This document shows positions 1 through 43,315 of a DNA stretch of 43,315 nt, piece by piece. The position numbers and the translations under genes are program-made. Positions within the stretch are counted from its first letter, which is position 1; the number at the start of each line of letters is the position of its first letter. This DNA is from Erysipelotrichaceae bacterium OttesenSCG-928-M19 (GTDB taxonomy: Bacteria > Bacillota_I > Bacilli_A > JAJDGJ01). The DNA is taken from NCBI GenBank assembly GCA_030265585.1, contig JAJDGJ010000008.1:1-43315 (forward strand), in the 5' to 3' direction. The notes under the pieces are model-generated. The model was given only the letters and a program-made list of their open reading frames with translations. It did no database searches and was not told the DNA's origin.

Positions 1-1
1 T

Positions 2-364
2 AATAAACTAAGAAAAGTAAGTAACGAAAATTTAAAACCAATAGAGTTTACGGACGAAGTTAATGAAAAAATAAAACAGTGGGACTATTTTTCAGATGCT
101 ACAACTCAAATTATTAATTTAATCAGCGATCAAGTAGATGTGTTAGCTGCTAGAGATATTGCAATTGAATGGTATAAGTCGTGTATTAAGCTTGGTAAAT
201 TGTTTTATGGGGTAAGTGAAACGACAGATCAAATATTCAACAACTTGCAAATGTTAATAGATGATGTTGATATAGCCAACTTTATAGGAATAAAAAGGAC
301 ATTTATTACTACATTTACAAATGTAGCTAAATACCAAAAAGAGGGTGATGCTAATGTGGTTTAG
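2..364 (+). CDS. Partial phage head protein, probable N-terminal part of a MuF protein
   Basis: The frame is open from the first bases of the window, so this is the last 120 residues of a longer protein. The segment is helical. Near its end it has an IKRTFITTFTNVA stretch resembling the helix that precedes the cysteine motif in MuF head-morphogenesis proteins (family knowledge, weak match). It stops at 362-364, overlapping the next gene by 11 bases; the next frame continues with the cysteine/histidine motif that would normally follow in the same protein. I infer that a MuF protein is split here. A separate unknown gene remains possible because the N-terminus is not visible. Confidence 0.5.
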   Translation, partial: NKLRKVSNENLKPIEFTDEVNEKIKQWDYFSDATTQIINLISDQVDVLAARDIAIEWYKSCIKLGKLFYGVSETTDQIFNNLQMLIDDVDIANFIGIKRTFITTFTNVAKYQKEGDANVV

Positions 365-1148
365 AAAACCAAGAGGCTCCAATCCATGTAAGTGGTGTCA
401 AGCACATGAAGGACAAAGTGATGATAGTAAAGACATAATGTGGGCGAGACATGATAGTTGTCAATGTATGATAGGATGCTTGAGTAAAGGTGAGTTTTTA
501 GGAAGAATTAAAGGCGGAAAGTATCTATATAAAAAAGATAGTGATTTATTTTCATATAATGTAGACAATGAAATTCAAAAAATAGCATCTTTAAGTGTAG
601 AGTTGCCAAAACCGATTCAATACTATAACAAACAAGTAAAACTTGAACAAGTGTACACAAAATTAATGAAAGAAATAGAGCAAGAAAGTGATTTGAATTT
701 GATAGGATTAGATTATCGATTGAAATCTAAAGAAAGCTTTTTAAGAAAATATAGTAATAACATATTATTTAATGACATTAAGGAAATAAAAGATGTTAAT
801 AGATACACTTTGGTTGGGGACTTAAGCAATCTAGGTTCAGAAACAATAAGTATACTACACTCTTTGGAACAAAGAGGATATAATATAAGTGAAGTAAAGA
901 ATACTTGGTATAATGGAAGTAGTTATAAAGGAATAAATACTGTTATAAGAGATAAAAACGGGACACCTTTCGAACTACAATTTCACACACAAGAGAGTTT
1001 TGAACTAAAAAATGGAAAATTGCATAAATTATATGAACAGCAAAGAATGTTTAAGAAATATAGTAAATCTTGGTGGGTGTACGAAAATAAAATGATAGAA
1101 TTGTCCTGTTCAATAAAAAACCCTAAAGATATAGAGAAAGTGAAGTGA
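354..1148 (+). CDS. MuF C-terminal motif fused to RelA/SpoT-like nucleotidyltransferase, candidate phage polymorphic toxin
   Basis: The protein has 264 residues. The ATG at 354 is chosen over upstream GTG/ATG codons because AGAGGG lies 8 bases before it. Residues 12-42 carry CxxC followed by HxxCxC (C12, C15, H33, C36, C38), typical of the end of the MuF domain. Residues about 95-230 match the RelA/SpoT synthetase layout: R122-x-K124-xxx-S128-xxx-K132, D147 and R150, Y191-K-G, E207-x-Q209 with T212, then H224 and Y227. MuF proteins with C-terminal toxin domains are a known class of phage polymorphic toxins, and RelA-fold toxins can pyrophosphorylate adenine nucleotides or the tRNA 3' end. Which reaction this one performs cannot be told. 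A small acidic gene follows 4 bases later. Confidence 0.72.
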   Translation: MWFRKPRGSNPCKWCQAHEGQSDDSKDIMWARHDSCQCMIGCLSKGEFLGRIKGGKYLYKKDSDLFSYNVDNEIQKIASLSVELPKPIQYYNKQVKLEQVYTKLMKEIEQESDLNLIGLDYRLKSKESFLRKYSNNILFNDIKEIKDVNRYTLVGDLSNLGSETISILHSLEQRGYNISEVKNTWYNGSSYKGINTVIRDKNGTPFELQFHTQESFELKNGKLHKLYEQQRMFKKYSKSWWVYENKMIELSCSIKNPKDIEKVK

Positions 1149-1152
1149 TATC

Positions 1153-1551
1153 ATGGATATTGATAAAATGACTGTAGATGAGTTAAAAAATATCTCAAAA
1201 GATGATCTTATTAATTTAAGTGAGGAAGAGTTAGAAAAATACTTAGATAAAATATATCCAACAAGTAAAGAAAGTAAAATAATTGCTAAGAAATATAGAT
1301 TAAAATTAAAATTTTTTAAAATTCACGACATTAATGTAGTGGGAAAACAAGAAAATGGGATATATTATTTATATAAAGATAATCAATGGGTGGTGGATGA
1401 AGACAATATCATCACAGATAGATTAGTTGGATTTGATGAAACCGAACCAGAAGATTCACCTTATAGAATAGGTAACACAGATATGCTAATGAGAATTGAT
1501 GAAATAACTGAAGATGTTGCAAAAGAATTAATAGACAAGTTAAACAAATAG
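1153..1551 (+). CDS. Small acidic protein, candidate immunity protein for the upstream toxin
   Basis: The product has 132 residues and no recognised family. It starts at the ATG four bases after the toxin stop, a spacing typical of translational coupling. The first 35 residues form two short DELxxxSxxDL/EEEL helical repeats rich in Asp and Glu. The remainder looks like a compact alpha/beta domain with several Tyr and Trp (for example YYLYKDNQWVVDED). Small acidic proteins directly behind polymorphic toxins are usually immunity proteins, and this is the only basis for the proposal. A phage structural or accessory role is not excluded. Confidence 0.45.
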   Translation: MDIDKMTVDELKNISKDDLINLSEEELEKYLDKIYPTSKESKIIAKKYRLKLKFFKIHDINVVGKQENGIYYLYKDNQWVVDEDNIITDRLVGFDETEPEDSPYRIGNTDMLMRIDEITEDVAKELIDKLNK

Positions 1552-1559
1552 GTGATATA

Positions 1560-1949
1560 GTGATATCAAAAAATAGAAAGAATAAAATAAAAAAAGCACT
1601 AAACGAATTAACATGTAATATTGAGTTGATTGAGGTATATGATCAATCAATTGCAAAATACGAAGATTTAAAAAAAGAGCAAAATAATCAATTAGAAAAT
1701 TGGCAGCTAGAAGAACTTATAGAATGGAAAAAAAGGCGATTAGAGTTGTTTAAAAAAACTGATTCTTTACTAGCAGGGATTAATTCATTGACAAACGAAA
1801 GTGATATAAAGTTGTACGAGGTTGTAAATGAAAGGTATATAAACAAGAAGAGCATCATTGCAATAGCTCATACAATGTCATTTAGTGAAGACCGAGTAAA
1901 ACAATTATTAAACGAAGCGTATTATAAACTAGACAACTTTATATTATAG
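1560..1949 (+). CDS. Sigma-region-4-like phage late transcriptional regulator (RinA/ArpU type)
   Basis: The 129-residue product probably starts at the GTG at 1560, with AGGTGA just upstream. The N-terminal two thirds is charged and helical. The C-terminal 45 residues (ERYINKKSIIAIAHTMSF, then DRVKQLLNEAYYKL) have the spacing of a sigma-70 region 4 helix-turn-helix: recruitment helix, turn, recognition helix, then YxKL. Proteins of this shape in Bacillota phages activate late genes and usually sit immediately before the terminase genes. Here the gene lies between the toxin block and the scaffold and is followed by a terminator. Family placement is by pattern only. Confidence 0.6.
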   Translation: MISKNRKNKIKKALNELTCNIELIEVYDQSIAKYEDLKKEQNNQLENWQLEELIEWKKRRLELFKKTDSLLAGINSLTNESDIKLYEVVNERYINKKSIIAIAHTMSFSEDRVKQLLNEAYYKLDNFIL

Positions 1950-1971
1950 ATTACACTTTTATTACACTTTC

Positions 1972-1995
1972 ACTACCCTTTGGGTAGTTTTTTTT
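1972..1995 (+). terminator. Rho-independent terminator after regulator gene
   Basis: A perfect 7-bp stem (ACTACCC / GGGTAGT) with a TTT loop runs into eight T residues. It separates the toxin-regulator block from the structural block and could also be a site where late transcription must read through. Confidence 0.85.
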
Positions 1996-2028
1996 ATGTG
2001 ATAATAATTATAATAGGAGGTAAATGTA

Positions 2029-2337
2029 ATGACTAAATTAGAAAAAATGACAAAAGATGAGCTAATTGAGTATGCAAGCAAACTAGAAATTGAAGGTCAT
2101 TCAAAAATGAATAAAGCCGAATTGATTGAACTTATAAACAGCAACACTAATGAAGAAGTACCAGAATTCAGAAATTATGTAGTTACTGCAAAAAAATTGT
2201 ATGTTAGAGACGAAAATGGAGAAGTATTAACAGTTATCAAAGAGAATGATTTATTTAAAGGAATTATTGTAGATGATAAAGTAGTTAATGAAGATGGTAA
2301 TACAGTAGTTGCTAAATTTGTTAAGGAGGTTAAATAA
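2029..2337 (+). CDS. Phage protein with Rho_N/SAP-like and SH3-like segments
   Basis: This 102-residue protein starts at an ATG preceded by TAGGAGGTAA. Residues 3-36 (KLEKMTKDELIEYASKL, then MNKAELIELI) look like the small helical Rho_N/SAP-type nucleic-acid-binding fold. Residues about 48-100 (VVTAKKLYVRDENGEVL and onward) look like a bacterial SH3 barrel. Similar small proteins occur among phage head genes without a settled function. The stop overlaps the scaffold start by one base, so the two are translationally coupled. Function unknown. Confidence 0.6.
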   Translation: MTKLEKMTKDELIEYASKLEIEGHSKMNKAELIELINSNTNEEVPEFRNYVVTAKKLYVRDENGEVLTVIKENDLFKGIIVDDKVVNEDGNTVVAKFVKEVK

Positions 2338-2801
2338 TGCCAGGAAATAATGAGAATCAACCAAATGATTTAAATGAAAAAACATTCACTCAGGAGCAAG
2401 TTAATTCTTATGTTAAAAGTGCAAAAGAAGAAGTGTCTACAAAATTACTTAGTGAACTGGGGTTTAAAGATATTGATGATGCTAAAGATTTTATAGCAGG
2501 ATCATCAAAAAAAGATGAGAAACTTACAACAGTTCAATCTGAATTAGAAGCATTCAAATTAAAAGATTTGAAAATAATGAAAGCTATTGAACATGGATTA
2601 GGTATTGATAATATTGATATGTTATCAGGTAGTGATGAAGAGTCTATTGAACAACAAGCTAAAAGACTATCAACATTTATTGAAAAAAACAATTCGCAAA
2701 GTGAAAAAGTAAATAATTCAGAAAACAAAACCAAGACAAAGGATGACTTTGGAGATGCACTCATGAATGCTTTTAAGGAGGATAACAATGTCAAAAAATA
2801 A
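2337..2801 (+). CDS. Phage capsid scaffolding protein
   Basis: The 154-residue product is highly charged, nearly Cys-free and mostly predicted coil. It has KTFTQEQVNSYVKSAKEE near residues 15-32, a pattern shared by DUF4355-type scaffolds of Bacillota phages. A middle segment (KAIEHGLGIDNIDML) is followed by an acidic and lysine-rich tail ending in a DDFGDALMNAF-like helix, where scaffolds often contact the capsid. Scaffolds direct procapsid assembly and are absent from the mature head. AAGGAGG precedes the start by 6 bases. The major capsid gene lies 740 bases downstream rather than next to it, because the tail chaperone intervenes. Confidence 0.75.
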   Translation: MPGNNENQPNDLNEKTFTQEQVNSYVKSAKEEVSTKLLSELGFKDIDDAKDFIAGSSKKDEKLTTVQSELEAFKLKDLKIMKAIEHGLGIDNIDMLSGSDEESIEQQAKRLSTFIEKNNSQSEKVNNSENKTKTKDDFGDALMNAFKEDNNVKK

Positions 2802-3054
2802 TAGTGAATTAGTTGATGATAAATTAGATGTAATTGATTTTGGAATTAATCCAGAATTGATTAAACAAAGGTTAGAACTTCCTATATTTGCTTATCACTT
2901 GGCAAATGTACAAAGAGGAGAAAAAGAAGGTAATTTTGCTCCAATGTTAGATTTGTATGAATATTTGTTCGGTGTTGAAAAAACAAAGGAGTTATTTGAG
3001 AAATTTAAAACATTTGATGAGTTAAACGATTTTTTGGGCAAGTACATGAAGTAA
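2788..3054 (+). CDS. Tail assembly chaperone, short form (gpG-like)
   Basis: The product has 88 residues. The ATG at 2788 is chosen because AAGGAGG lies just upstream inside the end of the scaffold gene; a more upstream ATG lacks such a site. The protein is all-helical and acidic (LANVQRGEKEGNFAPMLDLYEYLFG, shortened here to the general pattern of a helix followed by ..LYEYLFG..), as in siphovirus tail chaperones that coat the tape measure during tail assembly. A -1 slippery heptamer seven codons before the stop links it to a long open frame. It is unusual that it lies before the capsid gene instead of before the tape measure. Confidence 0.68.
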   Translation: MSKNNSELVDDKLDVIDFGINPELIKQRLELPIFAYHLANVQRGEKEGNFAPMLDLYEYLFGVEKTKELFEKFKTFDELNDFLGKYMK

Positions 3055-3392
3055 GATGTTTAATACTTCTTATTTATCATAAAAGAAGTGTTTTAAAGTA
3101 TTTTGCAAAAAATTATAATATTATTGATATCGAAGAAATAACATTTCAACAGTTTATTGATTTATGCCCTTCAGAAAAAGAAATCTATTTTATTGAATTA
3201 GAGCACGAGGAAGGCTTATCTATTGATAAATTATCTCTTTTGTCAATTGAGTTACATATTGATGGTTACATGAAGAATGTTAATTCAAAAACAAAAAAAC
3301 AAGCAACTACAATATTAGATGAAATTGTTAAAAATAATAAAAGAGAAAAAGCAGTAGAAAGGTTTAGACAAAAGAAGGGATTACATAAATAG
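2788..3392 (+). CDS. Tail assembly chaperone, -1 frameshifted long form (gpGT-like)
   Basis: A ribosome slipping back one base on T TTT TTG at 3030-3036 would continue from 3036 through 118 open codons to TAG at 3390, giving a fusion of about 201 residues. The extension (ILLIYHKRSVLKYFAKNY, then EEITFQQFIDLCPSE, then a basic tail ending RFRQKKGLHK) has no usable start or Shine-Dalgarno site of its own near its beginning. Programmed -1 frameshifting between two chaperone forms at a fixed ratio is one of the most conserved features of long-tailed phages. The assignment is inferred from this architecture. Confidence 0.72.
3030..3036 (+). promoter_or_regulatory. -1 ribosomal frameshift heptamer T TTT TTG
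   Basis: In the zero frame the codons read GAT TTT TTG GGC. After a tandem slip both tRNAs still pair at two or three positions (TTT TTT), which satisfies the X XXY YYZ rule. The zero-frame stop lies 15 bases beyond the heptamer (3052-3054) and the -1 frame stays open for 118 codons. Confidence 0.75.
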
Positions 3393-3500
3393 ATACTAGT
3401 ATCTCAAACTAGGAAGCTAAATAGCTTAATAGGTTAACCAAATACCGACTAAATTTTGGGTTATAGGTTTAAATAGAGCCGAATGAAATCTATTGATGCC
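3392..3500 (+). ncRNA. Hairpin-rich leader upstream of the major capsid gene
   Basis: The 147-base gap before the capsid gene holds several short inverted repeats in series: GATACTAGTATC at 3392-3403, AAGCT-AAAT-AGCTT at 3414-3427, TAACCAAA paired with TTTTGGGTTA at 3434-3464, and AATAGA/TCTATT between about 3471 and 3493. There is no terminator T-run and an unstructured A-rich stretch leads to a strong Shine-Dalgarno site. It may be a cis-acting RNA controlling capsid expression or mRNA processing. I do not recognise a known riboswitch. Confidence 0.35.
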
Positions 3501-3539
3501 AGATAACAAAAAAACAAAATTTAAGGAGGTATTTTTATT

Positions 3540-4424
3540 ATGGCAGGATTAGTAGTAGAATTTCCTAATGGAATTCAAGAAGTTTTAGAAAAAGGAGCAG
3601 AATATTCATCTCCATTTATGGCGAATGGTACCACACAAGGTGTTCAGTGGGGTAAAAACGAAATATATGTAGTTAAAGGGGTTAAACCAGGATTTAAGTC
3701 AGCAAATGGTGGTAATAAAAGTTATGGTCCAAACCAAGACACTGAAAAGATTATCGTTAAAGCCGAAGAGCTTGATTTAGGATTTAGAGTTTCTATTCAC
3801 GAAATGGAAGAAGCTAAAGAAAAAGGTGTATGGAACCAATTACTAGCAACTAGAATTAAAGAAAATTTAAAAGAAACGATGTCAGTAATAGATTACGCGA
3901 TTGTAACTGGTAGAGATGAAGTGAGTGGTAACCCAATTCCTTTTTATCAAACTGTGAATGGTAACTTTATTCAAGGTGTTCAAAATGTCATTACACCATC
4001 ATCTTCACCATCGAAAGATATTAGAGATGGAAGAGCATTATTAAAAAGATTTAAAAACACAAAAAACATTGCTTCTATTCAAGGATTTACTGATTTGTAT
4101 GATGAAGTTGATAAAACAAAATTAGTCCAACTTGGAGCAGATTTAAGTGTAATGGGAGTTAAAGTTGAGGAGACTGATGCTATAAGTGATCCAGTCAAAT
4201 ATATTGGAGGAGATTGGTCTAAATTTAGATGGGGAATCAGACCTCTATCAAATGGATTAGAAATGGTGGAAACTGGTGATCCAGACAATAAAGGAACAGA
4301 TTTAAAGTATATGGATGAAGTATATTTTAGATCTAAAATTCTTGTAGTATGGTGTATTACTCATCCAGAAGCATTCTTTATTGTAAGAAATGATTCTACT
4401 GAAGAAGAACAAATAGAAGGGTAG
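3540..4424 (+). CDS. Major capsid protein, HK97 fold
   Basis: The 294-residue protein starts at ATG after TAAGGAGG. It has the expected elements: a short N-terminal arm without a cleavage domain, a central region VKAEELDLGFRVSIHEMEEA with the long spine helix after it (NQLLATRIKENLKETMSVID), and a C-terminal beta segment (VYFRSKILVVWCITHPEAFF) closely resembling the end of HK97-type capsid proteins. It forms the shell of the head. Upstream are the scaffold and a structured leader, and 9 bases downstream is the major tail protein. No prohead protease is found nearby, consistent with a scaffold-only maturation route. Confidence 0.82.
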   Translation: MAGLVVEFPNGIQEVLEKGAEYSSPFMANGTTQGVQWGKNEIYVVKGVKPGFKSANGGNKSYGPNQDTEKIIVKAEELDLGFRVSIHEMEEAKEKGVWNQLLATRIKENLKETMSVIDYAIVTGRDEVSGNPIPFYQTVNGNFIQGVQNVITPSSSPSKDIRDGRALLKRFKNTKNIASIQGFTDLYDEVDKTKLVQLGADLSVMGVKVEETDAISDPVKYIGGDWSKFRWGIRPLSNGLEMVETGDPDNKGTDLKYMDEVYFRSKILVVWCITHPEAFFIVRNDSTEEEQIEG

Positions 4425-4433
4425 GGTTAGTAT

Positions 4434-5024
4434 ATGAAAAATAATGAACATATTACCTATGGTAAGGGTCTGCTTGAAGGCGATCATATTTGGTATATAG
4501 CATCAAACAACTCTGAAGATGTTGAAGCACTAAAAGACATTACAAAAACAGTTGATGAAATACTTCCGAACGCTGTTGGATTAGGTGAGGTTTCAGATGA
4601 AGGAGTTACTAAAACTCCAGGCTATGGGGAATCAGAGGCTGTTAGAAATCAAGCTGGATCTCCTGTAATACATAGTGATGGAGACTATGAGCCAAGTTCT
4701 GCATTCTCGTTAATGCAAACTGCTGGTGATAAGTCAGTTGATGAAGTGCTTTTCGGGAAAAACAATATTATCGAAGATGCAAATGGCGGATATGTGATTA
4801 AAGAAAATTCTGGAAATAATTCTAAAGGGATATTTGTTATTGAGACAAGTTATGACAATGGTGGAAAAGAAAGAACTATATATCCAAATGGACTTATTAA
4901 ATTAAGTGATGATGTTGTATATAATTATTCGGATGTAAATCTCTATCCAGTCACTATTACTCCATCTGTTGATGAATTTGGTAATGCAGCTTATACGGTA
5001 AAATCATCAGGAATTGCTGGATAA
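4434..5024 (+). CDS. Major tail protein
   Basis: The product has 196 residues. The middle region (LPNAVGLGEVSDEGVT, then GESEAVRNQAGSPV, then YEPSSAFSLMQTAG) and the C-terminal part (KERTIYPNGLIKLSDDVVYNYSD, described here by its K-R-xxx-PNG and VxYN pattern, and LYPVTITPSVDEFGNAAY) match the beta-sandwich major tail tube proteins of Bacillota siphoviruses by pattern. It would polymerise around the tape measure to form the tail tube. It directly follows the capsid gene, before the adaptor and portal, which is not the usual order. A strong hairpin after its stop may limit read-through and help keep expression high. Confidence 0.72.
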   Translation: MKNNEHITYGKGLLEGDHIWYIASNNSEDVEALKDITKTVDEILPNAVGLGEVSDEGVTKTPGYGESEAVRNQAGSPVIHSDGDYEPSSAFSLMQTAGDKSVDEVLFGKNNIIEDANGGYVIKENSGNNSKGIFVIETSYDNGGKERTIYPNGLIKLSDDVVYNYSDVNLYPVTITPSVDEFGNAAYTVKSSGIAG

Positions 5025-5027
5025 ATT

Positions 5028-5063
5028 AAAAGGGTAGACAGGCATAACAGTCTGCTACCTTTT
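5028..5063 (+). terminator. Hairpin after major tail protein, terminator-like
   Basis: AAAAGGGTAGAC pairs with GTCTGCTACCTTTT across a short loop, with small bulges. Only about four T residues follow, so termination is likely partial. It may serve to reduce downstream portal expression or to stabilise the capsid-tail mRNA end. Confidence 0.55.
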
Positions 5064-5086
5064 ATTAAATTTAAGGAGGTTTAAAT

Positions 5087-5476
5087 ATGGATAGTTTTAT
5101 AACTTTAGATGAATTCTCATTATTATTTAGACCACTAACAATTGATGAAGAAGAATCATTTGAGTTAAAAGCTAGAATAGTAAGCGATACTATTCGACAA
5201 GAAGCAATTAACAATAATTGTGGTATTGATGAAATGATCGAAAACAAACAAATATATCCAGGTGTAATAAAAGAAGTTACATCAACAGTTCTAGCACGCT
5301 GGATTACTCAACCATCTGAATTTCCAACCTTAGATAGCAGTTCGGATATTATGGATCCTTCAATGACTTTTTATCAAAGTTCGAATATGGGAATAACAAT
5401 ATTAAGAAAAGAATTAAAGAAATTAGGTATTTTAAGGCAATCAATATTTTTGTTGAATGGAGTTGAAAAAGAATGA
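5087..5476 (+). CDS. Head-tail connector (adaptor) protein, Gp19/Gp15/Gp42-like
   Basis: This 129-residue helical protein starts with ITLDEFSLLFRPLTIDEEESFELK, matching the pattern of phage head-completion proteins: an aromatic-R-PL-T-xEE motif and a long first helix, then a VTSTVLARW segment. Such proteins dock under the portal to form the connector. Its stop overlaps the portal start by four bases (ATGA), so adaptor and portal are coupled. TAAGGAGG precedes the start. In most phages this gene comes after the capsid gene and the portal lies well upstream. Confidence 0.66.
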   Translation: MDSFITLDEFSLLFRPLTIDEEESFELKARIVSDTIRQEAINNNCGIDEMIENKQIYPGVIKEVTSTVLARWITQPSEFPTLDSSSDIMDPSMTFYQSSNMGITILRKELKKLGILRQSIFLLNGVEKE

Positions 5477-6660
5477 ACTACTTAGAAAGAAAATACAATA
5501 ATCTCGGCACTAAACTTAATAAAGCAAGATTATATGTATTAAATAGATACGATTTTTATAATGATGAAAACAGCAGTAATTATGGTGTATCTTTAAAGAA
5601 TCATTCTGATGCAATTAAACAAACTATTGATGGATTAAGAAATCGATTGTTAGTATCTCATTTTATAAATGCTAAAAGTGTAGAAGAATATTTCACTTCA
5701 AACTTTATGAATAAAGTAATAAAAAGTGCGTTAATTAGTGGATGTGCGTTCGCTAGAATTGTCAAAAATGATGATGGAAGTATTGAACTTATTCCGTACG
5801 ATGCATATTTTGCAACAGGCTCATTAAACAGTGATAACACATTATATGAGGCTATAACAATTGATTCTACAGATGAGAATGGTAACCCCACAAAAATAAC
5901 TCACTACACCGAAAACGAAATAGTTATTAACGATATTAAATTAGGTAAAGAAATTGTTCTGAAAAATAATGTTGGAGTAGTTCCGATTATTCCAATCATC
6001 ATAAATCAAAATGCTTTAAAACCATTCGGTTCTAGTTGTATTACAAAAAAAATGATGAGTGACACGAAGTTACTTAGAATCACTAAAAAAAGAGCAGATG
6101 ATATTCAAGAAACTTTATCAAAAGCTAATACTTTTCTGCTTGGTGTTTCAAATGATTTTAAAAAAGAATTAGACAAAGAAACACTTGAACAAGTAAAAAA
6201 TATAATAGCAATAACTAAGGATGCCGACTCACAGACTCCATCAGTAGTAACAAGAGAAAATGGGATTAGTCAATTAGAAGATAAAATTAAAGACTTGGAA
6301 AATAGTATTAAATATAACACAAAGGAATCAGAATATTCAAATTTAGTAGAAGGAATAAGAGAAGATTTAATTGAAAGTGTTAATTTAATTGGGAATGCAC
6401 TTATTAAGGTAATGAACAGTGATAAAAACGCAAAACTTAATGGAAAAATTGATATTTGTTTTAAAAATAATGACTTTAGTGAGTTTAGTGCATTTATGGA
6501 TGGTGTATTAAAAGTTAATCAAGTAGTTCCAGGTTATTTAGGCAAAGAGCAACTGGATAAAATACTTGGTATAAATGGGAATAAATCTAAGTTAACTGAA
6601 GCAATCAAAGAAAGTATAAAAACTGAAATTGATGACTTTGATTCAAAAGTAGGTGAGTAA
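5473..6660 (+). CDS. Portal protein (SPP1 gp6-like)
   Basis: The protein has 395 residues, somewhat short for the ~450-500 residue portals. Features are an N-terminal helical part (NSSNYGVSLKNHSDAIKQTIDGLRNR), a beta domain with ARIVKNDDGSIELIPYDAYF, and a long C-terminal helical stem rich in Lys/Glu, ending in an acidic tail. This corresponds to the wing, clip and stem of dodecameric portals through which DNA enters the head. It overlaps the adaptor gene and is followed at once by the tape measure; portals are normally next to the terminase and MuF genes. Confidence 0.75.
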   Translation: MNYLERKYNNLGTKLNKARLYVLNRYDFYNDENSSNYGVSLKNHSDAIKQTIDGLRNRLLVSHFINAKSVEEYFTSNFMNKVIKSALISGCAFARIVKNDDGSIELIPYDAYFATGSLNSDNTLYEAITIDSTDENGNPTKITHYTENEIVINDIKLGKEIVLKNNVGVVPIIPIIINQNALKPFGSSCITKKMMSDTKLLRITKKRADDIQETLSKANTFLLGVSNDFKKELDKETLEQVKNIIAITKDADSQTPSVVTRENGISQLEDKIKDLENSIKYNTKESEYSNLVEGIREDLIESVNLIGNALIKVMNSDKNAKLNGKIDICFKNNDFSEFSAFMDGVLKVNQVVPGYLGKEQLDKILGINGNKSKLTEAIKESIKTEIDDFDSKVGE

Positions 6661-6661
6661 A

Positions 6662-9310
6662 ATGGGTAATACAGTTGGAGATGCTTATGTACAAATAAAG
6701 CCCCAAACAAAAGGCATTGGAAATGAAATCGAAAAAGGAATTCAGCAAGAGACTAGTGGCACTGGCGGAGTTGTGGGTACAGCTATAGGTACTGCGTTAG
6801 GAGCAGGAATATTTACTGCAGCTAAAGCAGGATTAAGTAAATTAACTGGTTTTATGAAGACTTCTATAATGGAAGGTGCAGATTTAGAACAACAGCTGGG
6901 CGGTGCATCTGCTGTTTTTGAAAAACACGCTGACAAGTTAGTAGAAACATCAAAATCTGCTTATAAAGATATGGGACTGTCCCAAAACGATTTTTTGCAA
7001 GGCGCAAACAAAATGGGGTCTTTATTTCAAGGAGCTGGACACGATGTAGCTAGTTCTTTAAAGATGTCCCAAGATTACATGTTAAGAGCATCTGATGTAG
7101 CTTCTATTATGGGTATTGATACTAGCGAAGCCTTAGATGCAGTAACTGCTGCTGCCAAAGGTAATTTTACTATGATGGATAACTTGGGAGTTGCTATGAA
7201 TGCAACAACGTTAGAGGCATATGCTTTAGAGCAAGGGATAAATAAATCATGGAATTCAATGAGCAATCAAGAAAAAACTGGTTTAGCCTACCAAATGTTT
7301 ATGGAAAAAACATCAAAATATGCAGGCAATTATGCCAAGGAAAACGAAACGTTGTCAGGTTCGCTAAATACAGTAAGAAAAGGTTTTGCAACATTAATGG
7401 GGCAACTAGCTAATGGTGATGACATATCCAAAACATTAGAAGGTATGAAAGAGCCTATGATGAATTTAGCAAACTCAATTGTGGATGCAATAAAAAATAT
7501 TGCACCTCAAATAGGATTACTAATGAAAGAAATAGCTCCAGTCATATCACAAGCAATTAGTGAATTAGCCCCAGTTGTTATACCAGCGTTAATTACAGTG
7601 TTAGGTCAAATAGCATCAGGGATTATAGAATCAATTCCAAGTATATTATCAGGAATAGGTGGTGCGTTTTTAGATGCTGATATTGGCGGTAAAATTGGAC
7701 TAGCAATAGTTGGTTCATTTGCAGCGTTTGGATTAGCAAAAAAACTATCTCCACTGATTTCTACAGCTATTAACTCTATTAAAGTTCCTGCAGTACCAAC
7801 TGGTGGCGGCGCTGGATTCGGTGGTTTTATGACTAGCTTAGCAAATGGAATAAGCGCTTTTGCAAATCCTAAAATATTACTGGGTGCAGTTGTCATTGCT
7901 GGGACAATGGCAATATTATCTGCAGGTGTTTGGGCATCAATAAAAATTGTCAGTAATGCTTTGCCAGATTTAGGCAACGCTTTAAATAGTTTTAATGAAA
8001 TTGATGGTGGCAATTTAGCTAAAACAGGCCTAGGATTAGTAGCATTGGGAGCTGGTCTGTTAGCTATGACTGCTGGTGGAATTGTGGATGGTTTATCTAA
8101 ATGGTTAGGTTTTGGTGGTTTTGGTGATACTTTAAAAAGCATTATAGAACCTATTGCTGAGATATTACCAACAATCGATGCAAATCAATTAGAAAAATTC
8201 TCATTACTTTCAACAGGTCTAGGAACACTAGCGACAGGGTTCGAAAGTATCAAAGACTTGGGAACAGTTGGAGAAACGTTAGCAACTGCAATAACTTCAA
8301 TAAGAGATGCAGTATCTAAATTTACTGAGGTAGATCCTTCTGCAATGTCAGCTGTAACAACAATGTTAACAGGAATATCAACTGCTATAGTAGGATTCGC
8401 AAGTGTTAATGGAGAAAATATTGGTTTAATAGGAACAGGATTAGTTAATCTAGCAGAGGGGGTAAAGACTTTGTCTACTTTAGATCCAGCAGCAGTTGGA
8501 TTAGTAGGTCAGTCTTTACAGCAATTAATAGAGCCACTTTCATTAGCGATGACATCTTTATCACCTGAAACTATAACAATGTTTACAAACCTATCTACAG
8601 CAATGATGAATTTAGGTAATGCAGGCGAAGGACTGAGTCAATTAGGCTCAGTGGGAACTAGTGTATCAAATGCTATCAATGAAATAAAAACAGCAGTTGA
8701 AAATGCAACAGCAATTGGAATGGAACCATATACTAATTTAAATAGTCAAATGACTTCACTAAAAACAGCATTACAGAATTTATCAACCGTACAGTTAAAT
8801 CAAAGTCCTATTGTTTCATTTCTAAATGATGTTAGTAACAAAATCAAAACGCTAAATGATTTTGATTGGAGTTCAGCTGCTGCGAAGATGAAGACTCAAG
8901 GTCAAGAAATAGGTAAGCAAATAGTAGCCGGGATAGTGTCAGGAATAAATAACAATGCATATACGTTAAATATAGCTATTAGTGATAAGATTGATGCTAT
9001 GGTAAAGGCTGCGGTTAAAAAAGCAGAAATACATTCGCCATCTGCATTATTTGAAAGAGAAGTTGGGTATTGGTTAGGTGCTGCTCTACCATCTGGTTTT
9101 GAAAAAGGAGTAGAAGATTATACTCCAAACTCAATAGATGCTATGAAAGCTTCACTATCAAAATATGAAACTAATACTGAAACGATTTCAAATAGTTTTC
9201 CATCAACTTTTAAAATAATTGATGATGATGGCTTCGTTTTAAGAATTAAAGCAGTTGTTGATGAAAAGATAATAAAAAACAATATAAATACAGGTTTAAT
9301 AACTAGATAA
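6662..9310 (+). CDS. Tail tape measure protein
   Basis: The protein has 882 residues, starting at ATG 6662 with AGGTGA five bases before (the GTG at 6653 lies inside that site). The first 250 residues match the PhageMin_Tail pattern (DAYVQIKPQTKGIGNEIEKG, then LEQQLGGASAVFEKHADKLV, then SQNDFLQGANKMGSLFQG). Next are hydrophobic Gly/Ala-rich segments between about residues 300 and 480 and helical repeats. The end (HSPSALFEREVGYWLGAALPSGFEKGV) is the usual tape-measure terminal motif. It sets tail length; at the usual 1.5 angstrom per residue this gives roughly 130 nm. The chaperone that should wrap it is encoded 3.6 kb upstream. Confidence 0.9.
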   Translation: MGNTVGDAYVQIKPQTKGIGNEIEKGIQQETSGTGGVVGTAIGTALGAGIFTAAKAGLSKLTGFMKTSIMEGADLEQQLGGASAVFEKHADKLVETSKSAYKDMGLSQNDFLQGANKMGSLFQGAGHDVASSLKMSQDYMLRASDVASIMGIDTSEALDAVTAAAKGNFTMMDNLGVAMNATTLEAYALEQGINKSWNSMSNQEKTGLAYQMFMEKTSKYAGNYAKENETLSGSLNTVRKGFATLMGQLANGDDISKTLEGMKEPMMNLANSIVDAIKNIAPQIGLLMKEIAPVISQAISELAPVVIPALITVLGQIASGIIESIPSILSGIGGAFLDADIGGKIGLAIVGSFAAFGLAKKLSPLISTAINSIKVPAVPTGGGAGFGGFMTSLANGISAFANPKILLGAVVIAGTMAILSAGVWASIKIVSNALPDLGNALNSFNEIDGGNLAKTGLGLVALGAGLLAMTAGGIVDGLSKWLGFGGFGDTLKSIIEPIAEILPTIDANQLEKFSLLSTGLGTLATGFESIKDLGTVGETLATAITSIRDAVSKFTEVDPSAMSAVTTMLTGISTAIVGFASVNGENIGLIGTGLVNLAEGVKTLSTLDPAAVGLVGQSLQQLIEPLSLAMTSLSPETITMFTNLSTAMMNLGNAGEGLSQLGSVGTSVSNAINEIKTAVENATAIGMEPYTNLNSQMTSLKTALQNLSTVQLNQSPIVSFLNDVSNKIKTLNDFDWSSAAAKMKTQGQEIGKQIVAGIVSGINNNAYTLNIAISDKIDAMVKAAVKKAEIHSPSALFEREVGYWLGAALPSGFEKGVEDYTPNSIDAMKASLSKYETNTETISNSFPSTFKIIDDDGFVLRIKAVVDEKIIKNNINTGLITR

Positions 9311-9327
9311 ATAGAGGAGTGATAAAT

Positions 9328-10467
9328 ATGCCAATAGATTATAATCCACCGAAATATACAGATAATCCGGATATTATTCGAGATATGATTGACTTAGCCG
9401 AGCAATTAGGTAGTGATGCGCTAACAAGCGCTGATAAGGATGATTTATTGATACAAATACAAAATGCTATAAGCCAATCTAATTCGTATACTGATTCAGC
9501 AATAGACAATAGTGGTATGCCTTTGCTAAAACAAGTTAAAGAAAATACATCAACAAATTTTTTGACAAGTGAAACTATTAATGAAGTTGTTGGAAGTCAA
9601 ACGACAATCAACAGGAAAAATATTTCATCTGCAAATGAAGTTGATATTGACTATGATGATAGAATTAGTGATCAGGTGGGAACACATGCAATTGTGATAG
9701 GAATAGAAGAGGTTGAATTTGAAGAATTTATTATTTTGGAAACAGTTTCTAGGTTTGAAATAGTTAATTATGGAGCATCAGATGCATTTGATGTATATAC
9801 AGTTTTTGATGATGTTCCAAGTGGATCAGCTCCAACTGGCTCATACGCGTTGAGTTTAAATTATGATAATACAGTAAAGCTTTTAAAATATAGTGCATCC
9901 TGGCAAGAAATTGCTATTTTAAAGATATCGTTAATGTCTATGTTTAAACTTGAAAAGGACAGTTTATCAAAATATTGGTTTATTGATCGTTGGGAAGAAT
10001 TCAAAATTAGCTTTGATGTTGACAATTATGTAGTAAAAGAAGATTATAATCAATTCGTAGTAACAACAAATCAAGAAATTAATGATTTAAATGAAACTGA
10101 TGATTCATTAAAGTTATTAATTGAGGAACTGCAAGCGAAACTAGTGCCAGTAACTTTATGGGAAGGCTCAGCTGTTAGTGGTTCTACAATTCCGCTAGCT
10201 CAAAATGTTAGAGATTTTAAGACAATCAGAGTAACAGTAGCTGATCAAAATGGAGTGATTGATTGTCCAGTGACGCAAGATTGTACACGTTTGCAAGGAA
10301 AAACAAGTTATGGGTCAGGAACTGTCCAGAGAGATGACACTGTTACATTGATGATAAATGAAGATAATTATGTGACTTTTATTAGCACTAGAATTAATCA
10401 TACTGCTTCTGCAGTACATAGCGCAGTAACCACTATTCCTTGTTTAAAAATAGTTGGAATATATTAG
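9328..10467 (+). CDS. Tail fibre / baseplate protein, putative receptor binding
   Basis: The 379-residue product starts at ATG 9328 after AGAGGAG. Its N-terminus (MPIDYNPPKYTDNPDIIRDMI) and helical segments suggest attachment and coiled-coil stalk regions around residues 1-60 and 250-280. The C-terminal 110 residues begin LWEGSAVSGSTIPL and are beta-rich, a pattern common at the tips of phage fibres and receptor-binding proteins. The product probably sits at the tail tip and contacts the host surface. Family assignment is by position and composition, not by a catalytic motif. Confidence 0.5.
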   Translation: MPIDYNPPKYTDNPDIIRDMIDLAEQLGSDALTSADKDDLLIQIQNAISQSNSYTDSAIDNSGMPLLKQVKENTSTNFLTSETINEVVGSQTTINRKNISSANEVDIDYDDRISDQVGTHAIVIGIEEVEFEEFIILETVSRFEIVNYGASDAFDVYTVFDDVPSGSAPTGSYALSLNYDNTVKLLKYSASWQEIAILKISLMSMFKLEKDSLSKYWFIDRWEEFKISFDVDNYVVKEDYNQFVVTTNQEINDLNETDDSLKLLIEELQAKLVPVTLWEGSAVSGSTIPLAQNVRDFKTIRVTVADQNGVIDCPVTQDCTRLQGKTSYGSGTVQRDDTVTLMINEDNYVTFISTRINHTASAVHSAVTTIPCLKIVGIY

Positions 10468-10477
10468 GAGGGATATT

Positions 10478-11932
10478 ATGCCTATTACAATTCAATCGGT
10501 TGGTGGTTTCATACCCCAAACTAATATAAAGATATCAGATACTAGAATTAATACTTTACTATCTAATATTAGGATAGAACGAAAAGTCGGAGGAGATGAT
10601 TTTGTCACAATTATAGCTACTGATTCAAGTAATAATCAGTTCAACTATACTGATGTTAATGAATTTGGAAAGATATATGTCTATAGAGTCAGTTATGATG
10701 TTTATCAAAAACAAACAGTTCAAAACACAACAACAAACAAAGCTAATTTTTGGAAAGAGAATTTTATTTTAAATGACTTAAAAATTGATTCTACTGGAAA
10801 GCTTTATGGAACTGGAACTGCAGTAGCAAAAGATTCTTATTTAAAAAAGTTGAATTCAGATGGAACAACACATTTAAATTTGTCAGCGTGGATTGGGAAT
10901 GGCGGAGATAAAGCTGGCAAGAATAATTCCACTTATGATAATATTGCTTTTGTTTTCAGAACAGGGACATCAACTTTTATAAATAAATGGCTTTTATTAA
11001 CGAAAGCTTGGGATAGTGCCAAGGCTTATTCTAAACGTTTTTGGTACTATTTAAATAAAAGAGATATTAATGGTAAAAGAGTACAAATACAGCTGACAAA
11101 GGATAGTGCTGATGGCATTGATATCCAGCTTTATTTCAAAAAAAGTGGTAGTTCATATACTTATGGATTCTCATCAAAAATGAATACTTTAAAAACTACA
11201 CAAGCTCTTAGTTCCAAAGGTGGTAGAGCAACAAGGTTTAGTATCAGACTAAAAAATAATGCTAAACTAAGCCCCGATTTTACAGTAAAAGTGACAAGTC
11301 CACCTACATACAAGTATGTACTATTAAATACGTATACTCATGAGCAAACTATTATAGTTAAAGATGAGCCAGATGTAGATTACGGTATTGTTATGAACGA
11401 ATATGGAGAGGGTTTCAGATTTACTAGATATGAGCCTAATGGATTACAAAATAGTAGTGGTTATGAAACTAAGTCTGCATCACAAATATTAGACATTCAT
11501 GATAGCGAATATCCATTAGTGTACGTTGCAGACAACAAAAAAACGCCATCTACAGATTTTACAATACTTACATCAAATTTAGCATATAGAAATAGAATGA
11601 GAAATCAAGTAATAAGAAAGAACTATATCTACATTTTTACTCCTAAAATATGGAATTATCAACTCATTAGTGGTTTCTATGCATACGAAACAGTAACAGA
11701 GGAGCGGATAGGTTATTCAGATGATATTTATGCATTCAATTTTAATGGTGCTAGACAAGTATTAAATAGCGTAATTATGCCGCCTAAATGGTCTTATGAA
11801 AGGCTAAAAGATTTGGAACGTAATTATGTGTCAGTAATAGATAATTATAAAGATTATGGAGATCTTGCAGTTAGTCCAACAGGGAATGAAATATTAGGAG
11901 AAAGAGAGTCTGATATTGATGAGATACTATAA
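10478..11932 (+). CDS. Phage tail structural protein, large, baseplate region
   Basis: The protein has 484 residues, starting at ATG 10478 after TTAGGAGGG. The N-terminal ~70 residues resemble a fibronectin III-like beta domain (NIRIERKVGGDDFVTIIATD, then YVYRVSYDV). The rest is beta-rich and includes a Ser/Gly-rich insertion and a Tyr-rich C-terminal region. Its position between the fibre-like gene and small tail genes suggests a distal tail or baseplate component. I recognise neither a standard Dit nor a Tal domain, so the exact role is open. The end overlaps the next gene by 14 bases. Confidence 0.45.
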   Translation: MPITIQSVGGFIPQTNIKISDTRINTLLSNIRIERKVGGDDFVTIIATDSSNNQFNYTDVNEFGKIYVYRVSYDVYQKQTVQNTTTNKANFWKENFILNDLKIDSTGKLYGTGTAVAKDSYLKKLNSDGTTHLNLSAWIGNGGDKAGKNNSTYDNIAFVFRTGTSTFINKWLLLTKAWDSAKAYSKRFWYYLNKRDINGKRVQIQLTKDSADGIDIQLYFKKSGSSYTYGFSSKMNTLKTTQALSSKGGRATRFSIRLKNNAKLSPDFTVKVTSPPTYKYVLLNTYTHEQTIIVKDEPDVDYGIVMNEYGEGFRFTRYEPNGLQNSSGYETKSASQILDIHDSEYPLVYVADNKKTPSTDFTILTSNLAYRNRMRNQVIRKNYIYIFTPKIWNYQLISGFYAYETVTEERIGYSDDIYAFNFNGARQVLNSVIMPPKWSYERLKDLERNYVSVIDNYKDYGDLAVSPTGNEILGERESDIDEIL

Positions 11933-12392
11933 TTCTAGTAAAAAATATAACATGCCAGTGGTTGGAGATGAGCCAAATATTTTGGATGATAATACAACAT
12001 CAACCAGGGAGATAAAAATAGAATGTATTAGATTTTTTGTCAATTCAGAAATTAGTAAAAATGTTGGCGATAACTTTGTAATACAGCACGCTGATAGCAG
12101 TACAGGAATACTCAATGACTGGTATACTGCCAAGAGCGACAAAACTGTAAGAGGTTTTACTACATTTAGTAATGTGATTGCTAAAAGAACAGCAGCAATT
12201 AATATTACTCCACTAATAATCAGTGGTAGTTGGGACTATGATGGAACTAAAGAAAGGTTTGTTATTCCTATCCTTTCACCAATTTATTCAAACGACAACA
12301 TCATATGTTCATTGAGTGGTAAAAGTAGCACAAAGAACTCACTGATCATTAATCCGACATCGGGAATAATAGAAGTTTCAAGAGAGGTGTAA
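11919..12392 (+). CDS. Small phage tail-region protein, unknown
   Basis: The product has 157 residues. The ATG at 11919 overlaps the preceding gene, with a rather distant AGGAGAAAGAG upstream, so the start is uncertain; ATG 11952 is an alternative. The protein is beta-rich and polar (FVNSEISKNVGDNFVIQH, and ITPLIISGSWDYDG), with no recognisable family. Translational coupling to the large tail gene suggests it is an accessory part of the tail tip. Confidence 0.45.
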   Translation: MRYYNSSKKYNMPVVGDEPNILDDNTTSTREIKIECIRFFVNSEISKNVGDNFVIQHADSSTGILNDWYTAKSDKTVRGFTTFSNVIAKRTAAINITPLIISGSWDYDGTKERFVIPILSPIYSNDNIICSLSGKSSTKNSLIINPTSGIIEVSREV

Positions 12393-12394
12393 CT

Positions 12395-12736
12395 ATGTTA
12401 GAAAAAATAAAAGAGTTACTTACATCAAATGAATTGATAGTAAGTGATACATATCCAAAAAATATTATTGAAGATTGTGTAACAGTAGAACTAAGATCAA
12501 TACAACCAAAGAATCAAACAGTAACAACATACCAATATGAGTTAAAGTTATTTTCTAAAGAGAGCATGGAGTTAGCAGTAAAGAAGCTACAGCAACCTTT
12601 ATTCAGACAAATATTGGGTGTTAATAGTGTAGGTAATCCTAGTTTGTCTGTAGATCAAGAAGGATTAAAGAAATATAAAGTTAAAGATTTAAAGATGATG
12701 CCATATATATATAGCATAGATGTAATTAACAGGTAG
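12395..12736 (+). CDS. Tail terminator / tail completion-like protein
   Basis: The 113-residue protein follows two bases after the previous stop. It has a start of the form LEKIKELLTSNELIVSDTYP, a central beta hairpin (QTVTTYQYELKLFSK) and a terminal strand (MMPYIYSIDVINR), the arrangement seen in the small alpha/beta tail terminators that close the head-proximal end of the tail. These normally lie between adaptor and major tail protein; here the gene sits about 7 kb further on, near the terminase. Family call by fold pattern only. Confidence 0.42.
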   Translation: MLEKIKELLTSNELIVSDTYPKNIIEDCVTVELRSIQPKNQTVTTYQYELKLFSKESMELAVKKLQQPLFRQILGVNSVGNPSLSVDQEGLKKYKVKDLKMMPYIYSIDVINR

Positions 12737-12744
12737 GTGATAGC

Positions 12745-13011
12745 ATGTCAATTAAGTTAGATAAGTATAATCACAGCTATATCAATTGGGGAAAGCGAGT
12801 ATTAAAGAACAAGATGATTATACCTGCTTTAGAAAGTAAGATGACTTTACCTCATTATGTTTCGTATAAAGGAAATAGATTAACATTAAGAGCTAAGTCT
12901 CAGAATATTCAAAGAAGTCCTAAGGATAATGCTAGAACAGTTATGCGTAATGCTAAAACAATTAAACAAAAGAGATATGCAAGGTATTTATTTAGTCAAC
13001 TTGGCAAGTAA
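12745..13011 (+). CDS. Small basic phage protein, unknown
   Basis: The product has 88 residues and is strongly basic, especially in the second half (SQNIQRSPKDNARTVMRNAK and onward), suggesting contact with nucleic acid or with an acidic head surface. It starts at ATG after AGGTGATAG, 8 bases beyond the previous stop. It lies just before the long GC-rich gap and terminase. It could be a head-tail joining protein or part of the packaging machinery; no family is recognised. Confidence 0.4.
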   Translation: MSIKLDKYNHSYINWGKRVLKNKMIIPALESKMTLPHYVSYKGNRLTLRAKSQNIQRSPKDNARTVMRNAKTIKQKRYARYLFSQLGK

Positions 13012-13248
13012 ATATCATTCAAAACAATAGTGATAACAAAAGTAACCAATAAAGCCTATACTATCATGTTTAATTAAGTTTTAGTCCAGTTGCGATAATA
13101 CAGAGTATTCAAAAGTGATAAAAAGTAAGGGGGGAGTGATTCCCAACCTACTTAGCACACCTCCTCACTTTACACGTACCACATTTACTGGTGATATTTA
13201 AGGGGGAGGGGCTAAAATGATGCTATTTTGTTGAAAAGGGGTGATGTA
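13012..13248 (+). other. Non-coding packaging region, candidate cos site
   Basis: This is the longest unexplained gap in the structural region (237 bases), with no open frame on either strand. In an AT-rich phage it stands out for G and C runs between 13126 and 13216: a GGGGGG tract at about 13130, CACCTCCTCACTTTAC near 13159-13174, and GGGGGAGGGG near 13202. The first two are imperfectly complementary. It sits directly before the terminase genes, and an HNH nuclease follows the terminase, as is typical of cos phages. The cut site is not identified. Confidence 0.4.
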
Positions 13249-13503
13249 ATGGCAAAGGTTGTAGAAAAGGTAGATAAGGAGCACGATATTTCTATTAATG
13301 AATGGTCCGAAAGCAAAGCTAAAGAATTTTTAATTAAAGGCGGAATGATTAGAACAAAGGTTACTAACTACGACAAAGATGGGAACATCACATCATATTG
13401 TATTACTGAAAAACAAATTGCACCAAATTATCGTCTACATTTAAATGATAAAGAGCCAACTAAAGTTAATAATTTTGAAAAGCTTAAGAAAGAATTGAAA
13501 TAA
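13249..13503 (+). CDS. Small phage protein upstream of terminase, possible small terminase-like factor
   Basis: The 84-residue product starts at ATG 13249, with AAAGGGG 7 bases upstream; the in-frame TTG 21 bases earlier is less likely. The N-terminal half is charged (KVVEKVDKEHDISINEW, then SKAKEFLIKGG), and a beta hairpin and basic tail follow. Its stop abuts the terminase start. Small terminases usually occupy this position, but no helix-turn-helix is evident, so the role is left open. Confidence 0.4.
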   Translation: MAKVVEKVDKEHDISINEWSESKAKEFLIKGGMIRTKVTNYDKDGNITSYCITEKQIAPNYRLHLNDKEPTKVNNFEKLKKELK

Positions 13504-14835
13504 ATGAAAAGGCATACTTTTAAAAAGCGTCAACTTGAAACATTCTTTAGCATGCTATCGTTTAAACCGTTTAAATGGCAATTAGATGCAGTTTGGCAGT
13601 ATTTTAAGAACAAGTTAGACGAGGTATGTTTCATTGCTCCTAGACAAAATGGTAAATCACAAATATTGCTACTTATTGTTTTAGTTGAATTATTTTTAAA
13701 TGAGGCAAACATTACTTTTACATCTCACTCAGTCGAGTCATGTAAAGATTTCTTTGAGAAAGTAAAGCACGAGATAAATGAAAATGATGATTTAGGCTAT
13801 GAAGTGCAAAAGATAATTAATATTGTTGGTGCATTTGAGATTAAATTAAAAAATGGTAAAAGTATTAAGTTTAGGGCAAGAACAAAAACTGCTGGAATTG
13901 GTGGATCTAATGACATTTTAATTTTTGATGAATGTCAGCTAATTACAGATGAAATGATGTCAGCAATATTCCCAACGATCGCAGCTAAGAAAGACAGTAA
14001 GGTAATTTATGCTGGAACTAGCCCTAGAATTAGTGATGATGATACATTTTTTAGAAGGTTAAGAAACACTCACATAAATACTGAAAGATGGGTTGAGTGG
14101 GGTGTTGGTTCTAAATATTCTTTAAAGGAACTTGAGAGTAAAAATCTATTTTTGGATAAGAAACTTCTAAAAGAAACTAACCCAAGTTATGGCATCAGTA
14201 TTGACTATAAAACTGTAGTTAGAGAGTTTGGAACAATGTCCAATTTAGATTATGCAGTTCAAAGATTAGGGTTATTACATACTTTAGAACAAAAAGCATT
14301 ATTTAATTCAAATGTGATCAATAAAATTCTTATCAACCAAGAAGAAGCACAAAAATTTAAAGGTAAATTTATATTAGGTATAAAATTTGGGCTAGATAAT
14401 CATTGTGCTGTGATCGCAACAAAAAATGACAGTGGAATCTATTTACAAGTGTTAGATAAAAGACCAAACAAAAAAGGTTTTGATTGGTTAGCAGATTTCA
14501 TAAACAGAAATAGAAATAGAAATCTACGTGGAATAATGGTTGATGGATTATTTAAGGATAGTTTTCATCCAATGGTTTCAAAATCATTTAATAACAACTA
14601 TAAAAAGATAAGCGGGAATGAATATATAGCATGTCAAAAAATACTGGAGCAAGAAATCGCTACAGCAAGAATTAAAATTGCAAACCAATCAGGTATAAAA
14701 AAAGAATTACTCAATGTTTCGATTGTTGATAAAAAAGATTACTCAAAGTTTGCACCATTAAATAAGGATAGTGATATTGTTGTTGCTGAGGCTATGGCAT
14801 TAGCAAATTATTATGTCAAAGAAAGGTTGAGATAG
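13504..14835 (+). CDS. terL: Terminase large subunit
   Basis: This 443-residue protein is the ATP-driven packaging motor and DNA-cutting enzyme. The ATPase domain has a Walker A-type APRQNGKS at 45-52 and Walker B ILIFDE with D142-E143, followed by an AGTS coupling-type motif near residue 162. The C-terminal nuclease domain includes LGIKFGLDN near 292-300, a VDG motif near 343 and NKDSDIVVAEAMALA near the end, which supply acidic residues for metal binding. The ATG follows directly on the upstream stop. An HNH nuclease gene starts one base after its stop, and the putative cos region lies upstream. It stands 13.5 kb into the late region instead of at its start. Confidence 0.9.
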   Translation: MKRHTFKKRQLETFFSMLSFKPFKWQLDAVWQYFKNKLDEVCFIAPRQNGKSQILLLIVLVELFLNEANITFTSHSVESCKDFFEKVKHEINENDDLGYEVQKIINIVGAFEIKLKNGKSIKFRARTKTAGIGGSNDILIFDECQLITDEMMSAIFPTIAAKKDSKVIYAGTSPRISDDDTFFRRLRNTHINTERWVEWGVGSKYSLKELESKNLFLDKKLLKETNPSYGISIDYKTVVREFGTMSNLDYAVQRLGLLHTLEQKALFNSNVINKILINQEEAQKFKGKFILGIKFGLDNHCAVIATKNDSGIYLQVLDKRPNKKGFDWLADFINRNRNRNLRGIMVDGLFKDSFHPMVSKSFNNNYKKISGNEYIACQKILEQEIATARIKIANQSGIKKELLNVSIVDKKDYSKFAPLNKDSDIVVAEAMALANYYVKERLR

Positions 14836-14836
14836 A

Positions 14837-15115
14837 ATGGCTAGTTTATATCAAAGAAATAAAAAGGTTATTTTAGCTAAAGAAGAGATATGTGCTATCT
14901 GTGGGCAATATGTTGACAAAACTATCAAAACACCTCATCCTGAAAGCGCAGAAGTGGACCATATCATTCCGAAGAATAAAGGTGGTACTGATAGCTTGAA
15001 CAATCTACAGTTAAGTCATAGAAAATGTAATAGAGCAAAATCAGATAATTTAAATTATATTCATGTAGAAAAGAAAGAATGCAAGAAATTTGAACAGTTA
15101 GTAAATTTTGAATAA
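14837..15115 (+). CDS. HNH endonuclease, terminase-associated
   Basis: The 92-residue protein has a complete compact HNH fold: C19-xx-C22, the EVDHIIP strand with D41-H42, the GG turn at 49-50, NLQLSH with H61, and C64-N-xx-K. HNH proteins encoded next to the large terminase are widespread in cos-type phages and are needed for terminase cutting in HK97-like systems. The gene follows terL by one base, so both are co-translated. It should act with TerL at the packaging site. A homing endonuclease is unlikely because it is not inserted in another gene. Confidence 0.85.
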   Translation: MASLYQRNKKVILAKEEICAICGQYVDKTIKTPHPESAEVDHIIPKNKGGTDSLNNLQLSHRKCNRAKSDNLNYIHVEKKECKKFEQLVNFE

Positions 15116-15128
15116 GGAGGAAAAGCAA

Positions 15129-15593
15129 ATGGCAGAGAGTTGGAAAATAAATAAAGTATATAATGCTGATGGTACATTACAAGCAATACCAGCAATTATA
15201 GTCGGAAGTGATGGTGGCAGTTCTAGCGGTGGTTTCTTTGAAGGTCTTGAGGCTCATGAAATCGAAATAGGTAAGTACTATTCTATTGATGTATCAAGTC
15301 AGGAGCCTGTGTTATTCGGAATGGATTTTAGTTTAAAGTTTATAAATGAAGATAGCAGTCATTTTGTTTCAATGGCAGTAAAAAAGTATCTTGCTGTTGA
15401 TTATGGTGAGAATAATGGCGCTCCTGAAATCAATGTGGAGCATTTCTATACAAGTAATCTTGCTGTGTCATTTAATTATGATGTTGGAAAGAAAAAAGTG
15501 GAATTTTATTTTTATAATATGGACCCACGCTTAACTGTAACAGGTAAAGCAGATGTTTATTGTAATTTGCCAATTTCGTTAAAAGAGGAGTGA
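15129..15593 (+). CDS. Phage structural/accessory protein with Ser-Gly linker, unknown
   Basis: The product has 155 residues. ATG 15129 is chosen because AAGGAGGAAAA lies upstream; the ATG at 15108 overlaps the HNH gene without a site. The short N-terminal segment (WKINKVYNADGTLQAIPAI) is followed by a GSDGGSSSGG linker and a beta-rich domain of about 110 residues. A linker joining a short anchor to a beta domain suggests a decoration or tail-fibre-type protein. No family recognised. It lies between packaging and lysis genes. Confidence 0.42.
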   Translation: MAESWKINKVYNADGTLQAIPAIIVGSDGGSSSGGFFEGLEAHEIEIGKYYSIDVSSQEPVLFGMDFSLKFINEDSSHFVSMAVKKYLAVDYGENNGAPEINVEHFYTSNLAVSFNYDVGKKKVEFYFYNMDPRLTVTGKADVYCNLPISLKEE

Positions 15594-15597
15594 TTAT

Positions 15598-15822
15598 ATG
15601 GGCAAGCGATCATTCGATGAAGACCAACATGAATATTTAGACACAACGTTTGTTAAAATAAAAGACCATGATAAACTTCACGATGATATTGATAAAAACG
15701 TTGCAAAAATAACGCATAAAGTAAACGTCATTTATGCAATATTAAACAAAATAGCGCTACCGCTAACTTTAACGATAGCTGGAGCAATTATTAGTATGTT
15801 TTTTAGTTTATTAAACAAATAG
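15598..15822 (+). CDS. Small phage membrane protein, XhlA/hemolysin-like
   Basis: The 74-residue protein has a charged, coiled-coil-like first half (HDKLHDDIDKNVAKITHKV) and a single C-terminal membrane segment (LPLTLTIAGAIISMFFSL) ending in LLNK. This matches XhlA-like proteins that accompany holins in Bacillota phages. It sits directly before the holin and endolysin genes. It likely assists membrane permeabilisation during lysis. Confidence 0.62.
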   Translation: MGKRSFDEDQHEYLDTTFVKIKDHDKLHDDIDKNVAKITHKVNVIYAILNKIALPLTLTIAGAIISMFFSLLNK

Positions 15823-15834
15823 GAGGAAAAGAAA

Positions 15835-16119
15835 ATGCAAAATAAAACGTATGATGTATTAAAATGGATAGCTTTAATTGCTATTCCAGCAATTGCCACA
15901 TTTTGTGGTTCTGTATTACCAGAATTAGGAGTAACTAATACAGAAACAATAGTTTTGATTATCACTTCATTAGGCACTCTTTTAGGTACTTTGTTAGGAG
16001 TAACCAACGTACAATATAACAAAGTTGTAGAACCAGAAGTAATTGAGGTATTAGAAGATGGCACAGAAGTAATTGCGATTGAAGATGAGAATCTAGCAAA
16101 AGAATTAGGAGCTGAGTAA
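15835..16119 (+). CDS. Phage holin
   Basis: The 94-residue protein has two membrane segments (about residues 10-27 and 36-55). Its start, KTYDVLKWIALIAIPAIATF, is typical of a Dp-1-type holin family: Y-D-x-LKW-x-x-x-x-x-PA. The tail is acidic and cytoplasmic. Holins accumulate in the membrane and release the endolysin at a set time. AGGAGGAAAAG precedes the start and the endolysin gene begins one base after its stop. Confidence 0.8.
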   Translation: MQNKTYDVLKWIALIAIPAIATFCGSVLPELGVTNTETIVLIITSLGTLLGTLLGVTNVQYNKVVEPEVIEVLEDGTEVIAIEDENLAKELGAE

Positions 16120-16120
16120 C

Positions 16121-16885
16121 ATGGCTAAATATCAAAGATTAATAATGCCTATGAACAATGTAGGAATTAGTCAAAAAGAGGGCGGTAAGTTCTCGCATAA
16201 AGGAATTAATGCTATTGATCTATATGGTAAAAATACTAAAATTGAGCAAGCGTACGCTCCTTGCGATTGTAAAGTTATTAAAAAATACGCATATTCTAGT
16301 ATGGGTAATGCTGTTGTTTTCCAATCAACTAAAAAAGTATACTTTGCAGATGGATCAATAAACTATGCTACTTTTATGATGATGCATGATAATAAAATAT
16401 CAGATATAAAAGTAGGACAAGTATTTAAACAAGGTCAAAAATGCTACGATGAGGGTAGCTATGGATATGCTACTGGAAATCACATTCATTTTGAAATTGC
16501 GAAAGGTAAATATGCTGGTGTTGCTAAAAATGGTTGGTCATTAAAAGGTCATGTAAATACCACTAAAGCACTATGGCTTATTAAAGGTAAACATAAAATT
16601 ATAAAAACATCAGGTAACACTTATAAAATTGCAACCTCTACAACAGTTACAGTTGCAGTAATTAAAAAGTGGTCGAAAAAGAAAAAATATAAGTCAAAAG
16701 TAAATAACCTATATGCAAGATTATCAGCATCAACTAAAGGTAAAGTATATAGAAAATTACATAAAAAAACCAAGGCAATTAACTATTATGGTGAAGTAAC
16801 AACTAATGGTATTAGATGGTTTGTTTATAAGAATGTCAAAAATAAAAACACTTATGTAGCATCTCAATATCTAAAGAAAACATAA
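16121..16885 (+). CDS. Endolysin, M23 metallopeptidase with C-terminal SH3-like domain
   Basis: The protein has 254 residues. The N-terminal half is a LytM/M23 zinc peptidase: H26 in SHKGINAIDLYG with D33 as the probable metal ligand, and the HxH pair H121/H123 in TGNHIHFEI. It should cut peptide cross-bridges of peptidoglycan. Residues about 150-254 are Lys-rich and carry a beta-barrel wall-binding segment (TTNGIRWFVYKN, then NTYVASQYLKK) of SH3 type. No signal peptide is present, so it relies on the holin genes just upstream. A terminator overlaps its stop. Confidence 0.87.
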   Translation: MAKYQRLIMPMNNVGISQKEGGKFSHKGINAIDLYGKNTKIEQAYAPCDCKVIKKYAYSSMGNAVVFQSTKKVYFADGSINYATFMMMHDNKISDIKVGQVFKQGQKCYDEGSYGYATGNHIHFEIAKGKYAGVAKNGWSLKGHVNTTKALWLIKGKHKIIKTSGNTYKIATSTTVTVAVIKKWSKKKKYKSKVNNLYARLSASTKGKVYRKLHKKTKAINYYGEVTTNGIRWFVYKNVKNKNTYVASQYLKKT

Positions 16886-16910
16886 AGACTAGCGTTTGCT
16901 AGTCTTTTTT
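16884..16910 (+). terminator. Rho-independent terminator after the endolysin
   Basis: Perfect 10-bp stem AAAGACTAGC / GCTAGTCTTT with loop GTTT and a following T-run. It marks the end of the late lysis operon, so the genes downstream are likely transcribed separately. Confidence 0.92.
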
Positions 16911-16940
16911 GCTATTATACATATAAAGGAGTGATGGCGT

Positions 16941-17633
16941 ATGAAGAAGATAATATTGTTGTTTATTTTAATTATTGTTGCTGGTTGCGGGAAAATTCAA
17001 GTTGATATGAGTGAATGCTCATATCTAATTTTTGAAAACATTGATGGTAAGGGAGAGATAAAAAACTTAATTCTTAATAAGGAAGAGTTGTTAAAAATTG
17101 ATGAGAGTTTAAAAAAAATGAAAAATGAAGATTTAGAATTCAGTATAATTGATAAAGAAGAAAACGGAGAAAACAAAAAACTAAAAAACGGCGATAATAT
17201 TACTATCTCAATACATTATAAGGGTGATGATTTTAGAAAGTATGATTTTGAGGGAGAGTTTGATTACAAAGTTACAGGTTTAAAAACATTGGAAGGTATT
17301 TGGGAAAGGCAAAAAGATGATTCGAACTTTCAAGGGCTAAAAATAAAAGTCATCCCAACAGATAATGGATATTATGGAGAAATTATTTATACTACTAACT
17401 ATAATGAAGAAGTTGGCTTTAGAAAAAACGAAATAAAATGGAAAAACATAAAAAAAGAATCAGCAAATATATATATATATGAAGAAGCAAGGTCTGATGG
17501 TAAGTACGCTGACGCAAGAATGAAACTAAGTGATAATGGAGATATTATTGAGATAAAGTTAATGCAATTTAAAGATACTGATAATATTGAAACTACAGGC
17601 TATATTCAAGAATATAAAAGAGTAAAAGACTAG
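16941..17633 (+). CDS. Phage-encoded lipoprotein, unknown (candidate lysogenic conversion gene)
   Basis: The 230-residue protein begins with a short basic start, a hydrophobic stretch and the lipobox IVAGC (Cys17), so it should be lipid-anchored outside the membrane. The mature part is Lys/Glu-rich. Its second half reads like a small beta domain (TLEGIWERQKDDSNFQGLKI, then NGYYGEIIYTT), similar in feel to lipocalin- or DUF-type lipoproteins. AAGGAGTGAT precedes the start. It lies after the lysis terminator among accessory genes, where prophage genes expressed in the lysogen are common. Confidence 0.65.
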   Translation: MKKIILLFILIIVAGCGKIQVDMSECSYLIFENIDGKGEIKNLILNKEELLKIDESLKKMKNEDLEFSIIDKEENGENKKLKNGDNITISIHYKGDDFRKYDFEGEFDYKVTGLKTLEGIWERQKDDSNFQGLKIKVIPTDNGYYGEIIYTTNYNEEVGFRKNEIKWKNIKKESANIYIYEEARSDGKYADARMKLSDNGDIIEIKLMQFKDTDNIETTGYIQEYKRVKD

Positions 17634-17697
17634 AAGATACTGGCTTTCGAATATATTCATTTTTTGTTGTTTAAAAAATATAATTGGAGGTGTGTTT

Positions 17698-18513
17698 ATG
17701 AGGACAAGTAATTTAAGTACATTAGAGAAAACTGGAATATTAGGGGGGTTAATTTTTGGATTATTAGGATTTGTATTAGGTATTGGCGGATATATATCTG
17801 CAAATGATGCAAATAAAATCGCAATTAACGCAAACGATATATCAGAAAAAAATGTTCTTGTTAACTTAGAAATGAGAACAATTTCAAAAATAGAAGCAAA
17901 TGAATTAGATAATAGTAATAATCCTGTTGTACTTACGGGTATAGTTGAGAGACCACAAATACAAAATAAAAAAACATACTATGAAATAGGTGTGGATAAT
18001 CCTAGTGTGTTCTTGCTTGAAAATTACAATAGCTTATATACGTATTCAACGTATGATTTTGTTAATAAAATGTGGAGTGTTAGAATATCAGATATTAATC
18101 ATTCAAAGAGCTCTAATATGCCTTATGGATTTGATTTGATTAGTGATAGTAAAATTGGAGTGTCAAAAATTGTATCAGGAAAAAGTAAGCAGTTGTTAGT
18201 ATATTCAAAATATGCTAAAAATAATGAATATATATTAATAAAAACAGATAAAATAAAATATGCATATACATTTGTTAGGATAGATCAATATGAGTATGAG
18301 AAGCCATTAATGTATCTTCTGATCTCCATATTAGTTAAAGACGAGAAAGGTAGAAATTATAGTATTTATGAAGATTATCAAATAAATATAAAAACAGCCA
18401 GAAGAATTGTAAATGTTGAAAAAATACATGGGGAGGCAGAAAACAATTTACTATATACTACAAAAGTATCAGAAATTGCACAGGAGTTTATTAATGTTTG
18501 TGACAACAAATAA
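17698..18513 (+). CDS. Membrane-anchored protein of unknown function (prophage accessory)
   Basis: The product has 271 residues, starting at ATG 17698 with GGAGG 7 bases before. One N-terminal membrane segment (GILGGLIFGLLGFVLGIGGY) is followed by a short helical linker (ANDANKIAINANDI) and an outward beta-rich domain of about 220 residues with no recognised family. The topology suggests a surface-facing protein. Position between a lipoprotein and an Abi-type gene suggests prophage cargo expressed in the lysogen. Confidence 0.55.
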   Translation: MRTSNLSTLEKTGILGGLIFGLLGFVLGIGGYISANDANKIAINANDISEKNVLVNLEMRTISKIEANELDNSNNPVVLTGIVERPQIQNKKTYYEIGVDNPSVFLLENYNSLYTYSTYDFVNKMWSVRISDINHSKSSNMPYGFDLISDSKIGVSKIVSGKSKQLLVYSKYAKNNEYILIKTDKIKYAYTFVRIDQYEYEKPLMYLLISILVKDEKGRNYSIYEDYQINIKTARRIVNVEKIHGEAENNLLYTTKVSEIAQEFINVCDNK

Positions 18514-18579
18514 TAGATGAATGATATATAGGTAGTGTTTTTTAGAACAATATGATATTATTTTAAATAGGTGATAACA

Positions 18580-19371
18580 ATGTCATATAAAAAAATATTG
18601 TCTTTAGACGAAAAAATTAAATATCTTCATGATAACAAAAAAATAAGATTTAATATTATAAAAGAAGATGAAGCAAAAGAAATATTGCTTCATAATAATT
18701 ATATAAATGTGATTACCCCTTTTAAAGACAGATTTTGTGAAGGTGGGAAAAAAGACAAGAATACAAATAAACATATATATAAAAGTGAAATAGATTTTAG
18801 TGAATATTATACTTTATATCAAGAAGAGATAGAGCGATCAAAAATTATGTTGCACAATATTCTTTTGTTTGAAAGACAATTTAATGCAATTTATTCGTAT
18901 TATATACTTCAACATTTCAAGATAGAAGATGACAATAACTTTGATAATTATATTTTGTTTTTAAAAACCAAGTGTCAACATGGCCACGTTAATCCACTTA
19001 TCAAAAATGAAAATCAGGCAAAAAAAATAATAGAAAATATTGAAAAACTTGAATCAGATTTTTATGATTACAAAAATATATTTGTAACACTTGATAGAGT
19101 AAGCATTGGGACATTAAAGGATTTATATATATGTTCTCCTGAAGAAGTACAAAAAAAAGTGTTTAAAGAAATGTCTAAAAGTAAAAAAGTATTTGGCACA
19201 ACAAATTATTATGATTTTATAGAAAAGCTTTTTGATATAGTGGGAATAAGAAATGTGTTAGCACATAATAATAGTATAAGTATTTTTATTAAGTATTATA
19301 ATGTTAAAGGGAACATATTACGAAAAAATAAAAAAAGTATTTTATCAATCATAAAAGATTTACAAAAATGA
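18580..19371 (+). CDS. Abi_2/AbiF-type HEPN protein, probable phage-exclusion factor
   Basis: The protein has 263 residues, starting at ATG 18580 with AGGTGAT upstream. The start (LSLDEKIKYLHDNKKIRFNI, then DEAKEILLHNNYINVITPFKDRF) is the hallmark of the Abi_2 family (AbiD/AbiF). A HEPN RNase motif R224-NVLA-H229 lies near the end, and a further R-x5-H occurs at RSKIMLH around residue 87. Abi_2 proteins abort infection by competing phages, and some members pair with a neighbouring non-coding RNA. As the last prophage gene it would protect the lysogen from superinfection. A non-coding stretch with its own terminator follows. Confidence 0.78.
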   Translation: MSYKKILSLDEKIKYLHDNKKIRFNIIKEDEAKEILLHNNYINVITPFKDRFCEGGKKDKNTNKHIYKSEIDFSEYYTLYQEEIERSKIMLHNILLFERQFNAIYSYYILQHFKIEDDNNFDNYILFLKTKCQHGHVNPLIKNENQAKKIIENIEKLESDFYDYKNIFVTLDRVSIGTLKDLYICSPEEVQKKVFKEMSKSKKVFGTTNYYDFIEKLFDIVGIRNVLAHNNSISIFIKYYNVKGNILRKNKKSILSIIKDLQK

Positions 19372-19408
19372 AAAAGGCACTATTGTACGTTTAGTACTAG
19401 TGCTTTTT
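19369..19408 (+). terminator. Rho-independent terminator, bidirectional
   Basis: GAAAAAGGCACTA and TAGTGCTTTTTC form a long stem with one bulge, overlapping the stop of the Abi_2 gene and followed by CATAA. The flanking A and T runs let it work on both strands. Confidence 0.8.
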
Positions 19409-19571
19409 CATAACCTTATTTGGTTGACTTACAATACAATTATAACCATGTTGGTAACAATTGTAAAGGGGGATACATAAAAAAAGTATAATTTAATTAT
19501 ATTTCTGCAATATTAAAAAATCTATTATATTTGGCAATCAACTGGCGACAAGGAACATTGAATATAAAAAT
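19409..19571 (+). other. Non-coding stretch at the prophage right end
   Basis: No open frame is seen. It contains an inverted repeat CAATTATAACC / GGTAACAATTG (about 19435-19462) and is enclosed between two terminators. It may hold an integrase or excisionase arm site or a small RNA linked to the Abi_2 gene. I see no clear promoter. Confidence 0.35.
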
Positions 19572-19596
19572 AAAGCCTTAATATAGGGCTTTTTTA
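19572..19596 (+). terminator. Hairpin terminator at the prophage/host junction
   Basis: AAAGCC pairs with GGCTTT across a 9-base AT-rich loop, followed by a T-run in the plus direction. The A-run on the other side would let it also terminate minus-strand transcription of the truncated ssb. Confidence 0.75.
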
Positions 19597-19812
19597 TATA
19601 AACATATATTTACTAGTGCAATAGTTAGCAGTAGATTCTGCAATTCCTTTCCATAAAACACAATCAATAAAATCAACTTCATAATTACCTTCAATATTCT
19701 TAAAACTTCTTTGAACAGCTAAGGTAATATTCGCAAGTTTCTTACCATCTTGTGTCTCATTAACCACAGGATCTTTAACTAGACGACCAACAATAACTAT
19801 TTGATTCAGCAT
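19594..19812 (-). pseudogene. ssb: Single-stranded DNA-binding protein, truncated by prophage insertion
   Basis: The 72 codons encode a clear SSB start (MLNQIVIVGRLVKDP, then KLANITLAVQRSFKN, then DFIDCVLWKGIAESTANY), about two thirds of the OB fold. Family members are usually 110-170 residues with an acidic C-terminal tip; here the similarity stops at residue 65-68, seven codons of phage sequence follow and then a stop. A good ribosome site (AAAGGAAAGGAGAG) and promoter remain. It is not in the usual rpsF-ssb-rpsR setting, so it is likely a second, possibly competence-linked, ssb whose loss is tolerated. The truncated product should not bind DNA properly. Confidence 0.85.
19597..19620. other. 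Probable right attachment junction (attR) inside ssb
   Basis: Similarity to SSB proteins is lost after TANYC(TSK), which places the phage/host boundary at about 19606-19620. The core cannot be delimited because the left junction is outside the window. Confidence 0.55.
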
Positions 19813-19845
19813 TAATATCTCTCCTTTCCTTTAAGCATTGAACAA

Positions 19846-19874
19846 AGTATAATTCAGATATCGAAAATACTCAA
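19846..19874 (-). promoter_or_regulatory. Promoter of the truncated ssb
   Basis: On the minus strand TTGAGT (19869-19874) and TATACT (19846-19851) are 17 bases apart, a good sigma-A match about 35 bases before the ssb start codon. Confidence 0.7.
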
Positions 19875-20015
19875 ACGCTAATAATTGAAACAATGTAAAC
19901 TAAAAGCAGACAATTAATAAGCTATTGTTTGAATAAGAATGAATTTAACTAAGTTTCACATAATCATTAGTCTGTAATAGAAATAATCCTAAATAAGGTT
20001 GTTAACTAAAAATAG

Positions 20016-20044
20016 TTGACACCAAAATAATGTTATGATATACT
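20016..20044 (+). promoter_or_regulatory. Strong sigma-A promoter of rpsP
   Basis: Consensus -35 TTGACA (20016-20021), 17-base spacer, -10 TATACT (20039-20044), then AAGGAGGAG 7 bases before the rpsP start. The leader is short, about 20 bases. Confidence 0.85.
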
Positions 20045-20070
20045 TGTTAAGGTGAAAAGGAGGAGAAAAT

Positions 20071-20343
20071 ATGGCTGTAAAATTAAGATTAAAAAGAATG
20101 GGTGCAAAACAAAAACCATTCTATCGTATTGTAGCTGCTGATTCAAGATTTCCAAGAGATGGTAGAATTATTGAAACAGTAGGAACATATGATCCAAACA
20201 CAACACCTGCAACAATTAATTTAAAAGAAGAAATTGCTTTTAAATGGTTACAAGATGGTGCACAACCTACTGAAACAGTAAGAAGTATTTTATCTGATGC
20301 TGGTTTAATGAAAAAATTACACGAAAGTAAGAATAGTAAATAA
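20071..20343 (+). CDS. rpsP: 30S ribosomal protein bS16
   Basis: The 90-residue protein has the family start [21 protein letters not shown] followed by [14 protein letters not shown] and the [12 protein letters not shown] motif, all typical of bS16 (quoted here as short motifs). It binds 16S rRNA and helps assemble the 30S body. It has a near-consensus promoter and Shine-Dalgarno site. Its TAA stop shares a base with the khpA start, so the two are coupled. Downstream genes rimM and trmD commonly share this operon in Bacillota. Confidence 0.97.
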
Positions 20344-20591
20344 TGAAAGATTATCCAAAGATTGTTAAAGCAATTATCACACCATTAGTTGAAGATCCAT
20401 CGAGTCTTGATGTGAATGTAATGCCAACAGCTAATGATGATGAAATTAAAATTTTGGTTATCGCGCATGAAGATCAAATTCCAAGATTAATTGGAAAACA
20501 AGGTCGTAATGCAAATGCAATCAGACAGTTAGTTCGTGCCGCAGCAAGTGAAGAAAACAAAAAAATTCTAGTCGATTTTGAATCATTTTAA
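20343..20591 (+). CDS. khpA: KH-domain RNA-binding protein KhpA (YlqC)
   Basis: The 82-residue single KH-domain protein has the RNA-binding GXXG loop in IPRLIGKQGRNANAIRQLV and a C-terminal strand KILVDFES. KhpA, usually with KhpB (Jag), binds RNA and affects cell size and division in Bacillota. Location directly after rpsP is conserved in the phylum. Its start overlaps the rpsP stop by one base. A terminator-like hairpin follows. Confidence 0.92.
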   Translation: MKDYPKIVKAIITPLVEDPSSLDVNVMPTANDDEIKILVIAHEDQIPRLIGKQGRNANAIRQLVRAAASEENKKILVDFESF

Positions 20592-20602
20592 AATGAAAAG
20601 AC

Positions 20603-20627
20603 AAAAAAGACTAGAGTTCTTTTTTTT
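20603..20627 (+). terminator. Terminator-like hairpin after khpA
   Basis: AAAAAAGA pairs with TCTTTTTT over a 7-base loop; the stem is AT-rich and weak but a T-run follows. It would partly uncouple khpA from the next gene, which has its own promoter. Confidence 0.6.
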
Positions 20628-20630
20628 AAT

Positions 20631-20659
20631 TTGCTATCCTAATAAAGAGAAGGTATGAT
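20631..20659 (+). promoter_or_regulatory. Promoter upstream of the glutamine amidotransferase gene
   Basis: TTGCTA (20631-20636), 17-base spacer, TATGAT (20654-20659). It would also drive rimM and trmD. Confidence 0.55.
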
Positions 20660-20682
20660 ATTCTTATCAAGGAGGTCTAATT

Positions 20683-21441
20683 ATGAAAAAACCAGTTATT
20701 GGTATCTCATCAAATGAACAGGCAAATTTTGATGGTTGGTTTATTGAGCATTATATTAATTATACAAAATCAGAAACGATAAAAGTAATTGATGATGTTG
20801 AAGCTCTACCAATTATTATACCTGTCTTAGAAAACAATAAATGTATTGATAGTTATTTAGATATGATCGATGGTTTAATTGTGACAGGGGGTCATGATGT
20901 CTATCCTCTTTTATATACTGATAATATGATGAATGAATGTGGTGATGTTTATCCTAAAACTGACTTTTTTGATATTAATCTAATTAAAGCAGCGCTAGCA
21001 AGGAAAATACCAACAATTGTAATATGTCGTGGTGTTCAGATTGCTAATGTCGCCTATAAAGGAACTCTTTATCAGGATGTACAAACTGAACTAAAAACTG
21101 AGATTAAACATCATGCCCCAAACGAAGGCAATATTAATGTTCATAGTATTAAGATTATTGATGAAGACTCACTCTTTTCAAGATTAACTGGATTAAAAGA
21201 ACAAGTATTTGTTAATTCGATTCATCATCAAGCAATTAAGGAATTAGCACCAATTTTTAAAGTAGTTGCACAGGCTGAGGATGGTGTTATTGAAATAATT
21301 GAATTAAAGGATAGCAAACAATTTTTTATAGGAACACAGTTTCATCCAGAGATTCTAGGTAGTGTTGGTAATGAGAATATGATGAAATTATTTAGAGGTA
21401 TGACTAATTATATTAGAGAAGCTAAAGAAATAGAGGAATAG
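20683..21441 (+). CDS. Class I glutamine amidotransferase, gamma-glutamyl-GABA hydrolase-like (peptidase C26)
   Basis: The 252-residue protein has the nucleophile elbow VICRGVQIAN with Cys115, the GLIVTGGHDVYP oxyanion region before it, SIHHQAIK, and the catalytic His in GTQFHPEI. This matches PuuD-type peptidase C26 enzymes that cleave gamma-glutamyl amide bonds. No synthetase partner is nearby, so it likely acts alone as a hydrolase; the substrate is unknown. TCAAGGAGGT precedes the start. It lies between khpA and rimM and is only three bases from rimM, so it is cotranscribed with it. Confidence 0.85.
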   Translation: MKKPVIGISSNEQANFDGWFIEHYINYTKSETIKVIDDVEALPIIIPVLENNKCIDSYLDMIDGLIVTGGHDVYPLLYTDNMMNECGDVYPKTDFFDINLIKAALARKIPTIVICRGVQIANVAYKGTLYQDVQTELKTEIKHHAPNEGNINVHSIKIIDEDSLFSRLTGLKEQVFVNSIHHQAIKELAPIFKVVAQAEDGVIEIIELKDSKQFFIGTQFHPEILGSVGNENMMKLFRGMTNYIREAKEIEE

Positions 21442-21444
21442 ATA

Positions 21445-21948
21445 ATGGAATTAATAAATGTTGGAATAATTGTGGGTTTTCATGGTTTAAAGGGAGAACT
21501 AAAAGTTAAAACAACCACTGATTTTATCAAAGAGAGATTTAAAAAAAATAATGTATTGCTTTTGAATTATCAAGATGATTTGATTGAAATGAAGATAGCC
21601 AGTGTACGTGAACATAAAGGATTACTATTGATAACTTTTGAAGGATATAGTCATCTTAATGATGTTGAAAAATTTAAAGGTTACAAGTTACAAATTACTA
21701 AAGAGATGTTATTAGCATTAGAAAATGATGAATATTATTACTTTGATTTAATTGGTCTGGAAGTAATTACTTATACAAAAGAATCATTAGGAAAAGTAAA
21801 GTCAATTATGGAAACAGGAGCAAATGATATTCTCGTGGTTGAAACTAGTGATAAGGAAATTTTAATACCTTTTATTAATGCTGTTGTCGATGAAGTAAAT
21901 CTAAATGCTAAACAAATAACTTTACATGAAATCGAGGGATTGTGGTAA
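21445..21948 (+). CDS. rimM: Ribosome maturation factor RimM
   Basis: The 167-residue protein has the N-terminal RimM beta-barrel (VGIIVGFHGLKGELKVKT) and C-terminal PRC barrel (YYFDLIGLEVIT, then METGANDILVVE, and the IPFINAVVDEV motif). RimM binds bS19 during maturation of the 30S head. Its stop overlaps the trmD start by one base. Neighbourhood rimM-trmD is strongly conserved. Confidence 0.95.
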   Translation: MELINVGIIVGFHGLKGELKVKTTTDFIKERFKKNNVLLLNYQDDLIEMKIASVREHKGLLLITFEGYSHLNDVEKFKGYKLQITKEMLLALENDEYYYFDLIGLEVITYTKESLGKVKSIMETGANDILVVETSDKEILIPFINAVVDEVNLNAKQITLHEIEGLW

Positions 21949-22673
21949 TGAAATTTAAAGTACTTTCGTTATTTCCTGAAATGATTAATAGTTTTAAGAA
22001 TCATTCAATTATTAAAAGAGCAATTGAAAATAACAAACTAGCAATTGATGTTATTGATTTTAGAGATTATGCTGCTAACAAACATCATAAGGTAGATGAT
22101 ACACCTTATGGTGGTGGCAGTGGAATGGTTTTACAAGTGCAACCAATCTATGATGCTTTGCAAGCTCATAAATCTAGTAAGAGCAAAGTAATTTTAGTTT
22201 GTCCAACAGGAAAACAATTTAAGCAAGAGCATGCCCATGAACTCGCCAAAGAAACAGAATTAATCTTTATCTGTGGTCACTATGAAGGCTATGATGAAAG
22301 AATTCGAGATTATGTTGATTACGAGTATTCGATTGGTGACTATGTTATTACTAGTGGTGAGATTGCTAGTATTGTAATGATGGATGCTATTGGAAGATTA
22401 GTTACTGGAGTAATTGAAGAAGAATCACATCAAGATGACTCCTTTCAAAATGGACTTTTAGAATATCCGCAATATACAAAACCACAAGTATTTGATAATA
22501 AGGCTGTTCCAGAAGTGTTAGTTAATGGACATCATAAAAAAATTAATGAATATCGCATGCAAGAATCCATTAAAAAAACAGCAAAAAATCGCCCTGATCT
22601 TTTAGAAAACGATGCTCTAAGTCCTGAGATAAAAGCATTGATTAAACAATTAAAAAGAGATAAAGTAATTTAA
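21948..22673 (+). CDS. trmD: tRNA (guanine-N1-)-methyltransferase TrmD
   Basis: The product has 241 residues, starting at ATG 21948 that overlaps the rimM stop; the in-frame GTG 6 bases earlier lacks advantage. The motifs are those of the SPOUT knot enzyme: VDDTPYGGGSGMVLQ, CGHYEGYDERI, and YSIGDYVITSGEIA. It makes m1G37 in tRNAs that read CNN codons, preventing +1 frameshifts. A terminator follows, ending the operon. Confidence 0.97.
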   Translation: MKFKVLSLFPEMINSFKNHSIIKRAIENNKLAIDVIDFRDYAANKHHKVDDTPYGGGSGMVLQVQPIYDALQAHKSSKSKVILVCPTGKQFKQEHAHELAKETELIFICGHYEGYDERIRDYVDYEYSIGDYVITSGEIASIVMMDAIGRLVTGVIEEESHQDDSFQNGLLEYPQYTKPQVFDNKAVPEVLVNGHHKKINEYRMQESIKKTAKNRPDLLENDALSPEIKALIKQLKRDKVI

Positions 22674-22674
22674 C

Positions 22675-22697
22675 AAGAGCTTATAAAGCTCTTTTTT
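22675..22697 (+). terminator. Rho-independent terminator after trmD
   Basis: AAGAGC / GCTCTT stem with a 7-base loop and T-run. Confidence 0.88.
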
Positions 22698-22718
22698 AAT
22701 GTTAATCTTTTCACATTG

Positions 22719-22764
22719 ATAAATGTAAAGTATACTTGACAATAAATGTAAAGTAAACTATACT
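22719..22764 (+). promoter_or_regulatory. Promoter with paired direct repeats, probable operator of the XRE regulator
   Basis: TTGACA (22736-22741) and TATACT (22759-22764) are 17 bases apart. Two copies of ATAAATGTAAAGTATACT (22719-22736; second copy 22742-22759 with one change) bracket the -35 box, 23 bases apart centre to centre. A regulator bound there would block RNA polymerase, suggesting autoregulation. Confidence 0.65.
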
Positions 22765-22780
22765 TTATTTAGGTGGTAAA

Positions 22781-22999
22781 ATGAAAACAGAAATTCAAGA
22801 GTTAAGAAAAGAGTATAAAATATCACAAGAAGAGTTAGCACAGGCTGTAGGTGTGACAAGACAGACGATTATTTCTATAGAAAAAGAAAAATATATTGCT
22901 TCTTTAATCTTAGCCTATAAAATTGCCACATTCTTTAATCGAAAAATTGAAGAAGTATTTGATTTCTCTAAGGTAGGTGAAGATGATGAAAGAATTTAA
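22781..22999 (+). CDS. XRE-family transcriptional regulator, small Cro-like
   Basis: The 72-residue protein is almost entirely a helix-turn-helix (KISQEELAQAVGVTRQTIIS, then EKEKYIASLILAYKIA), with a short acidic C-terminus. It belongs to the small YozG-like regulators often paired with a membrane protein gene, as here with a 14-base overlap. Likely represses its own promoter through the direct repeats just upstream. AGGTGG precedes the ATG. Confidence 0.88.
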   Translation: MKTEIQELRKEYKISQEELAQAVGVTRQTIISIEKEKYIASLILAYKIATFFNRKIEEVFDFSKVGEDDERI

Positions 23000-23426
23000 A
23001 ATAAAAGTTAAGAATAGAATGATCTTTCTCTTAATTGTTGTCATAGCTTTAGGAGTAGTATTAGGTTATTCATTAAGCAACCGGGATAGCTTAATTGATA
23101 ATAACTCTCATATCTTCGTTAGGCAAGTAGGCTTTATATGCGGGATGTTGGCTGTTTTACTTGTAAAACTATCAAGAAGTTATACAACTTTAAGGGATTC
23201 TAGAAAATTAGAAAGAGCTTATATTCAAGAAAATGATGAGCGCATGAAATTAATTATACGTGATACTTCAACAGTAACACTAACGCTTATCTTAGCTTGT
23301 TTAGCAATGAGCATGGTTTTTTCATCATTTTATAGTAGTGAATTAGCACAAGGTTTTTGGTACTCAATATTAATTAGTATCATTATTATGATAATAACTT
23401 ATCTTTTCTTTAATAAAAAATATTAA
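22986..23426 (+). CDS. Membrane protein paired with XRE regulator (DUF2178-like)
   Basis: The 146-residue protein starts at ATG 22986 (22983 equally possible) after AGGTGA within the end of the regulator gene. It has four hydrophobic segments in two pairs, separated by a conserved-looking charged loop RDSRKLERAYIQENDERMK. That loop is shared by a family of four-helix proteins encoded with XRE regulators in Bacillota; function is not established. Family name from memory. Confidence 0.7.
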   Translation: MKEFKIKVKNRMIFLLIVVIALGVVLGYSLSNRDSLIDNNSHIFVRQVGFICGMLAVLLVKLSRSYTTLRDSRKLERAYIQENDERMKLIIRDTSTVTLTLILACLAMSMVFSSFYSSELAQGFWYSILISIIIMIITYLFFNKKY

Positions 23427-23454
23427 TGTATTTGCTAAGATAAACATAAAATAA

Positions 23455-23483
23455 TTGTATAGCAAAAGCCAACATGATAAAAT
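23455..23483 (+). promoter_or_regulatory. Possible promoter of the lipoprotein-ABC operon
   Basis: TTGTAT (23455-23460), 17-base spacer, TAAAAT (23478-23483), followed by AAAGGAG and the lipoprotein start. Confidence 0.45.
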
Positions 23484-23504
23484 GAAAACAAAGGAGATGT
23501 AATT

Positions 23505-24329
23505 ATGAAAAAGTTTTGGGTATTATTGGTAGGATTATTTTTATTAATGGGATGTTCAGATAAACAGGATCCAAAAATAAAAGAAGAGGCATTGCAGTTA
23601 TATGTTCAAAAAACAAATGATTTAGCAAGCCTAGATAAGTATTCGATGGTTTTTGATGGTGCAATAAAAATACCAGAATCAAATTTAAATGAAACTGAGA
23701 TGAGTGCTAATGTTAGAATGGATGGTATCTTTAATAATAAAAGTAATGAAGGAATGATATCAATTGCAATTACTGAGCAATCAGCTTCATTAAATGAATC
23801 GATTACAATGTATTTTGATAAACAATATACTTATGTTAATCTAGATGATCAATGGTATAAAGAAGCCTTCGATAGTGAAACACAAGCAGTTATGGATGAA
23901 GCACTTGCTGAGCAGGGAAAAATGAGTCTTGCTGAAGCTGAGGAATTATTTGATAGTTTCAAAGACACAAAATATGAAGTGCGTACTCAGGATGGTCTAG
24001 ATGGTTATCAAATTACTTCAAAAATGGATTTGGATGGTTTAATGAAAATTATGGCAACTTATAATGGAGATACTTCATTAACACAGTTTAAAGGAATAAA
24101 AGATACTGTTGATAGTCTAAATATTGAATATATTATTTTTATTCCAAAAGAAGAAGGTAAGTATCCAGTTATGAGTTTGACAATGGATTTTGAAATTATG
24201 AAAAGTAAGATGATTATGGGACCATTTTCAATTAAGTTAAATGAGTCAAAACAAGATGTTAATATACCTAAGGAAGCTAAAAAAGCAACTGAAAGTACAG
24301 TAGAAGCATCAATACCAAGTTTAAGTTAG
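23505..24329 (+). CDS. Lipoprotein, LolA/LppX-like fold (DUF6612-type), unknown function
   Basis: The 274-residue protein has a lipoprotein signal (MKKFWVLLVGLFLLMGC, Cys17). The mature domain has a repeated beta pattern (MRMDGIFNN-like, ITMYFDKQYTYVNLDDQWYK, and the long IKDTVDSLNIEYIIFIP strand region) like the half-barrel folds that bind lipids or shield hydrophobic ligands. It is followed 10 bases later by an ABC transporter, and a PopT-type lipid transporter is further on, which hints at a role at the cell envelope. Ligand unknown. Confidence 0.65.
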   Translation: MKKFWVLLVGLFLLMGCSDKQDPKIKEEALQLYVQKTNDLASLDKYSMVFDGAIKIPESNLNETEMSANVRMDGIFNNKSNEGMISIAITEQSASLNESITMYFDKQYTYVNLDDQWYKEAFDSETQAVMDEALAEQGKMSLAEAEELFDSFKDTKYEVRTQDGLDGYQITSKMDLDGLMKIMATYNGDTSLTQFKGIKDTVDSLNIEYIIFIPKEEGKYPVMSLTMDFEIMKSKMIMGPFSIKLNESKQDVNIPKEAKKATESTVEASIPSLS

Positions 24330-24339
24330 GGGATTAAAG

Positions 24340-25071
24340 ATGATTGAATTAAAAAATATATCAAAAAAATATAGTGGGGCAGCAAATTATGCTGTTGCTC
24401 CAACTGATTTAATTATTAAGCCAGGTAAGATTATTGGTTTCATTGGTCATAATGGTGCCGGTAAATCAACAACCTTAAAAATGATGACAGGAGTTTTAAC
24501 ACCAACAACAGGTGATGTTGAAATTAATGGTTATTCGATAATAAATGAGGATCGCAAAGCAAAAAGTGATCTAGGTTATGTACCTGATAATCCTGATGTC
24601 TTTTTGAAGTTAACTGGTTTAGAATATTTGAATTTTATGGGAACAGCTTATGGAGTTGAGCGTGAAGTATTAAATAATAGAATTGATGAATTGGCTAATA
24701 AATATTTAATGAGTGATAAGTTAAATGATTTAATTGATTCATATTCACATGGGATGAGACAAAAGATAGTTGTAATGGGGGCTTTGGTTCATGAGCCAAA
24801 AATATTGATCTTAGATGAACCATTAACAGGACTAGATCCACAAGCTAGTCGTTTATTGAAGGATTCAATGATTGATCACGTTGCGAAAGGTCATACTGTT
24901 TTATTTTCAACTCATGTTTTAGAGGTCGCTGAAAAATTATGTGATGAAATCTTAATAATTAATCGTGGTAAAATTATTTATCAAGGAACTTTAAGTGATC
25001 TTAAAGCACAATATCAAGAAAGTGAAAGCTTAGAAGATATCTTCTTTGCAATAACAAACGAAAATGATTAA
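24340..25071 (+). CDS. ABC transporter ATP-binding protein
   Basis: The 243-residue ATPase has Walker A GHNGAGKST near residues 38-46, Q-loop region LGYVPDNPDVF, a YSHGMRQK signature in place of LSGGQ, Walker B ILILDEP and the D-loop and H-switch STHVLEVAE. This variant signature is typical of Ecs-like and ABC-2 exporters. It pairs with the permease encoded by the overlapping gene. Substrate unknown. Confidence 0.93.
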   Translation: MIELKNISKKYSGAANYAVAPTDLIIKPGKIIGFIGHNGAGKSTTLKMMTGVLTPTTGDVEINGYSIINEDRKAKSDLGYVPDNPDVFLKLTGLEYLNFMGTAYGVEREVLNNRIDELANKYLMSDKLNDLIDSYSHGMRQKIVVMGALVHEPKILILDEPLTGLDPQASRLLKDSMIDHVAKGHTVLFSTHVLEVAEKLCDEILIINRGKIIYQGTLSDLKAQYQESESLEDIFFAITNEND

Positions 25072-26725
25072 AATACTATTCAATATTTTTAAACGTGATC
25101 AACAAAGTATTAAATGGATAAAAATGTCTAAACTAAAAAGAGGACTATTAAGTCTGTTAATTGTTGTTATTATTTTAGGTGTTTTTGCCTCAATATTAGT
25201 CCCGGTATTACTTCATGCCGATGAACTACAAGAGTTAATACCATGGAATATTGGTATTCTAGCAATGATGATTTGTTTTTATCTTACTTTTATTCTAGCA
25301 ATCATCTCGGCAATTGGCTTTACTTTCTCAAGTGGCTACCTAGATAAGAATTTAGATAATTACTCAGTTTTACCAATTAATAAACGCGAGTTTGTAATTG
25401 CTAAGCTAGCTTTAGTCTATTATAATGTTATCTCTTTAGTTATTCTAATTAGCGTACCATTTATAATAATCTATTTAGTTTTTGCTAAGATTAGTTTAAT
25501 TGGTATTCTTGCTATCATTATTTATACCTTTACAATGCCATTAGTTGTAATTTATTTTGTAACAATTATTTTAGGTACTTTAATGTATTTTGTAAATAAA
25601 GTAAAAAATAAAGCACTCGCAAAGAATGTCTTATTTTCTCTTTTCTTTATTGTGGCTTTTGGTTTATATTTAGCTTTTGTCATAACAATGTCATCATTAG
25701 GAGAAGATAATTCATTAGCTCAAGTAACTTTTATTGTTGAAATAATTCAAAAAGTTGGTGTCTTTTTCTTCTATAGTGATTGGGCAAGTAATCTCTTAAT
25801 CTATGAAGACATTAAGAATTTATTATTAATGATGGTTGTCTTTATCGGAGGTAGTATTTCAATATTATACTTTGAAAAAGTTTATTTTAAAGGTTCTTTA
25901 GGCTTTAATGAAGGCGGTATAAGAAGTAAGTCTACTTTAAGAAAAAATAGTAAACTACCTCATTATTCAATGACGAAATGGTTCTTTATAAAAGAAGCAA
26001 AAGATATTTTTAAAACAGGAACTTATTTCTTTAATTCAGTAATGGGTAATATATTAATTGTTGTAATTTATTTAGGTATGATGGGTTACTACTATTTCTT
26101 TCAAAGTGATACAGCTAGTGTGTCTCAAGAAATAACAACCATGATTAATAATTATTTAGATATTGAAATTATTATTATAATTACAATTGTCATAGGAACT
26201 TTCTTTACCTTATTTAATAATGGTGCAGCAACGATCTTTTCACGTGAGGCAAAGAGTTTAGATTTTATAAATAGTTTGCCTTTAAAACAAAGTCGTGCTT
26301 TCTTTGGTAAGGTTGTCTTTCATGGTCTAGTTGAGTTTTTAACTTTATTTATCTTTATGATTATCCCAATGTTAGTTTTAAAGATAAGTGTCGTTTATAT
26401 CATTGCTTCAATATTAGTTATGTTTTTAATAATTCTAGCAACTATCCTTCTCCCAGTTTGTCTTGATTTAAGATTTCCAAATTTAGATTGGGAATCAGAG
26501 ACGGCAGTTGTTAAAAGATCAAAGTCAATTTGGATGACAATGATTGCCCATCTTATTTTAATATCTTTAGTTTTAGGTGGTTGTGCAGCATTATACTTTG
26601 TATTAGATATCGACTACAAAATTATTTCATATCTTGTTGTGGGATACTATGTTATTATGTCTATTGTAATGATTATAATTTATCGAAAATTGATTGATGC
26701 AGCATTTAAGAAGGTGAGAAATTAG
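25064..26725 (+). CDS. ABC-2-type permease
   Basis: The 553-residue protein has about twelve hydrophobic segments in two halves separated by a cytoplasmic loop around residues 270-315 (EGGIRSKSTLRKNSKLP). The second half includes FFTLFNNGAATIFSREAKSL and DFINSLPLKQ, a motif of this permease group. The start overlaps the ATPase gene by eight bases. It probably forms a dimeric or pseudo-dimeric exporter with the upstream ATPase. Transport direction and substrate are not visible. Confidence 0.85.
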   Translation: MIKILFNIFKRDQQSIKWIKMSKLKRGLLSLLIVVIILGVFASILVPVLLHADELQELIPWNIGILAMMICFYLTFILAIISAIGFTFSSGYLDKNLDNYSVLPINKREFVIAKLALVYYNVISLVILISVPFIIIYLVFAKISLIGILAIIIYTFTMPLVVIYFVTIILGTLMYFVNKVKNKALAKNVLFSLFFIVAFGLYLAFVITMSSLGEDNSLAQVTFIVEIIQKVGVFFFYSDWASNLLIYEDIKNLLLMMVVFIGGSISILYFEKVYFKGSLGFNEGGIRSKSTLRKNSKLPHYSMTKWFFIKEAKDIFKTGTYFFNSVMGNILIVVIYLGMMGYYYFFQSDTASVSQEITTMINNYLDIEIIIIITIVIGTFFTLFNNGAATIFSREAKSLDFINSLPLKQSRAFFGKVVFHGLVEFLTLFIFMIIPMLVLKISVVYIIASILVMFLIILATILLPVCLDLRFPNLDWESETAVVKRSKSIWMTMIAHLILISLVLGGCAALYFVLDIDYKIISYLVVGYYVIMSIVMIIIYRKLIDAAFKKVRN

Positions 26726-27633
26726 TGAAATACGAAAAGAAAGATATTATGACAACAATTACTGGGTTTCTAATGGCGATTGCTGATAGTGTTCCTGGTG
26801 TGAGTGGTGGAACAATTGTTTATATTTTAGGAAAGTATGAAGACTTTGTTGGTTCAATTGCTTCATTTGGTACTAAAGCAAGTAAAGATGCTAAGAAAAA
26901 AGCCATTGATTTCTTAGTGAAATTAGGAGCCGGTTGGATAATAGGCATGTTACTAGCACTTAGTGTTATTGCTAGTTTAGTTAGTACCATGACCTATGAA
27001 CTTGTCTCATTATTTCTTGGTTTTGTCATAGTTTCCATTCCTTTTATTATGAGTGAAGAGAAGATGTCATCATATTTTTCTCTAAAAAACATTATGTTTA
27101 CAATTATTGGCTTAGTTTTAGTCCTAGTAATTACTAGCTTTACATCAACAGCTTTAGATTTAAGTGGTGATACTAGCATCTTGAAATATGTTTATATTTT
27201 TGCAGCTGGAGCAATAGCTATTTCAGCTATGATTCTACCAGGTATCTCAGGGTCAACTTTCTTATTAATCTTTGGACTATATATGCCAATTATTACAGCA
27301 GTTAAACAAGTATTACATTTTAATTTCACTAATCTAGGTATTGTTATTATCTTTGGCTTAGGTGTCTTAATAGGATTATTTTACTTTTCTAAATTAGTAA
27401 AATATCTCTTTAACAATTATCGTCAAAGAGTGGTCTATTTTGTAATTGGCTTAATGTTAGGCTCTATCTATGCCATTATTATGGGACCAACGTCACTAAC
27501 AAATGAAGTTACGAATGAAAACCTTGGTTTAGCACCATTAAGTTTAGAAAATATTAAAATACTTTGGCTGCTAGCTGGTGGGCTAATTATAATCGGTTTA
27601 GAAAAATTGAAAACAATCGGCAAAGGGGAATAG
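26725..27633 (+). CDS. popT: DUF368 / PopT-type polyprenyl-phosphate transporter
   Basis: The 302-residue protein starts at GTG with AAGGTGAG before it. It carries the two inverted signatures of DUF368: AIADSVPGVSGGT at residues about 18-30 and AMILPGISGST near 170, with some eight hydrophobic segments. DUF368 proteins have been shown to recycle undecaprenyl phosphate across the membrane for wall synthesis. Its start overlaps the permease stop by one base, so both belong to the same operon as the ABC exporter, and an alcohol dehydrogenase follows after 4 bases. Confidence 0.88.
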   Translation: MKYEKKDIMTTITGFLMAIADSVPGVSGGTIVYILGKYEDFVGSIASFGTKASKDAKKKAIDFLVKLGAGWIIGMLLALSVIASLVSTMTYELVSLFLGFVIVSIPFIMSEEKMSSYFSLKNIMFTIIGLVLVLVITSFTSTALDLSGDTSILKYVYIFAAGAIAISAMILPGISGSTFLLIFGLYMPIITAVKQVLHFNFTNLGIVIIFGLGVLIGLFYFSKLVKYLFNNYRQRVVYFVIGLMLGSIYAIIMGPTSLTNEVTNENLGLAPLSLENIKILWLLAGGLIIIGLEKLKTIGKGE

Positions 27634-27637
27634 TATA

Positions 27638-28825
27638 ATGAATAATTATGTATTTAAAAGAGAAACAGAACTAATTTTTGGTCAAAATCAATTATATTTA
27701 TTACCAAATAAAATTAAACAACATGGTTCCAGAGTGTTACTTACTTATGGTCAAAGTAGCATTAAAAAGATTGGTTTATATGATAAAGTAGTTAAATTAT
27801 TAAATGATAATGATATCTTTTTTGTGGAATTAGGTGGTATTAAAGCCAATCCTGAAGTGGATACAGCACGAAAAGGAGTACAATTAATTAATGAACATCA
27901 ACTTGATTTTATTTTAGCAGTTGGTGGGGGCTCAGTCCTAGATAATTCTAAACATATGGCTATGTCACAGGCAGCAAACAAAGATGTTTGGGACTTAATG
28001 TGTAATCAAAAAGAATTAGCTGAAGTTACAAATTTAATTAAGATTGGTTGTGTTTTGACAATCTCAGCAACAGGTTCAGAAATGAACTCAGGAGGTGTGA
28101 TTACCAATCCTGATACAGATGATAAACTGGCGATGGCTCATGATGAAGCAACACCTGCCTTTTCATTTTTAGATCCGACATTGTTGGAGACCTTACCACA
28201 AAAACAAAGAATTGCTGGAGTATGTGATACTTTCTCGCATTTATTAGAAGTATATTTCTCATCACATGATGATGAGGGCTTTGAAGATCGCTATACAGAG
28301 GCATTGATGAAAAATGTAATTGCTTATAGTGATACTTATCTTACGGATAATTTAAATTATGAGGCTAATGCACAGCTTATGACAACGGCAACCTTTGCTT
28401 TAAATGGAATTAGTGGTATTGGGCGCTATGCTGAAGATTGGAGTACACATCGTATAGAACATGAACTAAGTGCAATAACTGACTTTACACATGGGATTGG
28501 ACTGGCATTAATTCACCCATATGTGCTGGAGACATATTTAGTAAATGATCTTGCGGATAAGAATGCTTTAACTAAATTCATTAATATTGGAAAAAATGTT
28601 TTCTCAATGACAGGTAGTGATTTGGAAATTGCGTATGAAACTGTTGAAGCAATTAAAAACTTATTCTTTGGTTGGATTAATGGTACAAGTATTAAAGACT
28701 ACGGTGTTGAAAGCTTTGATTATGAAGAAGCAATTGATAAATTAGTTGATGGTGGTAGATTAGCTGGGACATACCATGTCTTTACAAAAGAAGAGGTTAG
28801 AACTATTTTTGAAAAAATTAGCTAA
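27638..28825 (+). CDS. Iron-containing alcohol dehydrogenase (YqhD/BdhA-like)
   Basis: The 395-residue protein is a type III alcohol dehydrogenase: nucleotide-binding GGGSVLDNSK, the ATGSEMNSGGVITN motif and metal ligands D197, H201, H271 and H285 in GVCDTFSHLLEVY and HRIEHELSAITDFTHG. It resembles NADPH-dependent YqhD/BdhA enzymes that reduce butyraldehyde and other aldehydes during fermentation. It is the last gene of the ABC-PopT run and is followed by a terminator. Confidence 0.93.
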   Translation: MNNYVFKRETELIFGQNQLYLLPNKIKQHGSRVLLTYGQSSIKKIGLYDKVVKLLNDNDIFFVELGGIKANPEVDTARKGVQLINEHQLDFILAVGGGSVLDNSKHMAMSQAANKDVWDLMCNQKELAEVTNLIKIGCVLTISATGSEMNSGGVITNPDTDDKLAMAHDEATPAFSFLDPTLLETLPQKQRIAGVCDTFSHLLEVYFSSHDDEGFEDRYTEALMKNVIAYSDTYLTDNLNYEANAQLMTTATFALNGISGIGRYAEDWSTHRIEHELSAITDFTHGIGLALIHPYVLETYLVNDLADKNALTKFINIGKNVFSMTGSDLEIAYETVEAIKNLFFGWINGTSIKDYGVESFDYEEAIDKLVDGGRLAGTYHVFTKEEVRTIFEKIS

Positions 28826-28836
28826 CTAATAATAAT

Positions 28837-28863
28837 AGAGTTGACTTAGGTTAGCTCTTTTTT
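28837..28863 (+). terminator. Rho-independent terminator after the alcohol dehydrogenase
   Basis: AGAGTTGAC and GTTAGCTCT form a nine-pair stem including G-T wobbles with loop TTAG, then a T-run. Confidence 0.78.
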
Positions 28864-28948
28864 AATGAATTAAAAAATAATAGACATTTTACACATTTAT
28901 TGATAAGATTTGACTAAGAAAAAAAAAGAAAGTAAAAGGGATAAAGAG

Positions 28949-29434
28949 ATGGACTTATTCAATTTAGCTAATGAAAAACAAAGTAAATATAAGAATAGTG
29001 AACTAAATTTAAAGTTATTATATAATTTCCCCGAATTAGAATCCTGGTATTCTACTGAATTATTACCTTATGAAGGTCACAATACTGATTCTAAAATAAT
29101 TTATAAAAATGTTTTTTCTAAATTTTTTATTTTATGTCTTGATAATGATGATATGCCAAGAGTTAAAAGAATTTTTGACTATCTTGAAAGTCTCTTGGCA
29201 TTAGATAATTACGATATAGAAAGACTTGTCGCTGATAGTGTGATTCATAGAGTAGCACGTCATTTTAGAGGTAGAAAAGAAATTATAAGGATGGTTGGAC
29301 CACGTACCAAAAACATTATCTTCGAGATTGATGATCTGATGAGTGGCTTGTATTTACAAGCTAAGAATAATGGTAATTTGGATGATTTTTTTCGTGGTAA
29401 TATGAGTAATATGAATAAGCGAAGAAAACCATGA
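28949..29434 (+). CDS. Hypothetical protein, helical (DUF7674-like)
   Basis: The product has 161 residues with the ATG at 28949 (AAAAGGG 8 bases upstream); a TTG at 28910 would add 13 Lys-rich residues but has a weak site. The protein is predicted helical (FPELESWYSTELLPYEGH, then VKRIFDYLESLLA, then VADSVIHRVARHFRG) and lacks membrane segments or catalytic motifs. The central pattern recalls a small family I know as DUF7674, whose function is unknown. No operon partner is evident. Confidence 0.6.
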   Translation: MDLFNLANEKQSKYKNSELNLKLLYNFPELESWYSTELLPYEGHNTDSKIIYKNVFSKFFILCLDNDDMPRVKRIFDYLESLLALDNYDIERLVADSVIHRVARHFRGRKEIIRMVGPRTKNIIFEIDDLMSGLYLQAKNNGNLDDFFRGNMSNMNKRRKP

Positions 29435-29479
29435 GTTGAGTTATTGGATTAACTATTTTAGATGTAAAGGAGAAGAGAA

Positions 29480-29689
29480 ATGAGTGCCTATGAAGAAGGT
29501 TATGCGCGCGGCTATCAAATGGCAATGGCTTTAGATGTAATAATATGGATGATTGTGGGCTTTATCTTTATTAAGTTTGTTGTAGGTAGATTCTATAAAA
29601 ATAGTACTGGTAAAGATTTAGAAAACAAATGGATTATTATTGGAGTAGTTATTATTGGCTTGGTCGAAGCTGCTTTAGTGTATTTATAA
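29480..29689 (+). CDS. Small two-helix membrane protein, unknown
   Basis: The 69-residue protein starts with MSAYEEGYARGYQMAMA and has two hydrophobic helices (about 17-36 and 50-69) with a short basic loop FYKNSTGKDLENK. AAAGGAGAAG precedes the ATG. A 9-bp terminator follows. No family recognised; possibly a small membrane regulator or partner of the upstream gene. Confidence 0.65.
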   Translation: MSAYEEGYARGYQMAMALDVIIWMIVGFIFIKFVVGRFYKNSTGKDLENKWIIIGVVIIGLVEAALVYL

Positions 29690-29710
29690 GAAAATAATAA
29701 TAATATAGTG

Positions 29711-29737
29711 AAAACAGTGTTGAAAAGCACTGTTTTT
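29711..29737 (+). terminator. Rho-independent terminator before the histidine operon
   Basis: Nine-bp perfect stem AAAACAGTG / CACTGTTTT, loop TTGAAAAG, then a T-run. A-run on the left makes it bidirectional. Confidence 0.9.
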
Positions 29738-30045
29738 AATCTTAAAAACAATTACAGATTGAAATGTAGATGAAATAGAATATTTAAAATAAAAAAATAT
29801 AACTTTTATAAAATAAGTATGTGAATTTTTTGACACTTTTGTATTTCCCAAAAAAATGACATTTTTAACCTAAATTTATTAAATATAAAACAAAACAAAG
29901 TAGATATGTCAAAAATAAATAAATTTATAAAAAAAATTTGCCTTTTTTTGATGAAAGTGATTATTTACAAAAATGGTTAAATTTTTTAAAACTGAAAAAA
30001 ACATAAAAAAGTCCTATTTTTTGACTAAATAACACATAATTTTTA
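29738..30045 (+). other. Long AT-rich regulatory gap upstream of hutH
   Basis: About 300 bases without an open frame and with many A and T tracts. TGACA-TTTT-like words recur: 29831, 29857, inverted at 29907-29911, and TTGAC at 30021-30025. These may be sites for an unlinked regulator of histidine use. A-tracts could also bend the DNA or act as an UP element. Confidence 0.4.
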
Positions 30046-30073
30046 TTGCTTTTTGGATTAATAAAGATATAAT
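30046..30073 (+). promoter_or_regulatory. Promoter of the histidine operon
   Basis: TATAAT (30068-30073) with TTGCTT (30046-30051) 16 bases upstream; the leader is about 35 bases and carries CGGAGGG before the hutH start. Confidence 0.65.
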
Positions 30074-30112
30074 GAAAGGCAAAATAATATAAAAAAACGG
30101 AGGGTATAAAGA

Positions 30113-31645
30113 ATGAAAACAATTGTTATTGATGGGAAAAGTCTTACATTAGAAGACTTTATTGCAGTAGCACGTGAAGGTGCTAAAGTTAAATTAAGTG
30201 AAGATGCAAAGAAAGCAATGCAAAAATCACGTGATTTAGTTGAGCACTATGTTGAAAATGAAGTAGTACGTTATGGAATCACAACAGGTTTTGGATCACT
30301 TAGTGAAGTGACAATTAATAAGAAAGATACTTCTAAATTACAAGAAAATCTTATTATTACTCACGCAGTATCTGTAGGTGAGCCATTCGCGATTGAAATT
30401 GTTAGAGGAATGATGTTACTTCGTGTTAACTCAATTGCTAAAGGTAATTCAGGTGTTAGAGTAAGTACTGTACAATTGATTTTAGACATGTTAAATGCAG
30501 GTGTAACACCAGTTGTTCCAGAACAAGGTAGTCTAGGAGCATCAGGAGATTTAGCTCCATTATCACACATGGTTTTACCAATGTTAGGTTATGGTGAAGT
30601 ATATTATAATGGTAAGAAATATACAGGAAAATTAGGAATGAAAAAAGCTGGTTTAGATACTATTACGCTTTCTTCAAAAGAAGGTTTAGGACTAAACAAT
30701 GGTACTCAAGCAATGACTTCAGTTGGTGCTTTAACAACTTATGATGCTTTAAAAACACTTAAGTTAGCTGACATTTCGGCAATGTTATCATTTGAAGCTT
30801 TACGTGGAATTAGAACTGCTTACGATCCAAGAGTTCATGAAATTCGTGGTCATATTGGACAACAAGCAAGTGCTAAAAACTTCTTAAAATTAATTGAAGG
30901 AAGTACTTCAGCAACTGAACAAGGTGATTTAAGAGTTCAAGATGCTTATGCATTAAGATGTTTACCTCAAATTCATGGTGCTTCAAAAGATGCTATCAAT
31001 TATGTTAAAGGAATTGTGGAAATTGAATTAAATGCGGTTACTGATAATCCATTAATCTTCCCAGAAACTGAGGATGTAATTAGTGGTGGTAACTTCCATG
31101 GGCAACCAATGGCATTACCATTTGACTTCTTAAAAATTGCTTTATCAGAACTTGCGAACATCTCAGAGAGAAGATTAGAAAGATTAGTTAACTCTAAACT
31201 ATCTAATGGTCTTCCATCTATGTTAGTTAAAAAAGCTGGATTAAATAGTGGATTTATGATTGTTCAATATTCTGCTGCTTCAGTAGTAAGTGAAAACAAA
31301 GTAATTGCTCATCCAGCAAGTGTTGATTCAATCCCTTCATGTGAAAACCAAGAAGATCATGTTTCTATGGGTACAACAGCAGCTCGTCAAGCTAGACAAA
31401 TCTTAAGAAATGTTCAATATGTTTTAGGTATGGAAATATTTGCAGCTTGTCAAGGTATTGATATTAGAAAAGTTGAAAAACTTGGTAAAGGTACTAAAGT
31501 TGCTTATGATGAAGTAAGAAAAGTTGTTAGCTATATGAAAAATGATAGAGTATTAAAACCAGATATGGTTAAAATTGATGAATTAGTAGTATCACATAAA
31601 ATTGTTGATGAAGTAGAAAAAGTTGTTAAATTAGAAACTATTTAA
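30113..31645 (+). CDS. hutH: Histidine ammonia-lyase
   Basis: The 510-residue enzyme converts L-histidine to urocanate and ammonia. The cofactor-forming triad A143-S144-G145 lies in GSLGASGDLAPLSHM, and typical segments YGITTGFGSLSE, ALRCLPQIHGA and TDNPLIF are all present. The length fits bacterial HAL. It is the first gene of the hut operon, preceded by a clear promoter and a strong ribosome site. The first committed step of the pathway, it is the usual point of regulation. Confidence 0.97.
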   Translation: MKTIVIDGKSLTLEDFIAVAREGAKVKLSEDAKKAMQKSRDLVEHYVENEVVRYGITTGFGSLSEVTINKKDTSKLQENLIITHAVSVGEPFAIEIVRGMMLLRVNSIAKGNSGVRVSTVQLILDMLNAGVTPVVPEQGSLGASGDLAPLSHMVLPMLGYGEVYYNGKKYTGKLGMKKAGLDTITLSSKEGLGLNNGTQAMTSVGALTTYDALKTLKLADISAMLSFEALRGIRTAYDPRVHEIRGHIGQQASAKNFLKLIEGSTSATEQGDLRVQDAYALRCLPQIHGASKDAINYVKGIVEIELNAVTDNPLIFPETEDVISGGNFHGQPMALPFDFLKIALSELANISERRLERLVNSKLSNGLPSMLVKKAGLNSGFMIVQYSAASVVSENKVIAHPASVDSIPSCENQEDHVSMGTTAARQARQILRNVQYVLGMEIFAACQGIDIRKVEKLGKGTKVAYDEVRKVVSYMKNDRVLKPDMVKIDELVVSHKIVDEVEKVVKLETI

Positions 31646-31680
31646 TTTAAGGTTGTTTTAGACGGAAGGAAGATAATAAA

Positions 31681-33699
31681 ATGAGTATTGATAATGAAAC
31701 AATAAAAAATGGAATGGAAATAAAAATAGATTACGTTCCTACAAAAACTCCAGAGTTCACTCAAGGAATTAGAAGAGCACCAATGCGTGAATTAACGTTA
31801 AGCGAAAGTGATATTGAGCTTGCTTTAATGAATGCTCTTCGTTATATTCCTGAAGAATATCACGATGAGTTAGCACCAGAGTTTTTAGATGAGTTAATGA
31901 ATCATGGACGTATCTATGGATATCGTTTCAGACCTGAGGGAAATATTTCCCCAAAACCAATTGATGAATATAAGGGTGCTACAATTGAAGGTAAAGCCTG
32001 TCAAGTAATGATTGATAATAACTTATCATTTGAAATTGCATTATATCCTTATGAATTGGTTACTTATGGAGAATCAGGTCAAGTATTTCAAAACTGGATG
32101 CAATATGTACTTGTTAAAAAGTACTTAGAAGTTATGACTAATGAACAAACATTAGTTTTACAATCAGGACATCCTGTTGGATTATTCCATTCAAATCCAA
32201 CAGCACCACGTGTTATGATTACGAATGGTTTAACAGTTGGGTTATTCTCATCAGCAGAAGACTTCAAACGTTTAAGTGCTTTAGGAGTTGCAAACTACGG
32301 GCAAATGACTGCCGGTGGTTGGATGTATATTGGACCACAAGGAATCGTTCATGGAACATATTCAACTTTATTAAATGCATCTCGTAAGATTAAAGATGGT
32401 GCTAAAGATATGGAAGGATTAATTTTTGTTACATCTGGTTTAGGTGGTATGTCTGGAGCACAAGGTAAAGCAGGTAAGATTGCTAATGGTGTGGCTCTAG
32501 TTGCTGAGGTAGATGAATCAAGAATTAATACGCGTTATGAACAAGGTTGGGTTGATGTTATTACAAGAACTCCTCAAGAAGCCTTTGAAGTCGCTTTAAA
32601 AGCTAAAGAAAATAAAGAAGCTATTGCGATTGCTTTCTTAGGTAATATTATTGATTTACTTGAATATGCTGCAGATAATAATATTCATATTGATTTATTA
32701 TCAGATCAAACATCATGTCATGAAGTTTATGATGGTGGTTATTGTCCAGCAGGAATTACCTTTAAAGAAAGAACTGAACTTCTTGGAAGTGATCATCATA
32801 AATTTAAAGAGCTTGTTGATAAATCATTAAAACGTCATTTTGAAGTAATTAAGAAATTAACTGCTCAAGGAACATATTTCTTTGATTATGGTAACTCATT
32901 TATGAAAGCAATTTATGATTCTGGTGTCAATGAAATTTCAAAGAATGGTATTAATGATTTAGATGGATTTATTTGGCCATCTTATGTAGAAGATATTTTA
33001 GGGCCAATGTTATTTGATTATGGTTATGGACCATTTAGATGGGTTTGTTTATCAGGGAAAGATGAAGATTTAGATAAAACAGATGCAGCAGCATGTGAGG
33101 TAATTGATCCAAATCGTCGTTTCCAAGATTATGATAACTGGAAATGGATTAATGATGCTAAAAAGAATGCCCTTGTCGTTGGAACAAAAGCTCGTATTTT
33201 ATATCAAGATGCTTGGGGTCGTACTAATATTGCCTTAAAATTTAATGAAATGGTACGTGAAGGAAAAGTTGGACCAATTATGCTTGGTCGTGATCATCAC
33301 GATGTATCAGGAACTGATTCACCATTTAGAGAAACATCAAATATTTATGATGGATCAAATGTAATGGCTGAAATGGCAACACATTGTTATGCAGGTAATG
33401 CAGCACGTGGGATGTCATTAATTGCTTTACATAATGGTGGCGGCGTTGGTGTTGGAAAATCAATCAACGGTGGCTTTGGAATGGTTTTAGATGGTAGTGA
33501 AAGAGTTGACACAATTTTAAAAGAAGCAATGCTATGGGATGTTATGGGTGGAGTAGCTCGTCGTAACTGGGCTCGTAATGACGCTTCAATTGAAACTTGT
33601 ATTGAATATAATGAACAAATGAAGGGTAGTGATCATATCACTTTACCTTATCTAGCTAGTAGAGAATATGTTAAAGAAATAATTAAAAAGAATAAATAA
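31681..33699 (+). CDS. hutU: Urocanate hydratase
   Basis: The 672-residue enzyme adds water to urocanate to give imidazolone propionate, using tightly bound NAD. Motifs include QSGHPVGLFHSNPTAPRV, FVTSGLGGMSGAQGKAG for NAD binding, and GRDHHDVSGTDSPFRETSN near the active site. The length matches the long (about 670-residue) urocanase type rather than the ~555-residue form of Bacillus and Pseudomonas. It lies 35 bases after hutH, with GGAAGG as the ribosome site. Confidence 0.97.
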   Translation: MSIDNETIKNGMEIKIDYVPTKTPEFTQGIRRAPMRELTLSESDIELALMNALRYIPEEYHDELAPEFLDELMNHGRIYGYRFRPEGNISPKPIDEYKGATIEGKACQVMIDNNLSFEIALYPYELVTYGESGQVFQNWMQYVLVKKYLEVMTNEQTLVLQSGHPVGLFHSNPTAPRVMITNGLTVGLFSSAEDFKRLSALGVANYGQMTAGGWMYIGPQGIVHGTYSTLLNASRKIKDGAKDMEGLIFVTSGLGGMSGAQGKAGKIANGVALVAEVDESRINTRYEQGWVDVITRTPQEAFEVALKAKENKEAIAIAFLGNIIDLLEYAADNNIHIDLLSDQTSCHEVYDGGYCPAGITFKERTELLGSDHHKFKELVDKSLKRHFEVIKKLTAQGTYFFDYGNSFMKAIYDSGVNEISKNGINDLDGFIWPSYVEDILGPMLFDYGYGPFRWVCLSGKDEDLDKTDAAACEVIDPNRRFQDYDNWKWINDAKKNALVVGTKARILYQDAWGRTNIALKFNEMVREGKVGPIMLGRDHHDVSGTDSPFRETSNIYDGSNVMAEMATHCYAGNAARGMSLIALHNGGGVGVGKSINGGFGMVLDGSERVDTILKEAMLWDVMGGVARRNWARNDASIETCIEYNEQMKGSDHITLPYLASREYVKEIIKKNK

Positions 33700-33717
33700 T
33701 TTAAGGAGATGTAATAG

Positions 33718-34674
33718 ATGCAAAAAATAGTACAATGTGTACCAAACTTTTCTGAGGGAAAAGACCTTGATAAAATCGAAAGAATTGTTGCACCATTGAA
33801 AAATAAGGAAGGCGTTAAACTTGTAGGTGTTGAACCAGATGAAACTTACAACAGAACAGTTGTAACTGTTATTGGGGAACCACAAGCTGTTAAAAATGCT
33901 GTTATTGAAGCTATTGGTGTTGCAACACAAGAAATAGATTTAAATCATCATAAAGGTGAACATAAAAGAATGGGAGCAACTGATGTTGTACCATTTATTC
34001 CAATTGCAGAGATGAGTATTGAAGATGCTGTTGAATTATCAAAAGAGTGTGCTGCTGAAGTAGCTAAAAGATTTGATTTACCAGTCTTCCTATATTCTCA
34101 TAGTGCTCAACAACCAAATCGTGAAAAACTACCAACAATTAGAAAAGGTGAGTTTGAAGGAATGGGTGAAAAGATTAAACTTCCAGAATGGAAACCAGAT
34201 TATGGTAAGGCAGAAATTCATCCAACTGCAGGTGTTGTAGCAATTGGTTGTCGTCCACCATTAATTGCTTATAATATCGATTGTGCAACAAAAGATATTG
34301 ATGCGATTAGCTTTATTGCTAAATCAATTCGTTTAAGTGGTGGTGGTTATAAATGTATTCAAGCTGGACCAGCAGAATATGATGAGTTTATCCAAGTGAC
34401 AATGAATGTTACTGACTATACACAAACAGCTGTCTATCGTGCTTTTGAAGCAGTAAAGATGGAGGCTAAAAGATTTAATATTGAAGTAACTGGTTCAGAG
34501 ATTATTGGTTTAGTTCCTCGAAAATGTTTAGAAGATATTGCAGCTTATTACTTATGCCTTAGAAATACGGATACTCTTCAATCATATACTTTAGAACAAC
34601 TAGCAGAAGTTGTTACTGAACATTTAGGATTAAGAGGGTTTAGCTTAGATAAAATAATTGAATATCACATTTAA
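33718..34674 (+). CDS. ftcD: Glutamate formiminotransferase
   Basis: The 318-residue protein corresponds to the transferase domain only; the cyclodeaminase is encoded separately (36060). Motifs: QCVPNFSEGKDLDKIE, HKRMGATDVVPFIP, and AQQPNREKLPTIRKGEFEG. It moves the formimino group from formiminoglutamate to tetrahydrofolate, releasing glutamate. It replaces a HutG-type hydrolase, which is absent here. TTAAGGAGATG precedes the start. Its order before hutI does not follow the reaction order. Confidence 0.96.
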   Translation: MQKIVQCVPNFSEGKDLDKIERIVAPLKNKEGVKLVGVEPDETYNRTVVTVIGEPQAVKNAVIEAIGVATQEIDLNHHKGEHKRMGATDVVPFIPIAEMSIEDAVELSKECAAEVAKRFDLPVFLYSHSAQQPNREKLPTIRKGEFEGMGEKIKLPEWKPDYGKAEIHPTAGVVAIGCRPPLIAYNIDCATKDIDAISFIAKSIRLSGGGYKCIQAGPAEYDEFIQVTMNVTDYTQTAVYRAFEAVKMEAKRFNIEVTGSEIIGLVPRKCLEDIAAYYLCLRNTDTLQSYTLEQLAEVVTEHLGLRGFSLDKIIEYHI

Positions 34675-34689
34675 GAAGGTGGTAAAAGA

Positions 34690-35943
34690 ATGAAGACAAT
34701 AATTTATAATATTGGTAAGCTATATACTATGAAAAATAGTGAAGTGCCTTTGAAAAAAGATGCTTTGGCAAAATGTGAGATTTTAGAAAATGCTTATATT
34801 GTAATGAATGATGATAAGATTGAAGCAGTCGGTACTGGTGATTATTCACAATATGTAGCTGAATGTAGTGAATTATTTGATGCTGAAGGCAAGATTGCTT
34901 TACCAGGTCTAATTGATGCTCATACGCATTTGGTCTTTGGTGGTTCACGTGAACATGAATATGCACAAAAAGTTGCTGGTGTAGAATATTTAGATATTCT
35001 TAGAGCTGGTGGTGGTATTCTAAGTACTGTTGAAGCTACTAGAAAAGCTTCATTTGATGAACTGTATGAAAAATCAATGCATTTTGCAGATAGCATGTTG
35101 TTGCATGGAGTTACAACATTTGAAGCCAAGAGTGGTTATGGCTTAAATCTAGAAACAGAAGTTAAACAATTAAAGGTAGCTCGTAAAGTTAATGAAGATC
35201 ATCCTAGTGATGTAATTTCAACATTTATGCCTGCTCATGCTATTCCAACAGAATATAAAGAGCATCCAGAACAATATGTTGATTTAGTAATTAATGAGTT
35301 ACTACCTGAAGTTAAGAAAATGGACTTAGCTAAATATGTGGATATCTTTTGTGAGGATGCCGTATTTAATAAAGAACAATCAAAGAAGATCTTAACAAAA
35401 GCACAAGAACTAGGTTATATTGTTAAAATCCATGCTGATGAAGTTGTACCGATGGGTGGAGCGGCTCTAGCTGCAGAATTGCATGCAATTAGTGCCGAAC
35501 ATTTAATGGCAACTCCAGAAGAAGATATGGAAGCGATGGCAAAAAGCAATGTAATTGCGAATTTACTTCCGGCAACAACTTTCAATTTAGGAAAAGACTA
35601 TGCGCAAGCTCGTAAGATGATTGATAAAGGTTTAGCCGTTACAATTTGCTCGGATTTTAATCCAGGCTCATGTCCAAATGAAAACTTACAATTAACTTTA
35701 CAAATTGCTAGTCGTGGTTATGCAATGACACCGATTGAAGTTTATAATAGTGCCATTGTTAATGGCTCATGTTCATTACAAATGAATGATAAAGTTGGTT
35801 CAATTGAAGTTGGTAAGCAAGCAGATGTGGTAATTATGAATGCTCCAAATCTAGATTATACAATTTATCATTTTGGTGTCAATCATGTTGCTCATGTTTT
35901 TAAGAATGGTGAATTAGTTGTTGAAGATCAAATGTTAGTCTAA
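34690..35943 (+). CDS. hutI: Imidazolonepropionase
   Basis: The 417-residue amidohydrolase opens the imidazolone ring to give formiminoglutamate. Metal-binding H-x-H lies in GLIDAHTHLVFGGSREHEYAQK (given as motif), further ligands are in KIHADEVVPMGGAALA and SAEHLM, and ICSDFNPGSCPNEN carries the catalytic Asp. The length fits the family. It starts 15 bases after ftcD with AAGGTGG as ribosome site. A gap of 116 bases with a strong hairpin follows before fchA. Confidence 0.97.
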   Translation: MKTIIYNIGKLYTMKNSEVPLKKDALAKCEILENAYIVMNDDKIEAVGTGDYSQYVAECSELFDAEGKIALPGLIDAHTHLVFGGSREHEYAQKVAGVEYLDILRAGGGILSTVEATRKASFDELYEKSMHFADSMLLHGVTTFEAKSGYGLNLETEVKQLKVARKVNEDHPSDVISTFMPAHAIPTEYKEHPEQYVDLVINELLPEVKKMDLAKYVDIFCEDAVFNKEQSKKILTKAQELGYIVKIHADEVVPMGGAALAAELHAISAEHLMATPEEDMEAMAKSNVIANLLPATTFNLGKDYAQARKMIDKGLAVTICSDFNPGSCPNENLQLTLQIASRGYAMTPIEVYNSAIVNGSCSLQMNDKVGSIEVGKQADVVIMNAPNLDYTIYHFGVNHVAHVFKNGELVVEDQMLV

Positions 35944-35987
35944 TTGATCAAATAAAAGTAAAAAAAGATAATTGATTATGATAAAAC

Positions 35988-36019
35988 TAACTGCTATGAT
36001 GGTAGCATTGTAGCAGTTA
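35988..36019 (+). other. Stable hairpin between hutI and fchA
   Basis: Nine-bp perfect stem TAACTGCTA / TAGCAGTTA with a 14-base loop, followed directly by a second small inverted repeat CTAAAA-TTTTAG. There is no T-run, so an mRNA processing or stability element is more likely than a terminator. Confidence 0.5.
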
Positions 36020-36059
36020 CTAAAAATTTTAGTTAAAGAAAATCAAAGGAGAATCGTAG

Positions 36060-36698
36060 ATGAAATTAATCGATATGAATTTAGTAGAGTTTAGCACTGC
36101 CGTTAATTCAGATCAACCAGCACCTGGTGGAGGAAGCGTAGCCGCTTATGTTAGTAATCTTGGTGTTGGCTTAGCACGTATGATGTGCCACTTAACAATT
36201 GGAAAGAAGAAGTTTTTGGAATTAGATCAAAAACTTCAAGATGAGTTTGTTACTACTTTCACTGCTTTAGAAGCAGGGTATGATCGTTTACTAGAGATGG
36301 TTGATGAGGATACTGAAAGTTTTAATAAAGTGATGGATGCTTTTAAACTTCCAAAAGAAAGCGATGAGGATAAAGCTAAACGTTCAGCTGCCATCCAAGA
36401 AGCTACTTTAGGAGCAACTAAAGCACCATTAGAAGCTGCAAAAACAGCTTATGAATGCCTAAAGCTAACACCTGCCTTAATTGAACATGGTAATGTTAAT
36501 GCAATTAGTGATTTAGCAAGTGGGATGTATCTTTTAGAAGCTGGAATGAATTGTTCAATTTTGAATGTTAAAATTAATGCTAGTGGTTTAAAAGATGAAA
36601 AAGTTGCGCAAGACTTTTTAAACGAATGCAAGTTGATGCAAGTTGAAGCAAAAAAAGTTATTGAAGACAACATGAAAGTAATTGAAAAATTGTTATAG
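36060..36698 (+). CDS. fchA: Formiminotetrahydrofolate cyclodeaminase
   Basis: The 212-residue helical protein has the family motif SDQPAPGGGSVAAYVSNLG and LARMMCHLTIGKK. It converts 5-formimino-THF to 5,10-methenyl-THF, releasing ammonia. It stands alone here, whereas in animals it is fused to the transferase. AAAGGAGAATC precedes the start. It is followed 12 bases later by fhs, placing it between the one-carbon entry and the ATP-yielding step. Confidence 0.93.
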   Translation: MKLIDMNLVEFSTAVNSDQPAPGGGSVAAYVSNLGVGLARMMCHLTIGKKKFLELDQKLQDEFVTTFTALEAGYDRLLEMVDEDTESFNKVMDAFKLPKESDEDKAKRSAAIQEATLGATKAPLEAAKTAYECLKLTPALIEHGNVNAISDLASGMYLLEAGMNCSILNVKINASGLKDEKVAQDFLNECKLMQVEAKKVIEDNMKVIEKLL

Positions 36699-36710
36699 GA
36701 GGCAAATTAT

Positions 36711-38387
36711 ATGAGAAGTGATATTGAAATAGCACAAGCTACAGAGATGAAGGACATTGCAGAAATCGCAAAAAAAGTAGGAATTAATGAGAAATATTTA
36801 GAGAAATATGGTAATTATAAAACTAAAGTTAATCTAGATGTTTATGAAGATTTACAAGGAAAAGAAGACGGAAACTTAATTTTGGTAACAGCAATTAACC
36901 CAACTTCAGCTGGTGAAGGAAAATCAACAACAACAGTTGGCTTAGTGGAAGCATTAAACAAAGAAGGACATTTTACAATTGGTTGTATTAGAGAACCATC
37001 ACTAGGACCAGTTTTTGGTGTTAAAGGTGGAGCTGCTGGTGGAGGTTATTCACAAGTAATTCCAATGGAAGATATTAACTTACACTTTACAGGAGATATG
37101 CATGCAATTGGAATTGCAAATGCTTTGATTGCTGCTTTAATTGATAATCATATTCATCAAGGAAATGAATTAGATATTGATATTAATAACATTACTTGGA
37201 AACGTTGTGTTGATATGAATGATCGTTCATTAAGATCAGTTACGATTGGACAAAACAGACCAGGTTCAAAAGCAAATGGTGTTGAAAGACAAGATGGATT
37301 CAATATTACAGTTGCTTCTGAAGTAATGGCAATTCTATGTTTATCAACTGATATGGATGATTTCAAAGCAAGAATCGCTAAAATTATCATTGGTTACAAT
37401 ACAGCTGGTAAACCAGTAACTGTTAAAGATTTAAAAGCAGTAGGTGCTGTAGCAATGGTTATGAAAGATGCTTTAAAACCAAATTTAGTTCAAACTTTAG
37501 AGCATAATGCAATGTTTGTTCATGGTGGACCATTTGCGAATATCGCTCATGGGTGTAATTCATTGATGGCAACAAAACTTGCCTTAAGATTAGCTGATTA
37601 TGTAGTAACAGAAGCAGGTTTTGGTGCTGATTTAGGAAGTGAAAAATTCATTGATATTAAATCAAGAATTGGTGAACTTCATCCAAAATGTATCGTTATT
37701 GTCGCTACTGTAAGAGCATTAAAAATGCATGGTGGACAACCAAAAGATGAATTAAAAGAAGAAAATGTTGACGCTTTACTAAAAGGTGTTGCTAACTTAG
37801 AAAAACATATCGAAACAGTACAATCATATGGTTTACCTTATGTTGTAGCAATTAATAAATTTGCTGCTGATACTGATAAAGAAAGAGAAGCTTTATTTGG
37901 ATGGTGTCAAGAAAAAGGTGTTACAGCTGTTGAATCAGATGTTTGGGCTAATGGTGGAGCAGGTGGAAAAGAACTTGCAAATGCTGTTGTTGATGCCTGT
38001 GCACAAAATAAAGATTTCAACTTCATCTATGATATTAATGACTCATTTGAAGATAAATTACATAAAATTGTAACAACATGTTATGGAGCAAACAAAGCAG
38101 TATTAACTGAAGATGCTCAAAAAACATTAAAATTATTAAAAGAAAATGGTCTTGATAAATTACCACTTTGTATGGCAAAAACGCCAGCAAGTTTAACTGA
38201 TGATCCAAAGGTGTTAGGAAGACCAACAGACTTTGATATAACAGTTAGTGAATTAAGAGTTTCAGCAGGAGCAGGATTTATTGTTGCCTTAACAGGTGCT
38301 GTAATGACTATGCCAGGACTTCCAAAAGTACCAGCTGCTGAAAGAATGGATGTTACAGAAGACGGTAAGATTGTCGGATTATTCTAA
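36711..38387 (+). CDS. fhs: Formate-tetrahydrofolate ligase
   Basis: The 558-residue enzyme has the P-loop-like [16 protein letters not shown] near residues 63-78, [22 protein letters not shown], and the family C-terminal part ending [15 protein letters not shown] (motifs only). It interconverts formate, ATP and THF with 10-formyl-THF. In the hut context the likely direction is backward, turning 10-formyl-THF into formate plus ATP. FolD, needed to bridge methenyl-THF to 10-formyl-THF, is not in this window. A terminator ends the operon. Confidence 0.97.
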
Positions 38388-38409
38388 AATAAGTAATATT
38401 ATTTAAAAG

Positions 38410-38432
38410 AGAGGTTTTAAACCTCTTTTTTT
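38410..38432 (+). terminator. Rho-independent terminator after fhs
   Basis: AGAGGTTT / AAACCTCT stem and a T-run. Confidence 0.92.
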
Positions 38433-38465
38433 GTCGTACTAATGTTGTTTATTAGTAATATTTGA

Positions 38466-38471
38466 TATAAT
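38466..38471 (+). promoter_or_regulatory. -10 box upstream of the DUF4299-like gene
   Basis: Consensus TATAAT about 24 bases before the start; the -35 is poor (TTGTTT 15 bases upstream). The preceding terminator makes a promoter here necessary. Confidence 0.5.
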
Positions 38472-38494
38472 AAGAAAACAAAGGAGCGATTTTT

Positions 38495-39376
38495 ATGGGA
38501 ATAGATATTACAATAAGTAAAAAAGGTTTATTTAATAAAGCATTAGATATTAATAGCTTTATTGAATTGCTTGATGAAAGTGATTATATTATTTTAGCAG
38601 GCGATTTTATTTCAGAAGAAATTCAAGAAGGTATGAAGTATCAAGGTGAACCATTAATTGTTTATGATAGTATTGAAATAGGACGTGGTTTTCAGATAAT
38701 TCTTGAAAAGAAAGAAATCTTTTTAAGACTACCATTTTTATGTACGAATAAAGATATTGAATTGTTTTATAAATATACTCAAAAAATATGTGAAGCTATG
38801 AACATTACTAAATTTGTTCAGGATGGTGATGTCTACCGACTTGAGGAGATAAACAATGTTAGAGAATCAGCCATTGTAGATAATAGAAGATTCTTTAGAG
38901 ATACCTTCTTTAGTGATGATGGTGAAGTTACTACTATTTTTGCAGCCTATTTTCCAATAAACATTGAAACAGCTTGGTTAGAAAGTATTAAGAATTTAGA
39001 TACTATGCTACAATTAGAAAAATATGCAGAGTATTTAAATGACAAACAAAGACAGGACGTTTATTATGCTAGAAATTTGCTGTATGAATTAAAAAGTGGA
39101 AAAACAATAGGTATCTATGCATTGACTCAAGGAGTTGCTTCAGTTGTGCCAAAGGAGGCACTTGATTTTTTTACCAAGCCAGATATTCAATATGTAGCAG
39201 TTGTTCAACCAAGTGCAGGTGATGATGAGTTTGATAGCTTTGAAGTATTATTTGATGATTTTAAAAAAGTGATTGATCTAGATTGTTGTCCTCAGTTTGA
39301 TGAAGCGACAGTCATTGTCGAATTAACTAGTGCTAATATTGAAAAATTAAGGGCATATCGATGTGAAGTAGAATAG
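38495..39376 (+). CDS. DUF4299-like protein, unknown function
   Basis: The 293-residue soluble protein opens MGIDITISKKGLFNKALDI, and has a central DGDVYRLEEIN and a long acidic C-terminal region (GDDEFDSFEVLFDDFKKVI). The start and overall pattern match a Bacillota family I recall as DUF4299, which has no known role. AAAGGAGCG precedes the ATG. It heads a small run of genes with a nucleotidyltransferase and the CCA-adding enzyme, but no functional link is apparent. Confidence 0.6.
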   Translation: MGIDITISKKGLFNKALDINSFIELLDESDYIILAGDFISEEIQEGMKYQGEPLIVYDSIEIGRGFQIILEKKEIFLRLPFLCTNKDIELFYKYTQKICEAMNITKFVQDGDVYRLEEINNVRESAIVDNRRFFRDTFFSDDGEVTTIFAAYFPINIETAWLESIKNLDTMLQLEKYAEYLNDKQRQDVYYARNLLYELKSGKTIGIYALTQGVASVVPKEALDFFTKPDIQYVAVVQPSAGDDEFDSFEVLFDDFKKVIDLDCCPQFDEATVIVELTSANIEKLRAYRCEVE

Positions 39377-39398
39377 TAATCTTAGAGGGAGATAGTTT

Positions 39399-40166
39399 AT
39401 GGAAAATAAAATTTTATTCAAATTAAAAGAAATTGAAAAACAAGAAAATGTTAAAATAATATATGCTGTTGAATCAGGCAGCCGAGCATGGGGATTCGCT
39501 TCACCTGATAGTGATTATGATGTAAGATTTATTTATATTAGAGAACATAAAGATTATCTTCGATTAGATGAAATGAAAGATACAATTGAATGGCAATTAG
39601 ATGAAACATTAGATATTAATGGTTGGGATTTAAAAAAGGCACTTAAACTATTGTATAAAGCAAATCCAACTTTATATGAATGGAATAGTTCAGTTATAAT
39701 TTATCGGGAAAGTAAAGAATGGAAAGAAGTAACTCAGTATTTTGAAAACTATTATAATGCTAAAGCAATGTTATACCATTATTACAAGATGGCGTTATCT
39801 AATTATCAGGCGAATTTTAAAGGTAATGAGATTATTATAAAAAAATATCTATATGTTTTAAGACCTTTACTAGCAAGTCAATGGATAATTAATAAAAATA
39901 GTATACCACCAATACTTTTTGCTGATTTAGTAGAAAGTGAATTACCAAAAGAGTTAAGAGTAGATGTTAGTAATCTTTTAAAACTAAAAGAAGCAAGTAA
40001 TGAAAAAGAAAAAATGCCTCGAATTATTATTCTAGATAATTTTATTGAGCAAAACTTAATAAAAATAAAACAATATTTAGATAATATGGAAGTTATCAAA
40101 AGTAATGATTATAGAGCATTAAATGAGTTATTTTATAAGCTTGTTAGAGGAAAGAATAATGAATGA
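39399..40166 (+). CDS. Nucleotidyltransferase of the RlaP / YcgL type
   Basis: The 255-residue protein has the polymerase-beta fold motif GSRAWGFASPDSDYDVRFIY with G27-S28 and the metal-binding D39 and D41, then the family's DINGWDLKKALKLLYKANP. This matches RlaP-type proteins (COG3541), proposed to act in RNA repair; the chemical role is not proved. It overlaps the CCA-adding enzyme gene by eight bases, and both are likely nucleotidyl-transferring enzymes acting on RNA. Confidence 0.85.
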   Translation: MENKILFKLKEIEKQENVKIIYAVESGSRAWGFASPDSDYDVRFIYIREHKDYLRLDEMKDTIEWQLDETLDINGWDLKKALKLLYKANPTLYEWNSSVIIYRESKEWKEVTQYFENYYNAKAMLYHYYKMALSNYQANFKGNEIIIKKYLYVLRPLLASQWIINKNSIPPILFADLVESELPKELRVDVSNLLKLKEASNEKEKMPRIIILDNFIEQNLIKIKQYLDNMEVIKSNDYRALNELFYKLVRGKNNE

Positions 40167-41493
40167 TATTCCAAATGCTGCTTTAAAAAGTATGAAAATT
40201 TTAAATGATGCAGGATACGAAGCCTATTTAGTTGGCGGATGTATTAGAGATTTATTAATGAAAAGGTCGCCAAAAGACTATGATATTACTACTAATGCTT
40301 TGCCTGAAGAAATGAAAGTAATATTTAAAGATTATCAAATTATTCCTACTGGATTGCAACATGGAACAATGACTATAATAATTGATAAATTACCATTAGA
40401 AATAACGACATTTAAATCTAATTCAAATGAGTATATTGATGATAAACAAATCAAATATGGAAGAGATCTAAAAGAAGATTTATCATGTCGTGATTTTACA
40501 ATTAATGCACTTGCCATGGATATAAATAATGAAATATTTGATTACTTTGGTGGTAAAGCAGATATTGAAAACAGGATTATTAGATGCGTTAATTCTCCTA
40601 TTTTAAGGCTTAAAGAAGATGGTTTAAGAATACTTCGCGCTTTAAGATTTGCAGCAGTGTTTAATTTTGCAATTGATGATGAAACATCTAAAGCTATTAA
40701 AGAGAATAAGAGTTTATTAAAAGGAATGGCAGTAGAAAGAATAAATGTTGAGCTCACAAAATTAATATGTGGAAAGAATGCTAGACAAATTCTAGAACAA
40801 TATCAAGATATTATTACAGTTATTATTCCAGAATTAAAACCAATGATAGGTTTTAAACAATTCAATAAACATCACTGCTATGATGTCTGGCAACATACTT
40901 TAATTGTTTTAGAAAACTCAAGTGCTACACCAGTAATGCGTTGGAGTGCTTTACTCCATGATATTGGTAAGCCAGAATGTTTTAATAAAGATGAAAATGG
41001 AGTGGGTCATTTTTACCAACACGAAATAGAGAGTACTAGAATAGCTAGTGAAATTTTAGAAAGACTTAAATTTGATAATAAAAGTAAGGATATTATACTT
41101 AAGCTAATCAAAAACCATATGGATGAGATTATTCCGACCAAAAAAATTGTTAAGAGAAGATTAAGTAAATATGGAGAAGATATTTTTAGACAAATTTTGG
41201 AGTTAAAAAAAGCTGATATTATGGGGCAAGCTGAAAAATATCAGAATCGATTATTAGAAATCGAGAATGTTTATCAAATAATGGAAGAGATAATTTTAGC
41301 AGGAGCTTGTTTATCAATCAGTGATTTAAATATTAATGGTAATGATTTAATAGAATTAGGTTATCAAGGAAAAGAAATAGGTGAAATATTAAATAATTTA
41401 TTGGACAATGTTATTGATGATAGACTTGAAAACGATAAAGAAGAGCTAGTACTATTTATAAAAGAAAAATATAATAAAGAAGGAGTTTCTTAA
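40159..41493 (+). CDS. cca: CCA tRNA nucleotidyltransferase
   Basis: The product has 444 residues. ATG 40159 is chosen because AGAGGAAAG lies just before it; an upstream in-frame ATG falls within the previous gene. Motifs: LVGGCIRDLLMKR, PKDYDITTNA with D40 and D42, CRDFTINALA, and an HD domain ALLHDIGKPEC in the C-terminal part. The enzyme adds or repairs the 3' CCA end of tRNA. It overlaps the nucleotidyltransferase upstream; next gene begins at its stop. Confidence 0.95.
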   Translation: MNDIPNAALKSMKILNDAGYEAYLVGGCIRDLLMKRSPKDYDITTNALPEEMKVIFKDYQIIPTGLQHGTMTIIIDKLPLEITTFKSNSNEYIDDKQIKYGRDLKEDLSCRDFTINALAMDINNEIFDYFGGKADIENRIIRCVNSPILRLKEDGLRILRALRFAAVFNFAIDDETSKAIKENKSLLKGMAVERINVELTKLICGKNARQILEQYQDIITVIIPELKPMIGFKQFNKHHCYDVWQHTLIVLENSSATPVMRWSALLHDIGKPECFNKDENGVGHFYQHEIESTRIASEILERLKFDNKSKDIILKLIKNHMDEIIPTKKIVKRRLSKYGEDIFRQILELKKADIMGQAEKYQNRLLEIENVYQIMEEIILAGACLSISDLNINGNDLIELGYQGKEIGEILNNLLDNVIDDRLENDKEELVLFIKEKYNKEGVS

Positions 41494-42117
41494 ATGACAA
41501 AAATAGATTATAAAAAGGATTATAAAGATATTTATCTTCCTAAACAAAAACCTAGCATTATTAAACTAGAGCCAATGAAATATGTAACTATTGAATATTT
41601 AGGTGATCCTAGTGATAGTAAATATCAATCAGTAATGAGTGCTTTATATGGCTTTGCCTATACAATTAAGATGAAATCAAAAAAGCGAGATGATTATTAT
41701 GAATATGTAGTCTTTCCTTTAGAAGGGATTTGGGATTTGCAAGATTACAGTCTTGATAAGTTAGAAAAGAGTAATTTTAAAGCAACAATGATGATTAGAC
41801 AACCAGATTTTGTTGATGAAAAGCTCTTTGAAGAGTATCGTGAAGTATTACTGAGTAAGGAACAAGATCAAGCAGTTATTAAAAGAATTGAGAGTGCTAA
41901 GCTAGAAATAATTGATGAGGATTTATGCGTGCAAATCTTACATATTGGTAGTTATGATGATGAACCAGCAAGCTTTGCACTAATGGAACAATTCTGTCAG
42001 GAAAATGGTTATCGTCGTCTTAGTAAAGTACATAAAGAAATATATTTAAGTGATCCTAGAAAAGTAAGCAAGGACAAACTAAAAACTGTTCTTCGATTTA
42101 AGGTTGAGAAGTTATAG
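41494..42117 (+). CDS. GyrI-like small-molecule-binding protein
   Basis: The 207-residue protein is a GyrI-like / SOUL-type fold: it begins YKKDYKDIYLPKQKPSI, then PMKYVTIEYLGDP, and ends with QILHIGSYDDEPASF and the YLSDPRKVSKDKLKTVLRF motif conserved in this family. Members lack a DNA-binding domain and bind or hydrolyse small molecules; the function here is unknown. ATG directly follows the cca stop, with AAGGAG shortly before. Confidence 0.85.
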   Translation: MTKIDYKKDYKDIYLPKQKPSIIKLEPMKYVTIEYLGDPSDSKYQSVMSALYGFAYTIKMKSKKRDDYYEYVVFPLEGIWDLQDYSLDKLEKSNFKATMMIRQPDFVDEKLFEEYREVLLSKEQDQAVIKRIESAKLEIIDEDLCVQILHIGSYDDEPASFALMEQFCQENGYRRLSKVHKEIYLSDPRKVSKDKLKTVLRFKVEKL

Positions 42118-42140
42118 TTTGATATTAAAGGAGAGATATT

Positions 42141-42572
42141 ATTAATAAAGAAAGATTTAATATAATTATTAGTGTTATCATTTTTTCAGTGGTATTTCTA
42201 TTTTTCTTAAGTAGTAGTCAAGTAGAAAATATTAAAGGAATCATTATGTGTACTGCTAAAGGCTGTCGCGAAAAAATAGTCTTATTAGATAATTTAAAAA
42301 TATTTTTAATGGTTATCACAAGTTTATATCTTAGTATTAGCTTTATTTACTATTTAGTAAAATTACCTAAAAAGCTAATCTATTTAATAAATATTATTTG
42401 GATTTTATTAACAGCATTTTGTTTAGTAATTATTCTAAATGATATTTTAATCTATTATCCCATCTTTAAAGATATTGTTAGGTTTATCTTTGTGGATTAT
42501 GTTGCAGTTTATTATTTGTTTACTGTGGTTGCGAATTTGATAATATTTATTAATGTTAAGAATAGTTATTAA
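42141..42572 (+). CDS. Four-helix membrane protein, apparent ATT start codon
   Basis: The frame extends upstream of the first GTG (42189) through a charged segment NKERFN followed by a membrane helix. AAAGGAGAG (42127-42135) lies 5 bases before ATT at 42141, while the GTG lies inside the helix and has no ribosome site. With the ATT start the protein has 143 residues and four hydrophobic segments, with a small loop containing two Cys (CTAKGCREK). ATT is used rarely in bacteria (infC is the classic case). A damaged ATG or a sequencing error are alternatives. Family unknown. Confidence 0.6.
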   Translation: MNKERFNIIISVIIFSVVFLFFLSSSQVENIKGIIMCTAKGCREKIVLLDNLKIFLMVITSLYLSISFIYYLVKLPKKLIYLINIIWILLTAFCLVIILNDILIYYPIFKDIVRFIFVDYVAVYYLFTVVANLIIFINVKNSY

Positions 42573-42575
42573 TAA

Positions 42576-42612
42576 AAAAGTAATTACCATTTATTGAATG
42601 ATAATTACTTTT
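42576..42612. terminator. Bidirectional terminator between convergent genes
   Basis: Eleven-bp perfect stem AAAAGTAATTA / TAATTACTTTT serves both the membrane gene and the minus-strand esterase gene. Confidence 0.82.
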
Positions 42613-42616
42613 CTTT

Positions 42617-43243
42617 TTAGGCTAGAATCTCTAAGATTACTTTTTTTAGCTTACCTGCTAGAAGATGATGATTATCTTCGTTAAGATGTTCTTGGTCAAT
42701 TGGACTTACTTCAACATATTTTGAAGCATCAAAGAAATGCACTTTTTCTACTTGTGCTAGTTTTTCATATTCGCTAGCAAGCTCCAAAGCCACTTGATAT
42801 GATTTTTCCCCGAAATCTTCATCAAAGGTATCTAAAACAATATCTTTACCCAAACATGGTGGTGCCATAATTAAAAGAGGAACCATATTTTCAGTATGTT
42901 CTTTAACTAATTGAATTACTGTTTGAAGACCATTTGCAATATCCTTACTACTATTATCAAAACATGTTTTACAATCATTAGTACCTAACATAATCACTAT
43001 TAAATCTAAAGGCATATGTGAGCTTAGACAAGGCTGTAGATAGTCAGTTGCTTTTAGATTATAGCGTGTCGGATCCTTAAAGATTGTTGTTCTCCCAGGA
43101 CAACCTTCCTCTACAATATGGTAATCATTACCTAAGATAGTTTGTAAGTGAGCAGGAAATCTTATTGTTTCATCAAATCGACCACTACCATCTGGTTTTA
43201 GTCCATAAGTATTTGAATCACCAAAAATTAAGATGCTTTTCAT
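42617..43243 (-). CDS. SGNH/GDSL-family esterase
   Basis: The 208-residue protein has block I GDSNTYGL with nucleophile Ser10, block III GTND (N89, D90), and a final block EHLNEDNHHLL carrying the catalytic His. These proteins deacetylate sugars or hydrolyse small esters. No signal peptide is present, so it acts in the cytoplasm. It is the only minus-strand host gene apart from the broken ssb. GGAGG precedes the ATG on the minus strand. Confidence 0.92.
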   Translation of the reverse strand: MKSILIFGDSNTYGLKPDGSGRFDETIRFPAHLQTILGNDYHIVEEGCPGRTTIFKDPTRYNLKATDYLQPCLSSHMPLDLIVIMLGTNDCKTCFDNSSKDIANGLQTVIQLVKEHTENMVPLLIMAPPCLGKDIVLDTFDEDFGEKSYQVALELASEYEKLAQVEKVHFFDASKYVEVSPIDQEHLNEDNHHLLAGKLKKVILEILA

Positions 43244-43274
43244 AATAATACCTCCACTTCTTTTTTATAGTTGT

Positions 43275-43280
43275 ATTATA
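43275..43280 (-). promoter_or_regulatory. -10 box for the esterase gene
   Basis: TATAAT on the minus strand about 30 bases before the start. The -35 region is AT-rich without a clear match. Confidence 0.5.
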
Positions 43281-43315
43281 AACTAATTTTTATAAAAAAG
43301 CTTTATTTATCAGCA

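What the first reader, a model, noticed from the sequence alone, without database searches (positions are those of the whole stretch)
354..1148. Phage MuF protein with a RelA/SpoT-like toxin domain
Seen: a MuF-type CxxC...HxxCxC motif followed by a domain keeping nearly all RelA/SpoT synthetase residues (R122, K124, S128, K132, D147, Y191, E207, Q209). Known: MuF proteins of temperate phages carry polymorphic toxin domains, and stand-alone RelA-fold toxins either make (p)ppApp-type nucleotides or pyrophosphorylate tRNA 3' ends. Inferred: this head-associated protein could be injected or released to act on a rival or new host. A motif change (YKGIN where RelA has YxSLH) suggests a substrate different from ppGpp synthesis.
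Basis: partly seen in the sequence, partly recalled or inferred. Interest (0 to 1): 0.8.

Follow-up and report, generated by a model that had tools for sequence, protein, structure and literature searches.

The report
Prophage head-protein toxin, Apk2-type alarmone maker
A prophage in an unnamed low-GC bacterium carries a head-protein gene whose tail end is a nucleotide-making toxin of the known Apk2 family, followed by its likely immunity gene; it is a divergent new member of a recently described kind, not a new kind.

Summary
ORF 345/354..1148 has a short zinc-type head-protein (MuF) motif and a complete RelA/SpoT-fold synthetase domain (aa 90-267). That domain is 37-41% identical to head proteins of Streptococcus, Mannheimia and Pasteurella phages, the setting of the characterised Apk2 MuF toxins, which make (p)ppApp from ATP (PMC12226406). 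AlphaFold2 gives pLDDT 95.5; the best solved matches are the exported synthetase SaEAS and Tas1 (= Apk1). A tree places it among MuF-borne Apk2 domains, in a branch with no characterised member.

The next ORF (1153..1551) is a homologue of IapK-position immunity proteins (45% identity over 80 aa), with an unusual 48-aa helical N-terminal extension. No Aph1 hydrolase was found, as in most of this branch.

Caveats: the MuF part is incomplete. The contig starts inside the operon, and the upstream ORF (2..364) and toxin ORF lie in different, overlapping frames: frameshift or split gene cannot be told apart. The zinc motif resembles MuF3 (phage SM1 gp35), whereas ten other Apk2 carriers tested are MuF1 or MuF2: a new pairing. 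Product, toxicity and virion delivery are inferred. Novelty: new member of a known kind.

The parts
2..364 (+). ORF (120 aa, open at the contig start) that overlaps the toxin ORF in another frame; by position and coding signal probably the N-terminal helical part of the MuF head protein
   Evidence: codon-usage signal switches from this frame to the toxin ORF's frame at about 320-364; no homologue found (hhalign vs MuF3-like core negative)
354..497 (+). Zinc-type MuF motif CKWC...HDSCQC, resembling the MuF3-like minor head proteins of phages SM1, MissG1, Javan551 and Str-PAP-1
   Evidence: phrog_2494 minor head protein E=9.5e-4; profile of SM1 gp35-like proteins E=3.7e-6; the only Apk2 carrier in the set that matches it
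612..1145 (+). Apk2tox-like RelA/SpoT-fold synthetase domain (aa 90-267): GLDYRLKS, D150-x-x-RYT, VKNTW, YKGINT, FELQFHT, LKNGKLHKLYE (numbering from 345)
   Evidence: 37-41% identity to Apk2-type phage proteins; AF2 pLDDT 95.5; Foldseek to SaEAS 8vx3 and Tas1 6ox6; tree
345..1148 (+). Complete ORF holding zinc motif and toxin domain (267 aa from GTG 345; 264 aa from ATG 354)
1153..1551 (+). Probable immunity protein: IapK-like domain (aa 52-130) with an extra 48-aa helical N-terminal extension
   Evidence: 45% identity over 80 aa to the IapK-position protein of L050 (E=2.8e-20) and 40% to L039; IapK profile E=6.6e-5, next decoy 0.95; AF2 pLDDT 90.1
1560..1949 (+). Sigma-70 region 4 / late-transcription-regulator-like gene in the same run of genes
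   Evidence: phrog_36 transcriptional regulator E=1.1e-5; Sigma70_r4 E=0.0025, below cut-off
1972..1988 (+). Intrinsic-terminator-like hairpin with T tract closing the run MuF-toxin / immunity / regulator
   Evidence: 1 found, 0.1 expected in shuffles

Best explanation
This is a prophage-borne MuF polymorphic toxin of the Apk2 kind with its immunity protein. The C-terminal domain of the minor head protein binds ATP as pyrophosphate donor and most likely ATP/ADP as acceptor, making (p)ppApp, which drains the adenylate pool and stops or kills the cell. The gene just downstream encodes an IapK-type protein that would protect the lysogen by binding the toxin and blocking its acceptor site. Shown here: sequence, predicted fold, complete motifs, phylogenetic place, immunity homologue and prophage setting. 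Inferred: enzymatic product, toxicity, neutralisation, and delivery with the phage head or DNA. Whether this copy is still made as one fused head protein is open because of the frame change at about 354-364.
For: tblastn to Apk2-type phage head proteins, 37-41% identity, in phages of the same genera as the characterised S. pneumoniae, M. haemolytica and P. multocida Apk2 (PMC12226406). These loci have the published apk2-iapK-aph1 order. All 14 columns invariant over 35 relatives are kept, including the catalytic Asp and the RYT signature, with GxN nearly invariant. AF2 pLDDT 95.5; Foldseek best SaEAS 8vx3 1.7e-11 and Tas1 6ox6 8.5e-8, ahead of all other (p)ppGpp synthetases; profile search 8vx3 8.9e-33. 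Tree: inside the MuF-borne group, support 99/98. Downstream IapK homologue. Prophage context: scaffold, portal, tape measure, terminase, lysin; SM1-like homologues.
Against: No product was measured. The two members with in-vitro product data in the paper read (S. pneumoniae, M. haemolytica) lie in the sister branch; the window's branch (100/97) has none and mostly lacks Aph1, the (p)ppApp hydrolase (3 of 27 loci with enough flank, versus 9 of 11 in the characterised branch). SaEAS, with the same syn2/syn3 motifs, prefers guanylates (PMC12691689). The MuF N-terminal part is not shown: the upstream ORF is in another frame and has no homologue.
Confidence: 0.87

Rival explanations
1. Same fold and toxin role, but the product is wholly or partly (p)ppGpp (or a mixture), as in SaEAS, VpEAS or AaEAS.
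For: The closest solved structure is SaEAS, which carries RYT and YKGLNT but prefers guanylate acceptors (PMC12691689). No member of the window's branch is known to be characterised, and Aph1, the (p)ppApp-hydrolysing immunity, is missing here and rare in the branch.
Against: The MuF-borne group is well supported (99/98) and the tested members make only pppApp (PMC12226406). Three loci in the window's own branch do carry Aph1-like HD proteins, which fits a (p)ppApp product.
Confidence: 0.1
2. tRNA-targeting toxSAS (pyrophosphorylates the tRNA 3' CCA end), like FaRel2 or PhRel.
Against: No tRNA-targeting toxSAS appears among the sequence or fold matches. The phage-head setting, IapK-type immunity and nearest relatives are all Apk2. 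FaRel2/PhRel were not compared directly.
Confidence: 0.02
3. Decaying copy (compatible with the family assignment): a frameshift has cut the MuF head protein, so the toxin half is no longer loaded into virions and is at most a leftover kept with its immunity gene.
For: ORF 2..364 and 345..1148 overlap in different frames with a clean switch of coding signal. In SM1-like phages and nearly all full-length Apk2 loci the head part, zinc motif and toxin or C-terminal extension are one ORF. Gene order in this prophage is scrambled relative to SM1-like phages.
Against: The toxin and immunity ORFs are intact with every catalytic residue. An ATG (354) with a GAGGGTG Shine-Dalgarno-like stretch at good spacing sits at the overlap, so coupled translation of two proteins is possible. 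The break is within 364 bases of a contig end, where assembly errors are common. Tail, portal, terminase and lysin ORFs look intact.
Confidence: 0.35

Closest known systems
Apk2 (MuF-adenosine 3'-pyrophosphokinase) of S. pneumoniae, M. haemolytica, P. multocida and B. caccae prophages (PMC12226406)
   Same: Synthetase domain at the C-terminus of a phage head protein, same syn motifs (RYT, GxN), IapK-type immunity gene directly downstream, temperate phage
   Different: About 40% identity only; lies in a sister branch; no Aph1; carrier is MuF3-like rather than MuF1/MuF2; MuF part in a different, overlapping frame; immunity protein has a 48-aa N-terminal extension
Apk1/Tas1 (T6SS PAAR effector, 6ox6)
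   Same: RelA/SpoT fold and toxin-immunity arrangement; Foldseek E=8.5e-8
   Different: Delivered by type VI secretion; only 20% identity in the structural alignment
SaEAS (exported alarmone synthetase of Streptomyces albidoflavus, 8vx3; PMC12691689)
   Same: Best structural and profile match; aligned RYT and GxN motifs
MuF3 minor head protein family (phage SM1 gp35; PMC5576092)
   Same: Zinc motif CKWC...H..C.C; prophage shares homologues of SM1-like portal, terminase, scaffold, capsid, adaptor and tail genes
   Different: SM1 gp35 carries a predicted nuclease instead of a synthetase (PMC5576092); the N-terminal 180 aa are not recognisable in the window

Membership tests
Apk2 (MuF-borne adenosine 3'-pyrophosphokinase) | C-terminal RelA/SpoT-fold synthetase domain with Apk-type syn motifs (RYT in syn2, GxN in syn3) | tested here: met
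   motifs RYT, YKGINT
Apk2 (MuF-borne adenosine 3'-pyrophosphokinase) | Phylogenetic place among MuF-borne domains, apart from exported and T3SS-linked synthetases | tested here: met
   50-row group support 99/98; but long end branch (0.93) and no small well-supported group around it
Apk2 (MuF-borne adenosine 3'-pyrophosphokinase) | N-terminal MuF head-protein domain in the same polypeptide | tested here: inconclusive
   Zinc motif present and MuF3-like, but the helical N-terminal part is cut by the contig start and lies in another frame; PF04233/PF06152 not hit
Apk2 (MuF-borne adenosine 3'-pyrophosphokinase) | Cognate IapK immunity gene immediately downstream | tested here: met
   1153..1551, 45% identity over 80 aa to an Apk2-linked IapK-position protein, E=2.8e-20; profile E=6.6e-5
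Apk2 (MuF-borne adenosine 3'-pyrophosphokinase) | Aph1 hydrolase as second immunity (accessory: absent from most of this branch, so not taken as defining) | tested here: not met
   No HD_4 gene in the held genome except the 734-aa Rel; genome 62% complete
Apk2 (MuF-borne adenosine 3'-pyrophosphokinase) | Makes (p)ppApp from ATP and is toxic | not testable with these tools
   Needs enzyme and growth assays
MuF polymorphic toxins | In a temperate phage or prophage, toxin gene followed by a small ORF under 150 aa | tested here: met
   Prophage genes at about 1-19.4 kb next to host ribosomal-protein/RimM/TrmD-like genes (host genes named by eye from their sequences); 132-aa downstream ORF
MuF polymorphic toxins | Gene lies just downstream of the portal gene | tested here: inconclusive
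   Contig starts at the gene; a portal gene lies at 5473..6660 instead
tRNA-targeting toxSAS | Sequence or fold closest to FaRel2/PhRel/CapRel | tested here: not met
   None among the matches

The most novel reading that the evidence does not exclude
The window represents a branch of phage-head alarmone-synthetase toxins that is biochemically uncharacterised, carried here on a MuF3-type head protein whose helical half and toxin half are made as two separate, translationally coupled proteins. This branch relies on protein-blocking immunity alone and may make a different alarmone mixture.
Probability: 0.12. Interest if true: 0.5.

Novelty: new member of a known kind. Interest (0 to 1): 0.27.

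Why it matters
It extends the Apk2 phage-toxin family to a divergent prophage in a branch without a known characterised member, adds what looks like a new head-protein carrier (MuF3-like), and shows that most of its branch has only the binding-type immunity protein and no (p)ppApp hydrolase next to it. Testing one such member would show whether (p)ppApp is the product across the whole family. It does not change the known picture of the mechanism.

Tried and rejected
Direct protein scans of viral contigs and genome contigs with the whole ORF, and of viral contigs with the terminase, found nothing; the Apk2tox alignment found 127 viral and 34 genome relatives. Upstream ORF 2..364: no homologue in phages, 395 genomes of the class, Pfam or PHROGs beyond weak hits; reading it through into the toxin ORF raised no MuF family score, so continuity with the zinc motif is not proved by homology. 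A MuF profile from other Apk2 carriers did not match the window; only the SM1 gp35-like profile did. The fold search of the immunity model in the PDB gave no match. Close relatives of the host lack the toxin (of 60 genomes only the window's own and one weak hit) and the nearest eight lack the terminase, which speaks against a domesticated element. A programmed +1 frameshift at GTT-TAG was considered: the Shine-Dalgarno-like stretch suits initiation at ATG 354 better than prfB-type slippage (my judgement, untested).

Full report
Observation. The window is contig C75 of a 62%-complete, 1.12 Mb draft genome. ORF 345/354..1148 exists as described. PHROGs, tblastn, NCBIfam (a XopAD-type synthetase region) and the PDB all identify the C-terminal 178 aa as a RelA/SpoT-fold synthetase, although Pfam's RelA_SpoT model misses its cut-off.

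What it is. The best matches are head proteins of Streptococcus, Mannheimia and Pasteurella phages. Their loci show the gene order published for Apk2: toxin, IapK of about 70 aa, Aph1 of about 138 aa (PMC12226406). The alignment keeps GLDYRLKS, RYT, KNTW, YKGINT, FELQFHT and LKNGKLH. RYT and GxN are the published adenosine signatures. An alignment-based scan returned 127 viral (80 kept) and 34 genome relatives, the nearest about 47% identical. A maximum-likelihood tree of 58 domains puts the window inside the MuF-borne group (99/98), within a 33-row branch (100/97) holding Lachnospiraceae, Paenibacillaceae and other Bacillota and none of the three domains taken to stand for the characterised ones, which sit in the sister branch; the window is on a long branch, so its exact place is unsure. 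The AlphaFold2 model is confident (95.5). Its best solved neighbours are SaEAS and Tas1, then (p)ppGpp synthetases. In the sequence alignment the window's D150 falls on the mutated catalytic Asp of the SaEAS crystal (D121A, PMC12691689).

Immunity. The ORF at 1153..1551 was unassigned by the libraries searched. A profile built from the small ORFs that follow Apk2 genes in other phages finds it as the only significant match among 464 window frames (E=6.6e-5, next 0.95). Pairwise it is 45% identical over 80 aa to the corresponding protein of L050. It differs by a 48-aa helical N-terminal extension that no other member of the set has. No Aph1 follows, and the only HD_4 gene in the held genome is the housekeeping Rel. 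Aph1 was found at 9 of 11 loci of the characterised branch but only 3 of 27 loci of the window's branch with at least 1.5 kb of flank, so IapK-only protection is usual there.

Carrier. The zinc motif does not score as Phage_Mu_F or Phage_min_cap2, the carriers found in ten other Apk2 proteins tested. It matches the SM1 gp35-like minor head proteins; SM1 gp35 is the seed of the MuF3 family (PMC5576092). It is the only Apk2 in the set to do so. Several other prophage genes are also SM1-like, in scrambled order.

The frame break. Upstream ORF 2..364 is cut by the contig start and overlaps the toxin ORF in a different frame. Coding signal passes cleanly from one frame to the other at about 320-364. 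In SM1-like phages and in nearly all complete Apk2 loci the head part and zinc motif are one ORF. Three readings remain: an assembly error near a contig end, a real frameshift, or two coupled genes with re-initiation at ATG 354. The upstream ORF has no detectable homologue, so even its identity as the MuF N-terminus rests on position.

Mechanism. By homology, the domain transfers pyrophosphate from ATP to the 3'-OH of ATP/ADP, giving (p)ppApp; this depletes adenylates and kills or arrests the cell, and the IapK-like protein blocks the acceptor site (activities and immunity mode from PMC12226406). None of this was measured for this protein. The product claim is weaker than the fold claim, since SaEAS with the same motifs prefers guanylates (PMC12691689). 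Delivery with the phage DNA is a hypothesis for all MuF toxins (PMC5576092).

Verdict. A real, probably functional toxin-immunity pair of a known kind, divergent and on an unusual carrier. Interest is moderate to low because the class, its product signature and its immunity logic were published between 2017 and 2025.

Noticed in passing
window 2337-15115: Homologues of the SM1-like phage genes (scaffold, capsid, major tail, head-tail adaptor, portal, tape measure, terminase, HNH) are present, but their order is scrambled relative to SM1/MissG1/Javan551: portal between adaptor and tape measure, terminase then HNH near the lysis genes.
   Followed up: partly
window 18571-19371: Abi_2 (AbiD/AbiF-like) abortive-infection gene at the prophage's right end (Pfam PF07751 E=3.9e-11), beside two unannotated ORFs at 16941 and 17692.
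   Followed up: no
L008 (Haemophilus phage Aaphi23), 2141-4543: The Apk2-type head protein appears to hold a large intein/Hint-like insertion inside its MuF zinc-motif region (FNCFPGQ...FVSNCRC); L107 has a similar length.
   Followed up: no
L057 3903-6767: Mannheimia-type prophage in which the MuF ORF (581 aa) is followed by a small ORF, and an orphan Apk2tox cassette (218 aa) with IapK and Aph1 lies behind it: looks like a displaced toxin cassette.
   Followed up: partly
L098, L099 downstream of the toxin ORF: IapK-like and Aph1-like immunity domains fused into one 382-aa protein in Clostridia MAGs.
   Followed up: no
L108, L110 (Clostridia MAGs): Related synthetases of 219-252 aa with a signal-peptide-like N-terminus: probable exported alarmone synthetases in Clostridia, each with a similar small ORF nearby.
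   Followed up: no
window 1153-1296: The 48-aa helical extension of the immunity protein weakly resembles the Rho_N/HeH-like N-terminus of the nearby ORF 2029-2337 (both hit phrog_2724).
   Followed up: no
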